Assembly (NCBI RefSeq): GCF_030388245.1
Contig: NZ_CP098361.1
Location: forward strand, 867,001 to 931,000
DNA: 64,000 nucleotides
Direction: 5' to 3'
DNA from: Paracoccus sp. TOH
Lineage (GTDB): Bacteria; Pseudomonadota; Alphaproteobacteria; Rhodobacterales; Rhodobacteraceae
In this document: positions 1 to 64,000 of the stretch, piece after piece
Layout of the letters: every line of letters starts with the position of its first letter
Numbering within the stretch: position 1 is the first letter of the stretch
Notes under the pieces: model-generated
What the model was told of the DNA's origin: nothing
The model's database searches: none
What the model saw: the letters and a program-made list of their open reading frames with translations, nothing else
Made by a program: the position numbers and the translations under genes

Positions 1-174
1 CGGCGCCTCGCGCCGCCAGGCCCGCCAGCCCTGCGAGGGCGTGGCCGCGGCGACGACCTGGCAATCCAGCCGGCCGCGGGTGATCCACTCCCAACCCTCG
101 GCCACCACCGGATGGTCGTCGACGATCAGCACGCGCAGCGCGGTGGCGGGAACGGAGGTGGCGGTTGCGGTCAT
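1..174 (-). CDS. Two-component response regulator, receiver domain (partial, runs off the left edge)
   Basis: Only the first 58 residues are in the window. They form the start of a CheY-like receiver domain: a beta strand ending in the acidic pair D19-D20 (LIVDDHP), as in NarL/LuxR-type regulators. The phospho-acceptor Asp and the output domain lie outside. The ATG overlaps the stop of the upstream sensor kinase gene as ATGA, so the two are translationally coupled and form a cognate pair. The target genes cannot be read from the window. The family of the partner kinase points to a NarL/MoxX-type LuxR-HTH output domain, which is inference. Confidence 0.85.
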   Translation of the reverse strand, partial: MTATATSVPATALRVLIVDDHPVVAEGWEWITRGRLDCQVVAAATPSQGWRAWRREAP

Positions 175-1574
175 CGGGCTGGTCCTTGGTCTGGCGGGCG
201 GGGCAGGTGGAATTCGGTCAGGGTCCATGGCCCCTCGCGGCGCGGCGGCAGGTATCGGCCGCCAAGCGCGCTGGCCCGGTCGCGCATGCCGGACTGGCCC
301 AGCCCGCGGCGTCCTGCTGGCATGGGCCCGCTGCCGTCGTCGCTGACCGAGGCGACCAGCGCGCCCTCGCGCTGCGTCAGCCCGACGCGGATGGTTTGCG
401 GCGCGGCATGGCGGAGGGCGTTGAGCACGCTTTCGCGGACGAAACGGTAAAGCGCGATCTGCCCCGCCTCGTCCGGCTCGGCCAGGCCGGGGGCGGCGTC
501 GAGCGTGATCCCGACCTGCGGGGCGATATCGGAAAATTCGATCAGCAGTTCCTGCAGCATCTCGGCCAGGTCCGCATCCTCGGTGGGGGTCAGGCGCAGG
601 TCGTCGATGGCGGCGCGGGCGCTTTGCCGGATCGCCTCGGCATGGCGCGAGACGGCGGCGAGGGCGGCAGACAGTGCCGGGTCGGTCTGGCTCCGCGCCC
701 GGTCCTCGGCCTGGCCCACGGCAGCCTGCAAGGCGAAAAGCTGCGGCCCGATGCCGTCGTGCAGGTCGCTGGCGATGCGGGCGCGCTCGGCCTCGGCCAG
801 CGTCATCATCCGGGCCTGCAGGCGCCGGTTCTCGGCGCGCTGGGCCGCCAGATGCGCAGCCAGCGCGTTCACCCCGTCGCTGAGCGCCGCCAGCTCGGTC
901 AGCCCGGTCTGCGGCGCGGGATGGTCCAGATCGCCGGTGCGCATCCGCTCCAGCGCCGCGCCCAGCAGCCCCAGCCGGCGCAGCACCAGGCCGGTGATCG
1001 CCATGGTGACGCCGATGGCCGTCAGCGCGGTCGCCGCCAGCAGCGGCAGGATGCGGCGGAAATCGGTCCAGGCCTCGGCGATCTCGTCCCGGGGATCGGC
1101 GCGGATCTCCAGCACGCCCAGCACATTGGGATATTGCGCGATCGGGATCAGGTCGCTGAGCGGTTCCGGCCGGATCAGCGCCGTGAACCAGCCCGGCGCG
1201 CTGTCGGGCAGCGGTTGCGGCGGCAGGCGCAGCGGCACCGGCCGGCCGGCCGCGTCGCGCAGTTCGGCCGAGACATGGCGCTGTGTTTCGATGTCGGCGG
1301 CGATGCTGGCCGCCTCGGCCATCATGTCGCGCCGCGCGAAAGAGGTCGGCAACCGCAGCGTGGCGAAGGCATTGGCAAGCTGGAAGGCCGCCCGCGTCTC
1401 GTGCCGCACCGAATCGCGGGCGTTGAGCACCAGGACCGAGGCGACGATGGCGACCATCGCCAGCCAGGCCAGCGCCGAGCCGCCAAGCGCCAGCAGCCGC
1501 AGCGCCACGCCATGCGGCCGCGCCCGCATCTCGGGTGCCTGCCGCCCGGTCGCGATATGGCCCGTTGCGTCCAT
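171..1574 (-). CDS. Membrane sensor histidine kinase, NarX/MoxY type
   Basis: Inner-membrane kinase that should phosphorylate the regulator encoded immediately downstream. From the chosen start (467 aa) there is a first membrane helix at about residues 22-50 and a periplasmic region of the LapD/MoxY type. A second helix lies at about 176-198, followed by a HAMP-like linker. The HisKA_3 dimerisation box has the phospho-acceptor His at about 272 (SDLHDGIGPQ), and a HATPase domain follows (VRESVLNALRHA, then DDGSG). I chose the ATG at 1574 because GGGGAGGGAG precedes it; an ATG at 1529 is possible. It lies downstream of and co-directional with the RND pump genes, with a gap of about 150 nt, so it may report on the pump's substrates. 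This is inference. The ligand is unknown. Confidence 0.85.
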   Translation of the reverse strand: MDATGHIATGRQAPEMRARPHGVALRLLALGGSALAWLAMVAIVASVLVLNARDSVRHETRAAFQLANAFATLRLPTSFARRDMMAEAASIAADIETQRHVSAELRDAAGRPVPLRLPPQPLPDSAPGWFTALIRPEPLSDLIPIAQYPNVLGVLEIRADPRDEIAEAWTDFRRILPLLAATALTAIGVTMAITGLVLRRLGLLGAALERMRTGDLDHPAPQTGLTELAALSDGVNALAAHLAAQRAENRRLQARMMTLAEAERARIASDLHDGIGPQLFALQAAVGQAEDRARSQTDPALSAALAAVSRHAEAIRQSARAAIDDLRLTPTEDADLAEMLQELLIEFSDIAPQVGITLDAAPGLAEPDEAGQIALYRFVRESVLNALRHAAPQTIRVGLTQREGALVASVSDDGSGPMPAGRRGLGQSGMRDRASALGGRYLPPRREGPWTLTEFHLPRPPDQGPAR

Positions 1575-1727
1575 CTCCCTCCCCGCCGCGAACGCGGCCT
1601 CCTCGGGCGAAAGACTAGGCCGGGGATGGGCGCCGGGCAAGCCGGCTGCGTGGATGAGGGGGCGGCGCAAGGATCCGGGACCGAAGCGGCGATGCGCCCC
1701 GGCCCTGACGGCCTTCTGGCTTGCGGC

Positions 1728-4700
1728 TCAGCTCTTGGCCGCGGCCGGTTCGGCGGGTTCGGGTCGGCCGAGTGCCCGGCGCACCAGCACGAAGAACAGC
1801 GGAACGAACAGCACGCCCAGCACCGTGGCCGAGACGGTGCCGCCCAGCACCGTGGCGCCGATGGTGTTGCGGCCGTTGGCGCCGGCCCCGGCCGACAGCA
1901 CCAGCGGCAGCACGCCGAGCGAGAAGGCGACCGAGGTCATCATGATCGGCCGGAAGCGCTGCCGCGCCGCCTCGGTCACCGCCTCGAACAGCGGCTTGCC
2001 CTGCTCGGCCTGCTCGCGGGCGAATTCGACGATCAGGATGGCGTTCTTGCCGGTCAGGCCGATCACCGTCAGCAGGCCGACCTGGAAGAACACGCCATTG
2101 TCGAAGCCGCCCAGCCAGGCCCCGACCAGCGCGCCCAGCACGCCGATGGGCATCGCCAGCATGACCGCGAAGGGGATCGACCAGCTTTCGTAAAGCGCCG
2201 CCAGGCACAGGAACACCACCGCCAGCGACAGGCCGTAAAGCAGCGTCGTCTGGTTGCCGGCCCGCTGCTCCTCGAGCGACAGCCCGGTCCAGGCCACGTC
2301 GAAGCCCGCCGGAAGCTGCCCCGCCAGTTCCTCGATGGCATCCATGCCCTGGCCGGACGAGACGCCGGGCGCGGGGTTGCCTTGGATCTGCATCGCCGGC
2401 ACGCCGTTATAGCGGGACATGCCCTGAGGCCCGTAGCTCCAGCGGCCCTCGGCGAAGTTCGAGAAGGGCACCAGCCCGCCCGAGCTGTTCCTGACCCGCC
2501 ACTTGTCGATATCGGTCGGCACGGCGCGCGAGGTGGACTCGCCCTGCACATAGACCTTCTTGATGCGGCCGCGGTCGATGAAGTCGTTCACGTAGTTCCC
2601 GGCCCAGGCGACCGAGAGCAGGCTGCCGACATCGGTCGCCGAGACCCCCATGGCGCCGGCCTTGCGCCAGTCGATGTCCAGGTTGTATTGCGCCGCGTCC
2701 TCAAGGCCGTTCGGCCGGGCCTGGGCGATGCGGCCGTCCTGGCCGACCATGCCCAGAAGCTGGTTGCGCGCGTCCAGAAGCTGCTCATGCGTCTGTCCGG
2801 CGCGGGCCTGCAGGTAGAAGTCGAAGCCCGAGACGTTGCCGAGCTCGATCACCGAGGGCGGCACGATCGGGAACACCATGGCGTCGCGGATGCCCATCAG
2901 CGCCGGGAAGGCCCGCCCGGCGATGGCCTGCACCGACTGGTCGGGCCGCGGACGGTCCTTCCAGTCCTTCAGCCGCAGGAAGGCAATGCCCATGTTCTGC
3001 CCCGAGCCGGCGAAGCTGAATCCGGTGACGCCGAAGAAGCTGTCGACGTTCTCTCCCTCGTTCTGCTGGAAATACTCGCCGACCTGGTTGATGACTGCCT
3101 GGGTGCGCTCGGTGGTGGCGCCGGTCGGGCCCTGGACCAGCACGAACATGATGCCCTGGTCCTCGTCCGGCAGAAAGCCGGTGGGGGTGCGCAGGAACAG
3201 CAGCACCATGGCGGCGCCGATGCACAGATAGACCAGCATCATGCGCAGCGGCCGGCGGATGATCCAGCCCACCCAGGAGCCGTAACCATGCATGGTCCGG
3301 TCGAAGCCGCGGTTGAACAGGCCGAAGATCCCCCGGGTCTTGTGGCCGTGCTCGTTGCGCAAGAGCGTGGCGCAAAGCGCCGGGGTCAGCGTCAACGCCA
3401 CCACCACGGAAAGGCCCATGGCGCTGGCGATGGTGATGGCGAACTGCTTGTAGATCACCCCGGTCGAGCCGCCGAAGAAGGCCATCGGCACGAAGACCGC
3501 CGACAGCACCAGCGCGATGCCGATCAGCGCGCCGGTGATCTGGCCCATGGATTTGCGCGTGGCCTCGCGCGGCTCCAGCCCCTCCTCCTCCATGATGCGC
3601 TCGACGTTCTCGACCACGACGATGGCGTCGTCGACCAGCAGGCCGATGGCCAGCACCATGGCCAGCATGGTCAGGGTGTTGATGGTGAAGCCTAGCGCGG
3701 CGAGAATGCCGAATGTCCCCAGGATGACCACCGGCACCGCCAGCGTCGGGATCAGTGTCGCGCGCCAGTTCTGCAGGAACAGCAGCATGACGAAGAACAC
3801 CAGCACGATGGCCTCGACCAGGGTCTTCACCACCTCCTCGATCGAGATCAGCACGAAGGGCGTGGTGTCGAAGGGGATGACGTACTCCATGCCCTCGGGG
3901 AAGAAGCGGGCGAATTCCTCCATCCGCGCCTTGACCCGGTCCGCGGTGTCCAGCGCGTTCGCGCCCGAGGCCAGGCTGATCGCCAGGCCCGAGGCCGGCT
4001 GGCCGTTGTAACGGGCATCGGTCATGTAATCTTCGGCGCCGATCTCGACCCGCGCCACGTCCTTGAGCAGGATCAGCCCGCCGTCGGCCTCGGCGCGCAG
4101 CACGATCTGCTCGAAATCCTCGGGGGTGGACAGCAGCGACTGCGCGGTGATGGTGGCGTTCAGCATCTGCCCCGTCGGCGCCGGGCGGCTGCCGAAGGCC
4201 CCGGCCGAGATCTGCGCATTTTCCGAGGAGACCGCCGCCACCACGTCCGAGGGCGTCAGCTCATAGGCCGCCAGTTTCGAGGGATCGAGCCAGATCCGCA
4301 TGGCGTATTGCGCGCCGAAGACCTGGACCGAGCCCACGCCCTCGACCCGCGAAAGGTCGTTGACGATGTTCGAGATCAGGTAGTCGGCCAGGTCCACCTG
4401 CTCGTAGCGGTCGTCGGTCGAAGTCAGGCCTATCACCATCAGGAAGCCCGAGGCGGATTTCTCGACGGTGATGCCCTGGCGCTGTACCGGCTCGGGCAGA
4501 AGCGCGGTGGCCTGCGCCAGCTTGTTCTGCACCTGCACCTGGGCGATGTCGGGATCGGTGCCGGTTTCGAAGGTCAGGTCCGTGGTCGAGGTTCCGGCCG
4601 AGGTCGAGCTGGACGAGAAATAGCGCAGCCCGTCAAGGCCGGTCATTTGCTGTTCGATGACCTGGGTGACGGTATTGGCCACCGTGTCGGCCGAAGCGCC

Positions 4701-4850
4701 GGGATAGGTCGCGCGGATGGTGACCGTGGGCGGCGCGATCTGCGGATATTGCGCCACCGGCAGGCTGAAGATCGACATGAGCCCCAGACCCATGATCAGG
4801 ATCGAGATCACCCAGGCGAAAACCGGACGGTCGATGAAGAAGCGGGCCAT
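1728..4850 (-). CDS. acrB: RND multidrug efflux transporter, inner-membrane subunit (AcrB/MexB family, HAE1)
   Basis: Proton-driven efflux transporter of the inner membrane that works as a trimer with the adaptor encoded just upstream. Its 1040 aa is full length for the HAE1 family. The N-terminus (MARFFIDRPVFAWVISI) is canonical. The proton-relay pair is D407-D408 in GLLVDDAIVVVEN, the same numbering as E. coli AcrB, and the conserved Lys lies in VIGLTGKNAILIVEFA. The two periplasmic porter loops and twelve membrane helices are of the expected size. No outer-membrane TolC-type channel gene follows, so a channel encoded elsewhere must be used. Drug specificity cannot be read from sequence; the symbol denotes the family, not a proven orthologue. 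Confidence 0.95.
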   Translation of the reverse strand: MARFFIDRPVFAWVISILIMGLGLMSIFSLPVAQYPQIAPPTVTIRATYPGASADTVANTVTQVIEQQMTGLDGLRYFSSSSTSAGTSTTDLTFETGTDPDIAQVQVQNKLAQATALLPEPVQRQGITVEKSASGFLMVIGLTSTDDRYEQVDLADYLISNIVNDLSRVEGVGSVQVFGAQYAMRIWLDPSKLAAYELTPSDVVAAVSSENAQISAGAFGSRPAPTGQMLNATITAQSLLSTPEDFEQIVLRAEADGGLILLKDVARVEIGAEDYMTDARYNGQPASGLAISLASGANALDTADRVKARMEEFARFFPEGMEYVIPFDTTPFVLISIEEVVKTLVEAIVLVFFVMLLFLQNWRATLIPTLAVPVVILGTFGILAALGFTINTLTMLAMVLAIGLLVDDAIVVVENVERIMEEEGLEPREATRKSMGQITGALIGIALVLSAVFVPMAFFGGSTGVIYKQFAITIASAMGLSVVVALTLTPALCATLLRNEHGHKTRGIFGLFNRGFDRTMHGYGSWVGWIIRRPLRMMLVYLCIGAAMVLLFLRTPTGFLPDEDQGIMFVLVQGPTGATTERTQAVINQVGEYFQQNEGENVDSFFGVTGFSFAGSGQNMGIAFLRLKDWKDRPRPDQSVQAIAGRAFPALMGIRDAMVFPIVPPSVIELGNVSGFDFYLQARAGQTHEQLLDARNQLLGMVGQDGRIAQARPNGLEDAAQYNLDIDWRKAGAMGVSATDVGSLLSVAWAGNYVNDFIDRGRIKKVYVQGESTSRAVPTDIDKWRVRNSSGGLVPFSNFAEGRWSYGPQGMSRYNGVPAMQIQGNPAPGVSSGQGMDAIEELAGQLPAGFDVAWTGLSLEEQRAGNQTTLLYGLSLAVVFLCLAALYESWSIPFAVMLAMPIGVLGALVGAWLGGFDNGVFFQVGLLTVIGLTGKNAILIVEFAREQAEQGKPLFEAVTEAARQRFRPIMMTSVAFSLGVLPLVLSAGAGANGRNTIGATVLGGTVSATVLGVLFVPLFFVLVRRALGRPEPAEPAAAKS

Positions 4851-4886
4851 GTGCGGTTCCTGTGCTGTTCCCTCGCGGTGTCCGGA

Positions 4887-6227
4887 TCAGTTCGCCGGTG
4901 CTGCGGTTTCGGCGGGTGCGGTCTGGCCGGGTGCGGTTTCGGGTGTTTCGGCTTCGCCGGCTTCGGCGGGCGGTTCGGCCTCGGTCCGGGCCTTGGCTTC
5001 TGCCGCGCCCCGATCGCCATCCGGCGCCACCTCGGCCTCGGCCCCGGCGGCGGGTTGTTCGCCCCCGGCCGCCTGCGCGTCCTCGGGCGCGGGCGCCTTG
5101 CGTTCCTCGGGGGCGACGGTCATGCCGGCACCGATCTTCTGCAGCCCCTCGACCACGATGCGGTCGCCATCCGCCAGCCCCTCGCTGACGATCCACTGGT
5201 TGCCCATATCCTGCAGCACGGTCAGCTGGCGCTGCTCGACCACGTTTTCGGCATTGACCACCAGGGCGATGGGCTGGCCGCGGCGGTCGCGGGTCACGCC
5301 CTCCTGCGGTGCCAGCACCACGTTGCGGGCGGTCGCCTGCTGCACCACCGCCTGCACATACATGCCGGGCAGCAGGATGCGGTCGGGATTGGCGAAGGCC
5401 AGGCGCAGCGTCACCACGCCGGTGGTCTCGTTCACATAGGGCTCGGCTGCGGTCAGCGTGCCCTCCTGGTCGAACTCGGTGCCGTCGGCCAGTCGCAGCG
5501 TCACCTTCTGCTCGGCATGTCCGGCGCCCTCGTTCTGCGCCGCCACGGTCCGGCGGAAGCGGATGACCTCGGCCGCCGATTGGGTCACGTCGACATGCAC
5601 GGGGTCGAGCTTGCGGATCACCGCCAGCGGCGTCTGCTGGCTGGCGGTGACCAGCGCGCCCTGGCTGGTCTGCGCCAGGCCGATCTCGCCGTCCAGCTCG
5701 GCGCGGATGGTGGTGCGCTCCAGTTCGATCTTCGTGGTCAGCAGTTGCGCCTCGGCGACCTTGACCGCCGCCTCGGCGGCGTCGCGCGCGGCGATGGCGT
5801 TGTCGGTGGTGCTTTCGCTGGCGACGCGGCGATCGCGCAGCGCGCCGACCCGCTCGGCCTCGCGCCGGGCGTTCTCGGCCTGGGCGCGGGCCTGGGCCAC
5901 GGCGGCCTCGGCCTGGGCCACGGCGGCCTGGTAGGTGGTGGCGTCGATGCGGAACAGCGGGTCGCCGACCTTGACATGGCTGCCCTCGTCGAACAGCCGC
6001 TCGGTGACGATGCCATTGACCTGCGGGCGCACCTCGGCCTCGGCCGAGGCGGTCACCCGGCCGGGCAGGGTGGTGGTCAGTGGCACGTCCCGGGCATGGA
6101 CCGTCACCACCGTGACCGCCGGCGGCGGCATCTGCGACGGGTCCTGGGCCATGGCTGCGACGGGGATAAGGCCCGCCGAAAGCGGCAGGATCAGGAAAAT
6201 CGCCATGCGGCGCGCAAGCGCTGACAT
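4887..6227 (-). CDS. acrA: RND efflux periplasmic adaptor subunit (AcrA/MexA family)
   Basis: Membrane-fusion protein that links the RND transporter to an outer-membrane channel. It has 446 aa with a cleavable signal peptide (about residues 1-28, ending AAMAQ) and no lipobox cysteine. The lipoyl/barrel-sandwich half-motif follows (GRVTASAEAEVRPQVNG), then an Ala/Glu-rich alpha-hairpin at about 95-190, and beta-barrel and membrane-proximal domains. The last 65 or so residues are an unusual Ala/Glu/Pro-rich tail that is longer than in AcrA. The transporter gene starts 36 nt downstream, so the two form an operon. The order adaptor-transporter is standard. Confidence 0.93.
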   Translation of the reverse strand: MSALARRMAIFLILPLSAGLIPVAAMAQDPSQMPPPAVTVVTVHARDVPLTTTLPGRVTASAEAEVRPQVNGIVTERLFDEGSHVKVGDPLFRIDATTYQAAVAQAEAAVAQARAQAENARREAERVGALRDRRVASESTTDNAIAARDAAEAAVKVAEAQLLTTKIELERTTIRAELDGEIGLAQTSQGALVTASQQTPLAVIRKLDPVHVDVTQSAAEVIRFRRTVAAQNEGAGHAEQKVTLRLADGTEFDQEGTLTAAEPYVNETTGVVTLRLAFANPDRILLPGMYVQAVVQQATARNVVLAPQEGVTRDRRGQPIALVVNAENVVEQRQLTVLQDMGNQWIVSEGLADGDRIVVEGLQKIGAGMTVAPEERKAPAPEDAQAAGGEQPAAGAEAEVAPDGDRGAAEAKARTEAEPPAEAGEAETPETAPGQTAPAETAAPAN

Positions 6228-6430
6228 CGTTCTAGCTCCGGGCAGTCTGCTGACGGGAATATAACGAACAGTTTAGATGACGATGATCAATCCCCAATCG
6301 CCTTGGCCGCGATCCGCTGCGGCGCATGCGCCCATCCCGCGCGATCCCCATGGCAATCCGCCGCGCGGCTGGGCTAGGCTCCGGCGCGAGGGCGCGTCAC
6401 GCGCCGGAGGCAACGGGGGGAGCGAGCATC
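6228..6430. promoter_or_regulatory. Divergent intergenic region between the efflux operon and the acyl-CoA synthetase gene
   Basis: This 200-bp gap must hold the promoters of both divergent units. An AT-rich patch at about 6259-6290 (TATAACGAACAGTTTA and neighbours) stands out in GC-rich sequence and is an imperfect dyad, a plausible site for a TetR-type efflux repressor. No regulator gene is adjacent. I could not place a convincing -35/-10 pair. Confidence 0.3.
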
Positions 6431-8062
6431 GTGCCGAGTTACGACATCTATAGCCAGGGCCTCGACGCCTGCGCGGCCAATTTCGAGCAGTTGTCGCCGC
6501 TGCGCTTCATCGAGCGCACGGCGCAGGTCTATCCCGAGGCGTTGGCCGTGGTGCACGAGGGGGTGCGCCGCAACTGGGCCGAGACCTACGCGCGCTGCCG
6601 CCGCATCGCCGGGGCACTGTCGCGGCGCGGCATCGGCCAGGGCGACACCGTGGCGATCCTGGCCGCCAACATTCCCGAGATGTTCGAGAGCCATTTCAGC
6701 GTGCCGATGACCGGGGCGGTGCTCAACGCCATCAACACCCGGCTCGATGCCGAGGCGGTGGCCTTCATCCTGATGCATGGCGAGGCCCGCGTGCTGCTGG
6801 TCGATCCCGAATTCGCGGAACTGGCCGACCGCGCCGTCAAGATCGCCCGCGGCCGCGAGATCCTGGTGGTGGACATCCTCGACCCCAGCTTCCCGGGCGG
6901 CGGCCGGGCCGGGCGGCTGACCTATGACGAGTTGCTGGCCGAGGGCGATCCGGATTTCGACTGGCACCTGCCGGACAGCGAATGGAACGCCATCTCGCTG
7001 AACTACACCTCCGGCACCACCGGCGATCCCAAGGGCGTGGTCTATCACCACCGCGGCGCGGCGCTGAACGCGCTGGCCAACATCACCTCATGGGGGATGC
7101 CGCATCACGCCCGCTATCTCTGGACCTTGCCGATGTTCCATTGCAACGGCTGGTGCTTTCCCTGGACCATCGCCGCCAATGCCGGCGTCTGCGTCTGCCT
7201 GCGCGCCGTCCGGGCCGAGCCGATCTACCGCCTGATCCGCGACGAGAGGGTGACGCATTTCTGCGGCGCGCCCATCGTGATGAACATGCTGGCCAATGCG
7301 CCGGACGAATTGAAGGATTTCGACCATCCGGTCAAGGCCATGGTCGCCGGCGCGCCGCCGCCCGCATCCGTCATCGCCGCCGTCGAGGCGATGGGCATCG
7401 AGATCACCCATGTCTATGGCCTGACCGAGACCTATGGCCCCTCGGTGGTCTGCGCCTGGAAGGGCGACTGGGACGCGCTGGAGGCCGAGCAGCGGGCGCG
7501 GCTGAAATCGCGCCAGGGGGTGCGCAACCCGGCGCTGGGCGGGCTGATGGTCGCCGATCCCGCGACGCTGGAGCCGGTCCCGGCCGACGGCCGGACCATG
7601 GGCGAGATCTTCATGCGCGGCAATATCGTCATGAAGGGCTATCTGAAAAACCCCTCGGCCACCGAGCGGAGCTTCCGCGGCGGCTGGTTCGCCTCGGGTG
7701 ATCTGGGGGTCATGCACCCGGACGGCTATATCGAGCTCAAGGACCGCTCCAAGGACATCATCATCTCGGGCGGCGAGAACATCTCCTCGATCGAGGTCGA
7801 GGACGTGCTCTACAAGCATCCCGACGTGATGGAGGCCGCCGTGGTCGCGCGCCCGGACGAGACATGGGGCGAAACCCCCTGCGCCTTCGTGGCGCTGAAG
7901 CCGGGGCGGGCGCTGAACGAGGAGGAGGTCATCGCCTTCTGCCGGCTCAACATGGCGCGCTACAAGGTGCCCAAGACGGTGGTGTTCGGCGAATTGCCCA
8001 AGACCTCGACCGGCAAGATCCAGAAATTCCTGCTGCGCGACCGGGCGCGCGCCCTGGGCTGA
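6431..8062 (+). CDS. Acyl-CoA synthetase (AMP-forming ligase, ANL superfamily)
   Basis: Activates a carboxylic acid to its CoA thioester through an acyl-adenylate. It has 543 aa, the usual length. The P-loop motif is YTSGTTGDPKGV at about 189-200, the A5-type motif is YGLTETYGP, and the hinge/A8 region is SGDLGVMHPDGYIELKDRSKD (quoted in part). The catalytic Lys lies near the C-terminus in PKTSTGKIQKF. I chose GTG 6431 because GGGGGGAG lies 8 nt upstream and homologues begin near here; the open frame extends 35 codons further up. It resembles medium-chain fatty acid and methylmercaptopropionate (DmdB-like) ligases. Substrate specificity is not decidable from sequence. It stands alone. Confidence 0.88.
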   Translation: MPSYDIYSQGLDACAANFEQLSPLRFIERTAQVYPEALAVVHEGVRRNWAETYARCRRIAGALSRRGIGQGDTVAILAANIPEMFESHFSVPMTGAVLNAINTRLDAEAVAFILMHGEARVLLVDPEFAELADRAVKIARGREILVVDILDPSFPGGGRAGRLTYDELLAEGDPDFDWHLPDSEWNAISLNYTSGTTGDPKGVVYHHRGAALNALANITSWGMPHHARYLWTLPMFHCNGWCFPWTIAANAGVCVCLRAVRAEPIYRLIRDERVTHFCGAPIVMNMLANAPDELKDFDHPVKAMVAGAPPPASVIAAVEAMGIEITHVYGLTETYGPSVVCAWKGDWDALEAEQRARLKSRQGVRNPALGGLMVADPATLEPVPADGRTMGEIFMRGNIVMKGYLKNPSATERSFRGGWFASGDLGVMHPDGYIELKDRSKDIIISGGENISSIEVEDVLYKHPDVMEAAVVARPDETWGETPCAFVALKPGRALNEEEVIAFCRLNMARYKVPKTVVFGELPKTSTGKIQKFLLRDRARALG

Positions 8063-8163
8063 CCCGGCGGCTGACCCGGCGCGGTTTCCTGGGTATCGGG
8101 AAACCGGAAAGCGGCAGATTGCTCTTGCGAACCGGGCGGCGGCAATGCTATCCGGTCGCCTGC

Positions 8164-8237
8164 GCGGGTATGGTGAAATGGTATCACAGGAGCTTCCCAA
8201 GCTCTTAGCGCGGGTTCGATTCCCGCTACCCGCTCCA
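8164..8237 (+). tRNA. tRNA-Gly (anticodon CCC)
   Basis: Complete cloverleaf: acceptor arms GCGGGTA/TACCCGC, D stem GTGA/TCAC, anticodon stem GGAGC/GCTCT around loop TTCCCAA (anticodon CCC), and T arm GCGGG-TTCGATT-CCCGC. The discriminator T and CCA are encoded. It sits alone between the acyl-CoA synthetase gene and the DUF1489 gene. Confidence 0.95.
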
Positions 8238-8279
8238 GCCTCTCCTTGCTCTTGGCGATCCCGATCCGGTTGCGGTCGG

Positions 8280-8702
8280 TCAGCGCAGGCCCATCTCGGC
8301 CAAGGCGCGGGCGATCTCGGGCGGCAGGTTCGGTTCGGCCCCGCGTCCCGCCGGCAGGTCGGGCGGCGCGTCCGCGGCCGGCAGGTAGCGCCATCCCTGG
8401 AAGGGACGGCGCGGCACCGCCGCCACCCGCACCAGCGCCGGCTCGAGGATCAGGGCGCAGCGGCGGATGCCGTCTTCGCCGGTCACCTCCTGCAGGTCCA
8501 GGATGCGCTGGCGGGCTTGCATCACCCCCTTGAACACCCAGTAGATCGAGCCGCCGTCCAGCAGCTCGGCCTCGCGCTTGGGCCACATGCGGGTGACATG
8601 CCGGGCCGGGCCGCCCTGGAAGCGGTTCTGCTGCCAGGCGGCAAGCTCGGCCGGATCGTCGCAGCCGACACAGAGTTTCATGAGATTCAGCGATGCGCCC
8701 AT
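8280..8702 (-). CDS. DUF1489 family protein
   Basis: Conserved alphaproteobacterial protein of unknown function, 140 aa. The N-terminal signature LNLMKLCVGCDDPAEL and the internal GGSIYWVFKGVMQARQ are those of DUF1489. There is no signal peptide or membrane segment, so it is cytoplasmic. The start at 8702 keeps the residues before LMKLCVG that family members share. It is divergent from the MFS gene with a 100-bp gap. No biochemical role is known to me. Confidence 0.85.
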   Translation of the reverse strand: MGASLNLMKLCVGCDDPAELAAWQQNRFQGGPARHVTRMWPKREAELLDGGSIYWVFKGVMQARQRILDLQEVTGEDGIRRCALILEPALVRVAAVPRRPFQGWRYLPAADAPPDLPAGRGAEPNLPPEIARALAEMGLR

Positions 8703-8803
8703 GCGCCAGATATAGCCCAGCCGCCGGCATGCGCAACCGGCCGGGCCTTGAACCGCCAGCCATGCGGGGTTAGGCCCGGGGCGGCGAACAGCTGGAATTC
8801 ATC

Positions 8804-10018
8804 ATGACCGATCCCATTGCCCGACAGGTCCGCAGGCAACCCCTGCCGGAATTCATCGCAATGCTGGCGCTGATTTTCGCCGTCATTGCCTTCTCGATAG
8901 ACTCGATGCTGCCGGCGCTGCCCGAGATCGCGGCCGCCCTGACCTCCGAGGACGTGAACCGCGCCCAGCTGGTGCTGACCGCCTTTGTCGGCGGCATGGG
9001 GCTGGGGCTGCTGGTGGCGGGGCCGGTGTCGGATTCGCTGGGCCGCAAGTCGGTGATCGTCGCCGGTTTCGCGCTTTACGCCGCGGCGGCGGTGGCGGCG
9101 ATCTTTGCCGATACGCTGGAACATCTTCTTGCCGCGCGGTTCGTGCAGGGGCTGGGGGCGGCGGCGCCGCGGATCGTGGCGCTGGCCATGGTGCGCGACC
9201 TGTACCAGGGGCGCGACATGGCGCGGATCACCAGCTTCGTGATGATGATCTTCATCCTGGTGCCGGCGGTGGCGCCGTCGATCGGCGCGGTGGTGATCCA
9301 TTTCGTCGGCTGGCGCGGCGTGTTCGGCTCCTTCGTGGTGCTGGCGCTGGTCGGCAGCCTGTGGATGCACCTGCGCCGGCCCGAGACATTGCCGCCCGAG
9401 AGGCGGCAGCGGCTGAGCCTGCGCAATCTGGCGGCCTCTGCCGCCGAGGTGCTGGGCAACCGTCAGGTGCAGCTGGTGACGCTGGTGATGACGCTGGGCT
9501 TCGGGCAGATGTTCGCGCTGCTCAGCTCGGCCCAGCAGCTTTTCGTCGACACCTATGGCAAGGGCCAGGACTTTCCGCTGTGGTTCGCGGCCATGGCGCT
9601 GCTGTCGGGCAGCGGCACGGTGCTGAACGCGCGCTATGTCGTCCGGCTGGGGATGCGGCGGATCGTGGTGATGGCCTATCGCATGCAGGTGGTGGTTTCG
9701 GGCGTGATGACGGTGCTGGTCCTGGGCGACCTGCTGCCCGAGGCGTTGCGCTTCCCGGCCTTCTTCTTCTGGGCGGTCAGCGTGTTCTTCATGGCCGGGG
9801 TGACCTTCGGCAACCTGTATGCCATGGCGCTGCAGCGCATGGGGCATGTGGCCGGGATGGCGGCGTCGGTGATCGGGGCGGTCTCGACCTTCGGCGCGGT
9901 GCTGATCGCGGCGCCGGTCGGCCTGCTTTTCGACGGGACGGCACGGCCCATCGTGCTGGCGACGCTGGTCTGTTCGGGGCTGGCCGCGCTGCTGATGCGC
10001 CGGGTGCATGAGGTCTGA
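8804..10018 (+). CDS. Bcr/CflA-type MFS drug exporter
   Basis: Proton-coupled drug:H+ antiporter of the 12-helix MFS family, 404 aa. A cytoplasmic N-terminus of about 15 residues precedes the first helix, which contains FSIDSMLPALPEIA, the Bcr/CflA family signature. The loop 2-3 motif is GPVSDSLGRK, a variant of MFS motif A (G-x-x-x-D-x-x-G-R-K). The helix 4 region has RFVQGLGAAAPRI. It is monocistronic, with tRNA-Glu converging downstream. The substrate is not known; family members export bicyclomycin, chloramphenicol or sulfonamides. Confidence 0.9.
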   Translation: MTDPIARQVRRQPLPEFIAMLALIFAVIAFSIDSMLPALPEIAAALTSEDVNRAQLVLTAFVGGMGLGLLVAGPVSDSLGRKSVIVAGFALYAAAAVAAIFADTLEHLLAARFVQGLGAAAPRIVALAMVRDLYQGRDMARITSFVMMIFILVPAVAPSIGAVVIHFVGWRGVFGSFVVLALVGSLWMHLRRPETLPPERRQRLSLRNLAASAAEVLGNRQVQLVTLVMTLGFGQMFALLSSAQQLFVDTYGKGQDFPLWFAAMALLSGSGTVLNARYVVRLGMRRIVVMAYRMQVVVSGVMTVLVLGDLLPEALRFPAFFFWAVSVFFMAGVTFGNLYAMALQRMGHVAGMAASVIGAVSTFGAVLIAAPVGLLFDGTARPIVLATLVCSGLAALLMRRVHEV

Positions 10019-10056
10019 CGGCGCTGCGGCGCCGCTTCGGGGGATCATGGGGGGAA

Positions 10057-10131
10057 TGGCAGCCCGTAGGGGAGTCGAACCCCTCTTTTCAGGTTGAAAA
10101 CCTGACGTCCTAACCGATAGACGAACGGGCC
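10057..10131 (-). tRNA. tRNA-Glu (anticodon TTC), copy 1
   Basis: Complete 75-nt cloverleaf read on the minus strand: GGCCCGT/ACGGGCT acceptor with a G-T pair, anticodon stem TCAGG/CCTGA around TTTTCAA (anticodon TTC), T arm AGGGG-TTCGACT-CCCCT, and encoded CCA. It is identical to copy 2 at 27837-27911. The island lies between the two copies and is inserted at the 3' end of copy 2. Confidence 0.96.
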
Positions 10132-10164
10132 ATTCCTGCCGGCGCTTTGGCCGCGGATGCGAGG

Positions 10165-10193
10165 CGTTTAGGACAGCTTGCCGGCCGCTGCAA
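10165..10193 (-). promoter_or_regulatory. Promoter of tRNA-Glu copy 1
   Basis: On the minus strand, TTGCAG (10188-10193) and TAAACG (10165-10170) are separated by exactly 17 nt, upstream of the tRNA. Copy 2 has the same hexamers and spacing (TTGCAG-N17-TAAACA), while the two spacers are only loosely alike (some 9 of 17 positions). That pattern indicates selection on the promoter elements. Confidence 0.7.
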
Positions 10194-10299
10194 GGGGACA
10201 ATCGTAATCAGCTGCAGGTAAAACGCTAAACTCCGGGCGTAGCCACCGAGAGGTGAAACCATGGCGGGGAAAGCCCGTTGATGCGATCGTGATCTGGAA

Positions 10300-10320
10300 G
10301 AAGTGGCAGCCCGTAGGGGA
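10300..10320 (+). repeat. Left attachment site of the island (core direct repeat)
   Basis: The 21-nt sequence GAAGTGGCAGCCCGTAGGGG plus A matches 27833-27853 exactly; with one mismatch the match extends to 26 nt (10295-10320). It corresponds to the acceptor and T-arm 3' strand of tRNA-Glu but is not followed by the rest of the tRNA. Confidence 0.9.
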
Positions 10321-10362
10321 ACCTGCGGATTGTCAGAAAACCTATAGAAATCAGGGGCTCTT

Positions 10363-10376
10363 CTGGGACACGCGCG
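10363..10376 (+). repeat. Candidate integrase arm-type site, left
   Basis: CTGGGACACGCGCG occurs here and again at 27776-27789, in the same orientation, 42 nt and 43 nt respectively inside the core repeats. Shorter copies of GGGACAC lie at 10420-10426 and CTGGGACAC at 27754-27762. In the excised circle they would flank the core on both sides, as arm-type sites do in attP. Confidence 0.6.
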
Positions 10377-10440
10377 GCGTTTTCGGGTGTTTGGAGAACA
10401 ATGGGTTATGTGTCGAAAAGGGACACGTTCTCAGGGAGAG

Positions 10441-10508
10441 AAAAGGAAACCCCGGCTCGGCGGCAACCGAAACCGGGGTCAAAGCTCATTCGAAAGCGTC
10501 CAGCCTTC
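10441..10508 (-). ncRNA. Probable antisense ctRNA controlling repC
   Basis: A minus-strand promoter (10515-10544) would start a transcript near 10508. About 30 nt on comes a hairpin with stem ACCCCGG/CCGGGGT (10449-10479) and an inner CGG/CCG stem. Next, on the minus strand, is TTTCCTTTTC, an intrinsic terminator. The predicted RNA is about 65 nt and is complementary to the repC leader. This is the arrangement and size of the counter-transcribed RNA that lies just upstream of repC in repABC replicons. Prediction rests on promoter, hairpin and position; no homology search was possible. Confidence 0.6.
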
Positions 10509-10514
10509 TTGACT

Positions 10515-10544
10515 ATTATACTATTAGCGCTTCCTTCGAATCAA
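10515..10544 (-). promoter_or_regulatory. Promoter of the antisense RNA
   Basis: Read on the minus strand: TTGATT (10539-10544), an 18-nt spacer, and a perfect TATAAT (10515-10520). It is one of the best sigma70-type -10 elements in the window, and it points away from repC. Confidence 0.65.
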
Positions 10545-10587
10545 CTGCCGTAAGAGGTCTTGCGTGCAGAAAAGCGGAGGTGCGGAC

Positions 10588-11685
10588 ATGATGCAGCACC
10601 TCACGCATGCCGGTTTGCCGGCCGATCTGACCCGCTGGCAGTTGTTGCGCCTGGTCGAAACCGCGCGCCGGCCGCTCGGGCTTAGCAAGGGCGCCGTGGG
10701 CTACCTGCGCCATGCCATCGGGCTCACCACGGATGGCGACTTTGCCAAGGGCCGAATCTGCGCCTTCTGGGCTTCGGTCACGGAAATCGCGGCCTCGCTG
10801 AGCATGGAGCGCCGGCAGATCACCCGGATCGAAGCCGAACTGATCGAGCGGAGGCTGATCCACAAATCCAGCACCAATCGCAGCCGCCGCAGCGGTCATC
10901 GGCTTCACGGCGTGATCCGGCACGAATTCGGCATCAATCTGGCGCCGCTGATCGAGCGCGCACGGGAGATTCAGGCGCTGGCGCAGCGGGCTATGCAGGA
11001 GCAGGTCGAGGCCAAGGCGCTGCGCAAGCAGATCAACAAGCTGTTCGAGCGCATCCGTGGGCTTGGCTGTGATGAGGCAGAGCTTGCTGCCGATGCCGTC
11101 CTGCCGAACCACCGGCCTTCCACGGTCCAGAGTTTTCAGCGGCTCAAGCAGGTCGCGGCGGCGCTGGAGGCGGTGCTGGCCGATTTTTCGGCCGACGCCG
11201 GTGGGGGTGAAATGTCCCACCAGTGCGACATTTCCACCCTACCCAATACCAATCCTGAACAGATCGATAAAATCTGTAGGGCTGAGAACAGGGCAGCACG
11301 ACCGCCGATCCGCACCACGTCGGCGCAGGTCTGGCTGCTGGCATCGGAGCGGTTCAGGGAATACTTGGCGTTCTATGCTGCCGGTTGTGGCTCGGGTCAT
11401 GCCCCGGATGAGCGATGTTTCGCGATGGCGGCGCGTGACCTTGCGATGAACATCGGCATCTCCACGCGGGAATGGCGGCAGAGCTGTGACGCTCTTGGCG
11501 AGGCCCGGACGGCGCTCTGCCTGCTGATCGCGGATCGGAATGCCTGCCGCCATGATGATTTCCGGGTCAGGGATGCCGCCGCGGCCTTTGTCGGCATGGT
11601 GCGGAAAGAGGGGCGACAGGGTGCCGTGGTCAATGCGCTGCTGGGTGAGCTGACGGCCTTCAGCCGGGAGACTGGCCATGTCTGA
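10588..11685 (+). CDS. repC: RepC-like plasmid replication initiator
   Basis: 365-aa protein with the layout of RepC replication initiators of repABC plasmids. An N-terminal winged-helix region contains PLGLSKGAVGYL and ASVTEIAASLSMERRQITR, where the helix-turn-helix is. A charged linker follows, with a less conserved C-terminal half. The start is the ATG with GGAGG seven nt upstream. A probable antisense ctRNA precedes it, as in repABC. repA and repB are absent, so this is a lone initiator that could drive replication of an excised circle or be a plasmid relic. It overlaps the relaxase gene by 8 nt and is coupled to it. Confidence 0.75.
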   Translation: MMQHLTHAGLPADLTRWQLLRLVETARRPLGLSKGAVGYLRHAIGLTTDGDFAKGRICAFWASVTEIAASLSMERRQITRIEAELIERRLIHKSSTNRSRRSGHRLHGVIRHEFGINLAPLIERAREIQALAQRAMQEQVEAKALRKQINKLFERIRGLGCDEAELAADAVLPNHRPSTVQSFQRLKQVAAALEAVLADFSADAGGGEMSHQCDISTLPNTNPEQIDKICRAENRAARPPIRTTSAQVWLLASERFREYLAFYAAGCGSGHAPDERCFAMAARDLAMNIGISTREWRQSCDALGEARTALCLLIADRNACRHDDFRVRDAAAAFVGMVRKEGRQGAVVNALLGELTAFSRETGHV

Positions 11686-13039
11686 CCGCTTTGGGAAATC
11701 CATCTTTGCGCACAAGCAGACCTATTCGCGCAAGGGTAACAGCAAGAGCCGGTCGGTCAGCGACATTGCAGATGAGGCCGAACGGCTGGACGGGGCCTGC
11801 CCGCATGTCGGGAATCCGCAGCCGCCCACTATCCTCGAAGGCATCCGGCCCTCGGAGGTGGTCGCGCTGATCGAGCAGCGCATTGCCGAACAGAACAAGT
11901 TGCTGCGTCGGCTGCGCAAGGAGCAGCCGGAGCGGAAGGAGGCGCTGCGGGGCATCCGTTCGGACACGCATGTGATGATTGGCAGCGTGTTCAGCTTTCC
12001 CGATCCGGTCGAGGACATGAACGAGGCCGATTACCTGCGCTGGCGCAGGGACGTGATCGCCTTCGCCAAGGACGATGCAGCGCGCAACGGGGCCGAGGTG
12101 CTGAGCATCGTCGAGCATCTCGATGAAGCCCACCCGCATGTGCATGTGCTGGCGGTGCCCATATGTGCAGATGGTAATATGCGCATGGACGCCAAGCGCT
12201 GTCATGAGGGGCATCGCGAGCAGGACCAGCACAAGGATCACGGCTGGTCCGGCTCGCCATCGCGCAGCTACAAGCAGGCGATGCGTGGCTGGCAGGACCG
12301 CTATCATGCCGAGGTCGGCGCGAAGCATGGCCAAGCCCGGACGGGGCCGCGCCGCCGCCGTCTGGACCGGGCAGCGTGGAAGGCCGAACAGGAGCGGCTG
12401 AAGGCGCAGAAGGACGCAGAGATTGCCGTGGAACGTGCCGCAGAAGCCCGTCGCCTTGCCGACGAGGAAGAGCGCCGCCGCGACCTGGTCATGCATGACA
12501 CGGTCGCCAGCCGGCTTCAGGAGGCCGAGACGGTGCATGCCATCGCTGCCGGTGGGCTGATCGCCGCGATCCGGCAGGTCGATCCCGACCCGGTGCTGCT
12601 GGGGTGGCTGGAGACCCCCGGACAGATGGGCAGCTGGACGAACCACGACGCGGATCGCAACCGCGAGATGTCCCTCGCGCTGGCGCCGGTGCTCAGCGAC
12701 GGATTGGAAGCGCTGCGCCAGCCACCGGTAGGACCGGGGTTGCTCGAAGGGCTCTCCGGTTTCCTGCGCGGGGTCGCGGGCTGGGTCAATCGCCTCGCCG
12801 ATACCAGCCCGCGCTGGCTGAAATGGCCGGAAACCGTGGCCTATGTGGCCCATGGGGCGAAGCAGGCATTCGGCACGACTTACACGGCCTCGACCCTGGC
12901 CGGGGTCATCGAAGCCTCCCCGGCATGGCAGTCCTTCACCGGCAAGGCGAGGGCGCGGCTGGATCAGGCGCGGGCGGTGCAAGCGCTGGCCAACCCGCAC
13001 GATCTTCGGCCAGACGCTTCATCGCAACGGAGCATATGA
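11678..13039 (+). CDS. mobV: MobV-family relaxase (plasmid mobilization/recombination protein Pre/Mob)
   Basis: Nicks at an oriT and covalently leads the transferred strand during mobilization by a co-resident conjugation system. It has 453 aa. The MobV metal-binding motif is H147-LDE-A-H-P-H154-V-H156. A basic and charged region at about 215-275 is probably helical. The C-terminal part is not recognised. The start overlaps the repC stop in the form ATGTCTGA. The oriT for MobV enzymes usually lies close upstream of the gene, here inside repC; I could not identify it. No type IV secretion genes are in the island, so transfer would need a helper. Confidence 0.8.
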   Translation: MSDRFGKSIFAHKQTYSRKGNSKSRSVSDIADEAERLDGACPHVGNPQPPTILEGIRPSEVVALIEQRIAEQNKLLRRLRKEQPERKEALRGIRSDTHVMIGSVFSFPDPVEDMNEADYLRWRRDVIAFAKDDAARNGAEVLSIVEHLDEAHPHVHVLAVPICADGNMRMDAKRCHEGHREQDQHKDHGWSGSPSRSYKQAMRGWQDRYHAEVGAKHGQARTGPRRRRLDRAAWKAEQERLKAQKDAEIAVERAAEARRLADEEERRRDLVMHDTVASRLQEAETVHAIAAGGLIAAIRQVDPDPVLLGWLETPGQMGSWTNHDADRNREMSLALAPVLSDGLEALRQPPVGPGLLEGLSGFLRGVAGWVNRLADTSPRWLKWPETVAYVAHGAKQAFGTTYTASTLAGVIEASPAWQSFTGKARARLDQARAVQALANPHDLRPDASSQRSI

Positions 13040-13050
13040 CAGCATGCGCT

Positions 13051-13061
13051 TATGCCAATAT
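13051..13061. repeat. Left arm of an inverted repeat around parDE
   Basis: TATGCCAATAT here is repeated in inverted orientation at 13532-13542; flanking positions agree partly (GC, ATCC). The two copies bracket the parD gene and the broken parE. Confidence 0.5.
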
Positions 13062-13143
13062 GCCCATCCGGCGGCGGAGAGCCGGCAATTTCGGCTGATA
13101 CGATTTCTTGGTGATATCCGGTATAGACGCGCAGGAGGCCCGC

Positions 13144-13389
13144 ATGTCCCGCAACACATCGGTTTCGCTCGGCGATCACTTCGTCAGCTTCATCGACGCG
13201 CAGGTGAAGGGCGGCCGTTATGGCTCGGCCAGCGACGTGGTGCGGGCGGGGCTGCGGCTTCTGGAGGAGCACGAGGCCAAGGTAAAGGCCCTTCAGGACG
13301 CCCTGATCGCCGGAGAGGACTCCGGCCGGGCGGAAGGCTTCGACCTCGACCGGTTCATTGCCCGCAAGATGGCCGGTCGCAACGCATGA
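13144..13389 (+). CDS. parD: ParD-family antitoxin (ribbon-helix-helix)
   Basis: 81-aa antitoxin of the ParD/CC2985 family. The N-terminal ribbon-helix-helix (NTSVSLGDHFVSFIDAQV, then GRYGSASDVVRAGLRLLEE) binds the operon operator, and the acidic C-terminal half would wrap a ParE toxin. The start is the ATG with GCAGGAGG upstream; the frame could be extended to 13108 but has no ribosome-binding site there. It overlaps the parE remnant by 4 nt (ATGA), the normal coupling. Since the toxin is truncated, the antitoxin may now act only as a repressor or be decaying. Confidence 0.9.
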   Translation: MSRNTSVSLGDHFVSFIDAQVKGGRYGSASDVVRAGLRLLEEHEAKVKALQDALIAGEDSGRAEGFDLDRFIARKMAGRNA

Positions 13390-13553
13390 AGGCGCTGGCC
13401 TTCACCGTCGCGGCAACGGTCGATCTGGAGGAGATCTGCAATTATACGGAATGCGAATGGGGACAGGTGGCCTCGGGGCCGAGGTCGCGCACGGCATCTG
13501 TGACGGGCCATGTGCCGATGAGCGGATTGCAATATTGGCATATACGCTTGTGA
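13386..13553 (+). pseudogene. parE: Truncated parE toxin
   Basis: The first 27 residues (MKALAFTVAATVDLEEICNY, then TECEWG) are a recognisable ParE/RelE-fold N-terminus. The next 28 residues match nothing in the family, and the frame stops at 55 aa where about 95 are expected. The break falls just before the right arm of the inverted repeat at 13532-13542. A deletion or replacement of the 3' half is likelier than a single frameshift, because I see no ParE-like continuation in the other frames. Confidence 0.75.
13532..13542. repeat. Right arm of the inverted repeat around parDE
   Basis: ATATTGGCATA, the reverse complement of 13051-13061. It lies inside the aberrant tail of the parE remnant. 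Confidence 0.5.
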
Positions 13554-13570
13554 GCATGGAGAGCCTGGAG

Positions 13571-13852
13571 ATGACTTATCTGCTCAGCGATTATCCGGTC
13601 CTGGCGCGGCTCGCGGTCGGCAGGACCGAGGCGACAAGTCTCGATGCCCGTGCCTGCCACGGGCTCTATGCACGGGCGATGGCCGCCGATCTGCGTGCGA
13701 TGGGGCCGAGAGAACGCCGGTTCTACGACCTGCTGTCTCTGATCGACTCCGGCGGACCAGTTGCAGCCCTTCAGGCGCGTGTCCGGGCCGCCGGCTTTCG
13801 CCGTATGCCTGATGAACAGGCCTTTCTGGACGACCTGTCCGGGGGCATCTGA
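13571..13852 (+). CDS. Small hypothetical protein
   Basis: 93-aa open frame preceded by GGAGAGCCTGGAG; an alternative ATG lies at 13556. The product is cytoplasmic and mostly helical by composition, with a motif DLRAMGPRERRFYDLLSLIDSGGP in the middle (quoted in parts of the chain). I do not recognise the family. It follows the broken parE at once and ends 37 bp before a strong terminator, which makes it the last gene of the repC-mobV-parDE transcription unit. Confidence 0.5.
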   Translation: MTYLLSDYPVLARLAVGRTEATSLDARACHGLYARAMAADLRAMGPRERRFYDLLSLIDSGGPVAALQARVRAAGFRRMPDEQAFLDDLSGGI

Positions 13853-13889
13853 CCCGAGGCGGATGCGGGCAGCATTCTCGTCCAACGCA

Positions 13890-13913
13890 TAGCCCAGAGT
13901 GGGCTACTTTTTT
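13890..13913 (+). terminator. Intrinsic terminator at the end of the plasmid-like gene block
   Basis: Perfect stem TAGCCCA-GAG-TGGGCTA followed by C and six T. It closes the rightward repC...13852 unit. Confidence 0.85.
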
Positions 13914-13946
13914 GCGATTTCGCCAAATATTAGTGACCGACTATTA

Positions 13947-13982
13947 TTTTGCGGGGCCCGGTGCAAAGCACCACCCGCAAAA
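13947..13982. repeat. Large nested hairpin
   Basis: The outer arms TTTTGCGGG/CCCGCAAAA are perfect, and the inner arms GGTGC/GCACC enclose AAA. It lies between two convergent units, shortly after the terminator and before the ATPase gene's 3' end. It could serve as a back-up terminator for either strand, or be a remnant end of an inserted element. Confidence 0.55.
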
Positions 13983-14053
13983 TGTCGGACCAGGCGCTGC
14001 GCCCCGGTACCCAGCTTTCTCCGCCCATGAAGAAGATAGATTCCCCCTGATGT

Positions 14054-14073
14054 CGCCCGATGGGCGGCCGCAA
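14054..14073 (+). repeat. 20-bp direct repeat flanking the DUF4143 ATPase gene, copy A
   Basis: CGCCCGATGGGCGGCCGCAA is repeated exactly at 15458-15477. The two copies sit immediately outside the ATPase gene, 5 bp past its stop and about 210 bp before its start. Copy B also forms a GCCGCCC/GGGCGGC palindrome. Confidence 0.8.
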
Positions 14074-14077
14074 CCAA

Positions 14078-15250
14078 TTACGGATGAAGCGCCAGCAGAT
14101 CCTGCCCGAACTGGTGCAGCGGCATGACCTCGATGCCGTTCGGCAGCGGGAAAGCCTCATCCCCCGGATAGACCACGATCCGCCGCGCCGGTTGCAGGTC
14201 TTCGCAGGCCGAGTGAAAGCCGCGCTCGACCTTGGGCGCCAGGTTGCGCTTGACCTCGACGGCCCAGACCGCGCCGCCCGGCAGGGTCAGCACCAGATCA
14301 ACCTCGGCGCCCGCACCGCTGCGGTAGAACTGGGCCTGCGTCCCTTCTGGCATCAGGGCATGGGCGGTCTCGATGATCAGACCTTCCCAACTGGCGCCCG
14401 CGATGGGGTGGCCGAGAACGTCGTCCAGCGTCGTCAGCCCCAGAAGGGCGTGCAGGATGCCGGTGTCGCGCACATAGATGCGGGGCGACTTGACCAGCCG
14501 CTTGCCGATATTCGCGTGCCAGGGCTCCAGGCGGCGCACCAGCATCAGATCGACCAGCAGGTCGAGATAGGAAGCGACGGTCTTGGCATCGACCCCGAGC
14601 GCGCGGGCCAACTCGGCGGCGTTCGACAGGCCGGATTGCCGATGCGCCAGCATGGTCCAGAAGCGGCGCAGCGTCTCGGCCGCGATGCGGGGGCCGAGCG
14701 CGGGAATGTCGCGCTCCAGATAGGTGCGGATGAAGTCGCGCCGCCAGCGCAGGCTGACCTGATCGTCGCGGGCGAGGAAGCTGTCGGGAAAGCCGCCGCG
14801 CAGCCAGAGCCGGTCCAGATCGGCAGCGGGAACCTCCAGCGCATCGAGGGGGGCGAGTTCGGCATAGGCGATCCGGCCCGCCAGCGTCTCGCCGGATTGC
14901 CGCAGCAGGTCTATGGAAGCCGAGCCGAGCAGCAGGAACCGCCCCGCCCGCAGCCCCTTGCGCCGGCCCCGGTCGATCAGGCCGCGCAGGTTCTGGAACA
15001 GGTCCGGCACGCGCTGGACCTCATCGAGGATGACCAGCTTGTCCTCATGCGCCGAAAGGTAGAGTTCCGGGTCCGAGAGCCTGGCCCGGTCGGCGCTGGA
15101 TTCGAGGTCGAGATAGAGCGACGGCCGCTCTTCCCCCAGCTCCTGCGCCAAAGTGGTCTTGCCGACCTGGCGCGGCCCCAGCAGGGCAACGGCAGGGCTG
15201 TCGTCCAGCAGGGACTTCACGGTTGCGGTGATACGGCGCTCGATCAACAT
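14078..15250 (-). CDS. AAA+ ATPase with C-terminal DUF4143 domain
   Basis: 390-aa stand-alone ATPase of the AAA_14/DUF4143 group. Walker A is GPRQVGKTT (residues 25-33) and Walker B is LVILDEVQ (about 72-79). The sensor-1 segment is RFLLLGSAS. A winged-helix region follows (LSNAAELARALGVDAKTVASY). The C-terminal half contains GAEVDLVLTL and WAVEVKR, the D...E-x-K pattern of a PD-(D/E)xK-like fold. Such proteins are common accessory genes in bacteria and archaea, and their cellular role is not established. It is convergent with the plasmid-like block and bracketed by 20-bp direct repeats, so it may have been acquired as a unit. Confidence 0.85.
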   Translation of the reverse strand: MLIERRITATVKSLLDDSPAVALLGPRQVGKTTLAQELGEERPSLYLDLESSADRARLSDPELYLSAHEDKLVILDEVQRVPDLFQNLRGLIDRGRRKGLRAGRFLLLGSASIDLLRQSGETLAGRIAYAELAPLDALEVPAADLDRLWLRGGFPDSFLARDDQVSLRWRRDFIRTYLERDIPALGPRIAAETLRRFWTMLAHRQSGLSNAAELARALGVDAKTVASYLDLLVDLMLVRRLEPWHANIGKRLVKSPRIYVRDTGILHALLGLTTLDDVLGHPIAGASWEGLIIETAHALMPEGTQAQFYRSGAGAEVDLVLTLPGGAVWAVEVKRNLAPKVERGFHSACEDLQPARRIVVYPGDEAFPLPNGIEVMPLHQFGQDLLALHP

Positions 15251-15457
15251 CCTTGCAATTATGGATATTTATTCCTGATTTGCAAGGTTGATCGGGGTGA
15301 TGTTCCCATTTCTGCGGGGGTTACTTCAATGAGCCTAGCTGCCGGAAGGCACGCTGCATGTCTTCGGGCTTGTGCATGACGACCAACAATAGCGCAAGCA
15401 CAGTCAAGCCGGCTTGGAAACGTGGGATATCTTGACCGGCGGCAGCTTGAAGGGTGC

Positions 15458-15477
15458 CGCCCGATGGGCGGCCGCAA
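15458..15477 (+). repeat. 20-bp direct repeat flanking the DUF4143 ATPase gene, copy B
   Basis: Exact copy of 14054-14073, in the same orientation; the match extends to 23 nt with one mismatch. It abuts the inverted repeat at 15474-15524. Confidence 0.8.
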
Positions 15478-15524
15478 ACCCCATTCCGCCCCAGCCTCGT
15501 GGGGGCGGTCGGAATGTGGTTTGC
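15474..15524. repeat. 15-bp inverted repeat
   Basis: GCAAACCCCATTCCG (15474-15488) pairs with CGGAATGTGGTTTGC (15510-15524) with a single mismatch. Together with the hairpin at 15530-15581 it makes the gap between the ATPase gene and the four-gene unit highly structured. The rest of this gap (15251-15457) shows no gene that I can support. Confidence 0.65.
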
Positions 15525-15529
15525 GCGCA

Positions 15530-15581
15530 GCCTGACCCCGGCCCGCTCGCATCACGGCGGGCCGTAGGGACGGGGTCAGGC
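15530..15581 (-). terminator. Nested hairpin at the end of the leftward small-gene unit
   Basis: Outer arms GCCTGACCCCG/CGGGGTCAGGC and inner arms GGCCCGC/GCGGGCC. The right arm overlaps the stop codon of the last gene in the leftward unit, so it probably terminates or protects that transcript. There is no T-run. Confidence 0.55.
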
Positions 15582-15785
15582 GAATTCGTTTTCCCAGCAG
15601 GCCATCATCCAGCGCTCATCGCTGTCGGGCAGGTCGATGCCGTAGAATTCCAGCACCTGGGTGAGGTCGTAGATGCGCTCTTCCTGCTCCGGCTCGGTCA
15701 GCGCGGCCCACCAGTTGCGTGCCTTGACCTCATCCGGCTGGAAGATCGATGCGGGCAGTTCGCCTTTGAACGGTTGCGGGGGCAT
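15576..15785 (-). CDS. Small hypothetical acidic protein
   Basis: 69 aa, acidic and rich in aromatic residues (WWAALTEPEQEERIYDLTQ in the middle, WMMACWENEF at the end). There is no signal peptide or membrane helix. AGGAG lies six nt before the ATG. It is the last gene of the leftward unit that starts at 17176, after a 107-nt gap from the previous stop. I do not recognise the family. Its composition would suit a DNA mimic or an antitoxin-like partner, but nothing in the sequence proves that. Confidence 0.6.
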   Translation of the reverse strand: MPPQPFKGELPASIFQPDEVKARNWWAALTEPEQEERIYDLTQVLEFYGIDLPDSDERWMMACWENEFA

Positions 15786-15892
15786 TATTTGTCTCCTGTC
15801 ATTGGCCGCTGATCCGACGAGGCTGAGGCGGTGGCCCGTGCCTCGCCCATTTCCTGGGCGGGAACCCAGTTCAGGGCGTGAGGTTCCTGCCC

Positions 15893-16171
15893 TCAGCCCT
15901 TGAACCGGGAAACCTCGGGCAGCGCGGGAAGATATCGCAGGGCCGCCAATGCCATCTCCGCATTCACGCCCGCCGGCAGATCGGCGGTATCTCCCTCAGC
16001 GATATGTATCAGCCGCGCCCGCAGCGTATTCCAGCTGAGGGGGCGGCCGGCCGTCATCTTTGCCATCACGACCCGACCGATGGTGAACGCAACCATGTCC
16101 GGGCTGTTCAGGTAGTCAGGCCCGTTACGCCGATATCCGTTGGTTGCGTGCATGGTCCCGTGGGAGGTCAC
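15893..16171 (-). CDS. Hypothetical protein in the coupled island unit
   Basis: 92 aa from a GTG start that overlaps the upstream stop as GTGA, with AGGAGG six nt before it. It could instead begin at the ATG seven codons in. The C-terminal half (NTLRARLIHIAEGDTADLPA and onward) looks helical, and there is no membrane segment. I do not recognise a family. Start-stop overlap with the secreted protein gene upstream implies that they are made together. Confidence 0.6.
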   Translation of the reverse strand: MTSHGTMHATNGYRRNGPDYLNSPDMVAFTIGRVVMAKMTAGRPLSWNTLRARLIHIAEGDTADLPAGVNAEMALAALRYLPALPEVSRFKG

Positions 16172-16677
16172 CGCTCGCCTCCTGTCATCCATGGCCGGAT
16201 CGCGTCCAGCGCCGCCGCCGATCCGGCGAGGCTGAAGCGGTGGCGCTTGCCGCCGAAGCCGATCTCGACCCATTCCGCCTGCCGCACATTGTGGACGAAG
16301 AGGTTGGTCGCGCCCATGCCGGCCGTGTCGAAATTGCTCAGCAGGATGTCGCCACCGTCTGCCACGAAATCCAGCTTCTCGCCATTCGAGAACCGGATGC
16401 TGACCCGTTCGCCCGCCTCGGCATTGCGGCCGTCCAGCGTCACGCTGACGCGGCAGTTGTTGAAGTCGCAGGTGCCGTTGGCGTCGAGGTCGTTCATCTG
16501 GTCGGTGCGGGTGATCCAGATCTCGTTGCCGCGCACCCGGCGCGGGCTGACCTCGCCGGTCTCGTTGGTGAAGGTCCAGTATTCGGCGCCGCCCTCGACG
16601 GAGGCCTCGAAAAACCAGCCGGCGGCGATGGCCGGGCTGGCGAGGGCGATCAGGGCGGCGGTGAACAGGTGCTTCAT
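16168..16677 (-). CDS. Secreted (periplasmic) hypothetical protein
   Basis: 169 aa with a typical signal peptide (MKHLFTAALIALASPAIAAG; cleavage after about residue 18 or 19). The mature part is predicted beta-rich and contains two cysteines in CDFNNC, able to form a disulphide in the periplasm. There is no lipobox and no known motif. It overlaps both neighbours (ATGA with the RHH gene before it, GTGA with the gene after it). The function is unknown. Confidence 0.7.
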   Translation of the reverse strand: MKHLFTAALIALASPAIAAGWFFEASVEGGAEYWTFTNETGEVSPRRVRGNEIWITRTDQMNDLDANGTCDFNNCRVSVTLDGRNAEAGERVSIRFSNGEKLDFVADGGDILLSNFDTAGMGATNLFVHNVRQAEWVEIGFGGKRHRFSLAGSAAALDAIRPWMTGGER

Positions 16678-16856
16678 GATTCCAGATCCTCCGGGGGAAT
16701 GTCGATGCCGGCATCGGCCAGCGCCTGTGCGATCAACTGGCTCATGGTGATGTCGCGCCGCAGCGCCTCGATCCGCAGGGACTTGTGCGCTTCGGCGCTG
16801 AGGCAGATCGAGGTGCGCTTCGGGCCGGCGATCGGTTTCCGCTTCGCGGCCTTCAT
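16674..16856 (-). CDS. Small ribbon-helix-helix protein
   Basis: 60 aa. A basic N-terminus (MKAAKRKPIAGPKRTSICLS) leads into SAEAHKSLRIEALRRDITMS, which has the strand-helix-helix pattern of RHH regulators such as plasmid CopG/ParG-like proteins. A family with this layout is often annotated as a plasmid partition or mobilization accessory protein. It overlaps the gene on each side by 4 nt. It could autoregulate this unit. I am confident in the fold but not in the role. Confidence 0.65.
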   Translation of the reverse strand: MKAAKRKPIAGPKRTSICLSAEAHKSLRIEALRRDITMSQLIAQALADAGIDIPPEDLES

Positions 16857-17176
16857 CGATACCAGCCCTCCTGCATGCGGGGGATCACGTAGCGCAGGAA
16901 CAGGCCGACGCCGCCGGCGAACAGCATGAAGGGCGACAGGAAGAGGAAGGCGATCAGGCCGTCGAATGCCGTCGTTTGGTCATCGACCGATGCAACCCAG
17001 GTACCAAAGACTATGCCGGCCAAGACGAAGAATGCGGCCACGCCGAGCATGAAGGTCGATGCCTGGCGCCAGCTTTCGACCGAGCGGCCCCACACACCGC
17101 GGATCGCCCCGCAGGCGGGGCAGGTGGAGGCTTCGGCGTGAATCTCGGTCATGCAATGCGGACATTGGTGGGGCAT
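16853..17176 (-). CDS. Zinc-ribbon membrane protein
   Basis: 107 aa and the first gene of the unit. The N-terminal zinc ribbon has C5-x2-C8 and C19-x2-C22 (CPHC, CPAC). Two membrane helices follow, at about 42-63 and 76-95, with a basic C-terminal end. Zinc ribbon plus transmembrane pairs occur in many small envelope proteins and in some phage-defence proteins, without one common function. The upstream region to 17450 should hold its promoter, but I could not place hexamers with confidence. Confidence 0.7.
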   Translation of the reverse strand: MPHQCPHCMTEIHAEASTCPACGAIRGVWGRSVESWRQASTFMLGVAAFFVLAGIVFGTWVASVDDQTTAFDGLIAFLFLSPFMLFAGGVGLFLRYVIPRMQEGWYR

Positions 17177-17452
17177 GGCGGGCTCCTGGACGTTTAGAAT
17201 GCTGGACTGGGTCGGGTCCGATCTCGGCGGATGGAGGATGGATAACCGGGTGTTCGGCCCGACTGGCCGTCATTTGTTCGTGGTCATGGACCAGAGCAAC
17301 AGCGCTACATCTGCCACTCCCAGCCGGCAGTGGAGCCAGATCTGACAAAAGTTGAACCATGATCGGCTCATCGAACGTGCTGTGCGCTTTGATCATCGAA
17401 GTGTTGGAAGATCGCTAAAGGTTCAAAGAAAACTGACGGTCGCCAGAATGAT
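17177..17452. other. Intergenic region between the leftward unit and the controller gene
   Basis: No gene is supported here. It must carry the promoter of the leftward zinc-ribbon unit and sits ahead of the C-box. Base composition drops toward the right (17,380-17,480), where the controller promoter is expected. Confidence 0.5.
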
Positions 17453-17474
17453 ACGATTAGTCCGTGGACGATTA
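17453..17474 (+). promoter_or_regulatory. Candidate C-box (operator of the controller gene)
   Basis: ACGATTA (17453-17459), AGTCCGTGGAC around the palindrome GTCC-GT-GGAC (17459-17469), and a second ACGATTA (17468-17474). The AGTCCGTGGAC core is that of C-boxes in front of C-protein genes of restriction-modification systems (the PvuII type, from memory). It lies 21 nt before the controller ATG, the usual place. Confidence 0.65.
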
Positions 17475-17494
17475 AACCCCTTTTATTGTGCTAC

Positions 17495-17731
17495 ATGGGC
17501 ATGGAGCGCAAGTTTACGGTCGAGGACTTCGGGAGGCGGGTACGGGAGCTGCGCAAGGCGCAGGGCCACTCGCAAGAAGGCTTTGCGCTGACCGTGGAGC
17601 TTGACCGAACGTACATCGGAGGCATTGAACGCGGAGAACGCAATCCGGGCCTCAAGACCATCCTCAGGATCGCCGACGCGCTCGGGGTGCCAGCCGCAGA
17701 ACTGTTCCGGGAGAAACGAGGACTCCCCTGA
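17495..17731 (+). CDS. XRE-family regulator resembling restriction-modification controller (C) proteins
   Basis: 78 aa, a single helix-turn-helix domain and nothing else. The pattern is that of C proteins: LRKAQGHSQEGFALTVELDR, then TYIGGIERGERNPGLKTIL and IADALGVPAAELF. C proteins bind C-boxes ahead of their own gene and delay restriction while methylation builds up. A C-box-like site lies 21 nt upstream. Starts at 17486 (TTG) and 17501 are also open. hsdR begins about 570 bp downstream on the same strand. Control of the type I cassette is inference; an orphan regulator left by a lost type II system is the main alternative. Confidence 0.75.
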   Translation: MGMERKFTVEDFGRRVRELRKAQGHSQEGFALTVELDRTYIGGIERGERNPGLKTILRIADALGVPAAELFREKRGLP

Positions 17732-18303
17732 GGTAGTTGCGACATGCGTGGGGATGAACTTCCGAAGGCAGAGGGGCAGGGGAACCTGACAGTTTGGCTC
17801 CACCACCTCGAAGCGCACCCGGGACATGACGTCGATTGCACGCTGAAGGTCAGAACTCCGCTCAGCTATCTTACGCGATTGATGATCAAGGGGAGCGAGA
17901 GGACAAGGCATTCCCCGTTCTCGTGCGAGAGCTGCTGGAACAGCACGGGTATGGTGGTGGTGACAATATGACGGCCGGTTGAGATCGGGCAGATCTGCAC
18001 GGATCCGGCCGCATGGCGCAGAGTGACGGCGCAGACGACCTTGGCCGCTGCCCCAGTGCATCATTGCCTTTCCTGACAGAAACTGGTCAAACTAACGAAA
18101 AACCTTGAGAATATCGCATTGAAGCAGCAAGCTTTGTCTGCCTTCCTGAGGTCTGTCGCCGATCTGCTACGGGGTGGTTTCTGTAGCTTTTCGGGTCGAA
18201 TGGTGGCGTTGGTATCTCGACACGTTTGGAAGCAGAGGCTAGTTCAGGGACGACCTACCCCGCCGCATGCGTGACAGTGCGGCTGCAAGATCCGGCGGAA
18301 TGA
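17732..18303. other. 570-bp stretch without a supported gene, upstream of hsdR
   Basis: Short open frames on both strands have no recognisable product. One rightward fragment, ending near 17982, reads like the tail of a protein (EDKAFPVLVRELLEQHGYGG) but has no credible start, so it may be the remains of a deleted gene. The AT-richer part at 18080-18180 is the best place for the hsdR promoter. Confidence 0.4.
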
Positions 18304-21270
18304 ATGACTAAAGAAACAGAGATCGAGCAGGAGTTCATTAGAAAGCTCGCAGAGCTTAAGTATTCGCATCGCGATGACATTCGTGATCAAGAGGGGCTTG
18401 AGCGAAACTTCCGCGAAAAATTCGAATCCCTGAACCGGGTCAGGTTGACCGACAGCGAGTTTGAGCGGCTGCTCGAAGAAATCGTGACGCCAGACGTGTT
18501 CGCCACTGCGGAGCGGTTGCGGCACTGGAATACTTTCGAGCGCGAAGATGGCACGCCACTGCATTACCAACTCGTAAACCTGAAGGACTGGTGCAAGAAC
18601 AGCTTTGAGGTCGTTGGTCAACTGCGGATGAACACGCGGAGCAGCCATCACCGGTACGATGTGATCCTGCTCCTCAATGGCTTGCCGCTAGTGCAGATCG
18701 AACTAAAATCGCTGCAGGTCTCGCCGCGCAAGGCGATGCAGCAGATTGTCGATTATCGCAACGATCCGGGTAATGGCTACGGGAACAGCCTGCTGTGTTT
18801 CATGCAGCTATTCATCATCAGCAATCGCAGCCAGACCTGGTATTTTGCCAACAACAACAACGAGCATTTCTCCTTCAATGTCGAGGAGCGGTTCCTACCG
18901 ATCTATCGCTGGGCCACTCGCGACAACAAGAAGGTTGAGCATCTATCGGAATTTGCTGACCAGTTCTTGGCTAAGTGCACCTTGGCCGAGATGATCAATC
19001 GCTACATGGTGCTCATTCAGAACGAGCGAAAGCTCATGATGATGCGCCCCTATCAGGTCTATGCGGTCAAGGCGATCATCGACTGTATCGACGAGAACCG
19101 AGGAAATGGCTACATCTGGCACACCACCGGCTCGGGGAAGACGCTGACCTCGTTCAAGGCATCGACTCTGCTCAAGGACAATTCTGACATCGAGAAATGC
19201 CTCTTCGTGGTCGACCGGAAGGATCTCGACAAACAGACGCGCGACGAGTTCAACCGCTTCCAGCCCGGTTGCGTCGAGGAGAACACAAACACCGAAACTC
19301 TGGTGCAGCGGCTACTGTCCGACGACTATAGGAACAAGGTGATCGTCACCACGATCCAGAAGCTGGGTCTCGCGCTGGACGGAACGAATAAGCGGCAATA
19401 TCGTGAGCGCCTTGAGCCGTTGCGTGACAAGCGCATCGTTTTCATCTTCGATGAATGCCACCGCTCCCAGTTCGGCGAAAACCACAAGGCGATCCGTGAA
19501 TTCTTCCCGAACGCTCAGCTCTTCGGCTTCACCGGCACGCCGATCTTCGAGCAGAATGCCACCGCCGTCCGGATCGAGGATCAGGAAGCGCGTCTGATGA
19601 CGACAAAGGAGGTCTTTGAAAAGGAGCTCCACGCCTACACCATCACCCACGCCATCGACGACGGCAACGTGCTGCGCTTCCATGTGGACTACTTCAAGCC
19701 CGACGGCGCTCCCATCAAACCCGGCGAGACGCTGGCAAGGCGTGCCGTGGTCGATGCGATCCTGGCCAAGCACGACTTGGCCACCAACCAGCGCAAGTTC
19801 AACGCGCTCTTCGCGACGGCCTCGATTGACGACGCCATTGACTACTTTCGCCTCTTTCGGGAGGCTCAGGCCGAGCGCGCCGTGCAGGATGAGGACTTCA
19901 TGCCGCTCAATATTGCCTGCGTCTTCTCGCCGCCGGCAGAAGGCGACCGCGACGTTGCCCAACTGCAGGAGGACCTGCCTCAGGAGCTGGAGGATAACAA
20001 GAAGGAGCCCGGTCGCAAGAAAGCGGCGCTGGCAGAGATCGTCGCCGACTATAACGCCCGCTATGGCACCAATCACGATCTGGCGAATTTCGACAGCTAT
20101 TATCAGGATGTGCAGCAGCGAATCAAAGGCCAGAAATATCCCAACAGAGACCTGCCGCACGCGAAGAAAATCGACATCACCATCGTGGTGGACATGCTGC
20201 TGACGGGCTTCGATTCGGCCTATCTCAACACGCTCTATGTTGACAAAAACCTGAAATATCACGGCCTCATCCAGGCCTTTTCGCGCACCAACCGGATGCT
20301 GAACGATTCCAAGCCTTACGGCAATGTGCTTGACTTCCGCGCTCAGCGTGATGCGGTGGACGAGGCCATTGCGCTCTTTTCGGGCGAGGCGCCAGACCGG
20401 GCCAAGGAAGTCTGGCTGGTCGATCCTGCGCCAAAGGTGATCGGGAAGCTCGAGGATGCCACGCGAAAGCTGAAGGACTTCATGGCTGCGCACGGGCTTC
20501 AACCCCGCCCCGAGGAGGTGAGCAACCTCAAAGGCGATGAGGCGCGCGCGGGCTTTATCGAGCGCTTCAAAGAGATCAAGCGGCTCACCACCCAACTTGA
20601 CCAGTACACCGACCAGACCCCAGAGCAGAAGGCCCAGATCGAATCCTTGATCCCCCGCGACGATCTGCGCGCCTTTTCTGCCCAGTATTTGGAAACGGCC
20701 AGGCGCCTGCAGCAGGAAAGCCGCACGCGGGATGACCCCGAAAATCCTGCCGAACAAATCGATTTTGAGTTCGTGCTCTTTGACAGTGCGCTGATCGATT
20801 ACGACTACATCATGTGTCTCATCGTCCGTTTCAGCCAGGCCGTGCCGAAGCGGCAGAGGATGACTCGCGAAGAACTCATGCGCCTGCTCGCCTCTTCCGC
20901 CCGCCTGATGGAGGAACGAGACGACCTCGAGGCCTATGTCGCCACGCTGAAGGAGGGCGAGGGGCTGAGCGAGGAGGAAGTCCGCAAGGGCTACGAACGC
21001 TTCAAGGCCGGGCGTCAGGCGGCCGAGCTTGCCAGCATCGCCGGGAAGCACGACCTGTCCGCCGAGGCACTGCAGCGCTTCGTCGATCTGACTCTTGATC
21101 GCTACATCTTTGATCCCGACACCTTGACCGATCTGTTCCGCCCCCGAGGTCTTGGCTGGAAGGCGCGGGCGCGAGCTGAGCTTGCACTGATGGATGACGT
21201 CATCCCCCTTCTGCGCCGCAAGGCCGAAGGGCGCGAGATTTCGGGGCTGGAAGTTTATGAAGAGTACTGA
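18304..21270 (+). CDS. hsdR: Type I restriction enzyme, R subunit
   Basis: Translocase and nuclease subunit that with HsdM and HsdS cuts unmodified DNA far from the recognition site. It has 988 aa, the usual size. The N-terminal PD-ExK nuclease site is D119...E133-L-K135 (RYDVILLLNG, QIELK). The SF2 helicase core has Walker A TTGSGKT at about 275-281, the DECH box (FDECHRSQ) at about 381, and the later motif GFTGTPIF. A helical C-terminal region binds the methylase core. Its stop overlaps the start of hsdS by 14 nt. It opens the cassette, where many type I loci have hsdM first. Confidence 0.95.
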   Translation: MTKETEIEQEFIRKLAELKYSHRDDIRDQEGLERNFREKFESLNRVRLTDSEFERLLEEIVTPDVFATAERLRHWNTFEREDGTPLHYQLVNLKDWCKNSFEVVGQLRMNTRSSHHRYDVILLLNGLPLVQIELKSLQVSPRKAMQQIVDYRNDPGNGYGNSLLCFMQLFIISNRSQTWYFANNNNEHFSFNVEERFLPIYRWATRDNKKVEHLSEFADQFLAKCTLAEMINRYMVLIQNERKLMMMRPYQVYAVKAIIDCIDENRGNGYIWHTTGSGKTLTSFKASTLLKDNSDIEKCLFVVDRKDLDKQTRDEFNRFQPGCVEENTNTETLVQRLLSDDYRNKVIVTTIQKLGLALDGTNKRQYRERLEPLRDKRIVFIFDECHRSQFGENHKAIREFFPNAQLFGFTGTPIFEQNATAVRIEDQEARLMTTKEVFEKELHAYTITHAIDDGNVLRFHVDYFKPDGAPIKPGETLARRAVVDAILAKHDLATNQRKFNALFATASIDDAIDYFRLFREAQAERAVQDEDFMPLNIACVFSPPAEGDRDVAQLQEDLPQELEDNKKEPGRKKAALAEIVADYNARYGTNHDLANFDSYYQDVQQRIKGQKYPNRDLPHAKKIDITIVVDMLLTGFDSAYLNTLYVDKNLKYHGLIQAFSRTNRMLNDSKPYGNVLDFRAQRDAVDEAIALFSGEAPDRAKEVWLVDPAPKVIGKLEDATRKLKDFMAAHGLQPRPEEVSNLKGDEARAGFIERFKEIKRLTTQLDQYTDQTPEQKAQIESLIPRDDLRAFSAQYLETARRLQQESRTRDDPENPAEQIDFEFVLFDSALIDYDYIMCLIVRFSQAVPKRQRMTREELMRLLASSARLMEERDDLEAYVATLKEGEGLSEEEVRKGYERFKAGRQAAELASIAGKHDLSAEALQRFVDLTLDRYIFDPDTLTDLFRPRGLGWKARARAELALMDDVIPLLRRKAEGREISGLEVYEEY

Positions 21271-22549
21271 AGCCAAAGGCCCTGCCCCCCGCCTGCGCTT
21301 CCCCGAATTCCACGATGCCGGGCCGTGGGAGGTGAAGCGGTTGGGGGACGTCTATCGGTTTAAGCCCACCAACTCTTGGCCAAGGGATCGGCTCAACTAT
21401 GAGGCCGGCAGTGTCAGAAACATCCATTACGGCGATATCCACAAAGGGCTTAACAGCACGTTTCGCCTAGGCGAAGAGGCTGTTCCCTTCCTCCACGACG
21501 AACTTGCGGTGAAACGTGCCGAAGATGCCTATTGCGAACCGGGTGATATCGTGTTCGCCGATGCTTCGGAGGACATCGTGGACGTCGGTAGAGCGATTGA
21601 AATCATTGATACCGATGGGGAAAAGCTGGTTGCCGGTCTGCACACGATATTGGCTAGACAGATCGAGAGAAGGTTGATCTCAGGGTTTGGGGCTTACCTG
21701 TTCGCGTCCAGTGGGATCAGAACCCAGATACAGGAACGCGCCCAGGGTGCAAAAGTTCTCGGCATCTCCAAGTCGCAGCTTGCGGAAGTAAAGCTGGCAT
21801 ACCCGAAGGATGAGCGCGAACAACAAAAGATCGCTGATTGCCTGTCCTCGCTCGACGAACTGATCCGGGCGGAAGGTGAGCGGCTGGCGGCGCTGAAGGA
21901 TTACAAGACGGCTTTGATGCAGCGCCTTTTCCCCGCCCCCGGCGAGACTATCCCCCGCCTGCGCTTCTCGGAATTCCGCGACGCGGGGGCGTGGAAGGCG
22001 GCGCGCTTGGGAGATAAAGGCATAGTGCAGTTTATTCGGGAACGCGTTGGGCGCGAACATATCCCCTTGGGTCATTACGTCAGCACCGTGAACCTGCTCC
22101 CCGATTTTGGGGGGTTGTCGGCAACTCCCGAGCCCCCCCCTTTGGCAAGCGCCGTTGCATACCGTGAAGGCGATATCCTGGTGTCGAACATTCGCCCTTA
22201 TTTGCGAAAGGTCTGGATCGCTGACCGGATAGGCGGAGCATCAAATGATGTTTTGGTCGCACGTCCCGGGGACAGTATCGTCCGAACATTTCTGGGTCAT
22301 CTGTTGATGTCGGATCGCTTCATTGCTCACGTCATGGACGGTGCGAAGGGCGTAAAGATGCCCCGCGGAGACCTTGATCATATTCGGGACTTCGAGATCC
22401 CTTGTCCTACTAAGTTGGAGCAACAGAAGATTGCCGGTTGCCTCACCTCGCTCGACGAGCTAATCCGCGCGCAGAACAAGAAGATCAAGGCGCTGAAAGC
22501 CCACAAGCGCGGCCTGATGCAGCAGCTTTTCCCGCAGGAGGCAGGTTGA
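21257..22549 (+). CDS. hsdS: Type I restriction-modification specificity subunit
   Basis: DNA-recognition subunit, 430 aa, with two target-recognition domains. Each is introduced by a similar sequence (RLRFPEFHDAGPWEVKRLGD and RLRFSEFRDAGAWKAARLGD). Each is followed by a long helix with the same text (QQKIADCLSSLDELIRA and QQKIAGCLTSLDELIRA). This internal duplication is also visible in the DNA. The two domains differ from each other, so a bipartite asymmetric target is expected, which cannot be deduced here. The start is inside the end of hsdR. The prrC start codon follows 3 nt after the stop. Confidence 0.93.
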   Translation: MKSTEAKGPAPRLRFPEFHDAGPWEVKRLGDVYRFKPTNSWPRDRLNYEAGSVRNIHYGDIHKGLNSTFRLGEEAVPFLHDELAVKRAEDAYCEPGDIVFADASEDIVDVGRAIEIIDTDGEKLVAGLHTILARQIERRLISGFGAYLFASSGIRTQIQERAQGAKVLGISKSQLAEVKLAYPKDEREQQKIADCLSSLDELIRAEGERLAALKDYKTALMQRLFPAPGETIPRLRFSEFRDAGAWKAARLGDKGIVQFIRERVGREHIPLGHYVSTVNLLPDFGGLSATPEPPPLASAVAYREGDILVSNIRPYLRKVWIADRIGGASNDVLVARPGDSIVRTFLGHLLMSDRFIAHVMDGAKGVKMPRGDLDHIRDFEIPCPTKLEQQKIAGCLTSLDELIRAQNKKIKALKAHKRGLMQQLFPQEAG

Positions 22550-22552
22550 GCA

Positions 22553-23680
22553 ATGGCGGATGCGCAGTCCTTCGACACAATCGAGGCGCTTGCTGCCCAC
22601 CTGCGGCAAGAAATCGAGGGGAAGAACAAGAAATGCACCCTTGTTTTTGCCCATAACGGCACCGGCAAAACGCGGCTGTCGATGGCGTTCAAGGAGCTCG
22701 GTAAGGCACGCGACGAAGCCGGCGTGGTCACGGCCCGCGATACGCTCTATTTCAACGCCTTTACCGAGGATCTCTTCAGCTGGGATAACGACCTGCAAAA
22801 CGACCACGACCGCGTGTTGCGGATGAATACAGCATCCGCCTTCTTCGTCGGCCTTGCCGAGCTGGAGATGGAGAACCGCATCCGCCCCGTCCTGCGCCGC
22901 TACTGCACCTTCGATTTCCAGATCGACTATGATGAGGGTACAGTCTTGTTCTGGCGCGAGACCGCGAGGGATGCGGCCGGCGAGGACGTGCCCCTGCCTA
23001 TCAAGATCTCGCGCGGCGAAGAAAACATCTTCATCTGGTGCTTCTTTCTAGCGGTAGCGCAGCTCGCCATCGACGGTCAGGAACCCTATGACTGGGTGAA
23101 ATACCTCTACATCGACGATCCGATTTCCTCGCTCGACGAAAACAACGCCATCGCCGTCGCCGCTCATCTAGCGCGGATGCTGAAAGCGCAGGATCGGCTC
23201 AAAGCGGTTGTCTCCTCTCATCACACGCTGTTCTTCAACGTTCTGTGCAATGAGCTGAGCAATCCGTGGCAGTTCTTCCTGAGCCGCGACGGGAACGGTT
23301 GGCAGTTGCGCAACACGGGTCAGACGCCGCGCTTCTACCACGTCGCGATGATGAAGGAACTCACTGAGGCCGCGCTCTCCGGCAGGCTCTACACCTATCA
23401 CTTTACCGTCCTGCGCAGCATCATGGAGAAAACGGCCACTTTTCACGGGTTCAGCCATTTCGGCGACGTGATGAAGCGCGACCCGGATGATGAGGACGGC
23501 ACGTTGCACTTCCGCTATATCCAACTTTTTAGTCATGGCAGTTATCACTTATTCGAGCCGACCGAAATGATGCCAGAGAACAAGGACATTTTCCGCAAGG
23601 TACTGGACAACTTCATGAGAGATTACCGGTTCAACCCCGAGCTATTCCCCGAGGCTGAGGCAGCGGAGGCGCCCGTATGA
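22553..23680 (+). CDS. prrC: Anticodon nuclease PrrC, nested in the type I R-M operon
   Basis: Latent toxin that cleaves the anticodon loop of a tRNA (tRNA-Lys in E. coli) when the associated restriction enzyme is inactivated, aborting phage growth. It has 375 aa against 396 for E. coli PrrC. The N-terminal NTPase domain has a P-loop at about 33-40 (AHNGTGKT) and the PrrC-specific segment YFNAFTEDLFSWDNDLQ (about 66-82). An ABC-like signature SRGEE lies near 153 and Walker B YIDDPISSLDE at about 186-196. The C-terminal nuclease domain keeps R288 and E292 (VLRSIMEKTA) and H328 (LFSHGS), matching R320/E324/H356 of E. coli PrrC by context. AGGAGG precedes the ATG, and the stop overlaps hsdM as ATGA. 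It is intact with no frameshift. Confidence 0.9.
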   Translation: MADAQSFDTIEALAAHLRQEIEGKNKKCTLVFAHNGTGKTRLSMAFKELGKARDEAGVVTARDTLYFNAFTEDLFSWDNDLQNDHDRVLRMNTASAFFVGLAELEMENRIRPVLRRYCTFDFQIDYDEGTVLFWRETARDAAGEDVPLPIKISRGEENIFIWCFFLAVAQLAIDGQEPYDWVKYLYIDDPISSLDENNAIAVAAHLARMLKAQDRLKAVVSSHHTLFFNVLCNELSNPWQFFLSRDGNGWQLRNTGQTPRFYHVAMMKELTEAALSGRLYTYHFTVLRSIMEKTATFHGFSHFGDVMKRDPDDEDGTLHFRYIQLFSHGSYHLFEPTEMMPENKDIFRKVLDNFMRDYRFNPELFPEAEAAEAPV

Positions 23681-25326
23681 CCGAGCAAGACCAGATCAGA
23701 CTGGGCAGGACGCTCTGGGCCATCGCCGACGAGCTGCGCGGGGCGATGAACGCAGATGACTTCCGCGACTATATGCTATCGTTTCTGTTCCTGCGCTATC
23801 TTTCCGACAGTTACGAGGAGGCCGCGAAAGCTGAGCTCGGGGCCGACTGGCCGGATCTACCGCCCGACGTCTTGCGGAAAAGCGGTGCCTCAAGCCAACT
23901 TCAGGTCTGGTATGAAGAAAACCCCGGTGACACGGAAGAATTTGAAGAGGTGATGCGCCGCAAGGTGCATTATGTTATCGAACCGCCCTATCTCTGGAGT
24001 TCCATCGCCGAGATGGCGCGCACCCACAGCGACGGGCTCTTGCGCACGCTCCAGCGCGGCTTCAAGTTCATCGAGAACGAATCTTTCTCCAGCAGCTTCC
24101 AGGGCCTTTTCTCCGAGATCAACCTGGACTCCGAAAAGCTGGGCAAGGACTATAAGCAGCGCAATGCCCGGCTCTGCACGATCATCCAGAAGATCGCTGA
24201 GCGGTTGGCGGGCTTCCCTAGCGAGCGTGATCTTCTGGGAGATGCCTATGAATATCTGATCGGTCAGTTCGCCGCCGGCTCGGGCAAGAAGGCAGGCGAG
24301 TTCTATACTCCGCAACAGATTTCCAGCATCCTGTCGGGCATTGTCACGCTCGACGGCCAAGACCCGGTCTCGGGCAAGCGTGAGAAGCTGAAACGGGTCT
24401 ATGATTTCGCCTGCGGCTCGGGCTCGCTGCTCTTGAACGTGCGTCGCCACATGGACAAGCATGGTATCGGCAAAATCTACGGGCAGGAAAAGAATATCAC
24501 CACCTACAACCTCGCTCGGATGAATATGCTGCTGCACGGTGTGCGAGACACAGAGTTCGAAATCCATCACGGCGACAGCCTAGAAAACGATTGGGACATC
24601 CTGCGCGAGCCGAATCCGGCGAAGAAGATCGAGTTCGACGCTGTGGTCGCCAACCCGCCCTTTAGTTACCGCTGGAATCCGACCGAGGAGATGGCTAAGG
24701 ATTTTCGCTTCAGAGACTATGGGCTTGCGCCCAAGTCGGCGGCAGATTTCGCCTTTCTGCTGCACGGGTTCCATTTCTTGGCGAAAGACGGAACCATGGC
24801 GATCATCCTGCCGCACGGCGTTCTGTTCCGGGGCGGGGCCGAGAAGACGATCCGCAGCAAACTTCTGAAGGACGGCAATATCGATACGGTAATCGGCCTG
24901 CCGGCTAAGCTGTTCTATTCGACCGGCATTCCGGTGTGCATTCTGGTGCTGAAGAAGTGCAAGCGAACCGATGACGTGCTGTTCATCAACGCGGCTGAGC
25001 ACTATCATCCGGGCAAGAGACAAAACGTGCTCCTGCCCGAGCACATCAACAAGATCGTGGAGACCTACAAGCACCGCAAAGTAGAGAACCGTTATTCGCG
25101 GGTGGTCACCCTGGAGGAGATCGAGAAAGAACACGACTTCAATCTCAACATTTCCCGCTATGTAAGCACTGCTGAAATTGCGCAGGACGTCGATCTAGCA
25201 GCCGTGCATCACCAGCTAAATAATCTGAACGAACGGATCCAGTCGGCGGCCAATAAGCATAATCGGTATCTTTATGAGCTCGGTCTGCCTCCTTTGCGTT
25301 TCGGTGATGACGTCAAATCTGATTGA
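23677..25326 (+). CDS. hsdM: Type I restriction-modification methyltransferase subunit
   Basis: N6-adenine methyltransferase that with HsdS protects host DNA and with HsdR forms the restriction complex. It has 549 aa. The N-terminal HsdM helical domain covers about 1-165. SAM motif I is FACGSGSLL at about 243-251, and catalytic motif IV is NPPF at about 325. GEFYTPQQI, a motif of type I methylases, lies near 207-215. Its start overlaps the prrC stop (ATGA), so the two are translated together. That would let the cell keep a set ratio between the nuclease and the complex that silences it. Confidence 0.95.
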   Translation: MTEQDQIRLGRTLWAIADELRGAMNADDFRDYMLSFLFLRYLSDSYEEAAKAELGADWPDLPPDVLRKSGASSQLQVWYEENPGDTEEFEEVMRRKVHYVIEPPYLWSSIAEMARTHSDGLLRTLQRGFKFIENESFSSSFQGLFSEINLDSEKLGKDYKQRNARLCTIIQKIAERLAGFPSERDLLGDAYEYLIGQFAAGSGKKAGEFYTPQQISSILSGIVTLDGQDPVSGKREKLKRVYDFACGSGSLLLNVRRHMDKHGIGKIYGQEKNITTYNLARMNMLLHGVRDTEFEIHHGDSLENDWDILREPNPAKKIEFDAVVANPPFSYRWNPTEEMAKDFRFRDYGLAPKSAADFAFLLHGFHFLAKDGTMAIILPHGVLFRGGAEKTIRSKLLKDGNIDTVIGLPAKLFYSTGIPVCILVLKKCKRTDDVLFINAAEHYHPGKRQNVLLPEHINKIVETYKHRKVENRYSRVVTLEEIEKEHDFNLNISRYVSTAEIAQDVDLAAVHHQLNNLNERIQSAANKHNRYLYELGLPPLRFGDDVKSD

Positions 25327-25553
25327 TGGCTGTATGAGCAAGGCGTGAATCTGCTATTGAACAGGATGCTAGAAGGGGGCGTACAACCGGGCCATATTGA
25401 ACCACAGTTTGAATGCGGACGAGACCTGCCCACCAGCCGTGACCGGAACTCAGTTGGCATTGCTGTGCCGTAGGAGTACCTTTTCAAAGCGTAGTGATTG
25501 TCTGCATTTCGCCTTGTGTCGACGGCTCATCCTTTGAGCGTATGCGGCGAAAG

Positions 25554-25802
25554 CTAGTGCTGCGGCGCCCGTTTTTTCTCTAAGCCGTAGATAACCCAAG
25601 TGAGAATAACGACACCAAACGCACCTATAAGGCTCAAAAGAAATAGGATGAGGGACGTTTCGGCTTGCTCCTGCCTAATGACAAGGGCGGGGATGAGTAA
25701 CGCCATAAGAAAGTAGCAGAGTTTTGCGGTTTTCGTAATGTTGTGCGTCAATCCACTTATTAGATTGTTGTTGTAGCTGGACAGAAATTCTTTATCTTTC
25801 AT
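25554..25802 (-). CDS. Small membrane protein
   Basis: 82 aa with two predicted membrane helices (about 25-41 and 51-72) separated by a short charged loop (RQEQAETS), and a basic C-terminus ending KKRAPQH. The start ATG lies inside the end of the XRE repressor gene (11-nt overlap), so the pair is coupled. I do not recognise a family. Its size, topology and place behind a repressor resemble superinfection-immunity or holin-like accessory proteins of mobile elements, which is only a guess. Confidence 0.6.
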   Translation of the reverse strand: MKDKEFLSSYNNNLISGLTHNITKTAKLCYFLMALLIPALVIRQEQAETSLILFLLSLIGAFGVVILTWVIYGLEKKRAPQH

Positions 25803-26208
25803 CGGCTGTTTTCTCCCGGGATGCCATGTACTCTTCGATGTCGCGGTCGCTGAATTCAGGCTTCGACAGCGTTTGCTTAAGCAAGAAAGCAATCGCTCCT
25901 ATATGCCGTGAGCAGTCATCTCGCTGGGCTTGGGGCAAGAGCGGAAGAATACGTGACAGTTGTTTTGCTATTGCTTCAGTTGAGTGCCCAACCTCCCCTA
26001 GAGCCAAGTTATCGATTGTGGTGCCCGCCATCTCCGCAGCTTTGGCTAGCACTGAGATGGGAGCCTCACGATTGCCCCATTCGTAGTTTCGGTAGGCGGC
26101 GACGGAGACGCCCAATTCCTTAGCCATGTCACCCTGAGACAGATGTCTGCTTTGGCGTAACAGGCTCAGTCGCGTGCCGATTGCCACGTTGTCGAGTTTA
26201 GGCCTCAA
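25792..26208 (-). CDS. XRE-family repressor-like regulator
   Basis: 138 aa from a TTG start. The N-terminal helix-turn-helix reads RLSLLRQSRHLSQGDMAKEL, then GVSVAAYRNYEWGNREAPIS. The C-terminal half is helical and may dimerise, and it lacks the Ser-Lys protease dyad of LexA-type repressors. The gene is divergent from a small HTH gene, and the shared 90-bp gap contains a strong promoter and an ACATATGT palindrome. This is the usual layout of a repressor governing the excisionase/integrase side of an island or phage. The overlap with the membrane-protein gene suggests one transcript. Confidence 0.8.
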   Translation of the reverse strand: MRPKLDNVAIGTRLSLLRQSRHLSQGDMAKELGVSVAAYRNYEWGNREAPISVLAKAAEMAGTTIDNLALGEVGHSTEAIAKQLSRILPLLPQAQRDDCSRHIGAIAFLLKQTLSKPEFSDRDIEEYMASREKTADER

Positions 26209-26211
26209 GTC

Positions 26212-26239
26212 TTGACTCGCAATACATATGTGTTATATT
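26212..26239 (+). promoter_or_regulatory. Rightward promoter with overlapping palindrome
   Basis: TTGACT (26212-26217), 16-nt spacer, TATATT (26234-26239). The spacer contains the palindrome ACATATGT (26223-26230), a candidate operator for the divergent XRE repressor. It would drive the excisionase-like gene and, beyond it, the integrase. Confidence 0.65.
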
Positions 26240-26298
26240 TGATCGAATCGTAGCGCAATTGCGTGGGCCTTGATGAATTTCCATCGTTGAGATCAGAT

Positions 26299-26496
26299 AT
26301 GACACAAAATGTGCTGTTGTCGCAAGACTTTGTATCACCCCAGAAGCTGTCAAAAATCACGGGATGGCCCATCGGAAGGATTCGCCGCCTTATAAGGGAC
26401 CGGAAGGTTCGCTTCGTAATGGTTGGGCGCAATTACTATCTGCCCTCAACTGCTCTCGTGGAATATGTTGAGTGCAACATGGTAGATCCTGAATGA
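26299..26496 (+). CDS. Small helix-turn-helix protein, excisionase-like
   Basis: 65 aa. FVSPQKLSKITGWPIGRIRR followed by LIRDRKVRFVMVGRNYYLP has the winged-helix pattern of HTH_17/excisionase proteins: a helix-turn-helix, then a beta wing leading to a YYLP-type motif. I chose ATG 26299; a GTG at 26263 would add 12 residues. It sits between the repressor and the integrase, where directionality factors of tyrosine recombinases are usually encoded. It may also be an AlpA-type activator. Confidence 0.65.
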   Translation: MTQNVLLSQDFVSPQKLSKITGWPIGRIRRLIRDRKVRFVMVGRNYYLPSTALVEYVECNMVDPE

Positions 26497-26569
26497 AGTT
26501 TTATGGCTTGTGCCGTGCGTGACGCGATTATCACGCGATTAGTACGCTACTGTGATTGAGGTCCATCCG

Positions 26570-26749
26570 ATGAGTCGTCCTGTCGCCCCATCCTTACCAA
26601 CTGAAAAGCAGGTGCGCGATATTTACGAAATTGTGTCAAGCTTTCGTGCTGATGCGCGAATTGTGCGGATAGGTCCAGACGGAGTGACCTTTGAGTATAA
26701 CGCGCAGACCATTACCTACTCTGCCGACCGTCCATTCAACGGAGATTAG
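26570..26749 (+). CDS. Small hypothetical protein upstream of the integrase
   Basis: 59 aa, with TGAGG eight nt before the ATG. There is a helical first half (TEKQVRDIYEIVSSFRADAR) and a beta second half (IVRIGPDGVTFEYN). It ends 5 bp before the integrase start, so it is in the same transcript. I do not recognise a family. Small proteins of this shape often accompany integrases in alphaproteobacterial islands, with no known role. Confidence 0.55.
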   Translation: MSRPVAPSLPTEKQVRDIYEIVSSFRADARIVRIGPDGVTFEYNAQTITYSADRPFNGD

Positions 26750-26754
26750 CCGTA

Positions 26755-27752
26755 ATGGCAGGTTATCTCAGATCGCGCAAACGTCGAGGCCGTTGGTTTC
26801 ATTACTATCGGCGAAACGGAAAGGAGATTTCGTTAAATGTTCATGGATTGCCGCCGAACGATCCGCGAGTTATGGCGGCGTACTGGGCTGAACATGTGCG
26901 TTGGGAGCATAGCCCCCAAGAGGCACAAAGGCCTCAAAAGAATAGCTTTGCATGGGCGGTTGATCTGTATCTTTCTGGAAACAAGGAGTGGGCAAGATAC
27001 GCAAGAAACACCCAAAAAGCACGCTTGGCAATCCTGCGCCGTTATGTTTCCGCCCAAGGGGATCGCTTGCTCTCCGACATCACTCAGAAAGCCATAGAGA
27101 TCGCGCTCTACCAAAAGGGCGGCCAAGCTGCTGTCAGCGAATACAAGGCCCTCAAGCCGGTATTTGAACATGCGCGTCGCTTGCATATCATTGAACGGAA
27201 TCCGATGACCGGAATGGAATTGGACCGACCAAAATCGAAAGGCTTTCCTACTGCTGACGCCGCCGACATAGGCGCGTTCATTGCCCGCTGGGATATAGGA
27301 ACGGTCGGGCGCCTGATATTCGATTTGGCGCTTTAACCGGCGCGGCTCGTGTCGATCTGGTGAGAATTGGTCGACGCAATATGAGCGGTGGGCTGCTAAC
27401 GTTCGATCGACAGAAAACAGGGGTCACATGCAATGTTCCGCTGACCAAGGAGCTGCGCTCTGTAATTGCTCGGACTCCTGACATCGCACCGACCTTCATC
27501 CTGAACAAATATGGAAAGCCTTATACTCCTGAAAGCCTAGGTAACCTTTTTCGTGATGCCGCCGCCGCTGCCGGCATGAAGGCAAGGTTGCATGGGTTGC
27601 GCAAGGCATTCTGCGTCTACTGGGCGGAGCAGGGGAAATCCACACATCAGATCGCGGCGATGGCGGGCCATCTAACCCTTGGGGAGGTAGAGCGCTATAC
27701 GCGGGCTGTCGACCGTCAGCAGATTGTTCGGCTTATCGTTGAGGGCGCGTAA
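26755..27752 (+). pseudogene. int: Frameshifted tyrosine recombinase (island integrase)
   Basis: The first frame (26755-27336, 193 aa) holds the arm-binding and core-binding part and stops at TAA right after FDLAL. The second frame (-1 relative) continues at once with TGAARVDLVRIGRRN and runs to 27752. It contains the catalytic residues: the first Arg in the TGAAR region, HGLRKAF (H-x-x-R), MAGH and the nucleophile Tyr in VERYTRA. Joining the frames gives a normal integrase of about 331 aa. One missing base near 27335 explains it (TACACC to TAACC, or a -1 slip). As read, no active enzyme is made. A sequencing error cannot be excluded. Confidence 0.88.
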
Positions 27753-27775
27753 TCTGGGACACAGTATGCTCGCGA

Positions 27776-27789
27776 CTGGGACACGCGCG
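27776..27789 (+). repeat. Candidate integrase arm-type site, right
   Basis: CTGGGACACGCGCG, an exact copy of 10363-10376, 43 nt inside the right core repeat; a shorter copy CTGGGACAC lies at 27754-27762. Confidence 0.6.
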
Positions 27790-27832
27790 TGTATCCATAT
27801 GATAGAAAAGGGAAAATCATGAAAAATTGGAG

Positions 27833-27853
27833 GAAGTGGCAGCCCGTAGGGGA
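27833..27853 (+). repeat. Right attachment site of the island (core direct repeat)
   Basis: Exact 21-nt copy of 10300-10320. Positions 27837-27853 are the 3' end of tRNA-Glu copy 2 read on the minus strand, so integration left the tRNA intact. Confidence 0.9.
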
Positions 27854-27911
27854 GTCGAACCCCTCTTTTCAGGTTGAAAACCTGACGTCCTAACCGATAG
27901 ACGAACGGGCC
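27837..27911 (-). tRNA. tRNA-Glu (anticodon TTC), copy 2, integration target
   Basis: Sequence identical to the copy at 10057-10131: anticodon loop TTTTCAA, encoded CCA at 27837-27839. Its 3' end forms the right boundary of the island. Confidence 0.96.
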
Positions 27912-27953
27912 ACTCTTTCGTTCCGCCGGACCGTGCCGCGCGGTGTGGAGCGG

Positions 27954-27982
27954 TGTTTAGGCCAGCTGTTGCGGGCCTGCAA
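27954..27982 (-). promoter_or_regulatory. Promoter of tRNA-Glu copy 2
   Basis: On the minus strand TTGCAG (27977-27982), 17-nt spacer, TAAACA (27954-27959). It matches the element in front of copy 1 in hexamers and spacing. Confidence 0.7.
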
Positions 27983-28021
27983 GCGGAAAAATCGCCCGCC
28001 CCGCAAGTTTTTTCGCCCCGC

Positions 28022-29761
28022 TCAGCCGGCCGGCGCGGCATCGTCCAGGCGCAACCGCACCCGTTCGCGCCCGCCCCATTGCGAGAGTTCCAGCTTGCCC
28101 GCCAGATGGAAGCGCCGGCCCTTGGCGCCCAGCAGCGCCGGGCCCAGCGGGCCGTTCATCGCGCCCCAGGCCACCGCCTCCAGCACCGGGCTGCCGGGGC
28201 TGCGGAAGCGCAGGCGCAGATGGCTGTCACCCATCGTCCCGGCGCTGTCGATCAGCTGTCCGGCAAAGGCGAAGCGCGGCGCCGGTGCGGCCTGGCCGAA
28301 GGGGCCGGCGCGCTCCAGCATCTGCATCAGCTCGACCGTGGCGCCGGCGGGGTCCAGCAGGCCCGAGATGCGCAGCTCGCCCGCGCCGGGCCGCTCGGCC
28401 ATCTCGCGCGAGAGCAGTTGCGACAGCCGGGCCATGGCGCCGGGGATCTTCGCCTCCTCGACGGTCAGACCGGCGGCCATGGCATGGCCGCCCCCCTTCA
28501 GCAGCCATCCTTCGGCGGCAAGGCGTTGGATGGCGCGGCCCAGGTCCACGCCGGGAACCGAGCGGGCCGAGCCCTTGCCGATGCCGCCCTCGACCCCGAT
28601 CACCACCGAGGGCAGGCCGGTCGCCTCCTTCACCCGCGCGGCGACGATGCCGACGACGCCCGGATGCCAGCCGTCGTCCGCGGCCCAAGCGATGCCTTCG
28701 GCGCCCCGGGCCTCGACCTGCGCCAGCGCCGCCTCGCGCACGGCGGATTCGATGGCGCGGCGATCGCGGTTCAGCGCGTCCAGCTCGGCCGCCAGCCGCT
28801 CGGCCTGCCGGGCATCGGTGCAAGAGAGGCAGAGCGCCCCGAGATCCGCCTTGCCGACCCGGCCGCCGGCATTGATGCGCGGCCCCAGCAGAAAGCCCAG
28901 GTGAAAGGCATTCGGCGCCGAATCGAGCCGCGCCACGTCCGACAGCGCCACCAGGCCGGGGCGTTCGCGGCGGGCCATGACCAGCAATCCCTGCCGCACG
29001 AAGGCGCGGTTCACGCCGACCAGCGGCGCCACGTCCGCCACCGTCGCCAGCGCCACCAGGTCGAGCAGCGGAATCAGGTCGGGCTGCGGATGGCCGTCCC
29101 GGCGCAGCAGGCCGTTGCAGCGCACCAGCGCCAGGAACACCACGCCCGCGGCGCAGAGATGGCCGAGGCTGCCATCCTCGTCGGCGCGATTCGGATTCAC
29201 CACCGCCAGCACCGGCGGCAGGGTCTCGCCGCCCTGGTGGTGGTCCAGCACGATCACATCGCAGGCGGCGGCCGCCAGCGCCTCGTGGCTGAGCGTGCCG
29301 CAATCGACGCAGACGATCAGGTCGTGATCGCGCGACAGCGCCGCGATGGCCGGGGCGTTCGGGCCATAACCCTCGTCGATGCGGTCGGGGATATAAAGCG
29401 TCGCGTCGCGGCCCTGGCGGCGCAGCCAGTCCAGCAGCAGCGCGGCCGAGGCGCCGCCATCCACGTCGTAATCGGCGAAGATGGCGATGCGCTGGCCGGC
29501 CAACACGGCGGCGACCAGCCGTTCGGCGGCCTTGTCCATGTCGCGCAGGCCCGAGGGATCGGGCAGCAGGTCGCGCAGCTTGGGGTCGAGGTAAAGCGGC
29601 GTTTCATGCGCGGGCACGCCGCGGGCGGCCAGCACCCGGCTGACGGGCAGCGGCAGGCGGCTGTCCTGCGCCAGCGCCTCGGCGGCGCGTTCCAGGGCGG
29701 CGTCGGGGCCGCGCCAGAGGCGGCCGGTCAGCGAGGCGGTGACGGAAAGAAAGGCGGTCAT
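28022..29761 (-). CDS. recJ: Single-stranded-DNA-specific exonuclease RecJ
   Basis: 5'-3' exonuclease on single-stranded DNA in recombinational and mismatch repair. It has 579 aa. DHH-family motifs: DYDVDG at 97-102, CVDCG at about 151-155, DHH at 173-175, HLCAAG, then GPRINAGGR. The DHHA1 motif GKGSARS lies toward the C-terminus with GGGHAMAAG, and an OB-fold-like end follows. I took the ATG at 29761 because family members begin MTAFL; an ATG six codons up (29779) is open. It is convergent with nothing and reads toward tRNA-Glu copy 2. glpX lies directly upstream on the same strand, with a 49-bp gap. Confidence 0.95.
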   Translation of the reverse strand: MTAFLSVTASLTGRLWRGPDAALERAAEALAQDSRLPLPVSRVLAARGVPAHETPLYLDPKLRDLLPDPSGLRDMDKAAERLVAAVLAGQRIAIFADYDVDGGASAALLLDWLRRQGRDATLYIPDRIDEGYGPNAPAIAALSRDHDLIVCVDCGTLSHEALAAAACDVIVLDHHQGGETLPPVLAVVNPNRADEDGSLGHLCAAGVVFLALVRCNGLLRRDGHPQPDLIPLLDLVALATVADVAPLVGVNRAFVRQGLLVMARRERPGLVALSDVARLDSAPNAFHLGFLLGPRINAGGRVGKADLGALCLSCTDARQAERLAAELDALNRDRRAIESAVREAALAQVEARGAEGIAWAADDGWHPGVVGIVAARVKEATGLPSVVIGVEGGIGKGSARSVPGVDLGRAIQRLAAEGWLLKGGGHAMAAGLTVEEAKIPGAMARLSQLLSREMAERPGAGELRISGLLDPAGATVELMQMLERAGPFGQAAPAPRFAFAGQLIDSAGTMGDSHLRLRFRSPGSPVLEAVAWGAMNGPLGPALLGAKGRRFHLAGKLELSQWGGRERVRLRLDDAAPAG

Positions 29762-29810
29762 GGCGGCTTCATCCCCCATGACCGCCCGCTGTTCAAGCCT
29801 GTCGGCTCGC

Positions 29811-30776
29811 TTACTTGATCGGGTTGCGATAGATCATGCGCCGCACCGAGCCGGTCTTGGAGCGCATCAGGATGGTTTCGGTCTGCAGGTAATGCGGCTC
29901 GCGCTTGACGCCGGCCACGATCGAGCCGTTCGTCACCCCGGTCGCGGCGAAGATCACGTCGGCGGTCACCAGCTCGTCGCGCGAATAGATGCGGTCCAGG
30001 TCGGTGATGCCGGCCTTGGCGGCGCGGGCCTTTTCGTCGTCATTGCGGAACAGCAGCTTGCCCCACATCTGCCCGCCCATGCATTTCAGCGCCGAGGCGG
30101 CCAGAACCCCCTCGGGCGCGCCGCCCGAGCCCATGTACATGTCGATGCCGGTCAGTTCCGCTTCGGCGCAATGGATCACCCCCGCCACGTCGCCGTCGGT
30201 GATCAGCCGGATGGCCGCGCCCGTCGAGCGCACCTCTACCACCAGATCCTCGTGCCGGGGACGTTCCAGGATGCAGACGGTGATGTCGCTGTCCTTGACG
30301 CCGCGCGCCTTGGCCAGCGCCCGGACGCGCTCGGCCGGGGTCATGTCGAGGCTGACGACGTCCTTCGGATAGCCCGGCCCGATGGCCAGCTTCTCCATGT
30401 AGACGTCGGGCGCGTGCAGCAGAGTGCCGCGCGGCGCCATGGCAATCACGGTCAGGGCATTCGGCATGTCCTTGGCGGTCAGCGTGGTGCCCTCCAGCGG
30501 GTCCAGCGCGATGTCGACCTCGGGGCCGTCGCCCGAGCCGACTTCTTCGCCGATGTAAAGCATCGGCGCCTCGTCCCGCTCGCCCTCGCCGATGACGACG
30601 ACGCCCTTGATGTCCAGCATGTTCAGCTGCTCGCGCATGGCATTGACGGCGGCCTGGTCGGCAGCCTTCTCGTCGCCGCGGCCGATCAGCCGCGCCGAGG
30701 CATGGGCGGCCGCCTCGCTGACCCGGGCGAGGCCGAGCGACAGCATGCGGTCGTTGAAATCCTTGGGCGAGGTCAT
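29811..30776 (-). CDS. glpX: Fructose-1,6-bisphosphatase class II
   Basis: Hydrolyses fructose 1,6-bisphosphate to fructose 6-phosphate in gluconeogenesis; some members also take sedoheptulose 1,7-bisphosphate. It has 321 aa. Metal-site motifs are IGEGERDEAP at about 63-72 and ALDPLEGTTL at about 90-99. GGAPEGVLAASALKCMGGQM near the middle is a family signature. No signal or membrane segments. It is monocistronic or co-transcribed with recJ. Confidence 0.95.
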   Translation of the reverse strand: MTSPKDFNDRMLSLGLARVSEAAAHASARLIGRGDEKAADQAAVNAMREQLNMLDIKGVVVIGEGERDEAPMLYIGEEVGSGDGPEVDIALDPLEGTTLTAKDMPNALTVIAMAPRGTLLHAPDVYMEKLAIGPGYPKDVVSLDMTPAERVRALAKARGVKDSDITVCILERPRHEDLVVEVRSTGAAIRLITDGDVAGVIHCAEAELTGIDMYMGSGGAPEGVLAASALKCMGGQMWGKLLFRNDDEKARAAKAGITDLDRIYSRDELVTADVIFAATGVTNGSIVAGVKREPHYLQTETILMRSKTGSVRRMIYRNPIK

Positions 30777-30857
30777 GCGGAAATTCCTTGTGCTTTCTGC
30801 CTTTCCGGGCTTCTACGCCCGGCGCCAGGGGCGGGCAAGACTGCGCGCGCTAACGGG

Positions 30858-31109
30858 TCAGTTTTCCGCCAGTTCCAGCGCCAGCGCATGGATGCGCGGC
30901 ACGACGTCACCCAAGGCGGCATGCACCAGCCGATGCCGCGCGACATGGCCCAGCCCGGAGAATTGCGGGCTGGCCATGCGGATGCGGAAATGCGTCTCGC
31001 CGCCCTCGCGCCAGCCGCCATGGCCGCGATGGCTTTCGCTTTCGTCGATGATTTCCAGCCGAAGCGGCTGCAGTTCGGCCAGTCTTTCTCGCATCTCGTC
31101 GGCAATCAT
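30858..31109 (-). CDS. bolA: BolA-family protein
   Basis: 83-aa BolA fold: an N-terminal helix (MIADEMRERL), ESESHRGH, then THFRIRMASPQFSGL and the helix HRLVHAALGDVVPRIHALAL. The conserved His that helps hold [2Fe-2S] clusters with monothiol glutaredoxins lies in the HRLVH helix. I chose ATG 31109, with GGGGG about 8 nt upstream, over the ATG at 31127. It probably acts in iron-sulfur and stress physiology. It is divergent from the J-domain gene. Confidence 0.9.
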   Translation of the reverse strand: MIADEMRERLAELQPLRLEIIDESESHRGHGGWREGGETHFRIRMASPQFSGLGHVARHRLVHAALGDVVPRIHALALELAEN

Positions 31110-31178
31110 TCGCTTGCCCCCTTTCATGTCCTGCGAAATAGCCTAAACTGCCTGTCCCGTTCAGGACAAGGCAGGCAG

Positions 31179-31805
31179 ATGAGCAACAGCGACCCGTTCG
31201 GATTCGACATATCCGCAGCCTCGGACAAGAAACGCCGGTCCAAGGGGCGGCGGGGCATGTCCGGCGCCTTCGAGACCTCGACGCGACGCTGCGACAAGGA
31301 GGGCTGCAACCAGCCGGGCCAGTACCGCGCGCCGAAATCGCCGCGGGCGCTGGACGAGTATTACTGGTTCTGCAAGGAGCATGTCCGCGAATACAACCTG
31401 AACTGGAACTATTTCCAGGGCCAGTCCGAGGCCGAGTTCCAGGAATTCCTGGACAATGCCACGGTCTGGGAACGGCCGACCAAGCCCTTCGGCCGCGCCG
31501 CCCAGGAACAGAAGTGGGCGCGCCACGGCATCGATGACCCGCTGGAGATCCTGGGTGCCAACGGCACCAACCCCGAGGCGCGCAAGGCCGTCAGCCGCAA
31601 GCTGCCGCCGACGGAGCGCAAGGCGCTGGAGATCCTCGAAGCCAAGGACAGTTGGACCCGGACGGAGATCCGCAAGCAATACAAGTCCCTGGTCAAGGAT
31701 CTGCATCCCGACATGAACGGCGGCGACCGGTCGGACGAGGATCGGCTGCAGGAGGTGGTCTGGGCCTGGGACCAGATCAAGGACAGTCGCAGCTTCAAGG
31801 ACTGA
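31179..31805 (+). CDS. J-domain (DnaJ-class) protein
   Basis: 208 aa. The J domain is at the C-terminal end (about 150-205): helix II with RTEIRKQYKSLVKDL, the HPD motif that stimulates DnaK, then helix III. The N-terminal part contains C-x4-C and other Cys/His residues (RRCDKEGCNQPGQYRAP; FCKEH) that could bind a metal. No Gly/Phe region or DnaJ zinc repeats, so it is a specialised co-chaperone rather than DnaJ itself. This architecture is conserved in alphaproteobacteria next to bolA. Confidence 0.88.
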   Translation: MSNSDPFGFDISAASDKKRRSKGRRGMSGAFETSTRRCDKEGCNQPGQYRAPKSPRALDEYYWFCKEHVREYNLNWNYFQGQSEAEFQEFLDNATVWERPTKPFGRAAQEQKWARHGIDDPLEILGANGTNPEARKAVSRKLPPTERKALEILEAKDSWTRTEIRKQYKSLVKDLHPDMNGGDRSDEDRLQEVVWAWDQIKDSRSFKD

Positions 31806-31809
31806 AGAC

Positions 31810-31866
31810 GGGGGCTTTGCCCCCGCGCGTTCCGCGCTCCCCCAGGGTATTTCGACAACGGTGAAG
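31810..31866 (+). repeat. Dispersed intergenic repeat, copy A (hairpins plus conserved tail)
   Basis: GGGGGC-TTT-GCCCCC hairpin, then a GCGCG/CGCGC palindrome, then CAGGGTATTTCGACAACGG and TGAAG. The same layout recurs at 42937-42996, and the tail in weaker form at 52580-52614. It sits after the stop of a rightward gene and before the end of a leftward one, so it may also terminate transcription. Confidence 0.7.
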
Positions 31867-31978
31867 GGACCGGCGCCGCATGCCGGTCCTGCCCGATTCT
31901 GCAGATGCTCAGCGGGGCTTCCGAGCGCCCGGAACAGGATCCGGGCGGTCTTTCGGCGAGGACGGGCCGGTCCGGGCC

Positions 31979-33145
31979 TTAAAGCTCGCGCGTCAGCGCC
32001 TCGGCGAGATCGGTGCGTTCCCAAGAGAAGCCGCCATCCGCCTCGGGGGTGCGGCCGAAATGGCCATAGGCGGCGGTGCGGCGATAGATCGGCCGGCACA
32101 GGTCCAGATGCTCGCGGATGCCGCGCGGCGTCAGGTCCATGGCGCGGGAGATGGCGCGCTCGATCTCGGTTTCGGGAACCTTGCTGGTGCCGAAGGTGTC
32201 GGCATAGATCGACAGCGGCTTCGCCACGCCGATGGCGTAGGAAAGCTGGATCACGCAGCGCTTGGCGAGCCCCGCCGCCACCACGTTCTTGGCCAGGTAG
32301 CGCGCGGCATAGGCGGCCGAGCGGTCGACCTTGGTCGGATCCTTGCCCGAAAAGGCCCCGCCGCCATGCGGGGCCGCGCCGCCATAGGTGTCGACGATGA
32401 TCTTGCGCCCGGTCAACCCGGCGTCGCCGTCCGGGCCGCCGATGACGAAGGTGCCGGTCGGGTTCACCCACCATTCCGTCTTCTCGGTCAGCCAGCCGGC
32501 GGGCAGCACCTCGCGGATATAGGGCTCGACGATGGCGCGGATGTCGTCCGAACTCTGCGATTCGTCCTTGTGCTGGTGCGAGAGCACCAGGCTGGTGATC
32601 TCGACCGGCTTGCCGTTCTCGTAGCGCAGGCTCAGCTGGGATTTGGCATCCGGGCCCAGCATCGGTTCGGCGCCGGATTTGCGCGCCTCGGCCAGGCGGC
32701 GCAGGATGGCATGGGCATATTGGATCGGCGCCGGCATCAGCTCGGGCGTCTCGTCCACGGCATAGCCGAACATGATGCCTTGGTCGCCGGCGCCGTCGCG
32801 GTCGACGCCCTGGCTGATATGGGCGGATTGCTCGTGCAGGTAGTTGTGGACGTGGCAGGTGTTCCAGTGGAACTTTTCCTGCTCGTAGCCGATGTCGCGG
32901 ATGGTATCGCGGGCGATCTGGGCGATGCGGCCCATGTATTCGCCGAGCTTCTTCTTGTCGCTCAGCCCGATTTCGCCGCCGATGACCACGGTGCCGGTGG
33001 TGGCAAAGGCCTCGCAGGCGACGCGGGCGGCCGGGTCCTCGGCCAGAAGCGCGTCCAGCACCGCGTCCGAGATCTGGTCGCACAATTTGTCGGGGTGACC
33101 CTCGGAGACGGATTCCGAGGTGAACACATAGTCCTGTCTGGCCAT
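31979..33145 (-). CDS. metK: S-adenosylmethionine synthetase
   Basis: Makes SAM from methionine and ATP. It has 388 aa. The N-terminal motif is [20 protein letters not shown], the ATP site [12 protein letters not shown], and the P-loop-like segment [19 protein letters not shown] lies at about 250. The start is ATG 33145. The open frame extends further, but the extension lies within the riboswitch. A promoter and a SAM/SAH-type riboswitch stand immediately upstream, so expression should fall when SAM or SAH is abundant. Confidence 0.97.
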
Positions 33146-33150
33146 GAAGA

Positions 33151-33193
33151 TGCTCCGTTGAATGACGCCGCCACGCCAGGAAGCCGTTGTGAC
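33151..33193 (-). ncRNA. SAM/SAH riboswitch upstream of metK
   Basis: On the minus strand the leader reads GTCACAACGGCTTCCTGGCG, then a GTGGC segment, and GGAGCA (33151-33156) close before the metK ATG. This is the conserved sequence of the SAM/SAH riboswitch class described in front of metK in Rhodobacterales. The GGAGC block doubles as the ribosome-binding site, and ligand binding would hide it in a pseudoknot and block translation. Recognised from memory; a covariance-model search was not possible. Confidence 0.85.
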
Positions 33194-33205
33194 GGTCAAC
33201 CCGAA

Positions 33206-33234
33206 GCGTTAGTGGAGGCGCCGGTTGCCGTCAA
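33206..33234 (-). promoter_or_regulatory. metK promoter
   Basis: On the minus strand TTGACG (33229-33234), 17-nt spacer, TAACGC (33206-33211). It overlaps the stop codon of lnt. The predicted start (about 33199) lies 6 nt before the conserved riboswitch sequence, which makes a minimal leader. Confidence 0.6.
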
Positions 33235-34796
33235 CCTCGGAGATTGCGGCGCCGTGCCGCAAGCAGCAGGCCGATCGCGGCAAGGCCGAGCGCCGGCCAG
33301 TCGCGCCAGCGCGACCAGGGCGTGGGCGGCAGGGCGCCGGGCAGAGCCGCGTCGATGCGGCCGGTCAGGTTCAGGCCCAGCGTGGCGCGCAACTGTCCGC
33401 GGGCATCGACCACCGCCGAGACGCCGGTATTCGCCGCCCGCAGCAGCGGCAGGCCCGATTCGATGGCGCGCAGCCGCGCCTGCGCCAGGTGCTGCCAGGG
33501 ACCGGAAAGCTGACCGAACCAGGCGTCGTTGGTGACCTGCAGCAGCCAGGCCGGGCGGTCGGCTCTGGTGACCAGGTGCTGCGGGAACACCGCCTCGTAG
33601 CAGATCAGCGGCTGCAGGGGCGGCAGGCCGGGCAGGGTCATGACCTGCGGCCCCGGCCCGGCGGAATAGCCGAAACCGTGCTGCGCGGCGAAAGCGCGGA
33701 TGCCGAACCGGGCCATGACATCGCCCCAGGGCGTGTATTCGCCGAAGGGCACGAGGTGGAACTTGTCATAGACCGGGCCGATGCCGCGGTCCGAAAACGC
33801 GGTCAGGCTGTTGAAATAGCGTTCGCCCTCGGCGCGCTGGATGCCGAGGATCACCGGCGCGCCGGCGAAGCCGGCGATGTCCTGGGCGGCGGTGCCGGAT
33901 TGTTCGAGCAGGAAGTTCACCGCGGTTTCCGGCCAGATCACCGCATCGGGGGCCGGCCGGCCGGGATCGCGGATGGCGGAAAGGTCGAGGAGCCGGCGGA
34001 AGAACACCTCGGACCAATAGGGATCCCATTTCAGCGCCTGGGTGGCGTTGGGCTGGACCAGACGCAGATGCAGGGCGCTGTCGGCGGGCAGTGGCTGGGC
34101 CAGGCGGGCCATGCCGGCGCTCCAGGCCGCGGCGATGGCCAGGGCGGCCAGCAGCGCGCCGGGCAGGGCGGCGCGCGGGCGGTCGGGTCCACCCCGCCAG
34201 AAGGCCAGCGGCAGGGCCGCCGCCAGCATGGTCAGCCCCGAAAGGCCGATCGAGCCGAGCGTCGCGGCCAGCTGGCCGGCCGGGGTGTCGATCCAGACAT
34301 GGCCGGTCAGCGCCCAGGGCAGGCCGGTGAAGATCCAGCCGCGAAGCCAGTCGGAAAATACCATCAGCCCGGCAAAGACCAGCCCCTGCCGGGGAAAGCC
34401 CGGGGCGAGGCGCGCGGCCAGCCAGGCGGGAACCGCCCAGAACAGCGCCCCGCCCGCCGCCATGAAGAACAGCGCAAAGGGGGCCATCCAGCCATAGATC
34501 TCGGGTTCGACGAAGAACGGCTCGACGATCCAGCACATGGCCAGGGCGAAATACCCGAGGCCGGCGGCAAAGCCATGCCAGGCGGCGGCGCGGCCGCCTC
34601 CGGCGCGGCCGATCTGCCAGCAGAGTCCGGCAAGCGCCAGAACCGTCAGAAACCATAGATTCCAGGGCGCCTGTCCCAGTGCCGCCAGCGTCCCCAGTGC
34701 CAGATCCAGCGCGAGCGCCGCCCAGGACGGGCGCCGCCTTTGCAAGGGCGCCCGCGATAGCTGCCGCGTTGGTCCTGGAAAGACCGGCGAGACCAT
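33231..34796 (-). CDS. lnt: Apolipoprotein N-acyltransferase
   Basis: Last step of lipoprotein maturation, in the inner membrane. It has 521 aa. The N-terminal half has about six hydrophobic helices. The C-terminal nitrilase domain has the triad Glu in IWPETAVNF, Lys in YDKFHLVPFGEY and Cys in ICYEAVFP. The start follows the DEAD-box helicase stop by 9 nt, so the two share a transcript. A variable basic segment (residues 1-25) precedes the first helix; an internal start is possible but no better site is seen. Confidence 0.95.
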   Translation of the reverse strand: MVSPVFPGPTRQLSRAPLQRRRPSWAALALDLALGTLAALGQAPWNLWFLTVLALAGLCWQIGRAGGGRAAAWHGFAAGLGYFALAMCWIVEPFFVEPEIYGWMAPFALFFMAAGGALFWAVPAWLAARLAPGFPRQGLVFAGLMVFSDWLRGWIFTGLPWALTGHVWIDTPAGQLAATLGSIGLSGLTMLAAALPLAFWRGGPDRPRAALPGALLAALAIAAAWSAGMARLAQPLPADSALHLRLVQPNATQALKWDPYWSEVFFRRLLDLSAIRDPGRPAPDAVIWPETAVNFLLEQSGTAAQDIAGFAGAPVILGIQRAEGERYFNSLTAFSDRGIGPVYDKFHLVPFGEYTPWGDVMARFGIRAFAAQHGFGYSAGPGPQVMTLPGLPPLQPLICYEAVFPQHLVTRADRPAWLLQVTNDAWFGQLSGPWQHLAQARLRAIESGLPLLRAANTGVSAVVDARGQLRATLGLNLTGRIDAALPGALPPTPWSRWRDWPALGLAAIGLLLAARRRNLRG

Positions 34797-34805
34797 GCGG
34801 CCGGC

Positions 34806-36947
34806 TCAGGCCTCGGCGGTGCTGTCGTCCGGGCTGCCGGCAGCCTCGGGTTGGGTCGCATCGCTGCCGGCTTCGGCCGGCGTCGCCTCGGCTTCGGCCT
34901 GGGCGACGGCCTTGGGCTTGCGCGGCGCGCGGGGCTTGGCCGGTGTCCTTGCCGTTCTGCGGGCGGGCTTCGCGGCCGGCTCGGTCTCGGCCGGCGTCTC
35001 GGCCGCGAGTTCCGCAGGCTCTGCGGGCGCGGCTTGGACCGGTTCGACCTTCGGAGCACGCGGCTTGCGCTTGCGCACGGGCTTGGCCGGGGCGGCCGGC
35101 TCGGCCGCTTCGGCCGGTGCCGCCGTCTCGGGGCCTGCTTCCGGTTCCGCCGGCGGCTGCGTTTCGGGTTGCGTTTCGGGCTGCGTTCCGGTCGGCGCCT
35201 CGGGCGCGGCTTCGGCGGTCGGCTTGGCCTTGCGGCTGCGCGAGCGCTTGGGCTTTTCTACCGCGGCGGGCGCGTCCGCGGCCGGGCTTTCGGCGGCAGA
35301 AGCGTCAGAGGCCGCCGTTTCCGTGGCGCGGCTTTCCGCCGCCGGGCTTTCCGTCACCGGCGTCGGCGCGACCGGCGCTTCGGCGGCGGGCTCGGCTGCC
35401 GGCCGCAGATCGGCCTGCTCGGTGATCTCCTCGGCGGGTTCGGTGAAGCCGGGGCGGAAGGTGCGGGTCAGGAATTCCGGCACATGGTCGCCCATGCCCA
35501 TCACCGGATGGCGGTCGCCGCGGCGATCCTCGCGCCGGTCATGACGGTCATGACGGTCGTGGCCGCGCTCGCCATGGCGTTCGCGCCGGTCTTCGCGGCG
35601 TTGCTCGTCGCGCGCCGGGCGGTCGTGCCGGCGCTCGGCGGTTTCCGCCGGCTTCGCCTCGGCACGGGGCTCGGGGGCAGGAGCGCGCTGCTCGCTGTCG
35701 TCGCGGCGGCCGCGGCGATCACGGTCGCGGCCGCGTTCGCGGCGCCCGCTCTCGCGCGCCGGGCGCGGCGCGTCCTGGGCGGCCGAGGAAAGGGTGAAGC
35801 CCTCGGGCACCGCGGCGCGTGGCAGGCTTTGCTTGACCAGCGATTCGATGGCGCCGAGATATTTCTCGTCCGCCGGCGTGGCGATCGAGATCGCGGTGCC
35901 CTGGCGACCGGCGCGGCCGGTGCGGCCGATGCGGTGGACGTAATCCTCGGCATGGCTGGGCAGGTCGAAGTTGAAGACATGGCTGACCGCCGGGATGTCG
36001 AGCCCGCGCGCCGCCACGTCCGAGGCGATGAGGAAGCGCAGCGTCCCTTCGCGGAAGCCGTCCAGCGTCGCCATGCGGTGGCGCTGGTCCAGGTCGCCGT
36101 GGATCGGCGCGGCGTCGAAGCCATGCGCCTTGAGCGACTTGGCGACGATGTCCACCTCGGTCTTGCGGTTGCAGAAGATGATGGCGTTCTTCAGCCCCTC
36201 GCCCTCGGCCCGGATCAGGGCGCGCAGCAATTCGCGTTTCTGCTTGGCGGTCTGGTCGCGGCGGGTGGGGGTGATCTCGATCAGCTTCTGGGTGATGGTC
36301 TCGCTGGTGGTGGCCTGGCGGGCGACCTCGATGCGCTCGGGCGCGTGCAGGAAGGTGTCGGTGATGCGTTCGATTTCCGGGGCCATGGTAGCGCTGAAGA
36401 ACAGCGTCTGCCGGGTGAAGGGCGTCAGCTGGAAGATACGCTCGATATCGGGGATGAAGCCCATGTCGAGCATCCGGTCGGCCTCATCGACCACCATGAT
36501 CTGCACGCCGGTCAGCAGGAGCTTGCCGCGCTCGAAATGGTCCAGCAGCCGGCCGGGCGTGGCGATCAGCACATCGACGCCGCGGTCGATCAGCTTGTCC
36601 TGTTCGCCGAAGCTGACGCCGCCGATCAAGAGCGCCTTGGTCAGCCGGGTATGCTTGGCATAGATGTCGAAGTTCTCGGCCACCTGGGCGGCCAGTTCGC
36701 GGGTCGGGCACAGCACCAGCGAACGCGGCATCCGGGCGCGGGCGCGGCCGCGGCCCAGCAGGGTGATCATCGGCAGGGTGAAGCTGGCGGTCTTGCCGGT
36801 GCCGGTCTGGGCGATGCCCAGCACGTCGCGGCCTTCCAGCGCCGGGGGAATCGCCCCGGCCTGGATCGGGGTCGGGGTTTCGTACCCCGCCTCGGCGATG
36901 GCTTTCAGAACCTTGGGGTCCAGCTTCAGATCGGAAAATTTGGTCAT
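34806..36947 (-). CDS. rhlE: DEAD-box RNA helicase (RhlE-like) with long Ala/Pro/Glu-rich tail
   Basis: ATP-dependent RNA helicase for ribosome assembly or RNA decay. It has 713 aa. The core spans about residues 1-380: Q motif (TPIQAG), Walker [15 protein letters not shown], the [12 protein letters not shown] box, SAT, then [11 protein letters not shown] and [10 protein letters not shown]. After a basic Arg/Asp/His-rich stretch (about 400-470) the last 240 residues are low-complexity Ala/Pro/Glu/Thr with Lys/Arg patches, probably disordered and RNA-binding. Such tails vary freely between relatives. It is divergent from argS. The 280-bp gap between them shows no further gene. Confidence 0.93.
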
Positions 36948-37228
36948 TCAGGGCTTTCGTATCAATGCGCGGAACCAGCCCGCGCCGTGCTTGCGTCCAT
37001 CGCCGCCCGTCCCGGAGACCGGGGTTTCGCGGCGGTTCGGGACGCAATTTCCGCACGCCCCTCGCCTTGCCTGCCGGATGCAGACAGCGCGGACCTAGCC
37101 GAAAACCCGGTCTGCGTCAATCTGATGCGCGGTTTTCGCGCAGCAGGGTCGATTTGCCTGGCGTCGCGGCGCGGTTGACGGCCCCCTTGGGCAGGCGCTA
37201 TCCCGACGCGATCTTACGGATGGAAGCC

Positions 37229-38974
37229 ATGAACCTATTCTCGGATATCCGCGCGCTGGTCCTCGATGCGCTGGCGCAGATGGAGCAGGCGGGCGAGTTG
37301 CCCGCGGGCCTCGACACCGCCCATGTGACGGTCGAGCCGCCGCGGGACGCCGCGCATGGCGACATGGCGACCAATGCCGCGATGGTGCTGGCCAAGCCCG
37401 CCGCCAAAAAGCCGCGCGACATCGCCGAGGCCCTGGCGGCGCGGCTGGCCGCCGACCCGCGCATCACCTCGGCCGAGGTGGCGGGGCCTGGCTTCCTGAA
37501 CCTGCGACTCTCCCCGGCCGAATGGCAGGCCGTCGTGCGTGCGGCGCTGGCCGAGGGCGCGGATTACGGCCGTTCGGACATGGGCCGGGACCGCAAGATC
37601 AACGTGGAATTCGTCAGCGCCAACCCGACGGGGCCGATGCATGTTGGCCATACGCGCGGCGCGGTCTTCGGCGACGCGCTGGCGGCGCTTCTGGATTTCT
37701 CGGGCCATGCCGTCACCCGCGAATATTATATCAACGACGGCGGCGCGCAGGTCGATGTGCTGGCGCGCTCCGCCTATGAACGTTATCGCGAGGCCAATGG
37801 GCTGGAGCCCAAGATCCGCGAGGGGCTCTATCCCGGCGACTATCTGATCCCGGTGGGCGAGGCGCTGAAGGCGGAATACGGCACCCGGCTGCTGGACCGG
37901 CCGGAAAGCGAATGGCTGGCCGAGATCCGCAGCTTCGCCACTGAGGCGATGATGGAGATGATCCGCGCCGACCTGGCGCTGCTCAACGTCCACATGGACG
38001 TGTTTTCCAGCGAGAAGGCGCTTTACGGCACCGGCCGCATCGAAGCCGCCATCGAGCGCCTGCGCCAGCAGGGGCTGATCTACGAGGGGGTGCTGGAGCC
38101 GCCCAAGGGCAAGACCCCCGAGGATTGGGAACCGCGCGAGCAGACGCTGTTCCGTTCGACCGCGCATGGTGACGACGTCGACCGGCCGGTGAAGAAGTCG
38201 GACGGCTCCTGGACCTATTTCGCCCCCGACATCGCCTATCACTGGGACAAGATCGACCGCGGCTTCGACGAGCTGATCGACGTGTTCGGCGCCGACCATG
38301 GCGGCTATGTCAAGCGGATGCAGGCGGCGGTCCGGGCGCTGTCGGACGGCCGGGTGCCGCTGGACGTGAAGTTGATCCAGCTGGTCAAGCTGTTCAAGAA
38401 CGGCGAGCCCTTCAAGATGTCCAAGCGCGCCGGCACCTTCGTCACCCTGCGCGACGTGGTCGAGCAGGCGGGCGCCGACGTGACCCGTTTCCACATGCTG
38501 ACGCGCAAGAACGACGCGGCGCTGGATTTCGACTTCGACAAGGTGCTGGAACAATCCAAGGACAATCCGGTCTGGTACGTGCAATATGCCAGCGCCCGGA
38601 TCAACTCGGTGCTGGGCAAGGCGGCGGGGCAGGGCGTCGACGTTTCGGATACGGCGCTGGCCGGGGCCGATCTGGCGCAGCTTTCGCATCCGGCCGAGCT
38701 GGAACTGGCCCGGAAAGTTGCAGAATGGCCACGCACCGTGGAAATCGCCGCCCGCGCGCATGAACCGCACCGGATCGCGTTTTTCCTCTATGACATCGCC
38801 TCGGACCTGCATTCGCTGTGGAACCGTGGCAATGACGAGCCGGGGCTGCGCTTCCTGCAAGAGGGCGATGCGGCGGCCACGGCGGCGAAAATCGCCCTCG
38901 TGCGGTCCGTCGGCGTTGTCATTTCGGCCGGTCTTGGTATCTTGGGGGTGACTCCGGCCAAGGAAATGCGCTGA
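37229..38974 (+). CDS. argS: Arginyl-tRNA synthetase
   Basis: Class I synthetase, 581 aa. The Arg-N additional domain covers about 1-90. The HIGH-type motif is HVGHTRG at about 137, and the KMSKS-type motif is KMSKR at about 396. The anticodon-binding domain with DALR fold is at the C-terminus ([17 protein letters not shown]). I took the start [11 protein letters not shown] because relatives begin there; an ATG three codons up (37220) is open. A SPOR-domain gene follows after 68 nt and may be co-transcribed. Confidence 0.97.
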
Positions 38975-39042
38975 AAAACGGTGCCCTGCCGGGGACGAGC
39001 AGATAAACGAGCAGCGTCGGAACAACCGGCAGGCAGGCAGGA

Positions 39043-40182
39043 ATGACGGTAGTAGATTTCCGCTCCTCGGGCGGGTTTGAAGGGGCGCAGCCGGGCAGGC
39101 TGGCGCATGATTATCCCCATGCCGACGGCCAGCAGGGGTATCGGGACGACTGGCAAGAGGAAGGCTGGGACGACCACCACTATGACGCCCATGCCGAGCC
39201 GCTGGCCGAATCGCCTTCGCTTCTGGGGCGGCTGTCGCGACTGACGCATTACCTGGGCGCGCTGGTCTCGGTCGGGCTGATCGTGATCCTGGCGGTCTGG
39301 GGCTTCAAGCTGGTGGTGCGCGACGTTTCGGGCGTGCCGGTGATCCGCGCCATCGAGGGCGAGGCCCGCACCGCCCCCGACAATCCGGGCGGCGAGCTGA
39401 CCGAACGCACCGGCCTGGCGGTGAACACCGTTGCTGCCGGCGAAGAGCCGGTTCCCGTCGATCGCGTCGCCATCGCCCCCGCAACCACGCCGCTGACCGA
39501 GCAGGATCTGCCGATGGGCGAATTCGGCGCTACCGCGCAGGCACCCTCGCACCCGGTCGAGCTGCCGTTGGCCGAGGACACCGCCCGTGTCATCGCCCGC
39601 CCCGATGGCGAACCCGCGCCCAACGCAGTCGAGAACGCCGTGATTTCGGATGCCCCGGCCGCCGAGGCGCCGGTGAACGAGGTGGTGACCGATCTGGCCG
39701 GCAACGAGACCCGCGACGTGGCGATCTCCAACGCCCTGGCCGAGGCGGGCGCCGCGCCCGCCGCCGGTATCATCGCGCAATCGGCACGGCCGGCGCCGCG
39801 CCCGCGTCGCGTCGCCGCCGCCCCCGTCGTCGCCAGCGATGCCGCGCCGAGTCCGGCCGCTGCCGCTGCCGAAAGCCGCCCGGCCGAGGCCCCGGCCCCG
39901 GCTCCGGCTTCCGCCCCCGCGCAGGTCGCCTCGGGCGTCTCGCTGGTGCAGATCGGCGCCTTCGACAGCGACTCGCTGGCCCAGGGCGAATGGAACCGCG
40001 TTTCGGGCAAGTTCGGCGCGCTTTTCTCGGGCAAGTCGATGGTGGTGCAGGAGCACAAGGCCAATGGCCGCACCTTCTGGCGCCTGCGCGCCGCCGGCTT
40101 CGCTTCGAAGGACGAAGCCCGCCGGTTCTGCGCGGCGCTGATCGCCGAAGGGGTGGACTGCATCCCCGCCACCGCGAAATGA
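39043..40182 (+). CDS. SPOR-domain membrane protein
   Basis: 379 aa. An acidic cytoplasmic N-terminus of about 65 residues is followed by one membrane helix at about 71-90 (LGALVSVGLIVILAVWGF). A long Ala/Pro/Glu linker leads to a C-terminal SPOR domain (about 300-379; VSLVQIGAFDSDSLAQGEWN). SPOR domains bind denuded glycan strands at the division site, so the protein should be at the septum. nagZ starts 10 nt later, which links two peptidoglycan-related genes in one unit. Confidence 0.9.
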   Translation: MTVVDFRSSGGFEGAQPGRLAHDYPHADGQQGYRDDWQEEGWDDHHYDAHAEPLAESPSLLGRLSRLTHYLGALVSVGLIVILAVWGFKLVVRDVSGVPVIRAIEGEARTAPDNPGGELTERTGLAVNTVAAGEEPVPVDRVAIAPATTPLTEQDLPMGEFGATAQAPSHPVELPLAEDTARVIARPDGEPAPNAVENAVISDAPAAEAPVNEVVTDLAGNETRDVAISNALAEAGAAPAAGIIAQSARPAPRPRRVAAAPVVASDAAPSPAAAAAESRPAEAPAPAPASAPAQVASGVSLVQIGAFDSDSLAQGEWNRVSGKFGALFSGKSMVVQEHKANGRTFWRLRAAGFASKDEARRFCAALIAEGVDCIPATAK

Positions 40183-40192
40183 GCCGCTGGAG

Positions 40193-41179
40193 ATGACCGG
40201 CGCCACCATCCTTGGCGGTATCGCCGGCCCGGAACTGAGCCGGGCCGAGCGTGATTTTTTCCGCGCCGCCGATCCCTGGGGCTTCATCCTGTTCGCGCGC
40301 AATGTCGACACGCCGGACCGCCTGCGCCGGCTGACCCAGGCGCTGCGCGAAGCGGTGGGCCGCGATGCCCCGGTGCTGATCGACCAGGAGGGCGGACGCG
40401 TGCAGCGGATGCGGGCGCCGCACTGGACCGACTGGCCGGCGCCGCTGGATCAGGCCGGGCGCGGCGAGCGGGCGATCTGGCTGCACCATCACCTGCTGGC
40501 CCAGGAATTGCGCGCCGTCGGCATCGACGCCGATTGCGCCCCGGTGCTCGACCTCGCCCGCGACGAGACGCATCCCTTTCTGAAGAATCGCTGCCTCGGT
40601 GCGGATGCCGATACCGTGATCCGCTTGGGCCGCGCCGCCGCGCAGGCGATGCTGGCGGCCGGGGTGCTGCCCGTGGTCAAGCACATGCCGGGCCATGGCC
40701 GGGCACGGGTGGACAGCCACAAGGACCTGCCGGTGGTCGAGGCCGCGCTGGACGAGCTGCGCGCCACGGATTTCGCCCCGTTCCGGGCGCTGGCCGACCT
40801 GCCGATGGCGATGACCGCGCATATCCGCTTTACCGCCATTGACGATGCGCCCGCCACCGCCTCGGCCGCGGTGATCGACCTGATTCGCCGCGAGATCGGC
40901 TTTCACGGGCTGCTGATGTCCGACGACATCGGCATGCAGGCGCTGTCAGGCAGCCCGGCCGAGCGCGCAGCCGCCACCATCGCCGCCGGCTGCGACCTGG
41001 TGCTGTCCTGCAACGAGACGCCGGCGCAGATGGAAGAGATCGTGGCCGCGGCCGGCACCATGTCGCCGCGCGCCCGGGAGCGGGCGGAAGCGGCGTTGGC
41101 CTTGCGCCGGGCGCCTCTGGTCGGGGATACCGCCGCGCTGCGGGCCGAACTGACGGCGCTTGGCGGGCTGGCGGCCTGA
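40193..41179 (+). CDS. nagZ: beta-N-acetylhexosaminidase
   Basis: Cytoplasmic family-3 glycosidase that removes GlcNAc from anhydro-muropeptides in cell-wall recycling. It has 328 aa. The catalytic His-Asp loop is KHMPGHGRARVDSHKDLP at about 162-179, and the nucleophile Asp is in LMSDDIGM at about 241. It lies after the SPOR gene and before scpA, a common order in Rhodobacteraceae. Confidence 0.95.
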   Translation: MTGATILGGIAGPELSRAERDFFRAADPWGFILFARNVDTPDRLRRLTQALREAVGRDAPVLIDQEGGRVQRMRAPHWTDWPAPLDQAGRGERAIWLHHHLLAQELRAVGIDADCAPVLDLARDETHPFLKNRCLGADADTVIRLGRAAAQAMLAAGVLPVVKHMPGHGRARVDSHKDLPVVEAALDELRATDFAPFRALADLPMAMTAHIRFTAIDDAPATASAAVIDLIRREIGFHGLLMSDDIGMQALSGSPAERAAATIAAGCDLVLSCNETPAQMEEIVAAAGTMSPRARERAEAALALRRAPLVGDTAALRAELTALGGLAA

Positions 41180-41200
41180 TCGGTTGACTAAACCCGGCCC

Positions 41201-42052
41201 ATGACGGATTCTGCGCGCACCCTCTTGCCCGGAAGCGTCATGACCAAGGTGCCCTATCTGACCCCCGTGCCGGACCGCGAACCGGGGCCCGCGCCGCAGC
41301 CGGTGTCCGAGCGTCGCGCCGAGGAGGTTCTGGTCGTCGACGTCTCGGGTTTCGAGGGGCCGTTGGACCTGCTGCTGACGCTGTCGCGCACGCAGAAGGT
41401 CGATCTGATGCAGATTTCGGTGCTGGACCTCGCCGACCAGTATCTTGCCTTCGTCGAGGAGGCGCGGGCGCTGCGCATCGAGCTAGCGGCGGATTACCTG
41501 GTCATGGCGGCCTGGCTCGCCTATCTGAAATCGCGCCTGCTGTTGCCGCCGGACTCCGAGGCCGAAGGGCCCTCGGCCGAGGAACTGGCCGCGCATCTGG
41601 CCTTCCAGCTCGAGCGGCTGAACGCCATGCGCGAGGCGGCGGCGCGGCTGATGGCCCGCGACCGGTTGGGCCAGGACCGTTTCCCGCGCGGCGCGCCGGA
41701 AACCGTGGCCCGCCAGCGCCAGGTCGCCTGGCAGGCCGGGCTGATCGACCTGATGCGCGCCTATGCCCGGCTGCGCACCCGCGACGAGTTCCGGCCCTAC
41801 GCCTTTGATCGCCGCGATGTCTTCACCATGGAGCAGGCGCTGGACCGGGTGCGCGGGCTGATCGGCTTCGCCGGCGACTGGACCGCGCTTTCCACCTTTC
41901 TGCCCGACGGTTGGGAGGCCGATCCGCAGCGCCGCCGCTCGGCCACCGCGGCGACCTTCGCCGCCACGCTGGAACTGGCGCGGCAGGGCGCGGTCGAGAT
42001 CGCCCAGGCCGGCACCTTCGCCCCCATCACCATCCGCAGGCGCCCGCAATGA
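41201..42052 (+). CDS. scpA: Chromosome segregation and condensation protein ScpA
   Basis: Kleisin subunit of the SMC complex. It has 283 aa from this start; the ATG at 41240, behind GGAAG, is an alternative giving 270 aa. The kleisin N-terminal signature is FEGPLDLLLTLSRTQKVDL (about 51-69), followed by LADQYLAFVEEA and ADYLVMAAWLAYLKSRLLLP. Its stop overlaps the scpB start as ATGA. Confidence 0.95.
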   Translation: MTDSARTLLPGSVMTKVPYLTPVPDREPGPAPQPVSERRAEEVLVVDVSGFEGPLDLLLTLSRTQKVDLMQISVLDLADQYLAFVEEARALRIELAADYLVMAAWLAYLKSRLLLPPDSEAEGPSAEELAAHLAFQLERLNAMREAAARLMARDRLGQDRFPRGAPETVARQRQVAWQAGLIDLMRAYARLRTRDEFRPYAFDRRDVFTMEQALDRVRGLIGFAGDWTALSTFLPDGWEADPQRRRSATAATFAATLELARQGAVEIAQAGTFAPITIRRRPQ

Positions 42053-42723
42053 GCCAGGACGACACCGCCCCCGGTCCGCAGCGTTTCCCGCTGCCGCTTT
42101 CCGAGCAGGAGCGCATGGTCGAAGCGATCCTGTTTGCCTCGGCCGAGCCGATGAGCGGCCGCGAGATCGCCGCGCGCCTGCCGGCCGGCAGCGACGTGGC
42201 CGAGGCGCTGCGGGCCCTGCGCGACCGCTACGAGGGACGGGGCGTGCAGCTTGCGCGCCTGGGCGACGCCTGGGCCTTTCGCACCGCCGCCGACCTGGGC
42301 TTCCTGATGCAGGAAAGCGTGATCGAAAGCCGCCGCCTGTCGCGCGCCGCGACCGAGACCCTGGCGATCATCGCCTATCACCAACCCGTCACCCGCGCCG
42401 AGATCGAGGAGATCCGCGGCGTCGCCGTCAGCCGCGGCACCCTGGACCAGTTGATCGAGTTGGACTGGGTTCGCATCGGCCGCCGCCGCCAGACTCCCGG
42501 CCGGCCGGTGACTTTCGTGGTGACCGAGACCTTTCTGGATCATTTCGGCCTGGAAAGCGCCCGCGACCTGCCGGGCCTGGCCGAGCTTCGCGCCGCCGGC
42601 TTGCTGGAAGCGCGCCCAGCCGGTGAGGGCATGCCCCCCGGCTTGTTCCGCGCCGAAGACGGCGAGGATGAGGACGGCGAAGATTCGGGGGCCACGGCCG
42701 AGGATCTGTTCGAAGATGACTGA
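42049..42723 (+). CDS. scpB: Segregation and condensation protein ScpB
   Basis: Partner of ScpA in the SMC condensin. It has 224 aa. Two winged-helix domains, including ERMVEAILFASAEPMSGREI and the second with ATETLAIIAYHQPVTRAEIE. The C-terminal 25 residues are strongly acidic (EDGEDEDGED). The start lies within the stop of scpA. Confidence 0.95.
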   Translation: MSQDDTAPGPQRFPLPLSEQERMVEAILFASAEPMSGREIAARLPAGSDVAEALRALRDRYEGRGVQLARLGDAWAFRTAADLGFLMQESVIESRRLSRAATETLAIIAYHQPVTRAEIEEIRGVAVSRGTLDQLIELDWVRIGRRRQTPGRPVTFVVTETFLDHFGLESARDLPGLAELRAAGLLEARPAGEGMPPGLFRAEDGEDEDGEDSGATAEDLFEDD

Positions 42724-42741
42724 GGTACGGAGCATAAGCCG

Positions 42742-42936
42742 ATGAACGTAAACCAGTTCATCAAGATTCTGATCCGCATGGTCACCAACCGGCTGTTGAA
42801 CCGGGGCATTCGTCGGGCGAACGCGCCCAGGCCCGGCAGCCGGCAGAGCCCGCAGCAGCGCGCCCGCGAGCAGGCCGCCCGCGCGGCGGTGAAGCGCGCC
42901 CGCCAGGCGGCGCGGATCACCCGGCGGCTGCGCTAA
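42742..42936 (+). CDS. Small basic conserved protein downstream of scpB
   Basis: 64 aa with a helical N-terminus (MNVNQFIKILIRMVTNRLLN) and an Arg/Ala/Gln-rich basic remainder. No motif of known function. It follows scpB by 18 nt and is likely in the same transcript. Its basic charge would allow nucleic-acid binding, which is untested. Confidence 0.7.
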   Translation: MNVNQFIKILIRMVTNRLLNRGIRRANAPRPGSRQSPQQRAREQAARAAVKRARQAARITRRLR

Positions 42937-42996
42937 GGGGCGCTGCCCCCGGCGCGCTGCGCGCGCCTCCCCCGGGGTATTTGGACAACGGTGAAG
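42937..42996 (+). repeat. Dispersed intergenic repeat, copy B
   Basis: GGGGC-GCT-GCCCC hairpin, a long GGCGCGC/GCGCGCC palindrome, then GGGGTATTTGGACAACGG and TGAAG. It has the same order of parts as 31810-31866. It begins at the stop of the small basic protein and faces the end of dcd. Confidence 0.7.
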
Positions 42997-43018
42997 GATG
43001 GGCGGGCGGCGTCGCGGT

Positions 43019-44104
43019 TCAGGCGAATTGCTTGGCGAGCTTCAGCCCCTGGCCCTGGTAGTTCGAGGCGATGCCGCTGCCGTAGAGCCGCTCGGGCCGG
43101 GCGGCCATGCGCTCGTAGACCAGCCGGCCGACGGTCTGGCCGTGTTCCAGCGCGAAGGGCGCCTCGTGGCAGCGCACCTCGAGCACGCCGCGCGCACCCT
43201 GTCCGGCCGCGCCATGGCCGAAGCCCGGGTCGAAGAAGCCGGCGTAATGCACCCGGAACTCGCCCACCATGGCCAGATAGGGCGCCATCTCGGCGGCGTA
43301 ATCGGGCGGGATCGCCACTGCCTCGCGGCTGACCAGGATGTAGAAGGCGCCGGGGTCGAGGATCAGCTGGCCGTCGCTGCTGCGCAACTCGTCCCAGAAG
43401 TCGCGGGCCTGATAGGCGCCGATACGGTCGAGGTCGATGACGCCGCTATGCGGGCGGGCGCGGTAGCCGACCAGGTCGCCGGTTTCGGGCCGCAGATCGA
43501 CCGAGAAGCCAAGGCCGTCGTCGATCAGCGCCTGGCCGGTGACCAGCGGCTCGGCCGCGTGCAGGCCGCGCAGCTCGGCATCGGTCAGCACCGCCTGGCC
43601 CTGGCGCAGCCGCAGCTGGTTCAGCCGCATGCCGGGCCGCACCAGCACCGAGAAGCTGCGCGGGCAGATCTCGGCATAGATCGGGCCGTCATAGCCTTCG
43701 GGCAGACGGTCGAACTCGGTGCCCTCGTCGGTGACCAGCCGCGTCAGCAGATCCAGCCGGCCGGTCGAACTTTTGGCATTGGCGACCGCGTCGAGACCGG
43801 TCGGCAGCGACAGGCGCTCCATCAGCGGCACCAGGTAGACGCAGCCCTTTTCCAGCACCGCGCCGCCGGTCAGGTCCATCCGGTGCATCTCGAAATCCTT
43901 GAGCCGGTCGCTGACCTTGCGCCCGCGTCCGGCCAGGAACGAGGCGCGCAGCCGCCAAGCCGTCGTGCCCAGCCGCAGGTCGAGGCTGGCGGGCTGGACC
44001 TGTTCGGGCAGGATGGGCTGGGTGGCCGAGATCGCGCCGCTGGCGATCAGCCGGCGCAGGGACGAATCGGGAAGCACACCGTTCACACGGAACCCTTTCG
44101 GCAA
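43019..44104 (-). CDS. dcd: 2'-deoxycytidine 5'-triphosphate deaminase, long form
   Basis: Converts dCTP to dUTP for thymidylate synthesis. It has 361 aa, about twice the classical Dcd, made of two related halves as in other alphaproteobacteria. The first half contains PASLDLRLG and NAKSSTGRLDLLTRLVTDEG; the second contains GVIDLDRIGAY and LEVRCHEAPFALEHGQTVGR. The open frame starts MPKGFRVNGVLPD; GTG at the sixth or seventh codon is also possible. It is downstream of tRNA-Pro on the same strand, separated by a terminator. Confidence 0.9.
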   Translation of the reverse strand: MPKGFRVNGVLPDSSLRRLIASGAISATQPILPEQVQPASLDLRLGTTAWRLRASFLAGRGRKVSDRLKDFEMHRMDLTGGAVLEKGCVYLVPLMERLSLPTGLDAVANAKSSTGRLDLLTRLVTDEGTEFDRLPEGYDGPIYAEICPRSFSVLVRPGMRLNQLRLRQGQAVLTDAELRGLHAAEPLVTGQALIDDGLGFSVDLRPETGDLVGYRARPHSGVIDLDRIGAYQARDFWDELRSSDGQLILDPGAFYILVSREAVAIPPDYAAEMAPYLAMVGEFRVHYAGFFDPGFGHGAAGQGARGVLEVRCHEAPFALEHGQTVGRLVYERMAARPERLYGSGIASNYQGQGLKLAKQFA

Positions 44105-44107
44105 AAG

Positions 44108-44141
44108 GAAACGCCCACCCCCGGACGGGGATGGGCGTTTT
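44108..44141 (-). terminator. Intrinsic terminator after tRNA-Pro
   Basis: Stem ACGCCCATCCCC/GGGGGTGGGCGT on the minus strand followed by TTTCCTTTT. It stands between tRNA-Pro and dcd. Confidence 0.75.
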
Positions 44142-44146
44142 CGGAA

Positions 44147-44224
44147 TGGTCGGGCCGGCGAGATTCGAACTCGCGGCCTTCCGCCCCCCAGACGGACGCG
44201 CTAACCAGGCTGCGCCACGGCCCG
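44147..44224 (-). tRNA. tRNA-Pro (anticodon GGG)
   Basis: On the minus strand: acceptor CGGGCCG/CGGCCCG, anticodon stem TCCGT/GCGGA around CTGGGGG (anticodon GGG), T arm GCGAG-TTCGAAT-CTCGC, discriminator A and encoded CCA. Confidence 0.95.
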
Positions 44225-44348
44225 ACGAGGGGCATATAGAGCGAAGCGGGCGGCCAGCACAAGGGGCGAAGCACGGAAATTTCGGCAAGAATCCTGATTG
44301 CTGCGGACAGGCTGCGGCCCTGGGCGGGAAACGCATCCGCCATGCGGC

Positions 44349-44960
44349 TTAGCGGGCGCCCTGCAGCGCGGCGCGCAGGGCCCCGGCTTGGGCGGGCAGG
44401 GGCCGGCCCTGCAATTCGCAGCCGCGCAGGCCGGCCGCGGTGGCGGCGAGGCGGCCGAGCCAGCCGGTCGCCAGCGGCCGTTCCAGACCGGCGAAAAGCG
44501 GCAGCGATTCGGTCTGCCGGGGGGGGCGGGGCGCGGGGCGGGGCGGTTTCGCGGCCGAAGCGGCGGGCACGGCCGGGATATCCGCCCCTTGCGGGGTTTC
44601 GGCCTGCGGATCGGGGACGGCCAGACGCACGGCCGGGGTGCGGACGGGACGCTCGGCCGCAGTCTCCTCGGCAAGGCTTTCGCCCAGGCGCGCGGCGCCG
44701 ATCTCGCGCAGGCCGGCGCCGCGGTCGGCGGCGATCAATCGCTTGGCGCCGCGAATGCTCAGCCCTTCCTCGCGCATCACCTGGCAAAGGCCGGCGGCCA
44801 GGCGCACGTCATCGGGCCGGTAATAGCGGCGCCCGTCGGCGCGCTTGACCGGCGAAAGCTGCGAAAATTGCGTTTCCCAATAGCGCAGCACATGCGGCGC
44901 GACGCCCACGAGGCGCGAAACCTCTCCGATGGAACGAAAGGCGTCGGGGGATTTGCTCAT
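44349..44960 (-). CDS. MerR-family transcriptional regulator
   Basis: 203 aa. The N-terminal MerR winged helix is clear: RSIGEVSRLVGVAPHVLRYW, then ETQFSQLSPVKRADGRRYYR. There are no cysteines placed for metal sensing. The Pro/Ala-rich middle and the C-terminal part are variable. The gene overlaps the ihfA stop by one nucleotide (TGATG). This ihfA-merR pair after fabH/plsX is conserved in Rhodobacteraceae, and the regulator's targets are unknown to me. Confidence 0.88.
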   Translation of the reverse strand: MSKSPDAFRSIGEVSRLVGVAPHVLRYWETQFSQLSPVKRADGRRYYRPDDVRLAAGLCQVMREEGLSIRGAKRLIAADRGAGLREIGAARLGESLAEETAAERPVRTPAVRLAVPDPQAETPQGADIPAVPAASAAKPPRPAPRPPRQTESLPLFAGLERPLATGWLGRLAATAAGLRGCELQGRPLPAQAGALRAALQGAR

Positions 44961-45268
44961 CAGCCCTTGCGCCTGTTCCCGGCGGCCACGCGGTCCTTCA
45001 TCAGATGCGAGGGGCGAAAGGACAGCACCCGGCGGGGCGTGATGGGGACTTCCTCCCCGGTCTTGGGGTTGCGGCCGATGCGTTCATTCTTGTCGCGCAC
45101 CGAGAAGGTGCCGAAAGAGGAGATCTTGACCTGCTCGCCGCGCACCAGCGCGTCCGAGATATGGCCGAGCACGCTTTCGACAAGTTGGGCCGATTCGTGG
45201 CGGGAGAGGCCCACCTCACGGAACACCGCCTCGGCCAGGTCCATGCGGGTCAGGGTAGTGTCGCTCAT
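44960..45268 (-). CDS. ihfA: Integration host factor, alpha subunit
   Basis: DNA-bending protein of the HU/IHF family, 102 aa. [20 protein letters not shown] begins it. [20 protein letters not shown] contains the arm that inserts into the minor groove, and the Pro of RNPKTGE is the intercalating position. The frame extends 34 codons further upstream, but family members begin at this Met. Confidence 0.95.
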
Positions 45269-45480
45269 CTCGGAAACCTCTTGAATGGTGGGAAGGATGA
45301 TTTCTTTACGGCGCCAAGTCAACAACCCCGACCCGATTCCGTTCCCTGGAACCCCGATTTTGTTCCGCATTATTCGCGCCTTACCGGCGGGGCGCTGCGC
45401 AAGCTGCGCTGCCTGCCGCTTGGAACGGCGGGATTCTCGTCCTATCTTGGTAGAAGAAGCACAAGTGAAACGGGAATGTC

Positions 45481-45756
45481 ATGGCTGGTGGCTGGGCCCG
45501 CGACGACGCGGTGAACGAACAGATCGACGTCTCGACTCGGGAGGCGATCGAGCGGATGCGGCAACGCAATGCGCAGCGCGTGACGCGCGAGAGTGCGGCG
45601 TTCTGCGACGAATGCGACGAGCCGATCCCCGAGGCGCGGCGGCAGGCGATTCCCGGGGTGCGGCTTTGCGTGGACTGTCAGTCGGGCCGCGACAAGGCCT
45701 GGCGGCCGGCGGCCGGGATCAATCGGCGCGGCTCGAAGGATTCGCAGCTGAAATAA
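45481..45756 (+). CDS. DksA/TraR-type zinc-finger protein
   Basis: 91 aa with C-x2-C (FCDECDEPIPEARRQAIPG) and C-x2-C (RLCVDCQ), the zinc knuckle of the DksA/TraR family. It is short like TraR and lacks the long coiled coil of DksA, so it would act at the RNA polymerase secondary channel in a TraR-like way, if at all. It is alone on its strand between ihfA and fabH. Confidence 0.88.
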   Translation: MAGGWARDDAVNEQIDVSTREAIERMRQRNAQRVTRESAAFCDECDEPIPEARRQAIPGVRLCVDCQSGRDKAWRPAAGINRRGSKDSQLK

Positions 45757-45760
45757 CGGC

Positions 45761-46732
45761 TTACCAGCGCAGGACGACCGAACCCCAGGCCAGGCCGCCG
45801 CCGATGGCCTCGGCCACCAGCACGTCGCCGGGCTTGAAGCGGCCTTCGGCATCGGCCACCGACAGCGCCAGCGGGATCGAGGCGGCCGAGGTGTTGCCGT
45901 GATCGGCCACGGTCAGCACCACCTTTGCCATCGGCAGGTGCATGCGTTTGGCGGTGGCCTCGATGATGCGCAGGTTGGCCTGGTGCGGCACCAGCCAGCT
46001 CACGTCCTCGGGCGTCAGCCCGGCCTTGTCCAGCGCCCGGTGGGCGGTGTCGGCCAGTTTCTCGACCGCGTGGCGGAAGACCAGGTTGCCCTGCATGCGC
46101 AGATGCCCGGCCGTGCCGGTCGAGGCGACGCCGCCATCGACATAAAGCAGGTCGCGATATTGCCCGTCGCTGTTCAGATCGGTGGCGAGGATGCCGCGAT
46201 CGGCCGAGGTGCCGTCGCCTTCCGCCGCCTCCAGCACCACCGCGCCGGCGCCGTCGCCGAACAGCACGCAGGTGCCGCGGTCGGTCCAGTCCATGATGCG
46301 GCTGAAGGTCTCGGCGCCGATGACCAGCACCCGCTCGGCCAAGCCGGCGCGGATCATCGCATCGGCATTGGCCAGCGCATAGACGAAGCCGGCGCAGACC
46401 GCCTGCAGGTCATAGGCGAAGCCGCCGCGCATCCCGAGCCCCGCCTGGACCATGGTCGCGACCGAGGGGAAGGTCAGGTCGGGGGTCGAGGTGGCCACGA
46501 TCACCGCGTCGATCTGGTCGGCGGCGATGCCGGCCTTGTCGAGCGCGGCCCGGGCGGCGAGAATGCCGAGGTCGCTGGTGCGCTGGCCCTCGGCCGCGAA
46601 ATGGCGCCGCTCGATCCCGGTGCGGGTGCGGATCCATTCGTCGCTGGTGTCCAGCTTGTCCTCGAACCAACTGTTCTCGATCACGCGTTCGGGCAGGTAA
46701 TGGCCGGTTCCCCGGACGATCGCACGCCGCAT
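45761..46732 (-). CDS. fabH: 3-oxoacyl-ACP synthase III
   Basis: Starts fatty acid synthesis by condensing acetyl-CoA with malonyl-ACP. It has 323 aa. The triad is Cys in LQAVCAGFVYAL, His in VPHQANLRI, Asn in DHGNTSAAS. The start overlaps the plsX stop by one base (TGATG). Confidence 0.97.
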   Translation of the reverse strand: MRRAIVRGTGHYLPERVIENSWFEDKLDTSDEWIRTRTGIERRHFAAEGQRTSDLGILAARAALDKAGIAADQIDAVIVATSTPDLTFPSVATMVQAGLGMRGGFAYDLQAVCAGFVYALANADAMIRAGLAERVLVIGAETFSRIMDWTDRGTCVLFGDGAGAVVLEAAEGDGTSADRGILATDLNSDGQYRDLLYVDGGVASTGTAGHLRMQGNLVFRHAVEKLADTAHRALDKAGLTPEDVSWLVPHQANLRIIEATAKRMHLPMAKVVLTVADHGNTSAASIPLALSVADAEGRFKPGDVLVAEAIGGGLAWGSVVLRW

Positions 46733-47844
46733 CAGGACGCCTCGCTTTCCTTGCTGCCGTTGATTTGGCCTGCCGCCGCGACGGATTGCGCCACGCGCGC
46801 CGCCAGCCGGTCCTGGAATCCGGATTGCGCCAGCCGGAAGGCCAGCTTGATGGCTGCCGAGACGCCGGTCGCATCGGCCGAGCCGTGCGATTTCACCACC
46901 GTCCCGTTCAGCCCCAGAAAGACGCCGCCGTTGACGCGGCGCGGGTCGATCCGCTTTTGCAGCCGCTTGAGCGAGCCCATGGCGAGAAGCGCGGCGAATT
47001 TCGACATCACCGACTTGCCGAAGGCTTCCTTGAGAAGATCTCCGACCAGTTTCGCGGTGCCCTCGCCGGTCTTCAGCGCCACATTGCCGGTGAAGCCGTC
47101 GGTCACGATCACATCGACGCGGGACGAGGGCAGGTCGCCGCCCTCGACGAAACCGACATAGTCGAAATTCGCCGCCTGCGCCGTGGTGGGGATCAGTTCA
47201 TGGGCCTGTTTCAGCTCGGGCCGGCCCTTGTGTTCCTCGGTGCCGACATTCAGCAGGCCAACGCGCGGCCGCTCCAGCCCGAAACCGTTGCGGGCGTAAG
47301 AGGCGCCCATCAGAGCATAGGTCAGCAGATCCTGCGCATCGGCGCGGATATCGGCGCCGACATCCAGCATGACGTTGAAACCCTGCGGATTGCGCGAGGG
47401 CCACAGGCAGGCGATGGCCGGCCGGTTCACGCCGGGCAGCTTGCGCAGCCGCAGCATGGACAGCGCCATCAGCGCGCCGGTATTGCCGCAAGAGACGGCG
47501 GCGGTCGCCTCGCGCTGACGCACCGATTCGAGGGCGGACCACATCGAGGTGCCCTCGCCCTTGCGCAGCACCTGGCTGGGCTTGTCGCCCATGGACACCA
47601 CGCCGGCCGCGTCGCGGATGTCGCAACGCTGCAGCAGGTCGCCGCGGCGGCCGATCAGCCGCTGCAGCTCGGCCCGGGGGCCGTGGACGATGAAGCGGAT
47701 ATCGGGGTTCTTTCCGGCGCTCTCGGCCATGCCGGCGATCACCGTCGCCGGGCCCCGGTCGCCACCCATCGCGTCAACCGAGATCACCACGCCGTCCCCG
47801 TCGCCGGGGGCGCGCGGCAGAGCGCTGGTATCTGCCGAAGCCAT
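46732..47844 (-). CDS. plsX: Phosphate acyltransferase PlsX
   Basis: Makes acyl-phosphate from acyl-ACP for phospholipid synthesis. It has 370 aa. ISVDAMGGDRGPATVIAGM at the N-terminus is the family signature. SCGNTGALMAL and DGFTGNVALKTGEG follow. The start is ATG 47844; the frame is open further up but overlaps rpmF. Order rpmF-plsX-fabH as in most proteobacteria. Confidence 0.96.
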   Translation of the reverse strand: MASADTSALPRAPGDGDGVVISVDAMGGDRGPATVIAGMAESAGKNPDIRFIVHGPRAELQRLIGRRGDLLQRCDIRDAAGVVSMGDKPSQVLRKGEGTSMWSALESVRQREATAAVSCGNTGALMALSMLRLRKLPGVNRPAIACLWPSRNPQGFNVMLDVGADIRADAQDLLTYALMGASYARNGFGLERPRVGLLNVGTEEHKGRPELKQAHELIPTTAQAANFDYVGFVEGGDLPSSRVDVIVTDGFTGNVALKTGEGTAKLVGDLLKEAFGKSVMSKFAALLAMGSLKRLQKRIDPRRVNGGVFLGLNGTVVKSHGSADATGVSAAIKLAFRLAQSGFQDRLAARVAQSVAAAGQINGSKESEAS

Positions 47845-47861
47845 ATCCGCGGTCAGTCCGC

Positions 47862-48068
47862 TCAGGCCGCGTCTTCGTCCAGGTCGACCTCGTTGGCCTG
47901 CGCGACGACCTCGCGATCGGCGTAATGGCCGCAGGAGGGGCAGACGTGATGCGGGCGCTTCAGTTCGCCGCAATTGGTGCATTCGTTCGGGTTGCCGGCA
48001 ACGAGCGCGTCATGCGAACGGCGCATGTTGCGGCGGGACCGGGTAACTCGGTTCTGAGGGACGGCCAT
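47862..48068 (-). CDS. rpmF: 50S ribosomal protein L32
   Basis: 68 aa. The N-terminus [20 protein letters not shown] is invariant. The zinc knuckle C-x2-C...C-x2-C is present ([19 protein letters not shown]), so this is the zinc-binding form. It is first in the rpmF-plsX-fabH unit. Confidence 0.97.
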
Positions 48069-48385
48069 GTCTCAACCTCAAGGGGTTCGGGGGGCAACCC
48101 GGCTGGGCGGCCCCGGATTCTGATTTCGGTTCTGGGGCGGGGCATAGGCCAAGAGAGCGTCGGCCGCAAGGCGCGAAACAGGGCAGCGCGCACGGGGGCA
48201 ACGGTCCGGGTCATCCCCCGCCGGTCGAATGAAGGCGGGAAAATAGCGCGTTTCTGGTTTTTCGCAAGGGAAAACTTGGCCGCGGCGCGAGGAAGGCGAA
48301 AGCCTTGCGTCGCGGCGCTGGCCCGACGGGAATATCGGGCAAACGGAAGGCGGCGGCCGGAGCCCCGGACCGGCCCCGCGGGGGC
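48069..48385. other. 317-bp gap between rpmF and the sulfotransferase gene
   Basis: It must contain the rpmF promoter, but no clear hexamers are visible in the GC-rich sequence. The small frames have no recognisable product. A short AT-rich patch at 48240-48275 is the likeliest promoter area. Confidence 0.4.
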
Positions 48386-49204
48386 TCAGCGGCCCAGCTT
48401 GGCGTGGATCTCGTCCAGGTCGATCTCGTGCCGGGGGAGCTTGTTGTCGGGATCGTCGAAGTCGTATTTGAACAGCTGGAAATCCTTCTTGTAGATTTCC
48501 CAGACCAAGTGCCGCGACAGGTCGTCGAAATAGTCGCTGACCTTGTGGGCGCGCTTGGGCCCGTGGCCTTCCGATTCGTTGAACTTGGGCACGTCGTTCA
48601 CGTCCAGCTTCACCGGCGTCGGCGCGGCGTCCAGCACTTTCTGCATGCCGTCGTTGAACTTCTCGGTAAAGAAGATCTGGTCGTAGCGGCCGCCGTTCAC
48701 GATGAAGGTCGAGATATGGCCGGACATGGCCGACCAGTGGATGTCCGGCTCCATCGGCCGGCGCCAGCGGATGGTGTCGCGCGCGAACAGCAGGAAGCGG
48801 CGGAAGCTGGCGACCTGGTCGAATTCGAAGCTGTTCTCGGGGCTGCCCACGTCGACGCCGTAGCGCTGGATCAGCTGCGGCACCAGGTTGCCGCGATAGC
48901 GCTTGCCGTTTCTCTGGATGCCGGCGATCTTGTCGAAGAACGAGGACAGGATGCGCGCATAGGGGTTCCTGACGCAGGTGAAGGTCAGGGATTTGTGGGC
49001 CTTGACGTTTGCCTCGATCAGCGGCTGGCTCTCGTCCTGGTTCCACTTGTGCAGGCCGCTGGTGGAATCGTGGATGTCGCCGTCGAAATAGCGGCCATGG
49101 TCGGAATAGAACATGATCTGCCCGATCGAGGAGCAGGCGCATTTCGGGACCACGCGATAGACCATGCTGGCGCTTTCCGTCATCCAGGTTCCTGGGAAAC
49201 CCAT
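48386..49204 (-). CDS. Sulfotransferase family protein
   Basis: Likely transfers sulfate from PAPS to a carbohydrate. It has 272 aa. The 5'-phosphosulfate loop is VPKCACSSIGQ (about 17-27) and the 3'-phosphate motif is CVRNPYARILSSF (about 77-89), as in Sulfotransfer_2 enzymes. No membrane helix. I chose ATG 49204 with GGGGA eight nt upstream. It is divergent from a glycosyltransferase gene, which suggests a sulfated surface glycan; the acceptor is unknown. Confidence 0.85.
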   Translation of the reverse strand: MGFPGTWMTESASMVYRVVPKCACSSIGQIMFYSDHGRYFDGDIHDSTSGLHKWNQDESQPLIEANVKAHKSLTFTCVRNPYARILSSFFDKIAGIQRNGKRYRGNLVPQLIQRYGVDVGSPENSFEFDQVASFRRFLLFARDTIRWRRPMEPDIHWSAMSGHISTFIVNGGRYDQIFFTEKFNDGMQKVLDAAPTPVKLDVNDVPKFNESEGHGPKRAHKVSDYFDDLSRHLVWEIYKKDFQLFKYDFDDPDNKLPRHEIDLDEIHAKLGR

Positions 49205-49366
49205 TCTCATCTTCCCCTTCAAATCTCTGCGCCTGGCATGGGCAAGGCACACGCCCGGGTTGCCCGTCCAGCCAAAATCGGTAAGGACACAAAGCAAATC
49301 GCCGGCAGAGATTCAACCTGCTGCAGAGCGTTCGGGCGCGTGGATCGGACAGGACGGTGAAATAGC

Positions 49367-50944
49367 ATGGCACGGATCGCCTTCATTCTGCTCTGCCACA
49401 AGGACCCCAAGGGCGTCATCGCGCAGGCGCAGCGGCTGACCGCCTCGGGCGACTATGTCTCGATCCATTTCGACGGCCGCGCCAGTTCCCGGGATTTCGA
49501 ACGGATTCGCGCGGCGCTGGGGGACAATCCCTCGGTGGTCTTCGCGCAGCGGCGCTGGAAATGCGGCTGGGGCGAGTGGTCGCTGGTCGGCGCCACGCTG
49601 GAGGCGGTGCGCGCCGCCGTCGTCGCCTTTCCGCAGGCCACGCATTTCTACATGCTGTCGGGCGATTGCATGCCGATCAAATCGGCCGAATACGCCCATG
49701 CCTTCCTGGACGCCGAGGATTGCGACTATATCGAGAATTTCGACTTCTTCGAATCGGACTGGATCAAGACCGGCTTCAAGGAAGAGCGGCTGATCTATCG
49801 GCACTGGTTCAACGAACGCACGCGGAAATGGCTGTTCTACACCAGCTACGATTTGCAGAAGCGCTTCGGCTTCAGCCGCAAGGTGCCGGCCGACATCCAG
49901 GTCATGATCGGCTCGCAATGGTGGTGCCTGCGCCGCCAGACCGTCGAGAAGGTGCTGGAATTTTGCGCCAGCCGTCCGGATGTGCTGCGGTTCTTCTCGA
50001 CCACCTGGATCCCGGACGAGACCTTCTTCCAGACCATCGTGCCGCATGTGGTGCCGCGGCGCGAGCTCCGTGCCCGGACGCTGACCTATCTGGTCTTCAC
50101 CGATTACGGGATGCCGGTCACCTTCTATAACGACCATTACGACCTGCTGATCGGGCAGAACTACCTGTTCGCCCGCAAGATCAGCCCCGAAGCGATCCGC
50201 CTGCGCGAGCGGCTGGGGGCGCTCTGGGCCGCCACCGGGGTGCATTTCCCGATCTCGAACGAGGCGAGCGGGCTGTTTCGCTTCCTGACCGCGCGGGGCC
50301 GGGTCGGGCGCCGCTTCGGCCAGCGCTTCTGGGAGACCGAGGGCAGCCTGGGCCGCGACAACACGCTGCTGCTGGTGGTGGCAAAGAAATGGCATGCGGC
50401 CAAGCGGCTGACCGCGGCGATCCGGCAGCACAGCACCATCCCGGCGGTGGATTTCCTGTTCAACGAGCCCGAGGCGCATCTGCCCGACCTGGGCGGGGTC
50501 GAGACCACGATCGAAAAGCGCGACCGGCATCGCCGCGCCTTGATCCGGTTGCTGTTCGAGCAGTTCGAATCGAATCAGCTGGTGATCTGCCTGGACCCCT
50601 CGGCGCTGCATCTGATCCAGGATCTGATGTCGGACAAGGCCGACACCCGGCTGTTGCTGATCGATTCGCAATTCGACGACGATTACCTGCGCGGCCATAT
50701 CGACCGGGTCGGGCTGGCCGGCGCGCAGACCGCGCCCGAGGTGGTCGAGCGGCTGCTGCCGACGGTGCGCGCCGATCTGGAGCACGAGGCCGAACGCCTG
50801 CGCGACATGGATTTCTCGGCCTTCCATTCCGTGGCCCCCTGGCGCTCGGCCGAGGAGAATGCCGCGCAGCTCGCCCGCTTCCTCGATCTGCCGCCCGATG
50901 CGGCGCTGAAGCTGGCCGCGACCGAATATCTGTTCGATGATTGA
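49367..50944 (+). CDS. Family-14-like (core-2/I-branching type) glycosyltransferase with C-terminal extension
   Basis: 525 aa. The first 290 residues are a Branch-type glycosyltransferase: ARIAFILLCHKDPKGVIAQA, CGWGEWSLVGATLEA, HFYMLSGDCMPIKS, and QWWCLRRQTVEKVLEF with WIPDETFFQTI. The second part (about 300-525) corresponds to a domain (DUF5928) seen in alphaproteobacterial relatives; it contains a P-loop-free segment related to kinase-like or sulfotransferase-like folds, which I cannot assign. It ends 13 nt before the HIT gene's start. The product is probably a surface polysaccharide. Confidence 0.85.
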   Translation: MARIAFILLCHKDPKGVIAQAQRLTASGDYVSIHFDGRASSRDFERIRAALGDNPSVVFAQRRWKCGWGEWSLVGATLEAVRAAVVAFPQATHFYMLSGDCMPIKSAEYAHAFLDAEDCDYIENFDFFESDWIKTGFKEERLIYRHWFNERTRKWLFYTSYDLQKRFGFSRKVPADIQVMIGSQWWCLRRQTVEKVLEFCASRPDVLRFFSTTWIPDETFFQTIVPHVVPRRELRARTLTYLVFTDYGMPVTFYNDHYDLLIGQNYLFARKISPEAIRLRERLGALWAATGVHFPISNEASGLFRFLTARGRVGRRFGQRFWETEGSLGRDNTLLLVVAKKWHAAKRLTAAIRQHSTIPAVDFLFNEPEAHLPDLGGVETTIEKRDRHRRALIRLLFEQFESNQLVICLDPSALHLIQDLMSDKADTRLLLIDSQFDDDYLRGHIDRVGLAGAQTAPEVVERLLPTVRADLEHEAERLRDMDFSAFHSVAPWRSAEENAAQLARFLDLPPDAALKLAATEYLFDD

Positions 50945-50957
50945 GGAGAGAACCGCC

Positions 50958-52537
<1,580 letters not shown>

Positions 52538-52579
52538 TCCCGCATCATGGCGGGCCTTGCCCGGGGACGGCGCGGTTGC

Positions 52580-52614
52580 CGGCCTCCGGCGGGAGTATTT
52601 GTGAAACAGTGAAG
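52580..52614 (+). repeat. Dispersed intergenic repeat, degenerate copy C
   Basis: GCCGGCCTCCGGCGGGAGTA, then TTTGTGAAACAGTGAAG: a CCGG/CCGG hairpin followed by a tail that resembles the TATTT...CAACGGTGAAG of copies A and B. It lies between the zinc-finger gene and polA. Confidence 0.45.
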
Positions 52615-52692
52615 GCGGGGGCCGGTCTTGGCCCGGTCGGCGCTTCATGGCATCAAGGGGCCGTGGATTGCCGGCAGAAGGATGGGGCGCAG

Positions 52693-55506
52693 ATGACGGA
52701 CGTATTCGGCAAGGGCCATCACCTGCATCTGATCGACGGCTCGGCCTTCATCTTTCGCGCCTATCACGCGCTGCCGCCGCTGACCCGGCGCTCGGACGGG
52801 CTGCCGATCGGGGCGGTCGCCGGTTTCTGCAACATGCTGTGGAAATATATCCAGGACGGCTCGGGCTCGGACCAGCCGACCCATGCCGCGGTGATCTTCG
52901 ACCATAGCGCCAAGACCTTCCGCAACGACATCTATCCGCTCTACAAGGCGAACCGGCCCGAGCCGCCCGAGGATCTGCGGCCGCAGTTTCCCCTGACCCG
53001 CGAGGCGACGCGGGCCTTCAACATCGCCTGCATCGAGACCGAGGGCTACGAGGCCGACGACATCATCGCGGCGCTGTCCTGCCGGGCGCGCGATGCCGGC
53101 GGGCGCGTCACCATCATCAGCAGCGACAAGGACCTGATGCAGCTGGTCGGCGGCGGCGTCGAGATGATGGACCCGATCAAGGGCAAGCCCATCGGCCCCG
53201 ACGAGGTGCGCGAGAAGTTCGGCGTCGGGCCCGAGCGGGTGGTGGACGTCCAGGCCCTGGCCGGCGATTCCGTCGACAACGTGCCGGGCGCGCCCGGGAT
53301 CGGCATCAAGACCGCCGCGCAGCTGATCGAGGAATATGGCGACCTGGAGAGCCTGCTGGCGCGCGCGGGCGAGATCAAGCAGCCCAAGCGTCGCCAGACC
53401 CTGATCGACCATGCCGAGCAGATCCGCATCTCGAAGCGCCTGGTCGAGCTGGATTGCCACATGGCGCTGGATTTCAGCCTGGAAAGCCTGGAGATCCGCG
53501 AGCCCGATCCCGAGACGCTGCTGGAATTCCTGACCCGGATGGAGCTGCGCACCCTGTCGAAGCGGGTGGCCGAGCGTTTCGGGACCGAGGCGCCGACCCT
53601 GGCCGAGGTGGCGGCCCCGGCGGCCAGCGCCGAGCCGGTTGCGCCCGTCGCCGAACTGCCGGCCATCGACCGCGGCCTTTACGTCACCATCCGCGACGAG
53701 GCCACGCTGGCCGAGTGGCTGGCCGAGATCTCCGGGCAAGGCGTGGTCGCCATCGACACCGAGACCACCGGGCTGGACGAGATGCGGGCCGAACTGGTCG
53801 GGGTTTCGCTTTGCACCGGGCCCGGGCGGGCGGCCTATCTGCCGCTGGGCCATGTCGATGGCGCCGCCGACCTTTTCGGCTCGGGCGCCCGGGCCGCGGG
53901 GCAGATGGATCTGGACCGGGCGCTGGCGATGCTGAAGCCGGTGCTGGAGGATCCTTCGGTGCTGAAGATCGGCCAGAACATCAAGTATGACTGGAAGGTG
54001 CTGGCCCGCTATGGCATCCGCATGGCGCCTTTGGACGATACCATGCTGCTGTCCTATGCGCTGAACGCCGGGGCGCATAACCATGGCATGGACGAGCTGG
54101 CCGACTTGTATCTGGGCCATCGCTGTCTGCCGATCAAGGAGCTGATCGGCTCGGGCAAGGCGCAGATCAGCTTCGCGCAGGTGGCGATCGACAAGGCCAG
54201 CGAATATGCCGCCGAGGATGCCGAGGTGACCTGGCGGCTGTGGCATCACTTGCGCCCGAAGCTGGCCCCGAACCGTGTCGCCACCGCCTATGAGCGGCTG
54301 GAGCGGCCGATGATCGGCGTGCTGGCCGATATGGAGATGGCCGGCATCCGCATCGATTCAGAGCATCTGAAGCGCATGTCCAACGCCTTTGCGCAGAAGA
54401 TGGCCGGGCTGGAGGCCGAGATCCACGAGCTGGCCGGCGGTCCGTTCAACGTCGGCAGCCCCAAGCAGCTGGGTGAGATCCTGTTCCAGCGCATGGGCCT
54501 GGCCGGCGGCAAGCAGGGCAAGACCGGCGCCTTTTCCACCGGCGCCGAGGTGCTGGAGGATCTGGCCGCCGAGGGCCACGCCTTGCCGGCGCGGGTGCTG
54601 GACTGGCGCGCGATCTCGAAGCTGAAATCGACCTATACCGATGCGCTGCCCCTGCATCTGAACCCCGAGACCGGGCGCGTGCACACCAGCTATTCCATCG
54701 CAGGCGCACAGACCGGACGGCTGGCTTCGACCGATCCGAACCTGCAGAACATCCCGGTCAGAACCGATGAGGGGCGGCGCATCCGCGAAGCCTTCGTCGC
54801 CGGGCCGGGGATGCGGCTGGTTAGCCTCGACTACAGCCAGATCGAGTTGCGGATCCTGGCGCATGTGGCGCAGATCCCGGCGCTGAAACAGGCCTTTCAT
54901 GACGGCATCGACATCCATGCCATGACCGCCAGCCAGATGTTCGGCGTGCCGGTCGAGGGCATGGACCCGATGATCCGCCGCCGCGCCAAGGCGATCAATT
55001 TCGGGGTGATCTACGGCATCTCGGGCTTCGGCCTGGCGCGCAACCTGCGCATCCCGCGTGCCGAGGCGCAGAGCTTCATCGACACCTATTTCGAGCGGTT
55101 CCCCGAGATCCGCGCCTATATGGACCGCACCGTGGCCGGCGCGAAGCAGGACGGGTTCGTGCGCACGCTGTTCGGGCGGCGGATCATGACGCCGGGCATC
55201 AACCAGTCGGGGCCGGCGGCCGGCGGCGCGCGCCGCGCCGCGATCAACGCCCCGATCCAGGGCGCGGCGGCCGACATCATCCGCCGGGCGATGATCCGCA
55301 TGCCGGAGGCCGTCGCGCGTCTGCCGGCCAGGATGCTGCTGCAGGTGCATGACGAACTGGTCTTCGAGGTCGAGGAAAGCGCGGTGCCCGAACTGGTCGA
55401 GGCGGCGCGCGGGGTCATGCAGGGTGCGGCCGATCCCGCGGTCCGGCTGGACGTGCCGCTGATCGTCGATGCCGGGCACGGGCTGAACTGGGCCGAGGCG
55501 CATTGA
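52693..55506 (+). CDS. polA: DNA polymerase I
   Basis: 937 aa with all three domains. The 5'-3' nuclease covers about 1-300 (LIDGSAFIFRAYHALPPL). The 3'-5' exonuclease at about 350-540 keeps its acidic residues (AIDTETTGLDE; NIKYD; AAEDAEVTW), so proofreading should work. The polymerase has motif A DYSQIELR at about 713, motif B with RRRAKAINFGVIYG, and motif C VHDELVFEV at about 885. I chose ATG 52693. Frames further upstream are not coding. Confidence 0.97.
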   Translation: MTDVFGKGHHLHLIDGSAFIFRAYHALPPLTRRSDGLPIGAVAGFCNMLWKYIQDGSGSDQPTHAAVIFDHSAKTFRNDIYPLYKANRPEPPEDLRPQFPLTREATRAFNIACIETEGYEADDIIAALSCRARDAGGRVTIISSDKDLMQLVGGGVEMMDPIKGKPIGPDEVREKFGVGPERVVDVQALAGDSVDNVPGAPGIGIKTAAQLIEEYGDLESLLARAGEIKQPKRRQTLIDHAEQIRISKRLVELDCHMALDFSLESLEIREPDPETLLEFLTRMELRTLSKRVAERFGTEAPTLAEVAAPAASAEPVAPVAELPAIDRGLYVTIRDEATLAEWLAEISGQGVVAIDTETTGLDEMRAELVGVSLCTGPGRAAYLPLGHVDGAADLFGSGARAAGQMDLDRALAMLKPVLEDPSVLKIGQNIKYDWKVLARYGIRMAPLDDTMLLSYALNAGAHNHGMDELADLYLGHRCLPIKELIGSGKAQISFAQVAIDKASEYAAEDAEVTWRLWHHLRPKLAPNRVATAYERLERPMIGVLADMEMAGIRIDSEHLKRMSNAFAQKMAGLEAEIHELAGGPFNVGSPKQLGEILFQRMGLAGGKQGKTGAFSTGAEVLEDLAAEGHALPARVLDWRAISKLKSTYTDALPLHLNPETGRVHTSYSIAGAQTGRLASTDPNLQNIPVRTDEGRRIREAFVAGPGMRLVSLDYSQIELRILAHVAQIPALKQAFHDGIDIHAMTASQMFGVPVEGMDPMIRRRAKAINFGVIYGISGFGLARNLRIPRAEAQSFIDTYFERFPEIRAYMDRTVAGAKQDGFVRTLFGRRIMTPGINQSGPAAGGARRAAINAPIQGAAADIIRRAMIRMPEAVARLPARMLLQVHDELVFEVEESAVPELVEAARGVMQGAADPAVRLDVPLIVDAGHGLNWAEAH

Positions 55507-55579
55507 CGGCCGGCGGGCGCGCGGGCTGCGCGGCCGCAGGGGTGTTGGGGCAACGAAGAAGCCGGCAAGGGAGGGTGGA

Positions 55580-56506
55580 ATGGGCCATTCGCATGCGCAT
55601 GAGGGCGGGCACGGTCATTCGCATCTGCCGGGTGGGGCGGGCGACGGCACCATCCTGATTGCGGTGGTGGTCAACCTGATGCTGACCGGGGCGCAGATCC
55701 TCGGCGGCTATGTCGCCGATTCCACGGCGTTGATCGCGGACGGGGTGCATAATCTCTCGGATGCGCTGGCGCTGGTTCTGGCCTTCGGTGCCCGGCGGCT
55801 GGCGCGGCGGCCCGCCAGCCCCGAGATGAGCTATGGCTGGGGGCGGGCCGAGATCGTCGCGGCCTTCGTCAACTATATCGCGCTGATCGCGGTCTCGGTT
55901 TGGCTGGGGATCGAGGCCTTGGGGCGGCTGGTCGAGCCGCCGCAGGTCGCGGGCGGGCTGGTCATGGCACTGGCGGGCTTCGCGCTGCTGGTGGACATGG
56001 CCACGGCGGCGCTGGTCTGGCGTGCCTCGAAGGACAGTGTGAACATCCGCGCCGCCTTCCTGCACAACCTGGCCGATGCGGCGGTCTCGGTCGCGGTGAT
56101 CCTGGGCGGGGCGCTGATCTGGGCCTTCGGCTGGAATCTCGCCGACCCGGTGCTGACGCTGCTGATCTCGGCGGTGATCCTGTGGCATATCGGCCGGGAG
56201 ATCGGGCCGGTGATGCGCATGCTGATGTTGGCCGCGCCCGCCGGGGTCGACCACGCGGCGCTGATCGGCGCCATGGCCGGTGTCGAGGGCGTGGCCGCCG
56301 CGCATCACCTGCATCTGTGGCAGATCGACGAACGGCGCACGGCGCTGTCGGCGCATCTGGTCATCGCCGGGGGTGCCGATCCGGTGCTGACGGTGCGCCG
56401 GGTCAAGGCCCTGCTGCGGCGCGATTTCGGCATCGACCATGCCACCATCGAGACCGAACGCGCGGGCGAGGCTTGCGGCGACGACCATGACGGCCATCGC
56501 CATTAA
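55580..56506 (+). CDS. CDF (cation diffusion facilitator) metal exporter
   Basis: 308 aa. A His-rich N-terminus (MGHSHAHEGGHGHSH) and C-terminal His/Asp tail bracket six membrane helices. The metal sites are DGVHNLSDALA in helix 2 and HNLADAAVSVA in helix 5, the H-x3-D pattern of zinc exporters. A C-terminal cytoplasmic domain follows. Zinc is the likely substrate; cobalt or iron cannot be excluded. It is convergent with hemN. Confidence 0.92.
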   Translation: MGHSHAHEGGHGHSHLPGGAGDGTILIAVVVNLMLTGAQILGGYVADSTALIADGVHNLSDALALVLAFGARRLARRPASPEMSYGWGRAEIVAAFVNYIALIAVSVWLGIEALGRLVEPPQVAGGLVMALAGFALLVDMATAALVWRASKDSVNIRAAFLHNLADAAVSVAVILGGALIWAFGWNLADPVLTLLISAVILWHIGREIGPVMRMLMLAAPAGVDHAALIGAMAGVEGVAAAHHLHLWQIDERRTALSAHLVIAGGADPVLTVRRVKALLRRDFGIDHATIETERAGEACGDDHDGHRH

Positions 56507-56508
56507 CG

Positions 56509-57864
56509 TCAGATCGCGGCGGAATGACCCGAGGCCGCCATGTCGTAGCCGTCGAACATCCGGGCGATCATCCGGGTCAACGGCCGTCCCCTGGGGGTGA
56601 TGCGCAAACCGGCGGCGTCGGCTTCGACCATCTCACCGAAATGCGCCACCACCGGGGCGAAGACCCGGCCCAGGCTTGCCGCGTCGAAACCATGGTCGCG
56701 AATGAATTCCTCGGCCCGGATCTCGAAATCGCACATCAGCGCCTCGATCATCCGCGAGCGCCAGCGATCCTCGGCGGTGAAGGCGTGGCCGCGCGTGGTC
56801 GAGAAGCGGCCGTCGCGGATCTTGCCCAGATGCGCGCCGGTGGCCGGGGCGTTCTGCGCATAGCCTTGCGGGAAGCGCGAGATCGACGAGGCGCCCAAGC
56901 CTACCAGCACCTCGGCCCGGTCGTCGGTATAGCCCTGGAAGTTGCGGCGCAGCAGCCCGGCCTTCTGCGCGCGCGCCAGCCCGTCGCCGGGGCGGGCGAA
57001 ATGGTCGATGCCGATTTCGTCATAGCCGTCGGCCAGGAACAACGCGCGCGCCGTCTCGAACAGCCGCAGCCGGCCATGCGGGTCGGGCAGCGCCTCGGAG
57101 GGGATCATCACCTGGCGCTTGGCCATCCAGGGCACATGCGCATAGCCGTAAAGCGCCACCCGGTCGGGCGACAGCGCCAGCAGCTTCTGCACCGATTCGG
57201 CGATGCGGTGCGGATCCTGATGCGGCAGGCCGTAAAGAATGTCCGCGTTCAGGCTGGCGATGCCGCGGTCGCGGATCATGTCCACGGCGCGTTTCGTCAC
57301 CTCGAAGCTCTGCTCGCGGCCGATGACCTTCTGGATCTCGGGATCGAAATCCTGCACGCCGATCGAGGCGCGGGTCAGTCCGGCCTCGGCCAGCGCATCC
57401 ATGCGCGCCTCGTCGATCTCGTTCGGATCGATCTCGACCGAGAATTCCGCGCCTTCGGCCAGCGGGAAGCTGTCCAGCACGGCGCCGGCGACCAGCCGCA
57501 TCATCTCGGCCGGCATCAGTGTCGGCGTGCCGCCGCCCCAATGCAGCCGCGACAATCTGACGCCCGGCGCCAGGGCTGCTTTCAGCATGTCGAGTTCGGC
57601 CAGCAGGGCCTGGGCATAGGCGCGCACCGGCTCGTCCGACTGCGTACCCTGCGTGCGGCAGGCACAGAACCAACACAGCCGCCGGCAGAAAGGTACGTGC
57701 ATATACAACGAGATCGAGGCGCCGGCCGGGATCGCGGCGATCCAGTCGCGAAAGACCGGCTCGCCCACGGCGGTGGTGAAATGCGGGGCGGTGGGATAGC
57801 TGGTATAGCGCGGCACCCGCGCGTCAAACAGTCCCAGCCGCTCAAGTTGCGATTGCTGTTCCAT
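56509..57864 (-). CDS. hemN: Oxygen-independent coproporphyrinogen III oxidase
   Basis: Radical SAM enzyme that makes protoporphyrinogen IX without O2. It has 451 aa. The cluster motif C-x3-C-x2-C is HVPFCRRLCWFCACR (about 60-75), followed by WGGGTPTLMP. The start is ATG 57864. No ribosome-binding site is visible, and a FNR box is centred exactly 41.5 nt upstream of the A, so the mRNA may be leaderless or nearly so. It is divergent from fnrP. Confidence 0.95.
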   Translation of the reverse strand: MEQQSQLERLGLFDARVPRYTSYPTAPHFTTAVGEPVFRDWIAAIPAGASISLYMHVPFCRRLCWFCACRTQGTQSDEPVRAYAQALLAELDMLKAALAPGVRLSRLHWGGGTPTLMPAEMMRLVAGAVLDSFPLAEGAEFSVEIDPNEIDEARMDALAEAGLTRASIGVQDFDPEIQKVIGREQSFEVTKRAVDMIRDRGIASLNADILYGLPHQDPHRIAESVQKLLALSPDRVALYGYAHVPWMAKRQVMIPSEALPDPHGRLRLFETARALFLADGYDEIGIDHFARPGDGLARAQKAGLLRRNFQGYTDDRAEVLVGLGASSISRFPQGYAQNAPATGAHLGKIRDGRFSTTRGHAFTAEDRWRSRMIEALMCDFEIRAEEFIRDHGFDAASLGRVFAPVVAHFGEMVEADAAGLRITPRGRPLTRMIARMFDGYDMAASGHSAAI

Positions 57865-57898
57865 AATGCTATATATGCCCAGAACCCGCGCCAGGACC

Positions 57899-57912
57899 TT
57901 GACACAAATCAA
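57899..57912. promoter_or_regulatory. FNR box between hemN and fnrP
   Basis: TTGAC-ACAA-ATCAA, matching the TTGAY-N4-RTCAA consensus at every fixed position. Its centre is 41.5 nt from the hemN ATG (class II position if transcription starts there), and its right edge touches the fnrP ATG. A TATATA at 57870-57875 is the hemN -10. For fnrP it may give autorepression. Confidence 0.85.
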
Positions 57913-58662
57913 ATGCAACAGACCGCCGCCATCTGTGCGACGCAGCAACCCTGCGAAATCTGCCCCATCCGCTACCGGGCCGTCTGCGCACATTGCGAAG
58001 GTGATGAGCTGGACGAGCTGGAAGGCATGAAATTCTACCGGCGCTACGATGCCGGGCAGGTCGTCACCTGGGCCGGCGACCGGATGGATTTCGTGGGCTC
58101 GGTCGTCTCGGGCATGGCCGGCCTGACCCAGCAGCTCGAGGACGGGCGCACGCAGATGGTCGGGCTGCTGCTGCCCAGCGACTTCCTTGGCCGGCCGGGG
58201 CGCGAATTCGCCGCCTATACGGTCACGGCGACCAGCGACCTGATGCTGTGCTGCTTTCGCCGCAAGCCCTTCGAGAAGCTGCTGATCGACAATCCCCGCA
58301 TTGCCAGCCGGCTGCTGGAAATGACGCTGGACGAGCTGGACGCCGCCCGCGACTGGCTGCTGCTTCTGGGCCGGAAATCGGCGCGCGAAAAGATCGCCTC
58401 GCTTCTGGTCATCCTGGCCCGGCGCGAGGCGGCGCTGCTCAAGCGCCGGCCCGAGGGCCGCATCGCCCTGGAGCTGCCGCTGACGCGCGAGGCGATGGCC
58501 GATTACCTGGGCCTGACGCTGGAAACCGTCAGCCGGCAGATGAGCGCGCTGAAGCGCGAAGGGGTGATCGAACTGGAAGGCAAGCGGCGGGTGATCGTGC
58601 CCTCGTTCCAGAAGCTGGTGCTGGAAAGCGGCGACGATTCCGACGGCGGACCGCTGAGCTGA
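57913..58662 (+). CDS. fnrP: Crp/Fnr-family oxygen-sensing regulator
   Basis: 249 aa. The N-terminal cluster ligands are in PCEICPIRYRAVCAHC (C14, C17, C24, C27), with a further C113-C114 pair in the effector domain; four would hold an O2-labile [4Fe-4S] cluster. The C-terminal helix-turn-helix has LGLTLETVSRQM; its E..SR residues match those of FNR that read TTGAT. It activates genes with FNR boxes at low oxygen. In Paracoccus FnrP controls the cbb3 operon. A terminator follows. Confidence 0.93.
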   Translation: MQQTAAICATQQPCEICPIRYRAVCAHCEGDELDELEGMKFYRRYDAGQVVTWAGDRMDFVGSVVSGMAGLTQQLEDGRTQMVGLLLPSDFLGRPGREFAAYTVTATSDLMLCCFRRKPFEKLLIDNPRIASRLLEMTLDELDAARDWLLLLGRKSAREKIASLLVILARREAALLKRRPEGRIALELPLTREAMADYLGLTLETVSRQMSALKREGVIELEGKRRVIVPSFQKLVLESGDDSDGGPLS

Positions 58663-58685
58663 CCGTCTCGAATCGGTGCCGAAGC

Positions 58686-58712
58686 GCCCCCGGAGGCTTC
58701 CGGGGGCTTTTT
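58686..58712 (+). terminator. Intrinsic terminator after fnrP
   Basis: Stem GCCCCCGGA/TCCGGGGGC with a 4-nt loop, then five T. It ends fnrP and, from the other side, faces the end of the universal stress gene. Confidence 0.9.
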
Positions 58713-58722
58713 GCTGCGCCGC

Positions 58723-59556
58723 TCAGCGCGCCATCAGCACCGGCACCTGCGCCTTTTCCAGCATGTTGCGCGTCGCGCCGCCCAGGATCGCCTGGCGGAA
58801 TCGCGAATGGCCATAGGCGCCCATCACCAGCATGTCGGCGCCGATCTCGGTGGCGCGGCGGTTCAGGATGTCGCTGATCAGCGGCAGAGTGCGGGCCAGC
58901 ACCGCGATCTCGGCCTTGACGCCGTGGCGGGTCAGCATCTGGCACAGCGCCCCGCCGGGGTCCGAGCGTTCTGGTCCGTTGGGCGAGGGGTCGATCACGG
59001 TGATCTCGACGTTTTCGGCCGCCATCAGCAGCGGCATGGCCCTGCGCACGGCGGCCATCGCCTCGTTCGACTGGTTCCAGGCGATCATGATCTTCTTGCC
59101 GAACGGTTCCTTCAGGTCGTCCGGCACGATCAGCACCGGCGCCGAACCCTCGAACAACGCCGCCTCGGTCACCGCCTCGGCATCGGGGGTGGCGCCGTCG
59201 CCATAGGGGCGGTTCAACACCACCAGGTCGGAATAGCGCGCCCGCATCCCGACCAGCGTCGACAGCCCGCCGACCTGCGCGACTGCCGAATCGACCGACC
59301 AGCGCACGTCCTCGGGGTTCAGCTTCTCGCGGACCTTTTCTTCCAGCTCGCTGGCGGCGGCCATCGCCTTGTCGATCGATTCCTGGAACACATAGGCCGA
59401 GGCGCCGGCATAGTAATAGCCGCTCTGCGTGTGATCGACGCCCATGCAGAACACGTCGAGATGCGCATCCTCGCGTCGGGTCATGGCGACGGCGGCATCA
59501 AGCTGATGATGCTGCGACATGTCGGTCAAGACGGTCAGGATGGTCTTGTAGCCCAT
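58723..59556 (-). CDS. uspA: Tandem-domain universal stress protein
   Basis: 277 aa with two Usp domains. The first (about 1-140) begins MGYKTILTVLTDMSQHHQLD. The second (about 155-277) has KIMIAWNQSNEAMAAV and ends GADMLVMGAYGHSRFRQAIL then GGATRNMLEKAQVPVLM, which contains the ATP-binding G-x2-G-x9-G pattern. AGGAG precedes the ATG. It shares the upstream region with ccoN. Neighbouring fnrP and cco genes suggest a role in low-oxygen adaptation. Confidence 0.9.
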   Translation of the reverse strand: MGYKTILTVLTDMSQHHQLDAAVAMTRREDAHLDVFCMGVDHTQSGYYYAGASAYVFQESIDKAMAAASELEEKVREKLNPEDVRWSVDSAVAQVGGLSTLVGMRARYSDLVVLNRPYGDGATPDAEAVTEAALFEGSAPVLIVPDDLKEPFGKKIMIAWNQSNEAMAAVRRAMPLLMAAENVEITVIDPSPNGPERSDPGGALCQMLTRHGVKAEIAVLARTLPLISDILNRRATEIGADMLVMGAYGHSRFRQAILGGATRNMLEKAQVPVLMAR

Positions 59557-59671
59557 TATCCTCTCCTTTCGGCGCTTTGGTGCGCCTGTCGTCGCTCTCC
59601 GGTGCGGGATGGGCTGGCTGCGACATCCTGCCGGATATGCGGCGATTTTACACCTTATTAACGGGTACCGA

Positions 59672-59685
59672 TTGATACAGATCAA
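59672..59685. promoter_or_regulatory. FNR box upstream of ccoN (shared with uspA)
   Basis: TTGAT-ACAG-ATCAA, a perfect match to the consensus. Class II spacing would put the ccoN start near 59720, with GGTAGA or TAGAAG near 59708-59714 as a weak -10. It lies about 92-105 bp before the ccoN start and 116 bp before uspA. Confidence 0.9.
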
Positions 59686-59731
59686 AGTCTCACAAAACCG
59701 TGCAACGGTAGAAGGGGCAATGTCGATCTGA

Positions 59732-62149
<2,418 letters not shown>

Positions 62150-62157
62150 GGCCCGCC

Positions 62158-62346
62158 ATGGACAGCTATTCCTTCCTGCGCGAACTGGCCGACAGCTGGG
62201 TGCTGCTGCTGCTGGTGCTGTTTTTCCTGGGCACGGTCGTTTTCGCCTTCCGGCCCGGCTCGCGCCCGCTGCACCGCGACGCGGCGGAAAGCATCTTCCG
62301 CAATGAGAAAACGCCCGCCGCCGCGCGCGAAAAGGAGGTCGAGTGA
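62158..62346 (+). CDS. ccoQ: cbb3-type cytochrome c oxidase, subunit IV (CcoQ)
   Basis: 62 aa with a single membrane helix (about 14-33: [17 protein letters not shown]) followed by a charged cytoplasmic tail. It stabilises the oxidase. Its stop overlaps the start of ccoP by one base (TGATG). Confidence 0.93.
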
Positions 62347-63392
62347 TGGCCGACACCGATGACGAGCACACCAGCCCCCAGAATCCCGACAACCGCATCG
62401 AACTGGAGCGCCTGGCCGCGGATGCGAAGCACGAGGCCCAGATCCTGGCGCATCCGCCCAAGGGGCCCGAGGGTGAGCCGCTGCACAAGCCGATGCCGCG
62501 CCCCGGCGCCACCCGCGTCGTGCGGGACCGCAAGGGCGCGCGCAAGGTGGTCGAGGTGCCCTCGACCGGCCATAGCTGGGACGGGATCGAGGAATATGAC
62601 AACCCGCTGCCGCGCTGGTGGCTCTGGACCTTCTACGCCACCATCGTCTGGGGGCTGGCCTATGTCGTCGCCTATCCGGCGATTCCGCTGCTGACCGGCG
62701 CCACTCAGGGCCTGCTGGGTCAGAACTACCGCGCCGACGTCGCGGTCGAGATCCAGCGCTTCAACGAAGCCAATGCCCCGATCCAGGCCAGGCTGGTCGA
62801 GACCCCGCTGGAGGAGATCGCCGCCGATCCGGATCTGGCGAATTACACCGCCAATGCCGGCGCCGCGATCTTCCGGACCTGGTGCGCGCAATGCCACGGC
62901 TCGGGTGCCGGCGGGGCTTCGGGCTATCCGACGCTGCTGGACAACGACTGGCTCTGGGGCGGCACGCTGGAGGAGATCCACACCACCATCCAGCACGGCA
63001 TCCGCGATCCCAAGGACGAGGAGACCCGCTATTCCGAGATGCCGCGCTTCGGCACCGACGAGTTGCTGGAGAACGCGCAGATCGGCCAGGTGGTGAACCA
63101 TGTTCTGGCACTGGGTGGCCTGCCGCATGACGCCGCGCTGGCGGCCGAGGGCGCGACGGTCTTTGCCGACAACTGCTCGTCCTGCCATGCCGAGGACGGC
63201 AGTGGCGACCGGGCCCAGGGCGCCCCGGACCTGACCGATGCGGTCTGGCTCTACGGTTCCGACCAGGCAACGATCTCCCGGATCGTGCATGACGGGCCTT
63301 ATGGCGTGATGCCGGCCTGGTCCGGCCGGCTGTCAGAGGCCGACATCCGCGCCGTGGCCTCCTATGTCCACAGCCTCGGCGGCGGCGAATAG
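62346..63392 (+). CDS. ccoP: cbb3-type cytochrome c oxidase, subunit III (di-haem cytochrome c)
   Basis: 348 aa. A cytoplasmic N-terminus with a [18 protein letters not shown] motif, then one membrane helix at about 98-118. Two cytochrome c domains have CAQCH at about 180 and CSSCH at about 276. Methionine ligands follow each ([15 protein letters not shown]). The start is ATG 62346, not the GTG in the codon before. Confidence 0.96.
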
Positions 63393-63446
63393 GCCGCCGA
63401 GGCGCAGAAATCCCGAGATCCGCGGCCGGGCGACCGGCCCCGGAGG

Positions 63447-63490
63447 CACCGGCCCCCCGTCCTGTTCGCGCGTTTCCAGGGGGGCCGGTG
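63447..63490 (+). terminator. Long hairpin after ccoP
   Basis: Perfect 12-bp arms CACCGGCCCCCC and GGGGGGCCGGTG with a 20-nt loop, lying 54 nt after the ccoP stop. There is no T-run, but a smaller CCGGC/GCCGG hairpin 20 nt further on is followed by seven T (63538-63544), and together they should end the operon transcript. Confidence 0.65.
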
Positions 63491-63614
63491 TTCCTATCAA
63501 AGGCCAGGGCAGGGTCCGGCACAAGCCGGCCCCCGCTTTTTTTGGCTGCGGGATGCGACAATGCGGCCCATGCCGCAGCGGTCTCGCCTTCGGTATAAGC
63601 CGACGCGCCCGCGC

Positions 63615-63628
63615 TTGACACAGATCAA
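63615..63628 (+). promoter_or_regulatory. FNR box upstream of ccoG
   Basis: TTGAC-ACAG-ATCAA. Class II spacing predicts a start near 63663, and TATACC at 63650-63655 is the matching -10. The ccoG ATG is 18 nt further on with AGGAG between them. Confidence 0.88.
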
Positions 63629-63680
63629 TGCGCCCGCACGGTCAGGTCCTATACCCGAGACACGCGAACAGGAGCCAACC

Positions 63681-64000
63681 ATGTCGAATCCCGACATCGA
63701 CCCGCCACGTCTGTATGCCGCCCGAGAGCCGATCTTCCCGCGCCGGGTCAAGGGCTGGTTTCGCAACCTGAAATGGATCATCATGGCGGTGACCCTGGCG
63801 ATCTATTACGTCACGCCCTGGATCCGCTGGGACCGCGGCCCCGGCATGCCCGACCAGGCGGTGCTGGTCGATCTGGCCAACCGCCGTTTCTATTTCTTCT
63901 GGATCGAGATCTGGCCGCATGAATTCTATTTCGTGGCCGGGCTGCTGGTCATGGCCGGGCTGGGGCTGTTCCTGTTCACGTCGGCGCTGGGGCGGGTCTG
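63681..64000 (+). CDS. ccoG: cbb3 oxidase assembly protein CcoG (partial, runs off the right edge)
   Basis: The first 106 residues of the membrane ferredoxin-like copper-handling protein CcoG (RdxA/FixG). PRRVKGWFRNLKWIIMAVTL with YVTPWIRWDRGP is the family N-terminus, and the first two membrane helices are present. The cluster cysteines lie beyond the window. It is the first gene of ccoGHIS, as usual after ccoNOQP. Confidence 0.93.
   Translation, partial: MSNPDIDPPRLYAAREPIFPRRVKGWFRNLKWIIMAVTLAIYYVTPWIRWDRGPGMPDQAVLVDLANRRFYFFWIEIWPHEFYFVAGLLVMAGLGLFLFTSALGRV

Follow-up and report, generated by a model that had tools for sequence, protein, structure and literature searches.

Within a 64,000-nucleotide stretch of Paracoccus sp. 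TOH DNA (contig NZ_CP098361.1; the whole stretch is referred to here as the window), a first-pass annotation had read the frame at 22553–23680 as an intact PrrC anticodon nuclease, encoded in a type I restriction-modification (R-M) operon on a mobile island. Is this frame a genuine PrrC, does its setting set it apart from known systems, and which tRNA would it cut? The features on which the answers depend are as follows.

18304..21270, + strand: hsdR, 988 aa, EcoR124-like (type IC) restriction subunit
21257..22549, + strand: hsdS, specificity subunit with two target-recognition domains (PF01420, Methylase_S, in two stretches)
22553..23680, + strand: prrC, 375 aa, ATG start, TGA stop, internal stops absent
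prrC protein, domains: N-terminal Rad50/SMC-like ABC ATPase head, residues ~5–265; C-terminal anticodon-nuclease domain (HEPN-type by literature)
prrC protein, residues: Walker A K39; Walker B/D-loop region 188–195; nuclease R288, E292 and H328; Q257
23677..25326, + strand: hsdM, 549 aa, N6-adenine methyltransferase subunit
25792..26208, − strand: helix-turn-helix (XRE-type) regulator gene (PF13560, PF01381), past the operon end

The prrC frame is open throughout, with AGGAGG at 22536–22541, 11 nt upstream of its ATG. The PADLOC PrrC model PDLC02360 matched residues 6–363 to model positions 18–349 of 372 with an E value of 3.4e-130, and its score of 432 bits lies far ahead of the next model (55.5 bits). 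A search with PF13166, which the first-pass annotation had proposed as a check on PrrC/RloC membership, gave 40.6 bits against a cut-off of 36; the NCBIfam profiles gave no match at E ≤ 0.01. The motifs quoted in that annotation (AHNGTGKTRLS, DDPISSLDE, LRSIMEKTA and LFSHGS) are all present in the protein. At least 8000 homologues were retrieved at E ≤ 0.001. Among the matches listed, the 58 directly after the query (P0002–P0059) are 79–86% identical to it at nearly equal length, and the best named relatives are from Gemmobacter and Paracoccus. Five putatively viral loci in IMG/VR matched PrrC, two of them on contigs equal in length to those of L003 and L006, and none of 50,697 phage records gave a match. 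Judged from its sequence, 22553–23680 is, as had been claimed, a genuine and intact prrC whose R-M operon sits within an island, and it joins an already known kind of PrrC.

As the E. coli reference we used L096, a plasmid-borne E. coli PrrC of 396 aa encoded in an hsdM-hsdS-prrC-hsdR locus. This protein has K46, D222, D287, R320, E324 and H356, and D222, D287 and the triad R320/E324/H356 are the published EcoPrrC positions (PMC3014915, PMC2610378). The window protein is 31–32% identical to L096, and its K39, D195, R288, E292 and H328 align with K46, D222, R320, E324 and H356, so that the triad proposed at first reading falls on the PrrC triad. The R-E-H triad is found in 214 rows of a 216-row alignment (212 rows distinct); the two that lack it, L093 and L094, represent a single split ORF present twice. 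Across the window and 80 genome loci encoding relatives, the triad is kept in 81 of 81, and the K39 position is K in 80 and R in one. The ABC-type ATPase motifs (K39, SRGEE, IDDPISSLD and H223) are also conserved, and YFNAFTEDLFSWDND in the window protein matches YYNAFTEDLFYWDND in L096 as a candidate PrrC box. We take SRGEE to be the signature, H223 to be the linchpin histidine and the YFNAFTEDLFSWDND block to be the published 15-residue PrrC box.

The predicted structure was searched by fold over residues 5–265. The matches listed were Rad50, SMC, ABC transporter, Septu, Gabija and retron ATPases; PrrC was absent among them. The C-terminal part was modeled as helical with the conserved R ... 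H present, and PrrC has been placed in HEPN (PMC3710099). This nuclease domain is modeled less confidently: 10-residue block means lie at 65–87 from residue 251 onward and drop to 46 and 37 at the C-terminal tip. Sequence searches for a solved PrrC structure found none with either query. The window protein gave a single match, to a beta-glucanase (E 0.75), and L096 a single weak match, to 9hxn_A (E 0.027), over residues 290–356; this PDB entry is the antiviral protein Ec1Ap.

The genes that adjoin prrC form a type I R-M operon, and its linkage to type IC comes from the EcoR124_C domain and from matches to EcoR124. HsdR carries PF12008 EcoR124_C (2.4e-57) and matches the EcoR124 HsdR chain 2w00 (2.8e-115). 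HsdM carries PF02384 (1.1e-104), scores over the cut-off of TIGR00497 and matches the EcoR124II M chain 7bst_D (8.7e-84), with the type I M subunit 3lkd_A ahead (8.4e-112). The ORF positions bear out the order hsdR-hsdS-prrC-hsdM given by the first-pass annotation. The start-stop overlaps it described hold at two of the three junctions: hsdR and hsdS overlap by 14 bp if hsdS starts at 21257 (a longer hsdS starting at 21194 is possible), and the prrC stop and hsdM start overlap by 4 bp (ATGA), but hsdS and prrC lie 3 nt apart. The regulator gene past the operon end is possibly a regulator of the operon or of the element.

The same annotation had pointed out that this order differs from that of the classical prr locus. 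The statement is correct, but the arrangement is not unusual; it is the rule for the clade to which the window protein belongs. Of the 283 genome loci encoding a relative, 80 were kept, and prrC lies between an upstream hsdS and a downstream hsdM in 77 of these; two of the other three have no visible hsdM and one no visible hsdS. Eight of the 77 have more than 300 bp between hsdS and prrC, and two others have more than 300 bp between prrC and hsdM. In 71 of the 80, hsdR precedes these genes on the same strand, and some of the others are cut by contig ends. An upstream hsdR with hsdS-prrC-hsdM is also found in E. coli chromosomes (L085–L087) and in IncC/IncA plasmids (L083 and L098). The classical hsdM-hsdS-prrC-hsdR order was seen in E. 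coli, Klebsiella, Paracoccus, Azotobacter, Enterococcus, Zymomonas and Vibrio plasmids. Both orders have prrC after hsdS, and it is hsdM and hsdR that swap. On a tree of 39 chosen PrrCs the order changes once, with a single branch (support 100/100) between 29 proteins from hsdR-hsdS-prrC-hsdM loci and 10 from hsdM-hsdS-prrC-hsdR loci. Operon order thus seems to follow an early division of the PrrC family, a division that goes unmentioned in the passages of the PrrC literature available to us and may nevertheless have been published. Gene order as the sign of a new system was rejected, given the 77 of 80 loci and the single change on the tree.

Several of these loci have further features. The hsdS-prrC gap reaches 0.8–4 kb in L018, L020, L024, L032, L047, L064, L073 and L078 (8 of the 80 loci). 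Close to its prrC locus but on the other strand, L018 also has another, divergent PrrC-like ORF (1529–2806, − strand, 425 aa, E 2e-8). In L083 (E. coli IncC) and L098 (K. quasipneumoniae IncA), a TrlF-family ATPase gene and a gene for an RNA-binding-domain protein lie between hsdR and hsdS.

Two characterized systems can be compared with the window operon. E. coli PrrC with EcoprrI shares with it the ABC ATPase and anticodon nuclease, the R-E-H triad, the type IC R-M operon and the position of prrC directly after hsdS; it differs in the identity given above for L096, in lying across the deepest branch of the tree, in its hsdM-hsdS-prrC-hsdR order and in having D287 where the window protein has Q257. 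EcoprrI keeps E. coli PrrC silent, and T4 Stp activates the nuclease (PMC3014915). PrrC170 of Klebsiella quasipneumoniae is encoded in a system of four genes, HsdR, HsdS, PrrC and HsdM, which is the order of the window operon as its authors list them. In the published account that system blocks T1 and T7, growth is arrested on PrrC induction, and tRNA sequencing identified tRNA-Lys as the target (PMC11555353). We compared PrrC170 through L098, also from K. quasipneumoniae, rather than through its own sequence. L098 lies in the clade of the window protein, to which it is 59.0% identical; its identity to L096 (34.6%) is close to the 35% reported between PrrC170 and EcoPrrC (PMC11555353), which suggests that PrrC170 belongs to this clade as well. 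Two PrrCs from loci with the classical order, L097 (Klebsiella) and L099 (Paracoccus), share 56–58% identity with L096. PrrC170 has an enterobacterial host, whereas the best named relatives of the window protein are from Gemmobacter and Paracoccus, and its proxy L098 has D at the D287 position where the window protein has Q.

We consider it very probable that the window encodes a latent anticodon nuclease of the PrrC family that is co-expressed with, and kept silent by, its own EcoR124-like (type IC) R-M complex. A phage product that inhibits this complex would activate PrrC in an NTP-dependent manner, and the nuclease would then cut the anticodon loop of the host tRNA-Lys(UUU) 5′ of the wobble base; translation would stop and the infection would be aborted. 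Latency, phage trigger, tRNA target and cut site are taken here from characterized relatives. The protein family, the triad, the predicted ATPase fold, the operon, the R-M subunit type, the island and the tRNA-Lys gene are established for this genome. Such a two-layer defense, restriction followed by tRNA cleavage, is the mechanism published for E. coli PrrC (PMC3014915); we predict it for the window operon on that basis and on the phage blocking by the same-order Klebsiella system (PMC11555353). Among R-M guardian nucleases, the hsdR-hsdS-prrC-hsdM branch has received less study, and the locus gives it a further member that is well preserved and lies on an island with clear boundaries.

The host genome (98.9% complete, five contigs) gave 45 tRNA matches, which were read with ARAGORN on 30 + 13 matches, plus the two tRNA-Glu genes in the window. 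They include one tRNA-Lys gene, with anticodon UUU and the loop CUUUUAA (CTTTTAA in DNA). A tRNA-Lys(CUU) pattern occurs at no place in the host genome, and the same pattern for UUU at one place, the known gene. If tRNA-Lys(UUU) is indeed the sole tRNA-Lys, its cutting would be expected to leave both Lys codons without a tRNA. The list of host tRNAs is incomplete, since tRNA-Ile(GAU), tRNA-Tyr and tRNA-Ala(UGC) are absent among the 45 matches read; these were probably missed or unassembled.

The target is complicated by one residue. The tRNA-Lys recognition segment (E. coli 284–294) aligns with the window protein, but D287, which in EcoPrrC contacts the modified wobble base (PMC3014915, PMC13191261), is replaced by Q257 within the anchored motif TGQTPRFYHV. 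The residue varies in the family: 212 distinct proteins have D in 75, Q in 67, K in 30, N in 12, A in 8, S in 7, E in 6, H in 5, V in 1 and R in 1. The balance shifts toward Q among the 83 distinct proteins that share at least 75% identity with the window protein: 64 have Q, six each have N and K, four have D, and H, R and E occur once each. Eight genome loci are among those 83 (Q 4, N 3, H 1), seven in Rhodobacterales-type records and one in a record titled Devosia. In E. coli PrrC, the replacements D287Q, D287H and D287N make the enzyme cut normal tRNA-Lys less and turn round the disadvantage of the hypomodified substrate, and the same paper states that PrrC substrates may vary because the tRNA-recognition sequence is variable (PMC3014915). 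The window protein may therefore be a genuine PrrC whose substrate, owing to Q257, is a differently modified tRNA-Lys or another tRNA in place of the mnm5s2U-modified tRNA-Lys of the E. coli type, a reading that we regard as possible and do not favor. By extension, the nearest branch (mostly Rhodobacterales and metagenomic proteins), in which the wobble-contact Asp is mostly replaced by Gln (or Asn, His), the changes that relax the modification requirement in E. coli PrrC, may have been retuned to a tRNA-Lys that its hosts modify differently, or to another tRNA, with the residue serving as a natural specificity switch; this proposal is rather doubtful. If the reading of Q257 is right, nature would here provide a test of how tRNA modification is sensed by an anticodon nuclease, with consequences for which phage tRNAs escape the nuclease.

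Other observations weigh against a changed substrate. The host has MnmA, an MnmD-type methyltransferase frame and a tRNA-Lys with the loop given above. The residue does not track the methyltransferase either: PF05430 (MnmC/MnmD methyltransferase) was over the cut-off in 6 of 24 D-type genomes and 10 of 26 others (Fisher P 0.37), in a test that covered 50 of the 81 genomes (the host genome and those of 49 of the 80 loci, leaving out L008, L012 and L054–L082) and counted genomes without correction for kinship. A host wobble-modification gene as the cause of Q257 is therefore unsupported. Site 257 is moderately variable: by entropy it comes 82nd among the 375 sites and fifth among the 45 sites of residues 255–299 (window and 80 loci), so that drift could account for the change; the idea that the site is exceptionally variable was rejected on the same ranks. 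We retain the reading that this PrrC most likely is latent under its R-M complex and, by analogy with its relatives, would cut the host tRNA-Lys(UUU).

The stand-alone MnmD-type frame (238 aa) adjoins a divergently oriented 383-aa frame at G000 C1:1243322–1244889 in the host genome. TIGR03197 (MnmC C-terminal oxidoreductase) gave 35 matches in this genome, none over the cut-off; two of the weak matches, at 46.9 and 19.9 bits, fall in this 383-aa neighbor of the MnmD frame, and the two frames are possibly a split MnmC.

The operon lies on an element for which the following features were identified.

10300..10320, + strand: left attachment repeat, 21 bp GAAGTGGCAGCCCGTAGGGGA, identical to 27833–27853
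10564–11685, + strand: plasmid-type RepC replication gene (PF03428, 5.5e-20), at the far end from the integrase
11678–13039, + strand: Mob/Pre relaxase gene (PF01076, 3e-07), beside the RepC gene
26755..27752, + strand: tyrosine integrase gene, split into ORFs 26755–27336 and 27360–27752
27833..27853, + strand: right attachment repeat, the 3′ end of the tRNA-Glu(UUC) gene 27837–27911 (− strand) and 4 bp beyond

The 21-bp repeat occurs in the window only at these two places. In three genomes of the same genus (G032, G009 and G026) the site is unoccupied, and the flanking MFS and recJ genes (assigned by Pfam) meet at two tRNA-Glu genes with a spacer of 169–201 bp; a fourth genome, G011, has one tRNA-Glu at the same site. 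Taken together, the repeats and unoccupied sites indicate that 10300–27853 is an island of ~17.5 kb between tandem tRNA-Glu(UUC) genes. The GC content is 59.4% for the island and 57.1% for its R-M/prrC part, compared with 68–69% for the flanks. The distribution of prrC is patchy, with a match in 6 of the 101 genomes (its own included) of the relatives search, some of them distant. The second integrase ORF matches PF00589 (3.4e-10), and the first, which has no integrase match, was assigned by position. The claim of a mobile island thus stands as far as the island is concerned, but its present mobility is doubtful because the integrase gene is split.

The split integrase gene also points to an ageing island, in which prrC could be an inactive relic riding in the R-M operon. 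We judge this very unlikely, since none of the four genes prrC, hsdR, hsdS and hsdM is truncated or interrupted, the triad and ATPase residues are kept, and the next 58 homologues listed, at the 79–86% identity given above, have nearly the same length.

Other genes were seen inside the island. A ParD antitoxin gene (13108–13389; PF03693, 5.1e-34) is overlapped downstream by an ORF without a Pfam match (13358–13852), and an AAA_14/DUF4143 ATPase gene lies at 14078–15250 (− strand).

That the protein is instead a DNA-damage-responsive nuclease of the RloC type, and not an R-M guardian, is hardly credible: its modeled ATPase head does resemble Rad50/SMC heads and RloC is a distant PrrC homologue (PMC2610378), but within its 375 residues the ATPase domain carries neither a coiled-coil nor a CxxC zinc-hook insert, the hallmark of RloC, the PrrC model outscores the next by a wide margin, prrC stands in an operon with hsdRSM, and the same genome encodes a separate RloC-like protein. 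The latter (L001:1462–3690; G000 C1:1847500–1849623) resembles the window protein in its PF13166 ABC ATPase and C-terminal R-x3-E ... H motif, and differs in its length of 742 aa, its long insert and its CxxC motif. A search of the 5.1-kb locus around it gave no hsd genes. It matches PADLOC PDC-S06 at 3.2e-265 and, with the motifs CEFC, R-x3-E and LSH, is a candidate RloC-like ABC-HEPN protein.
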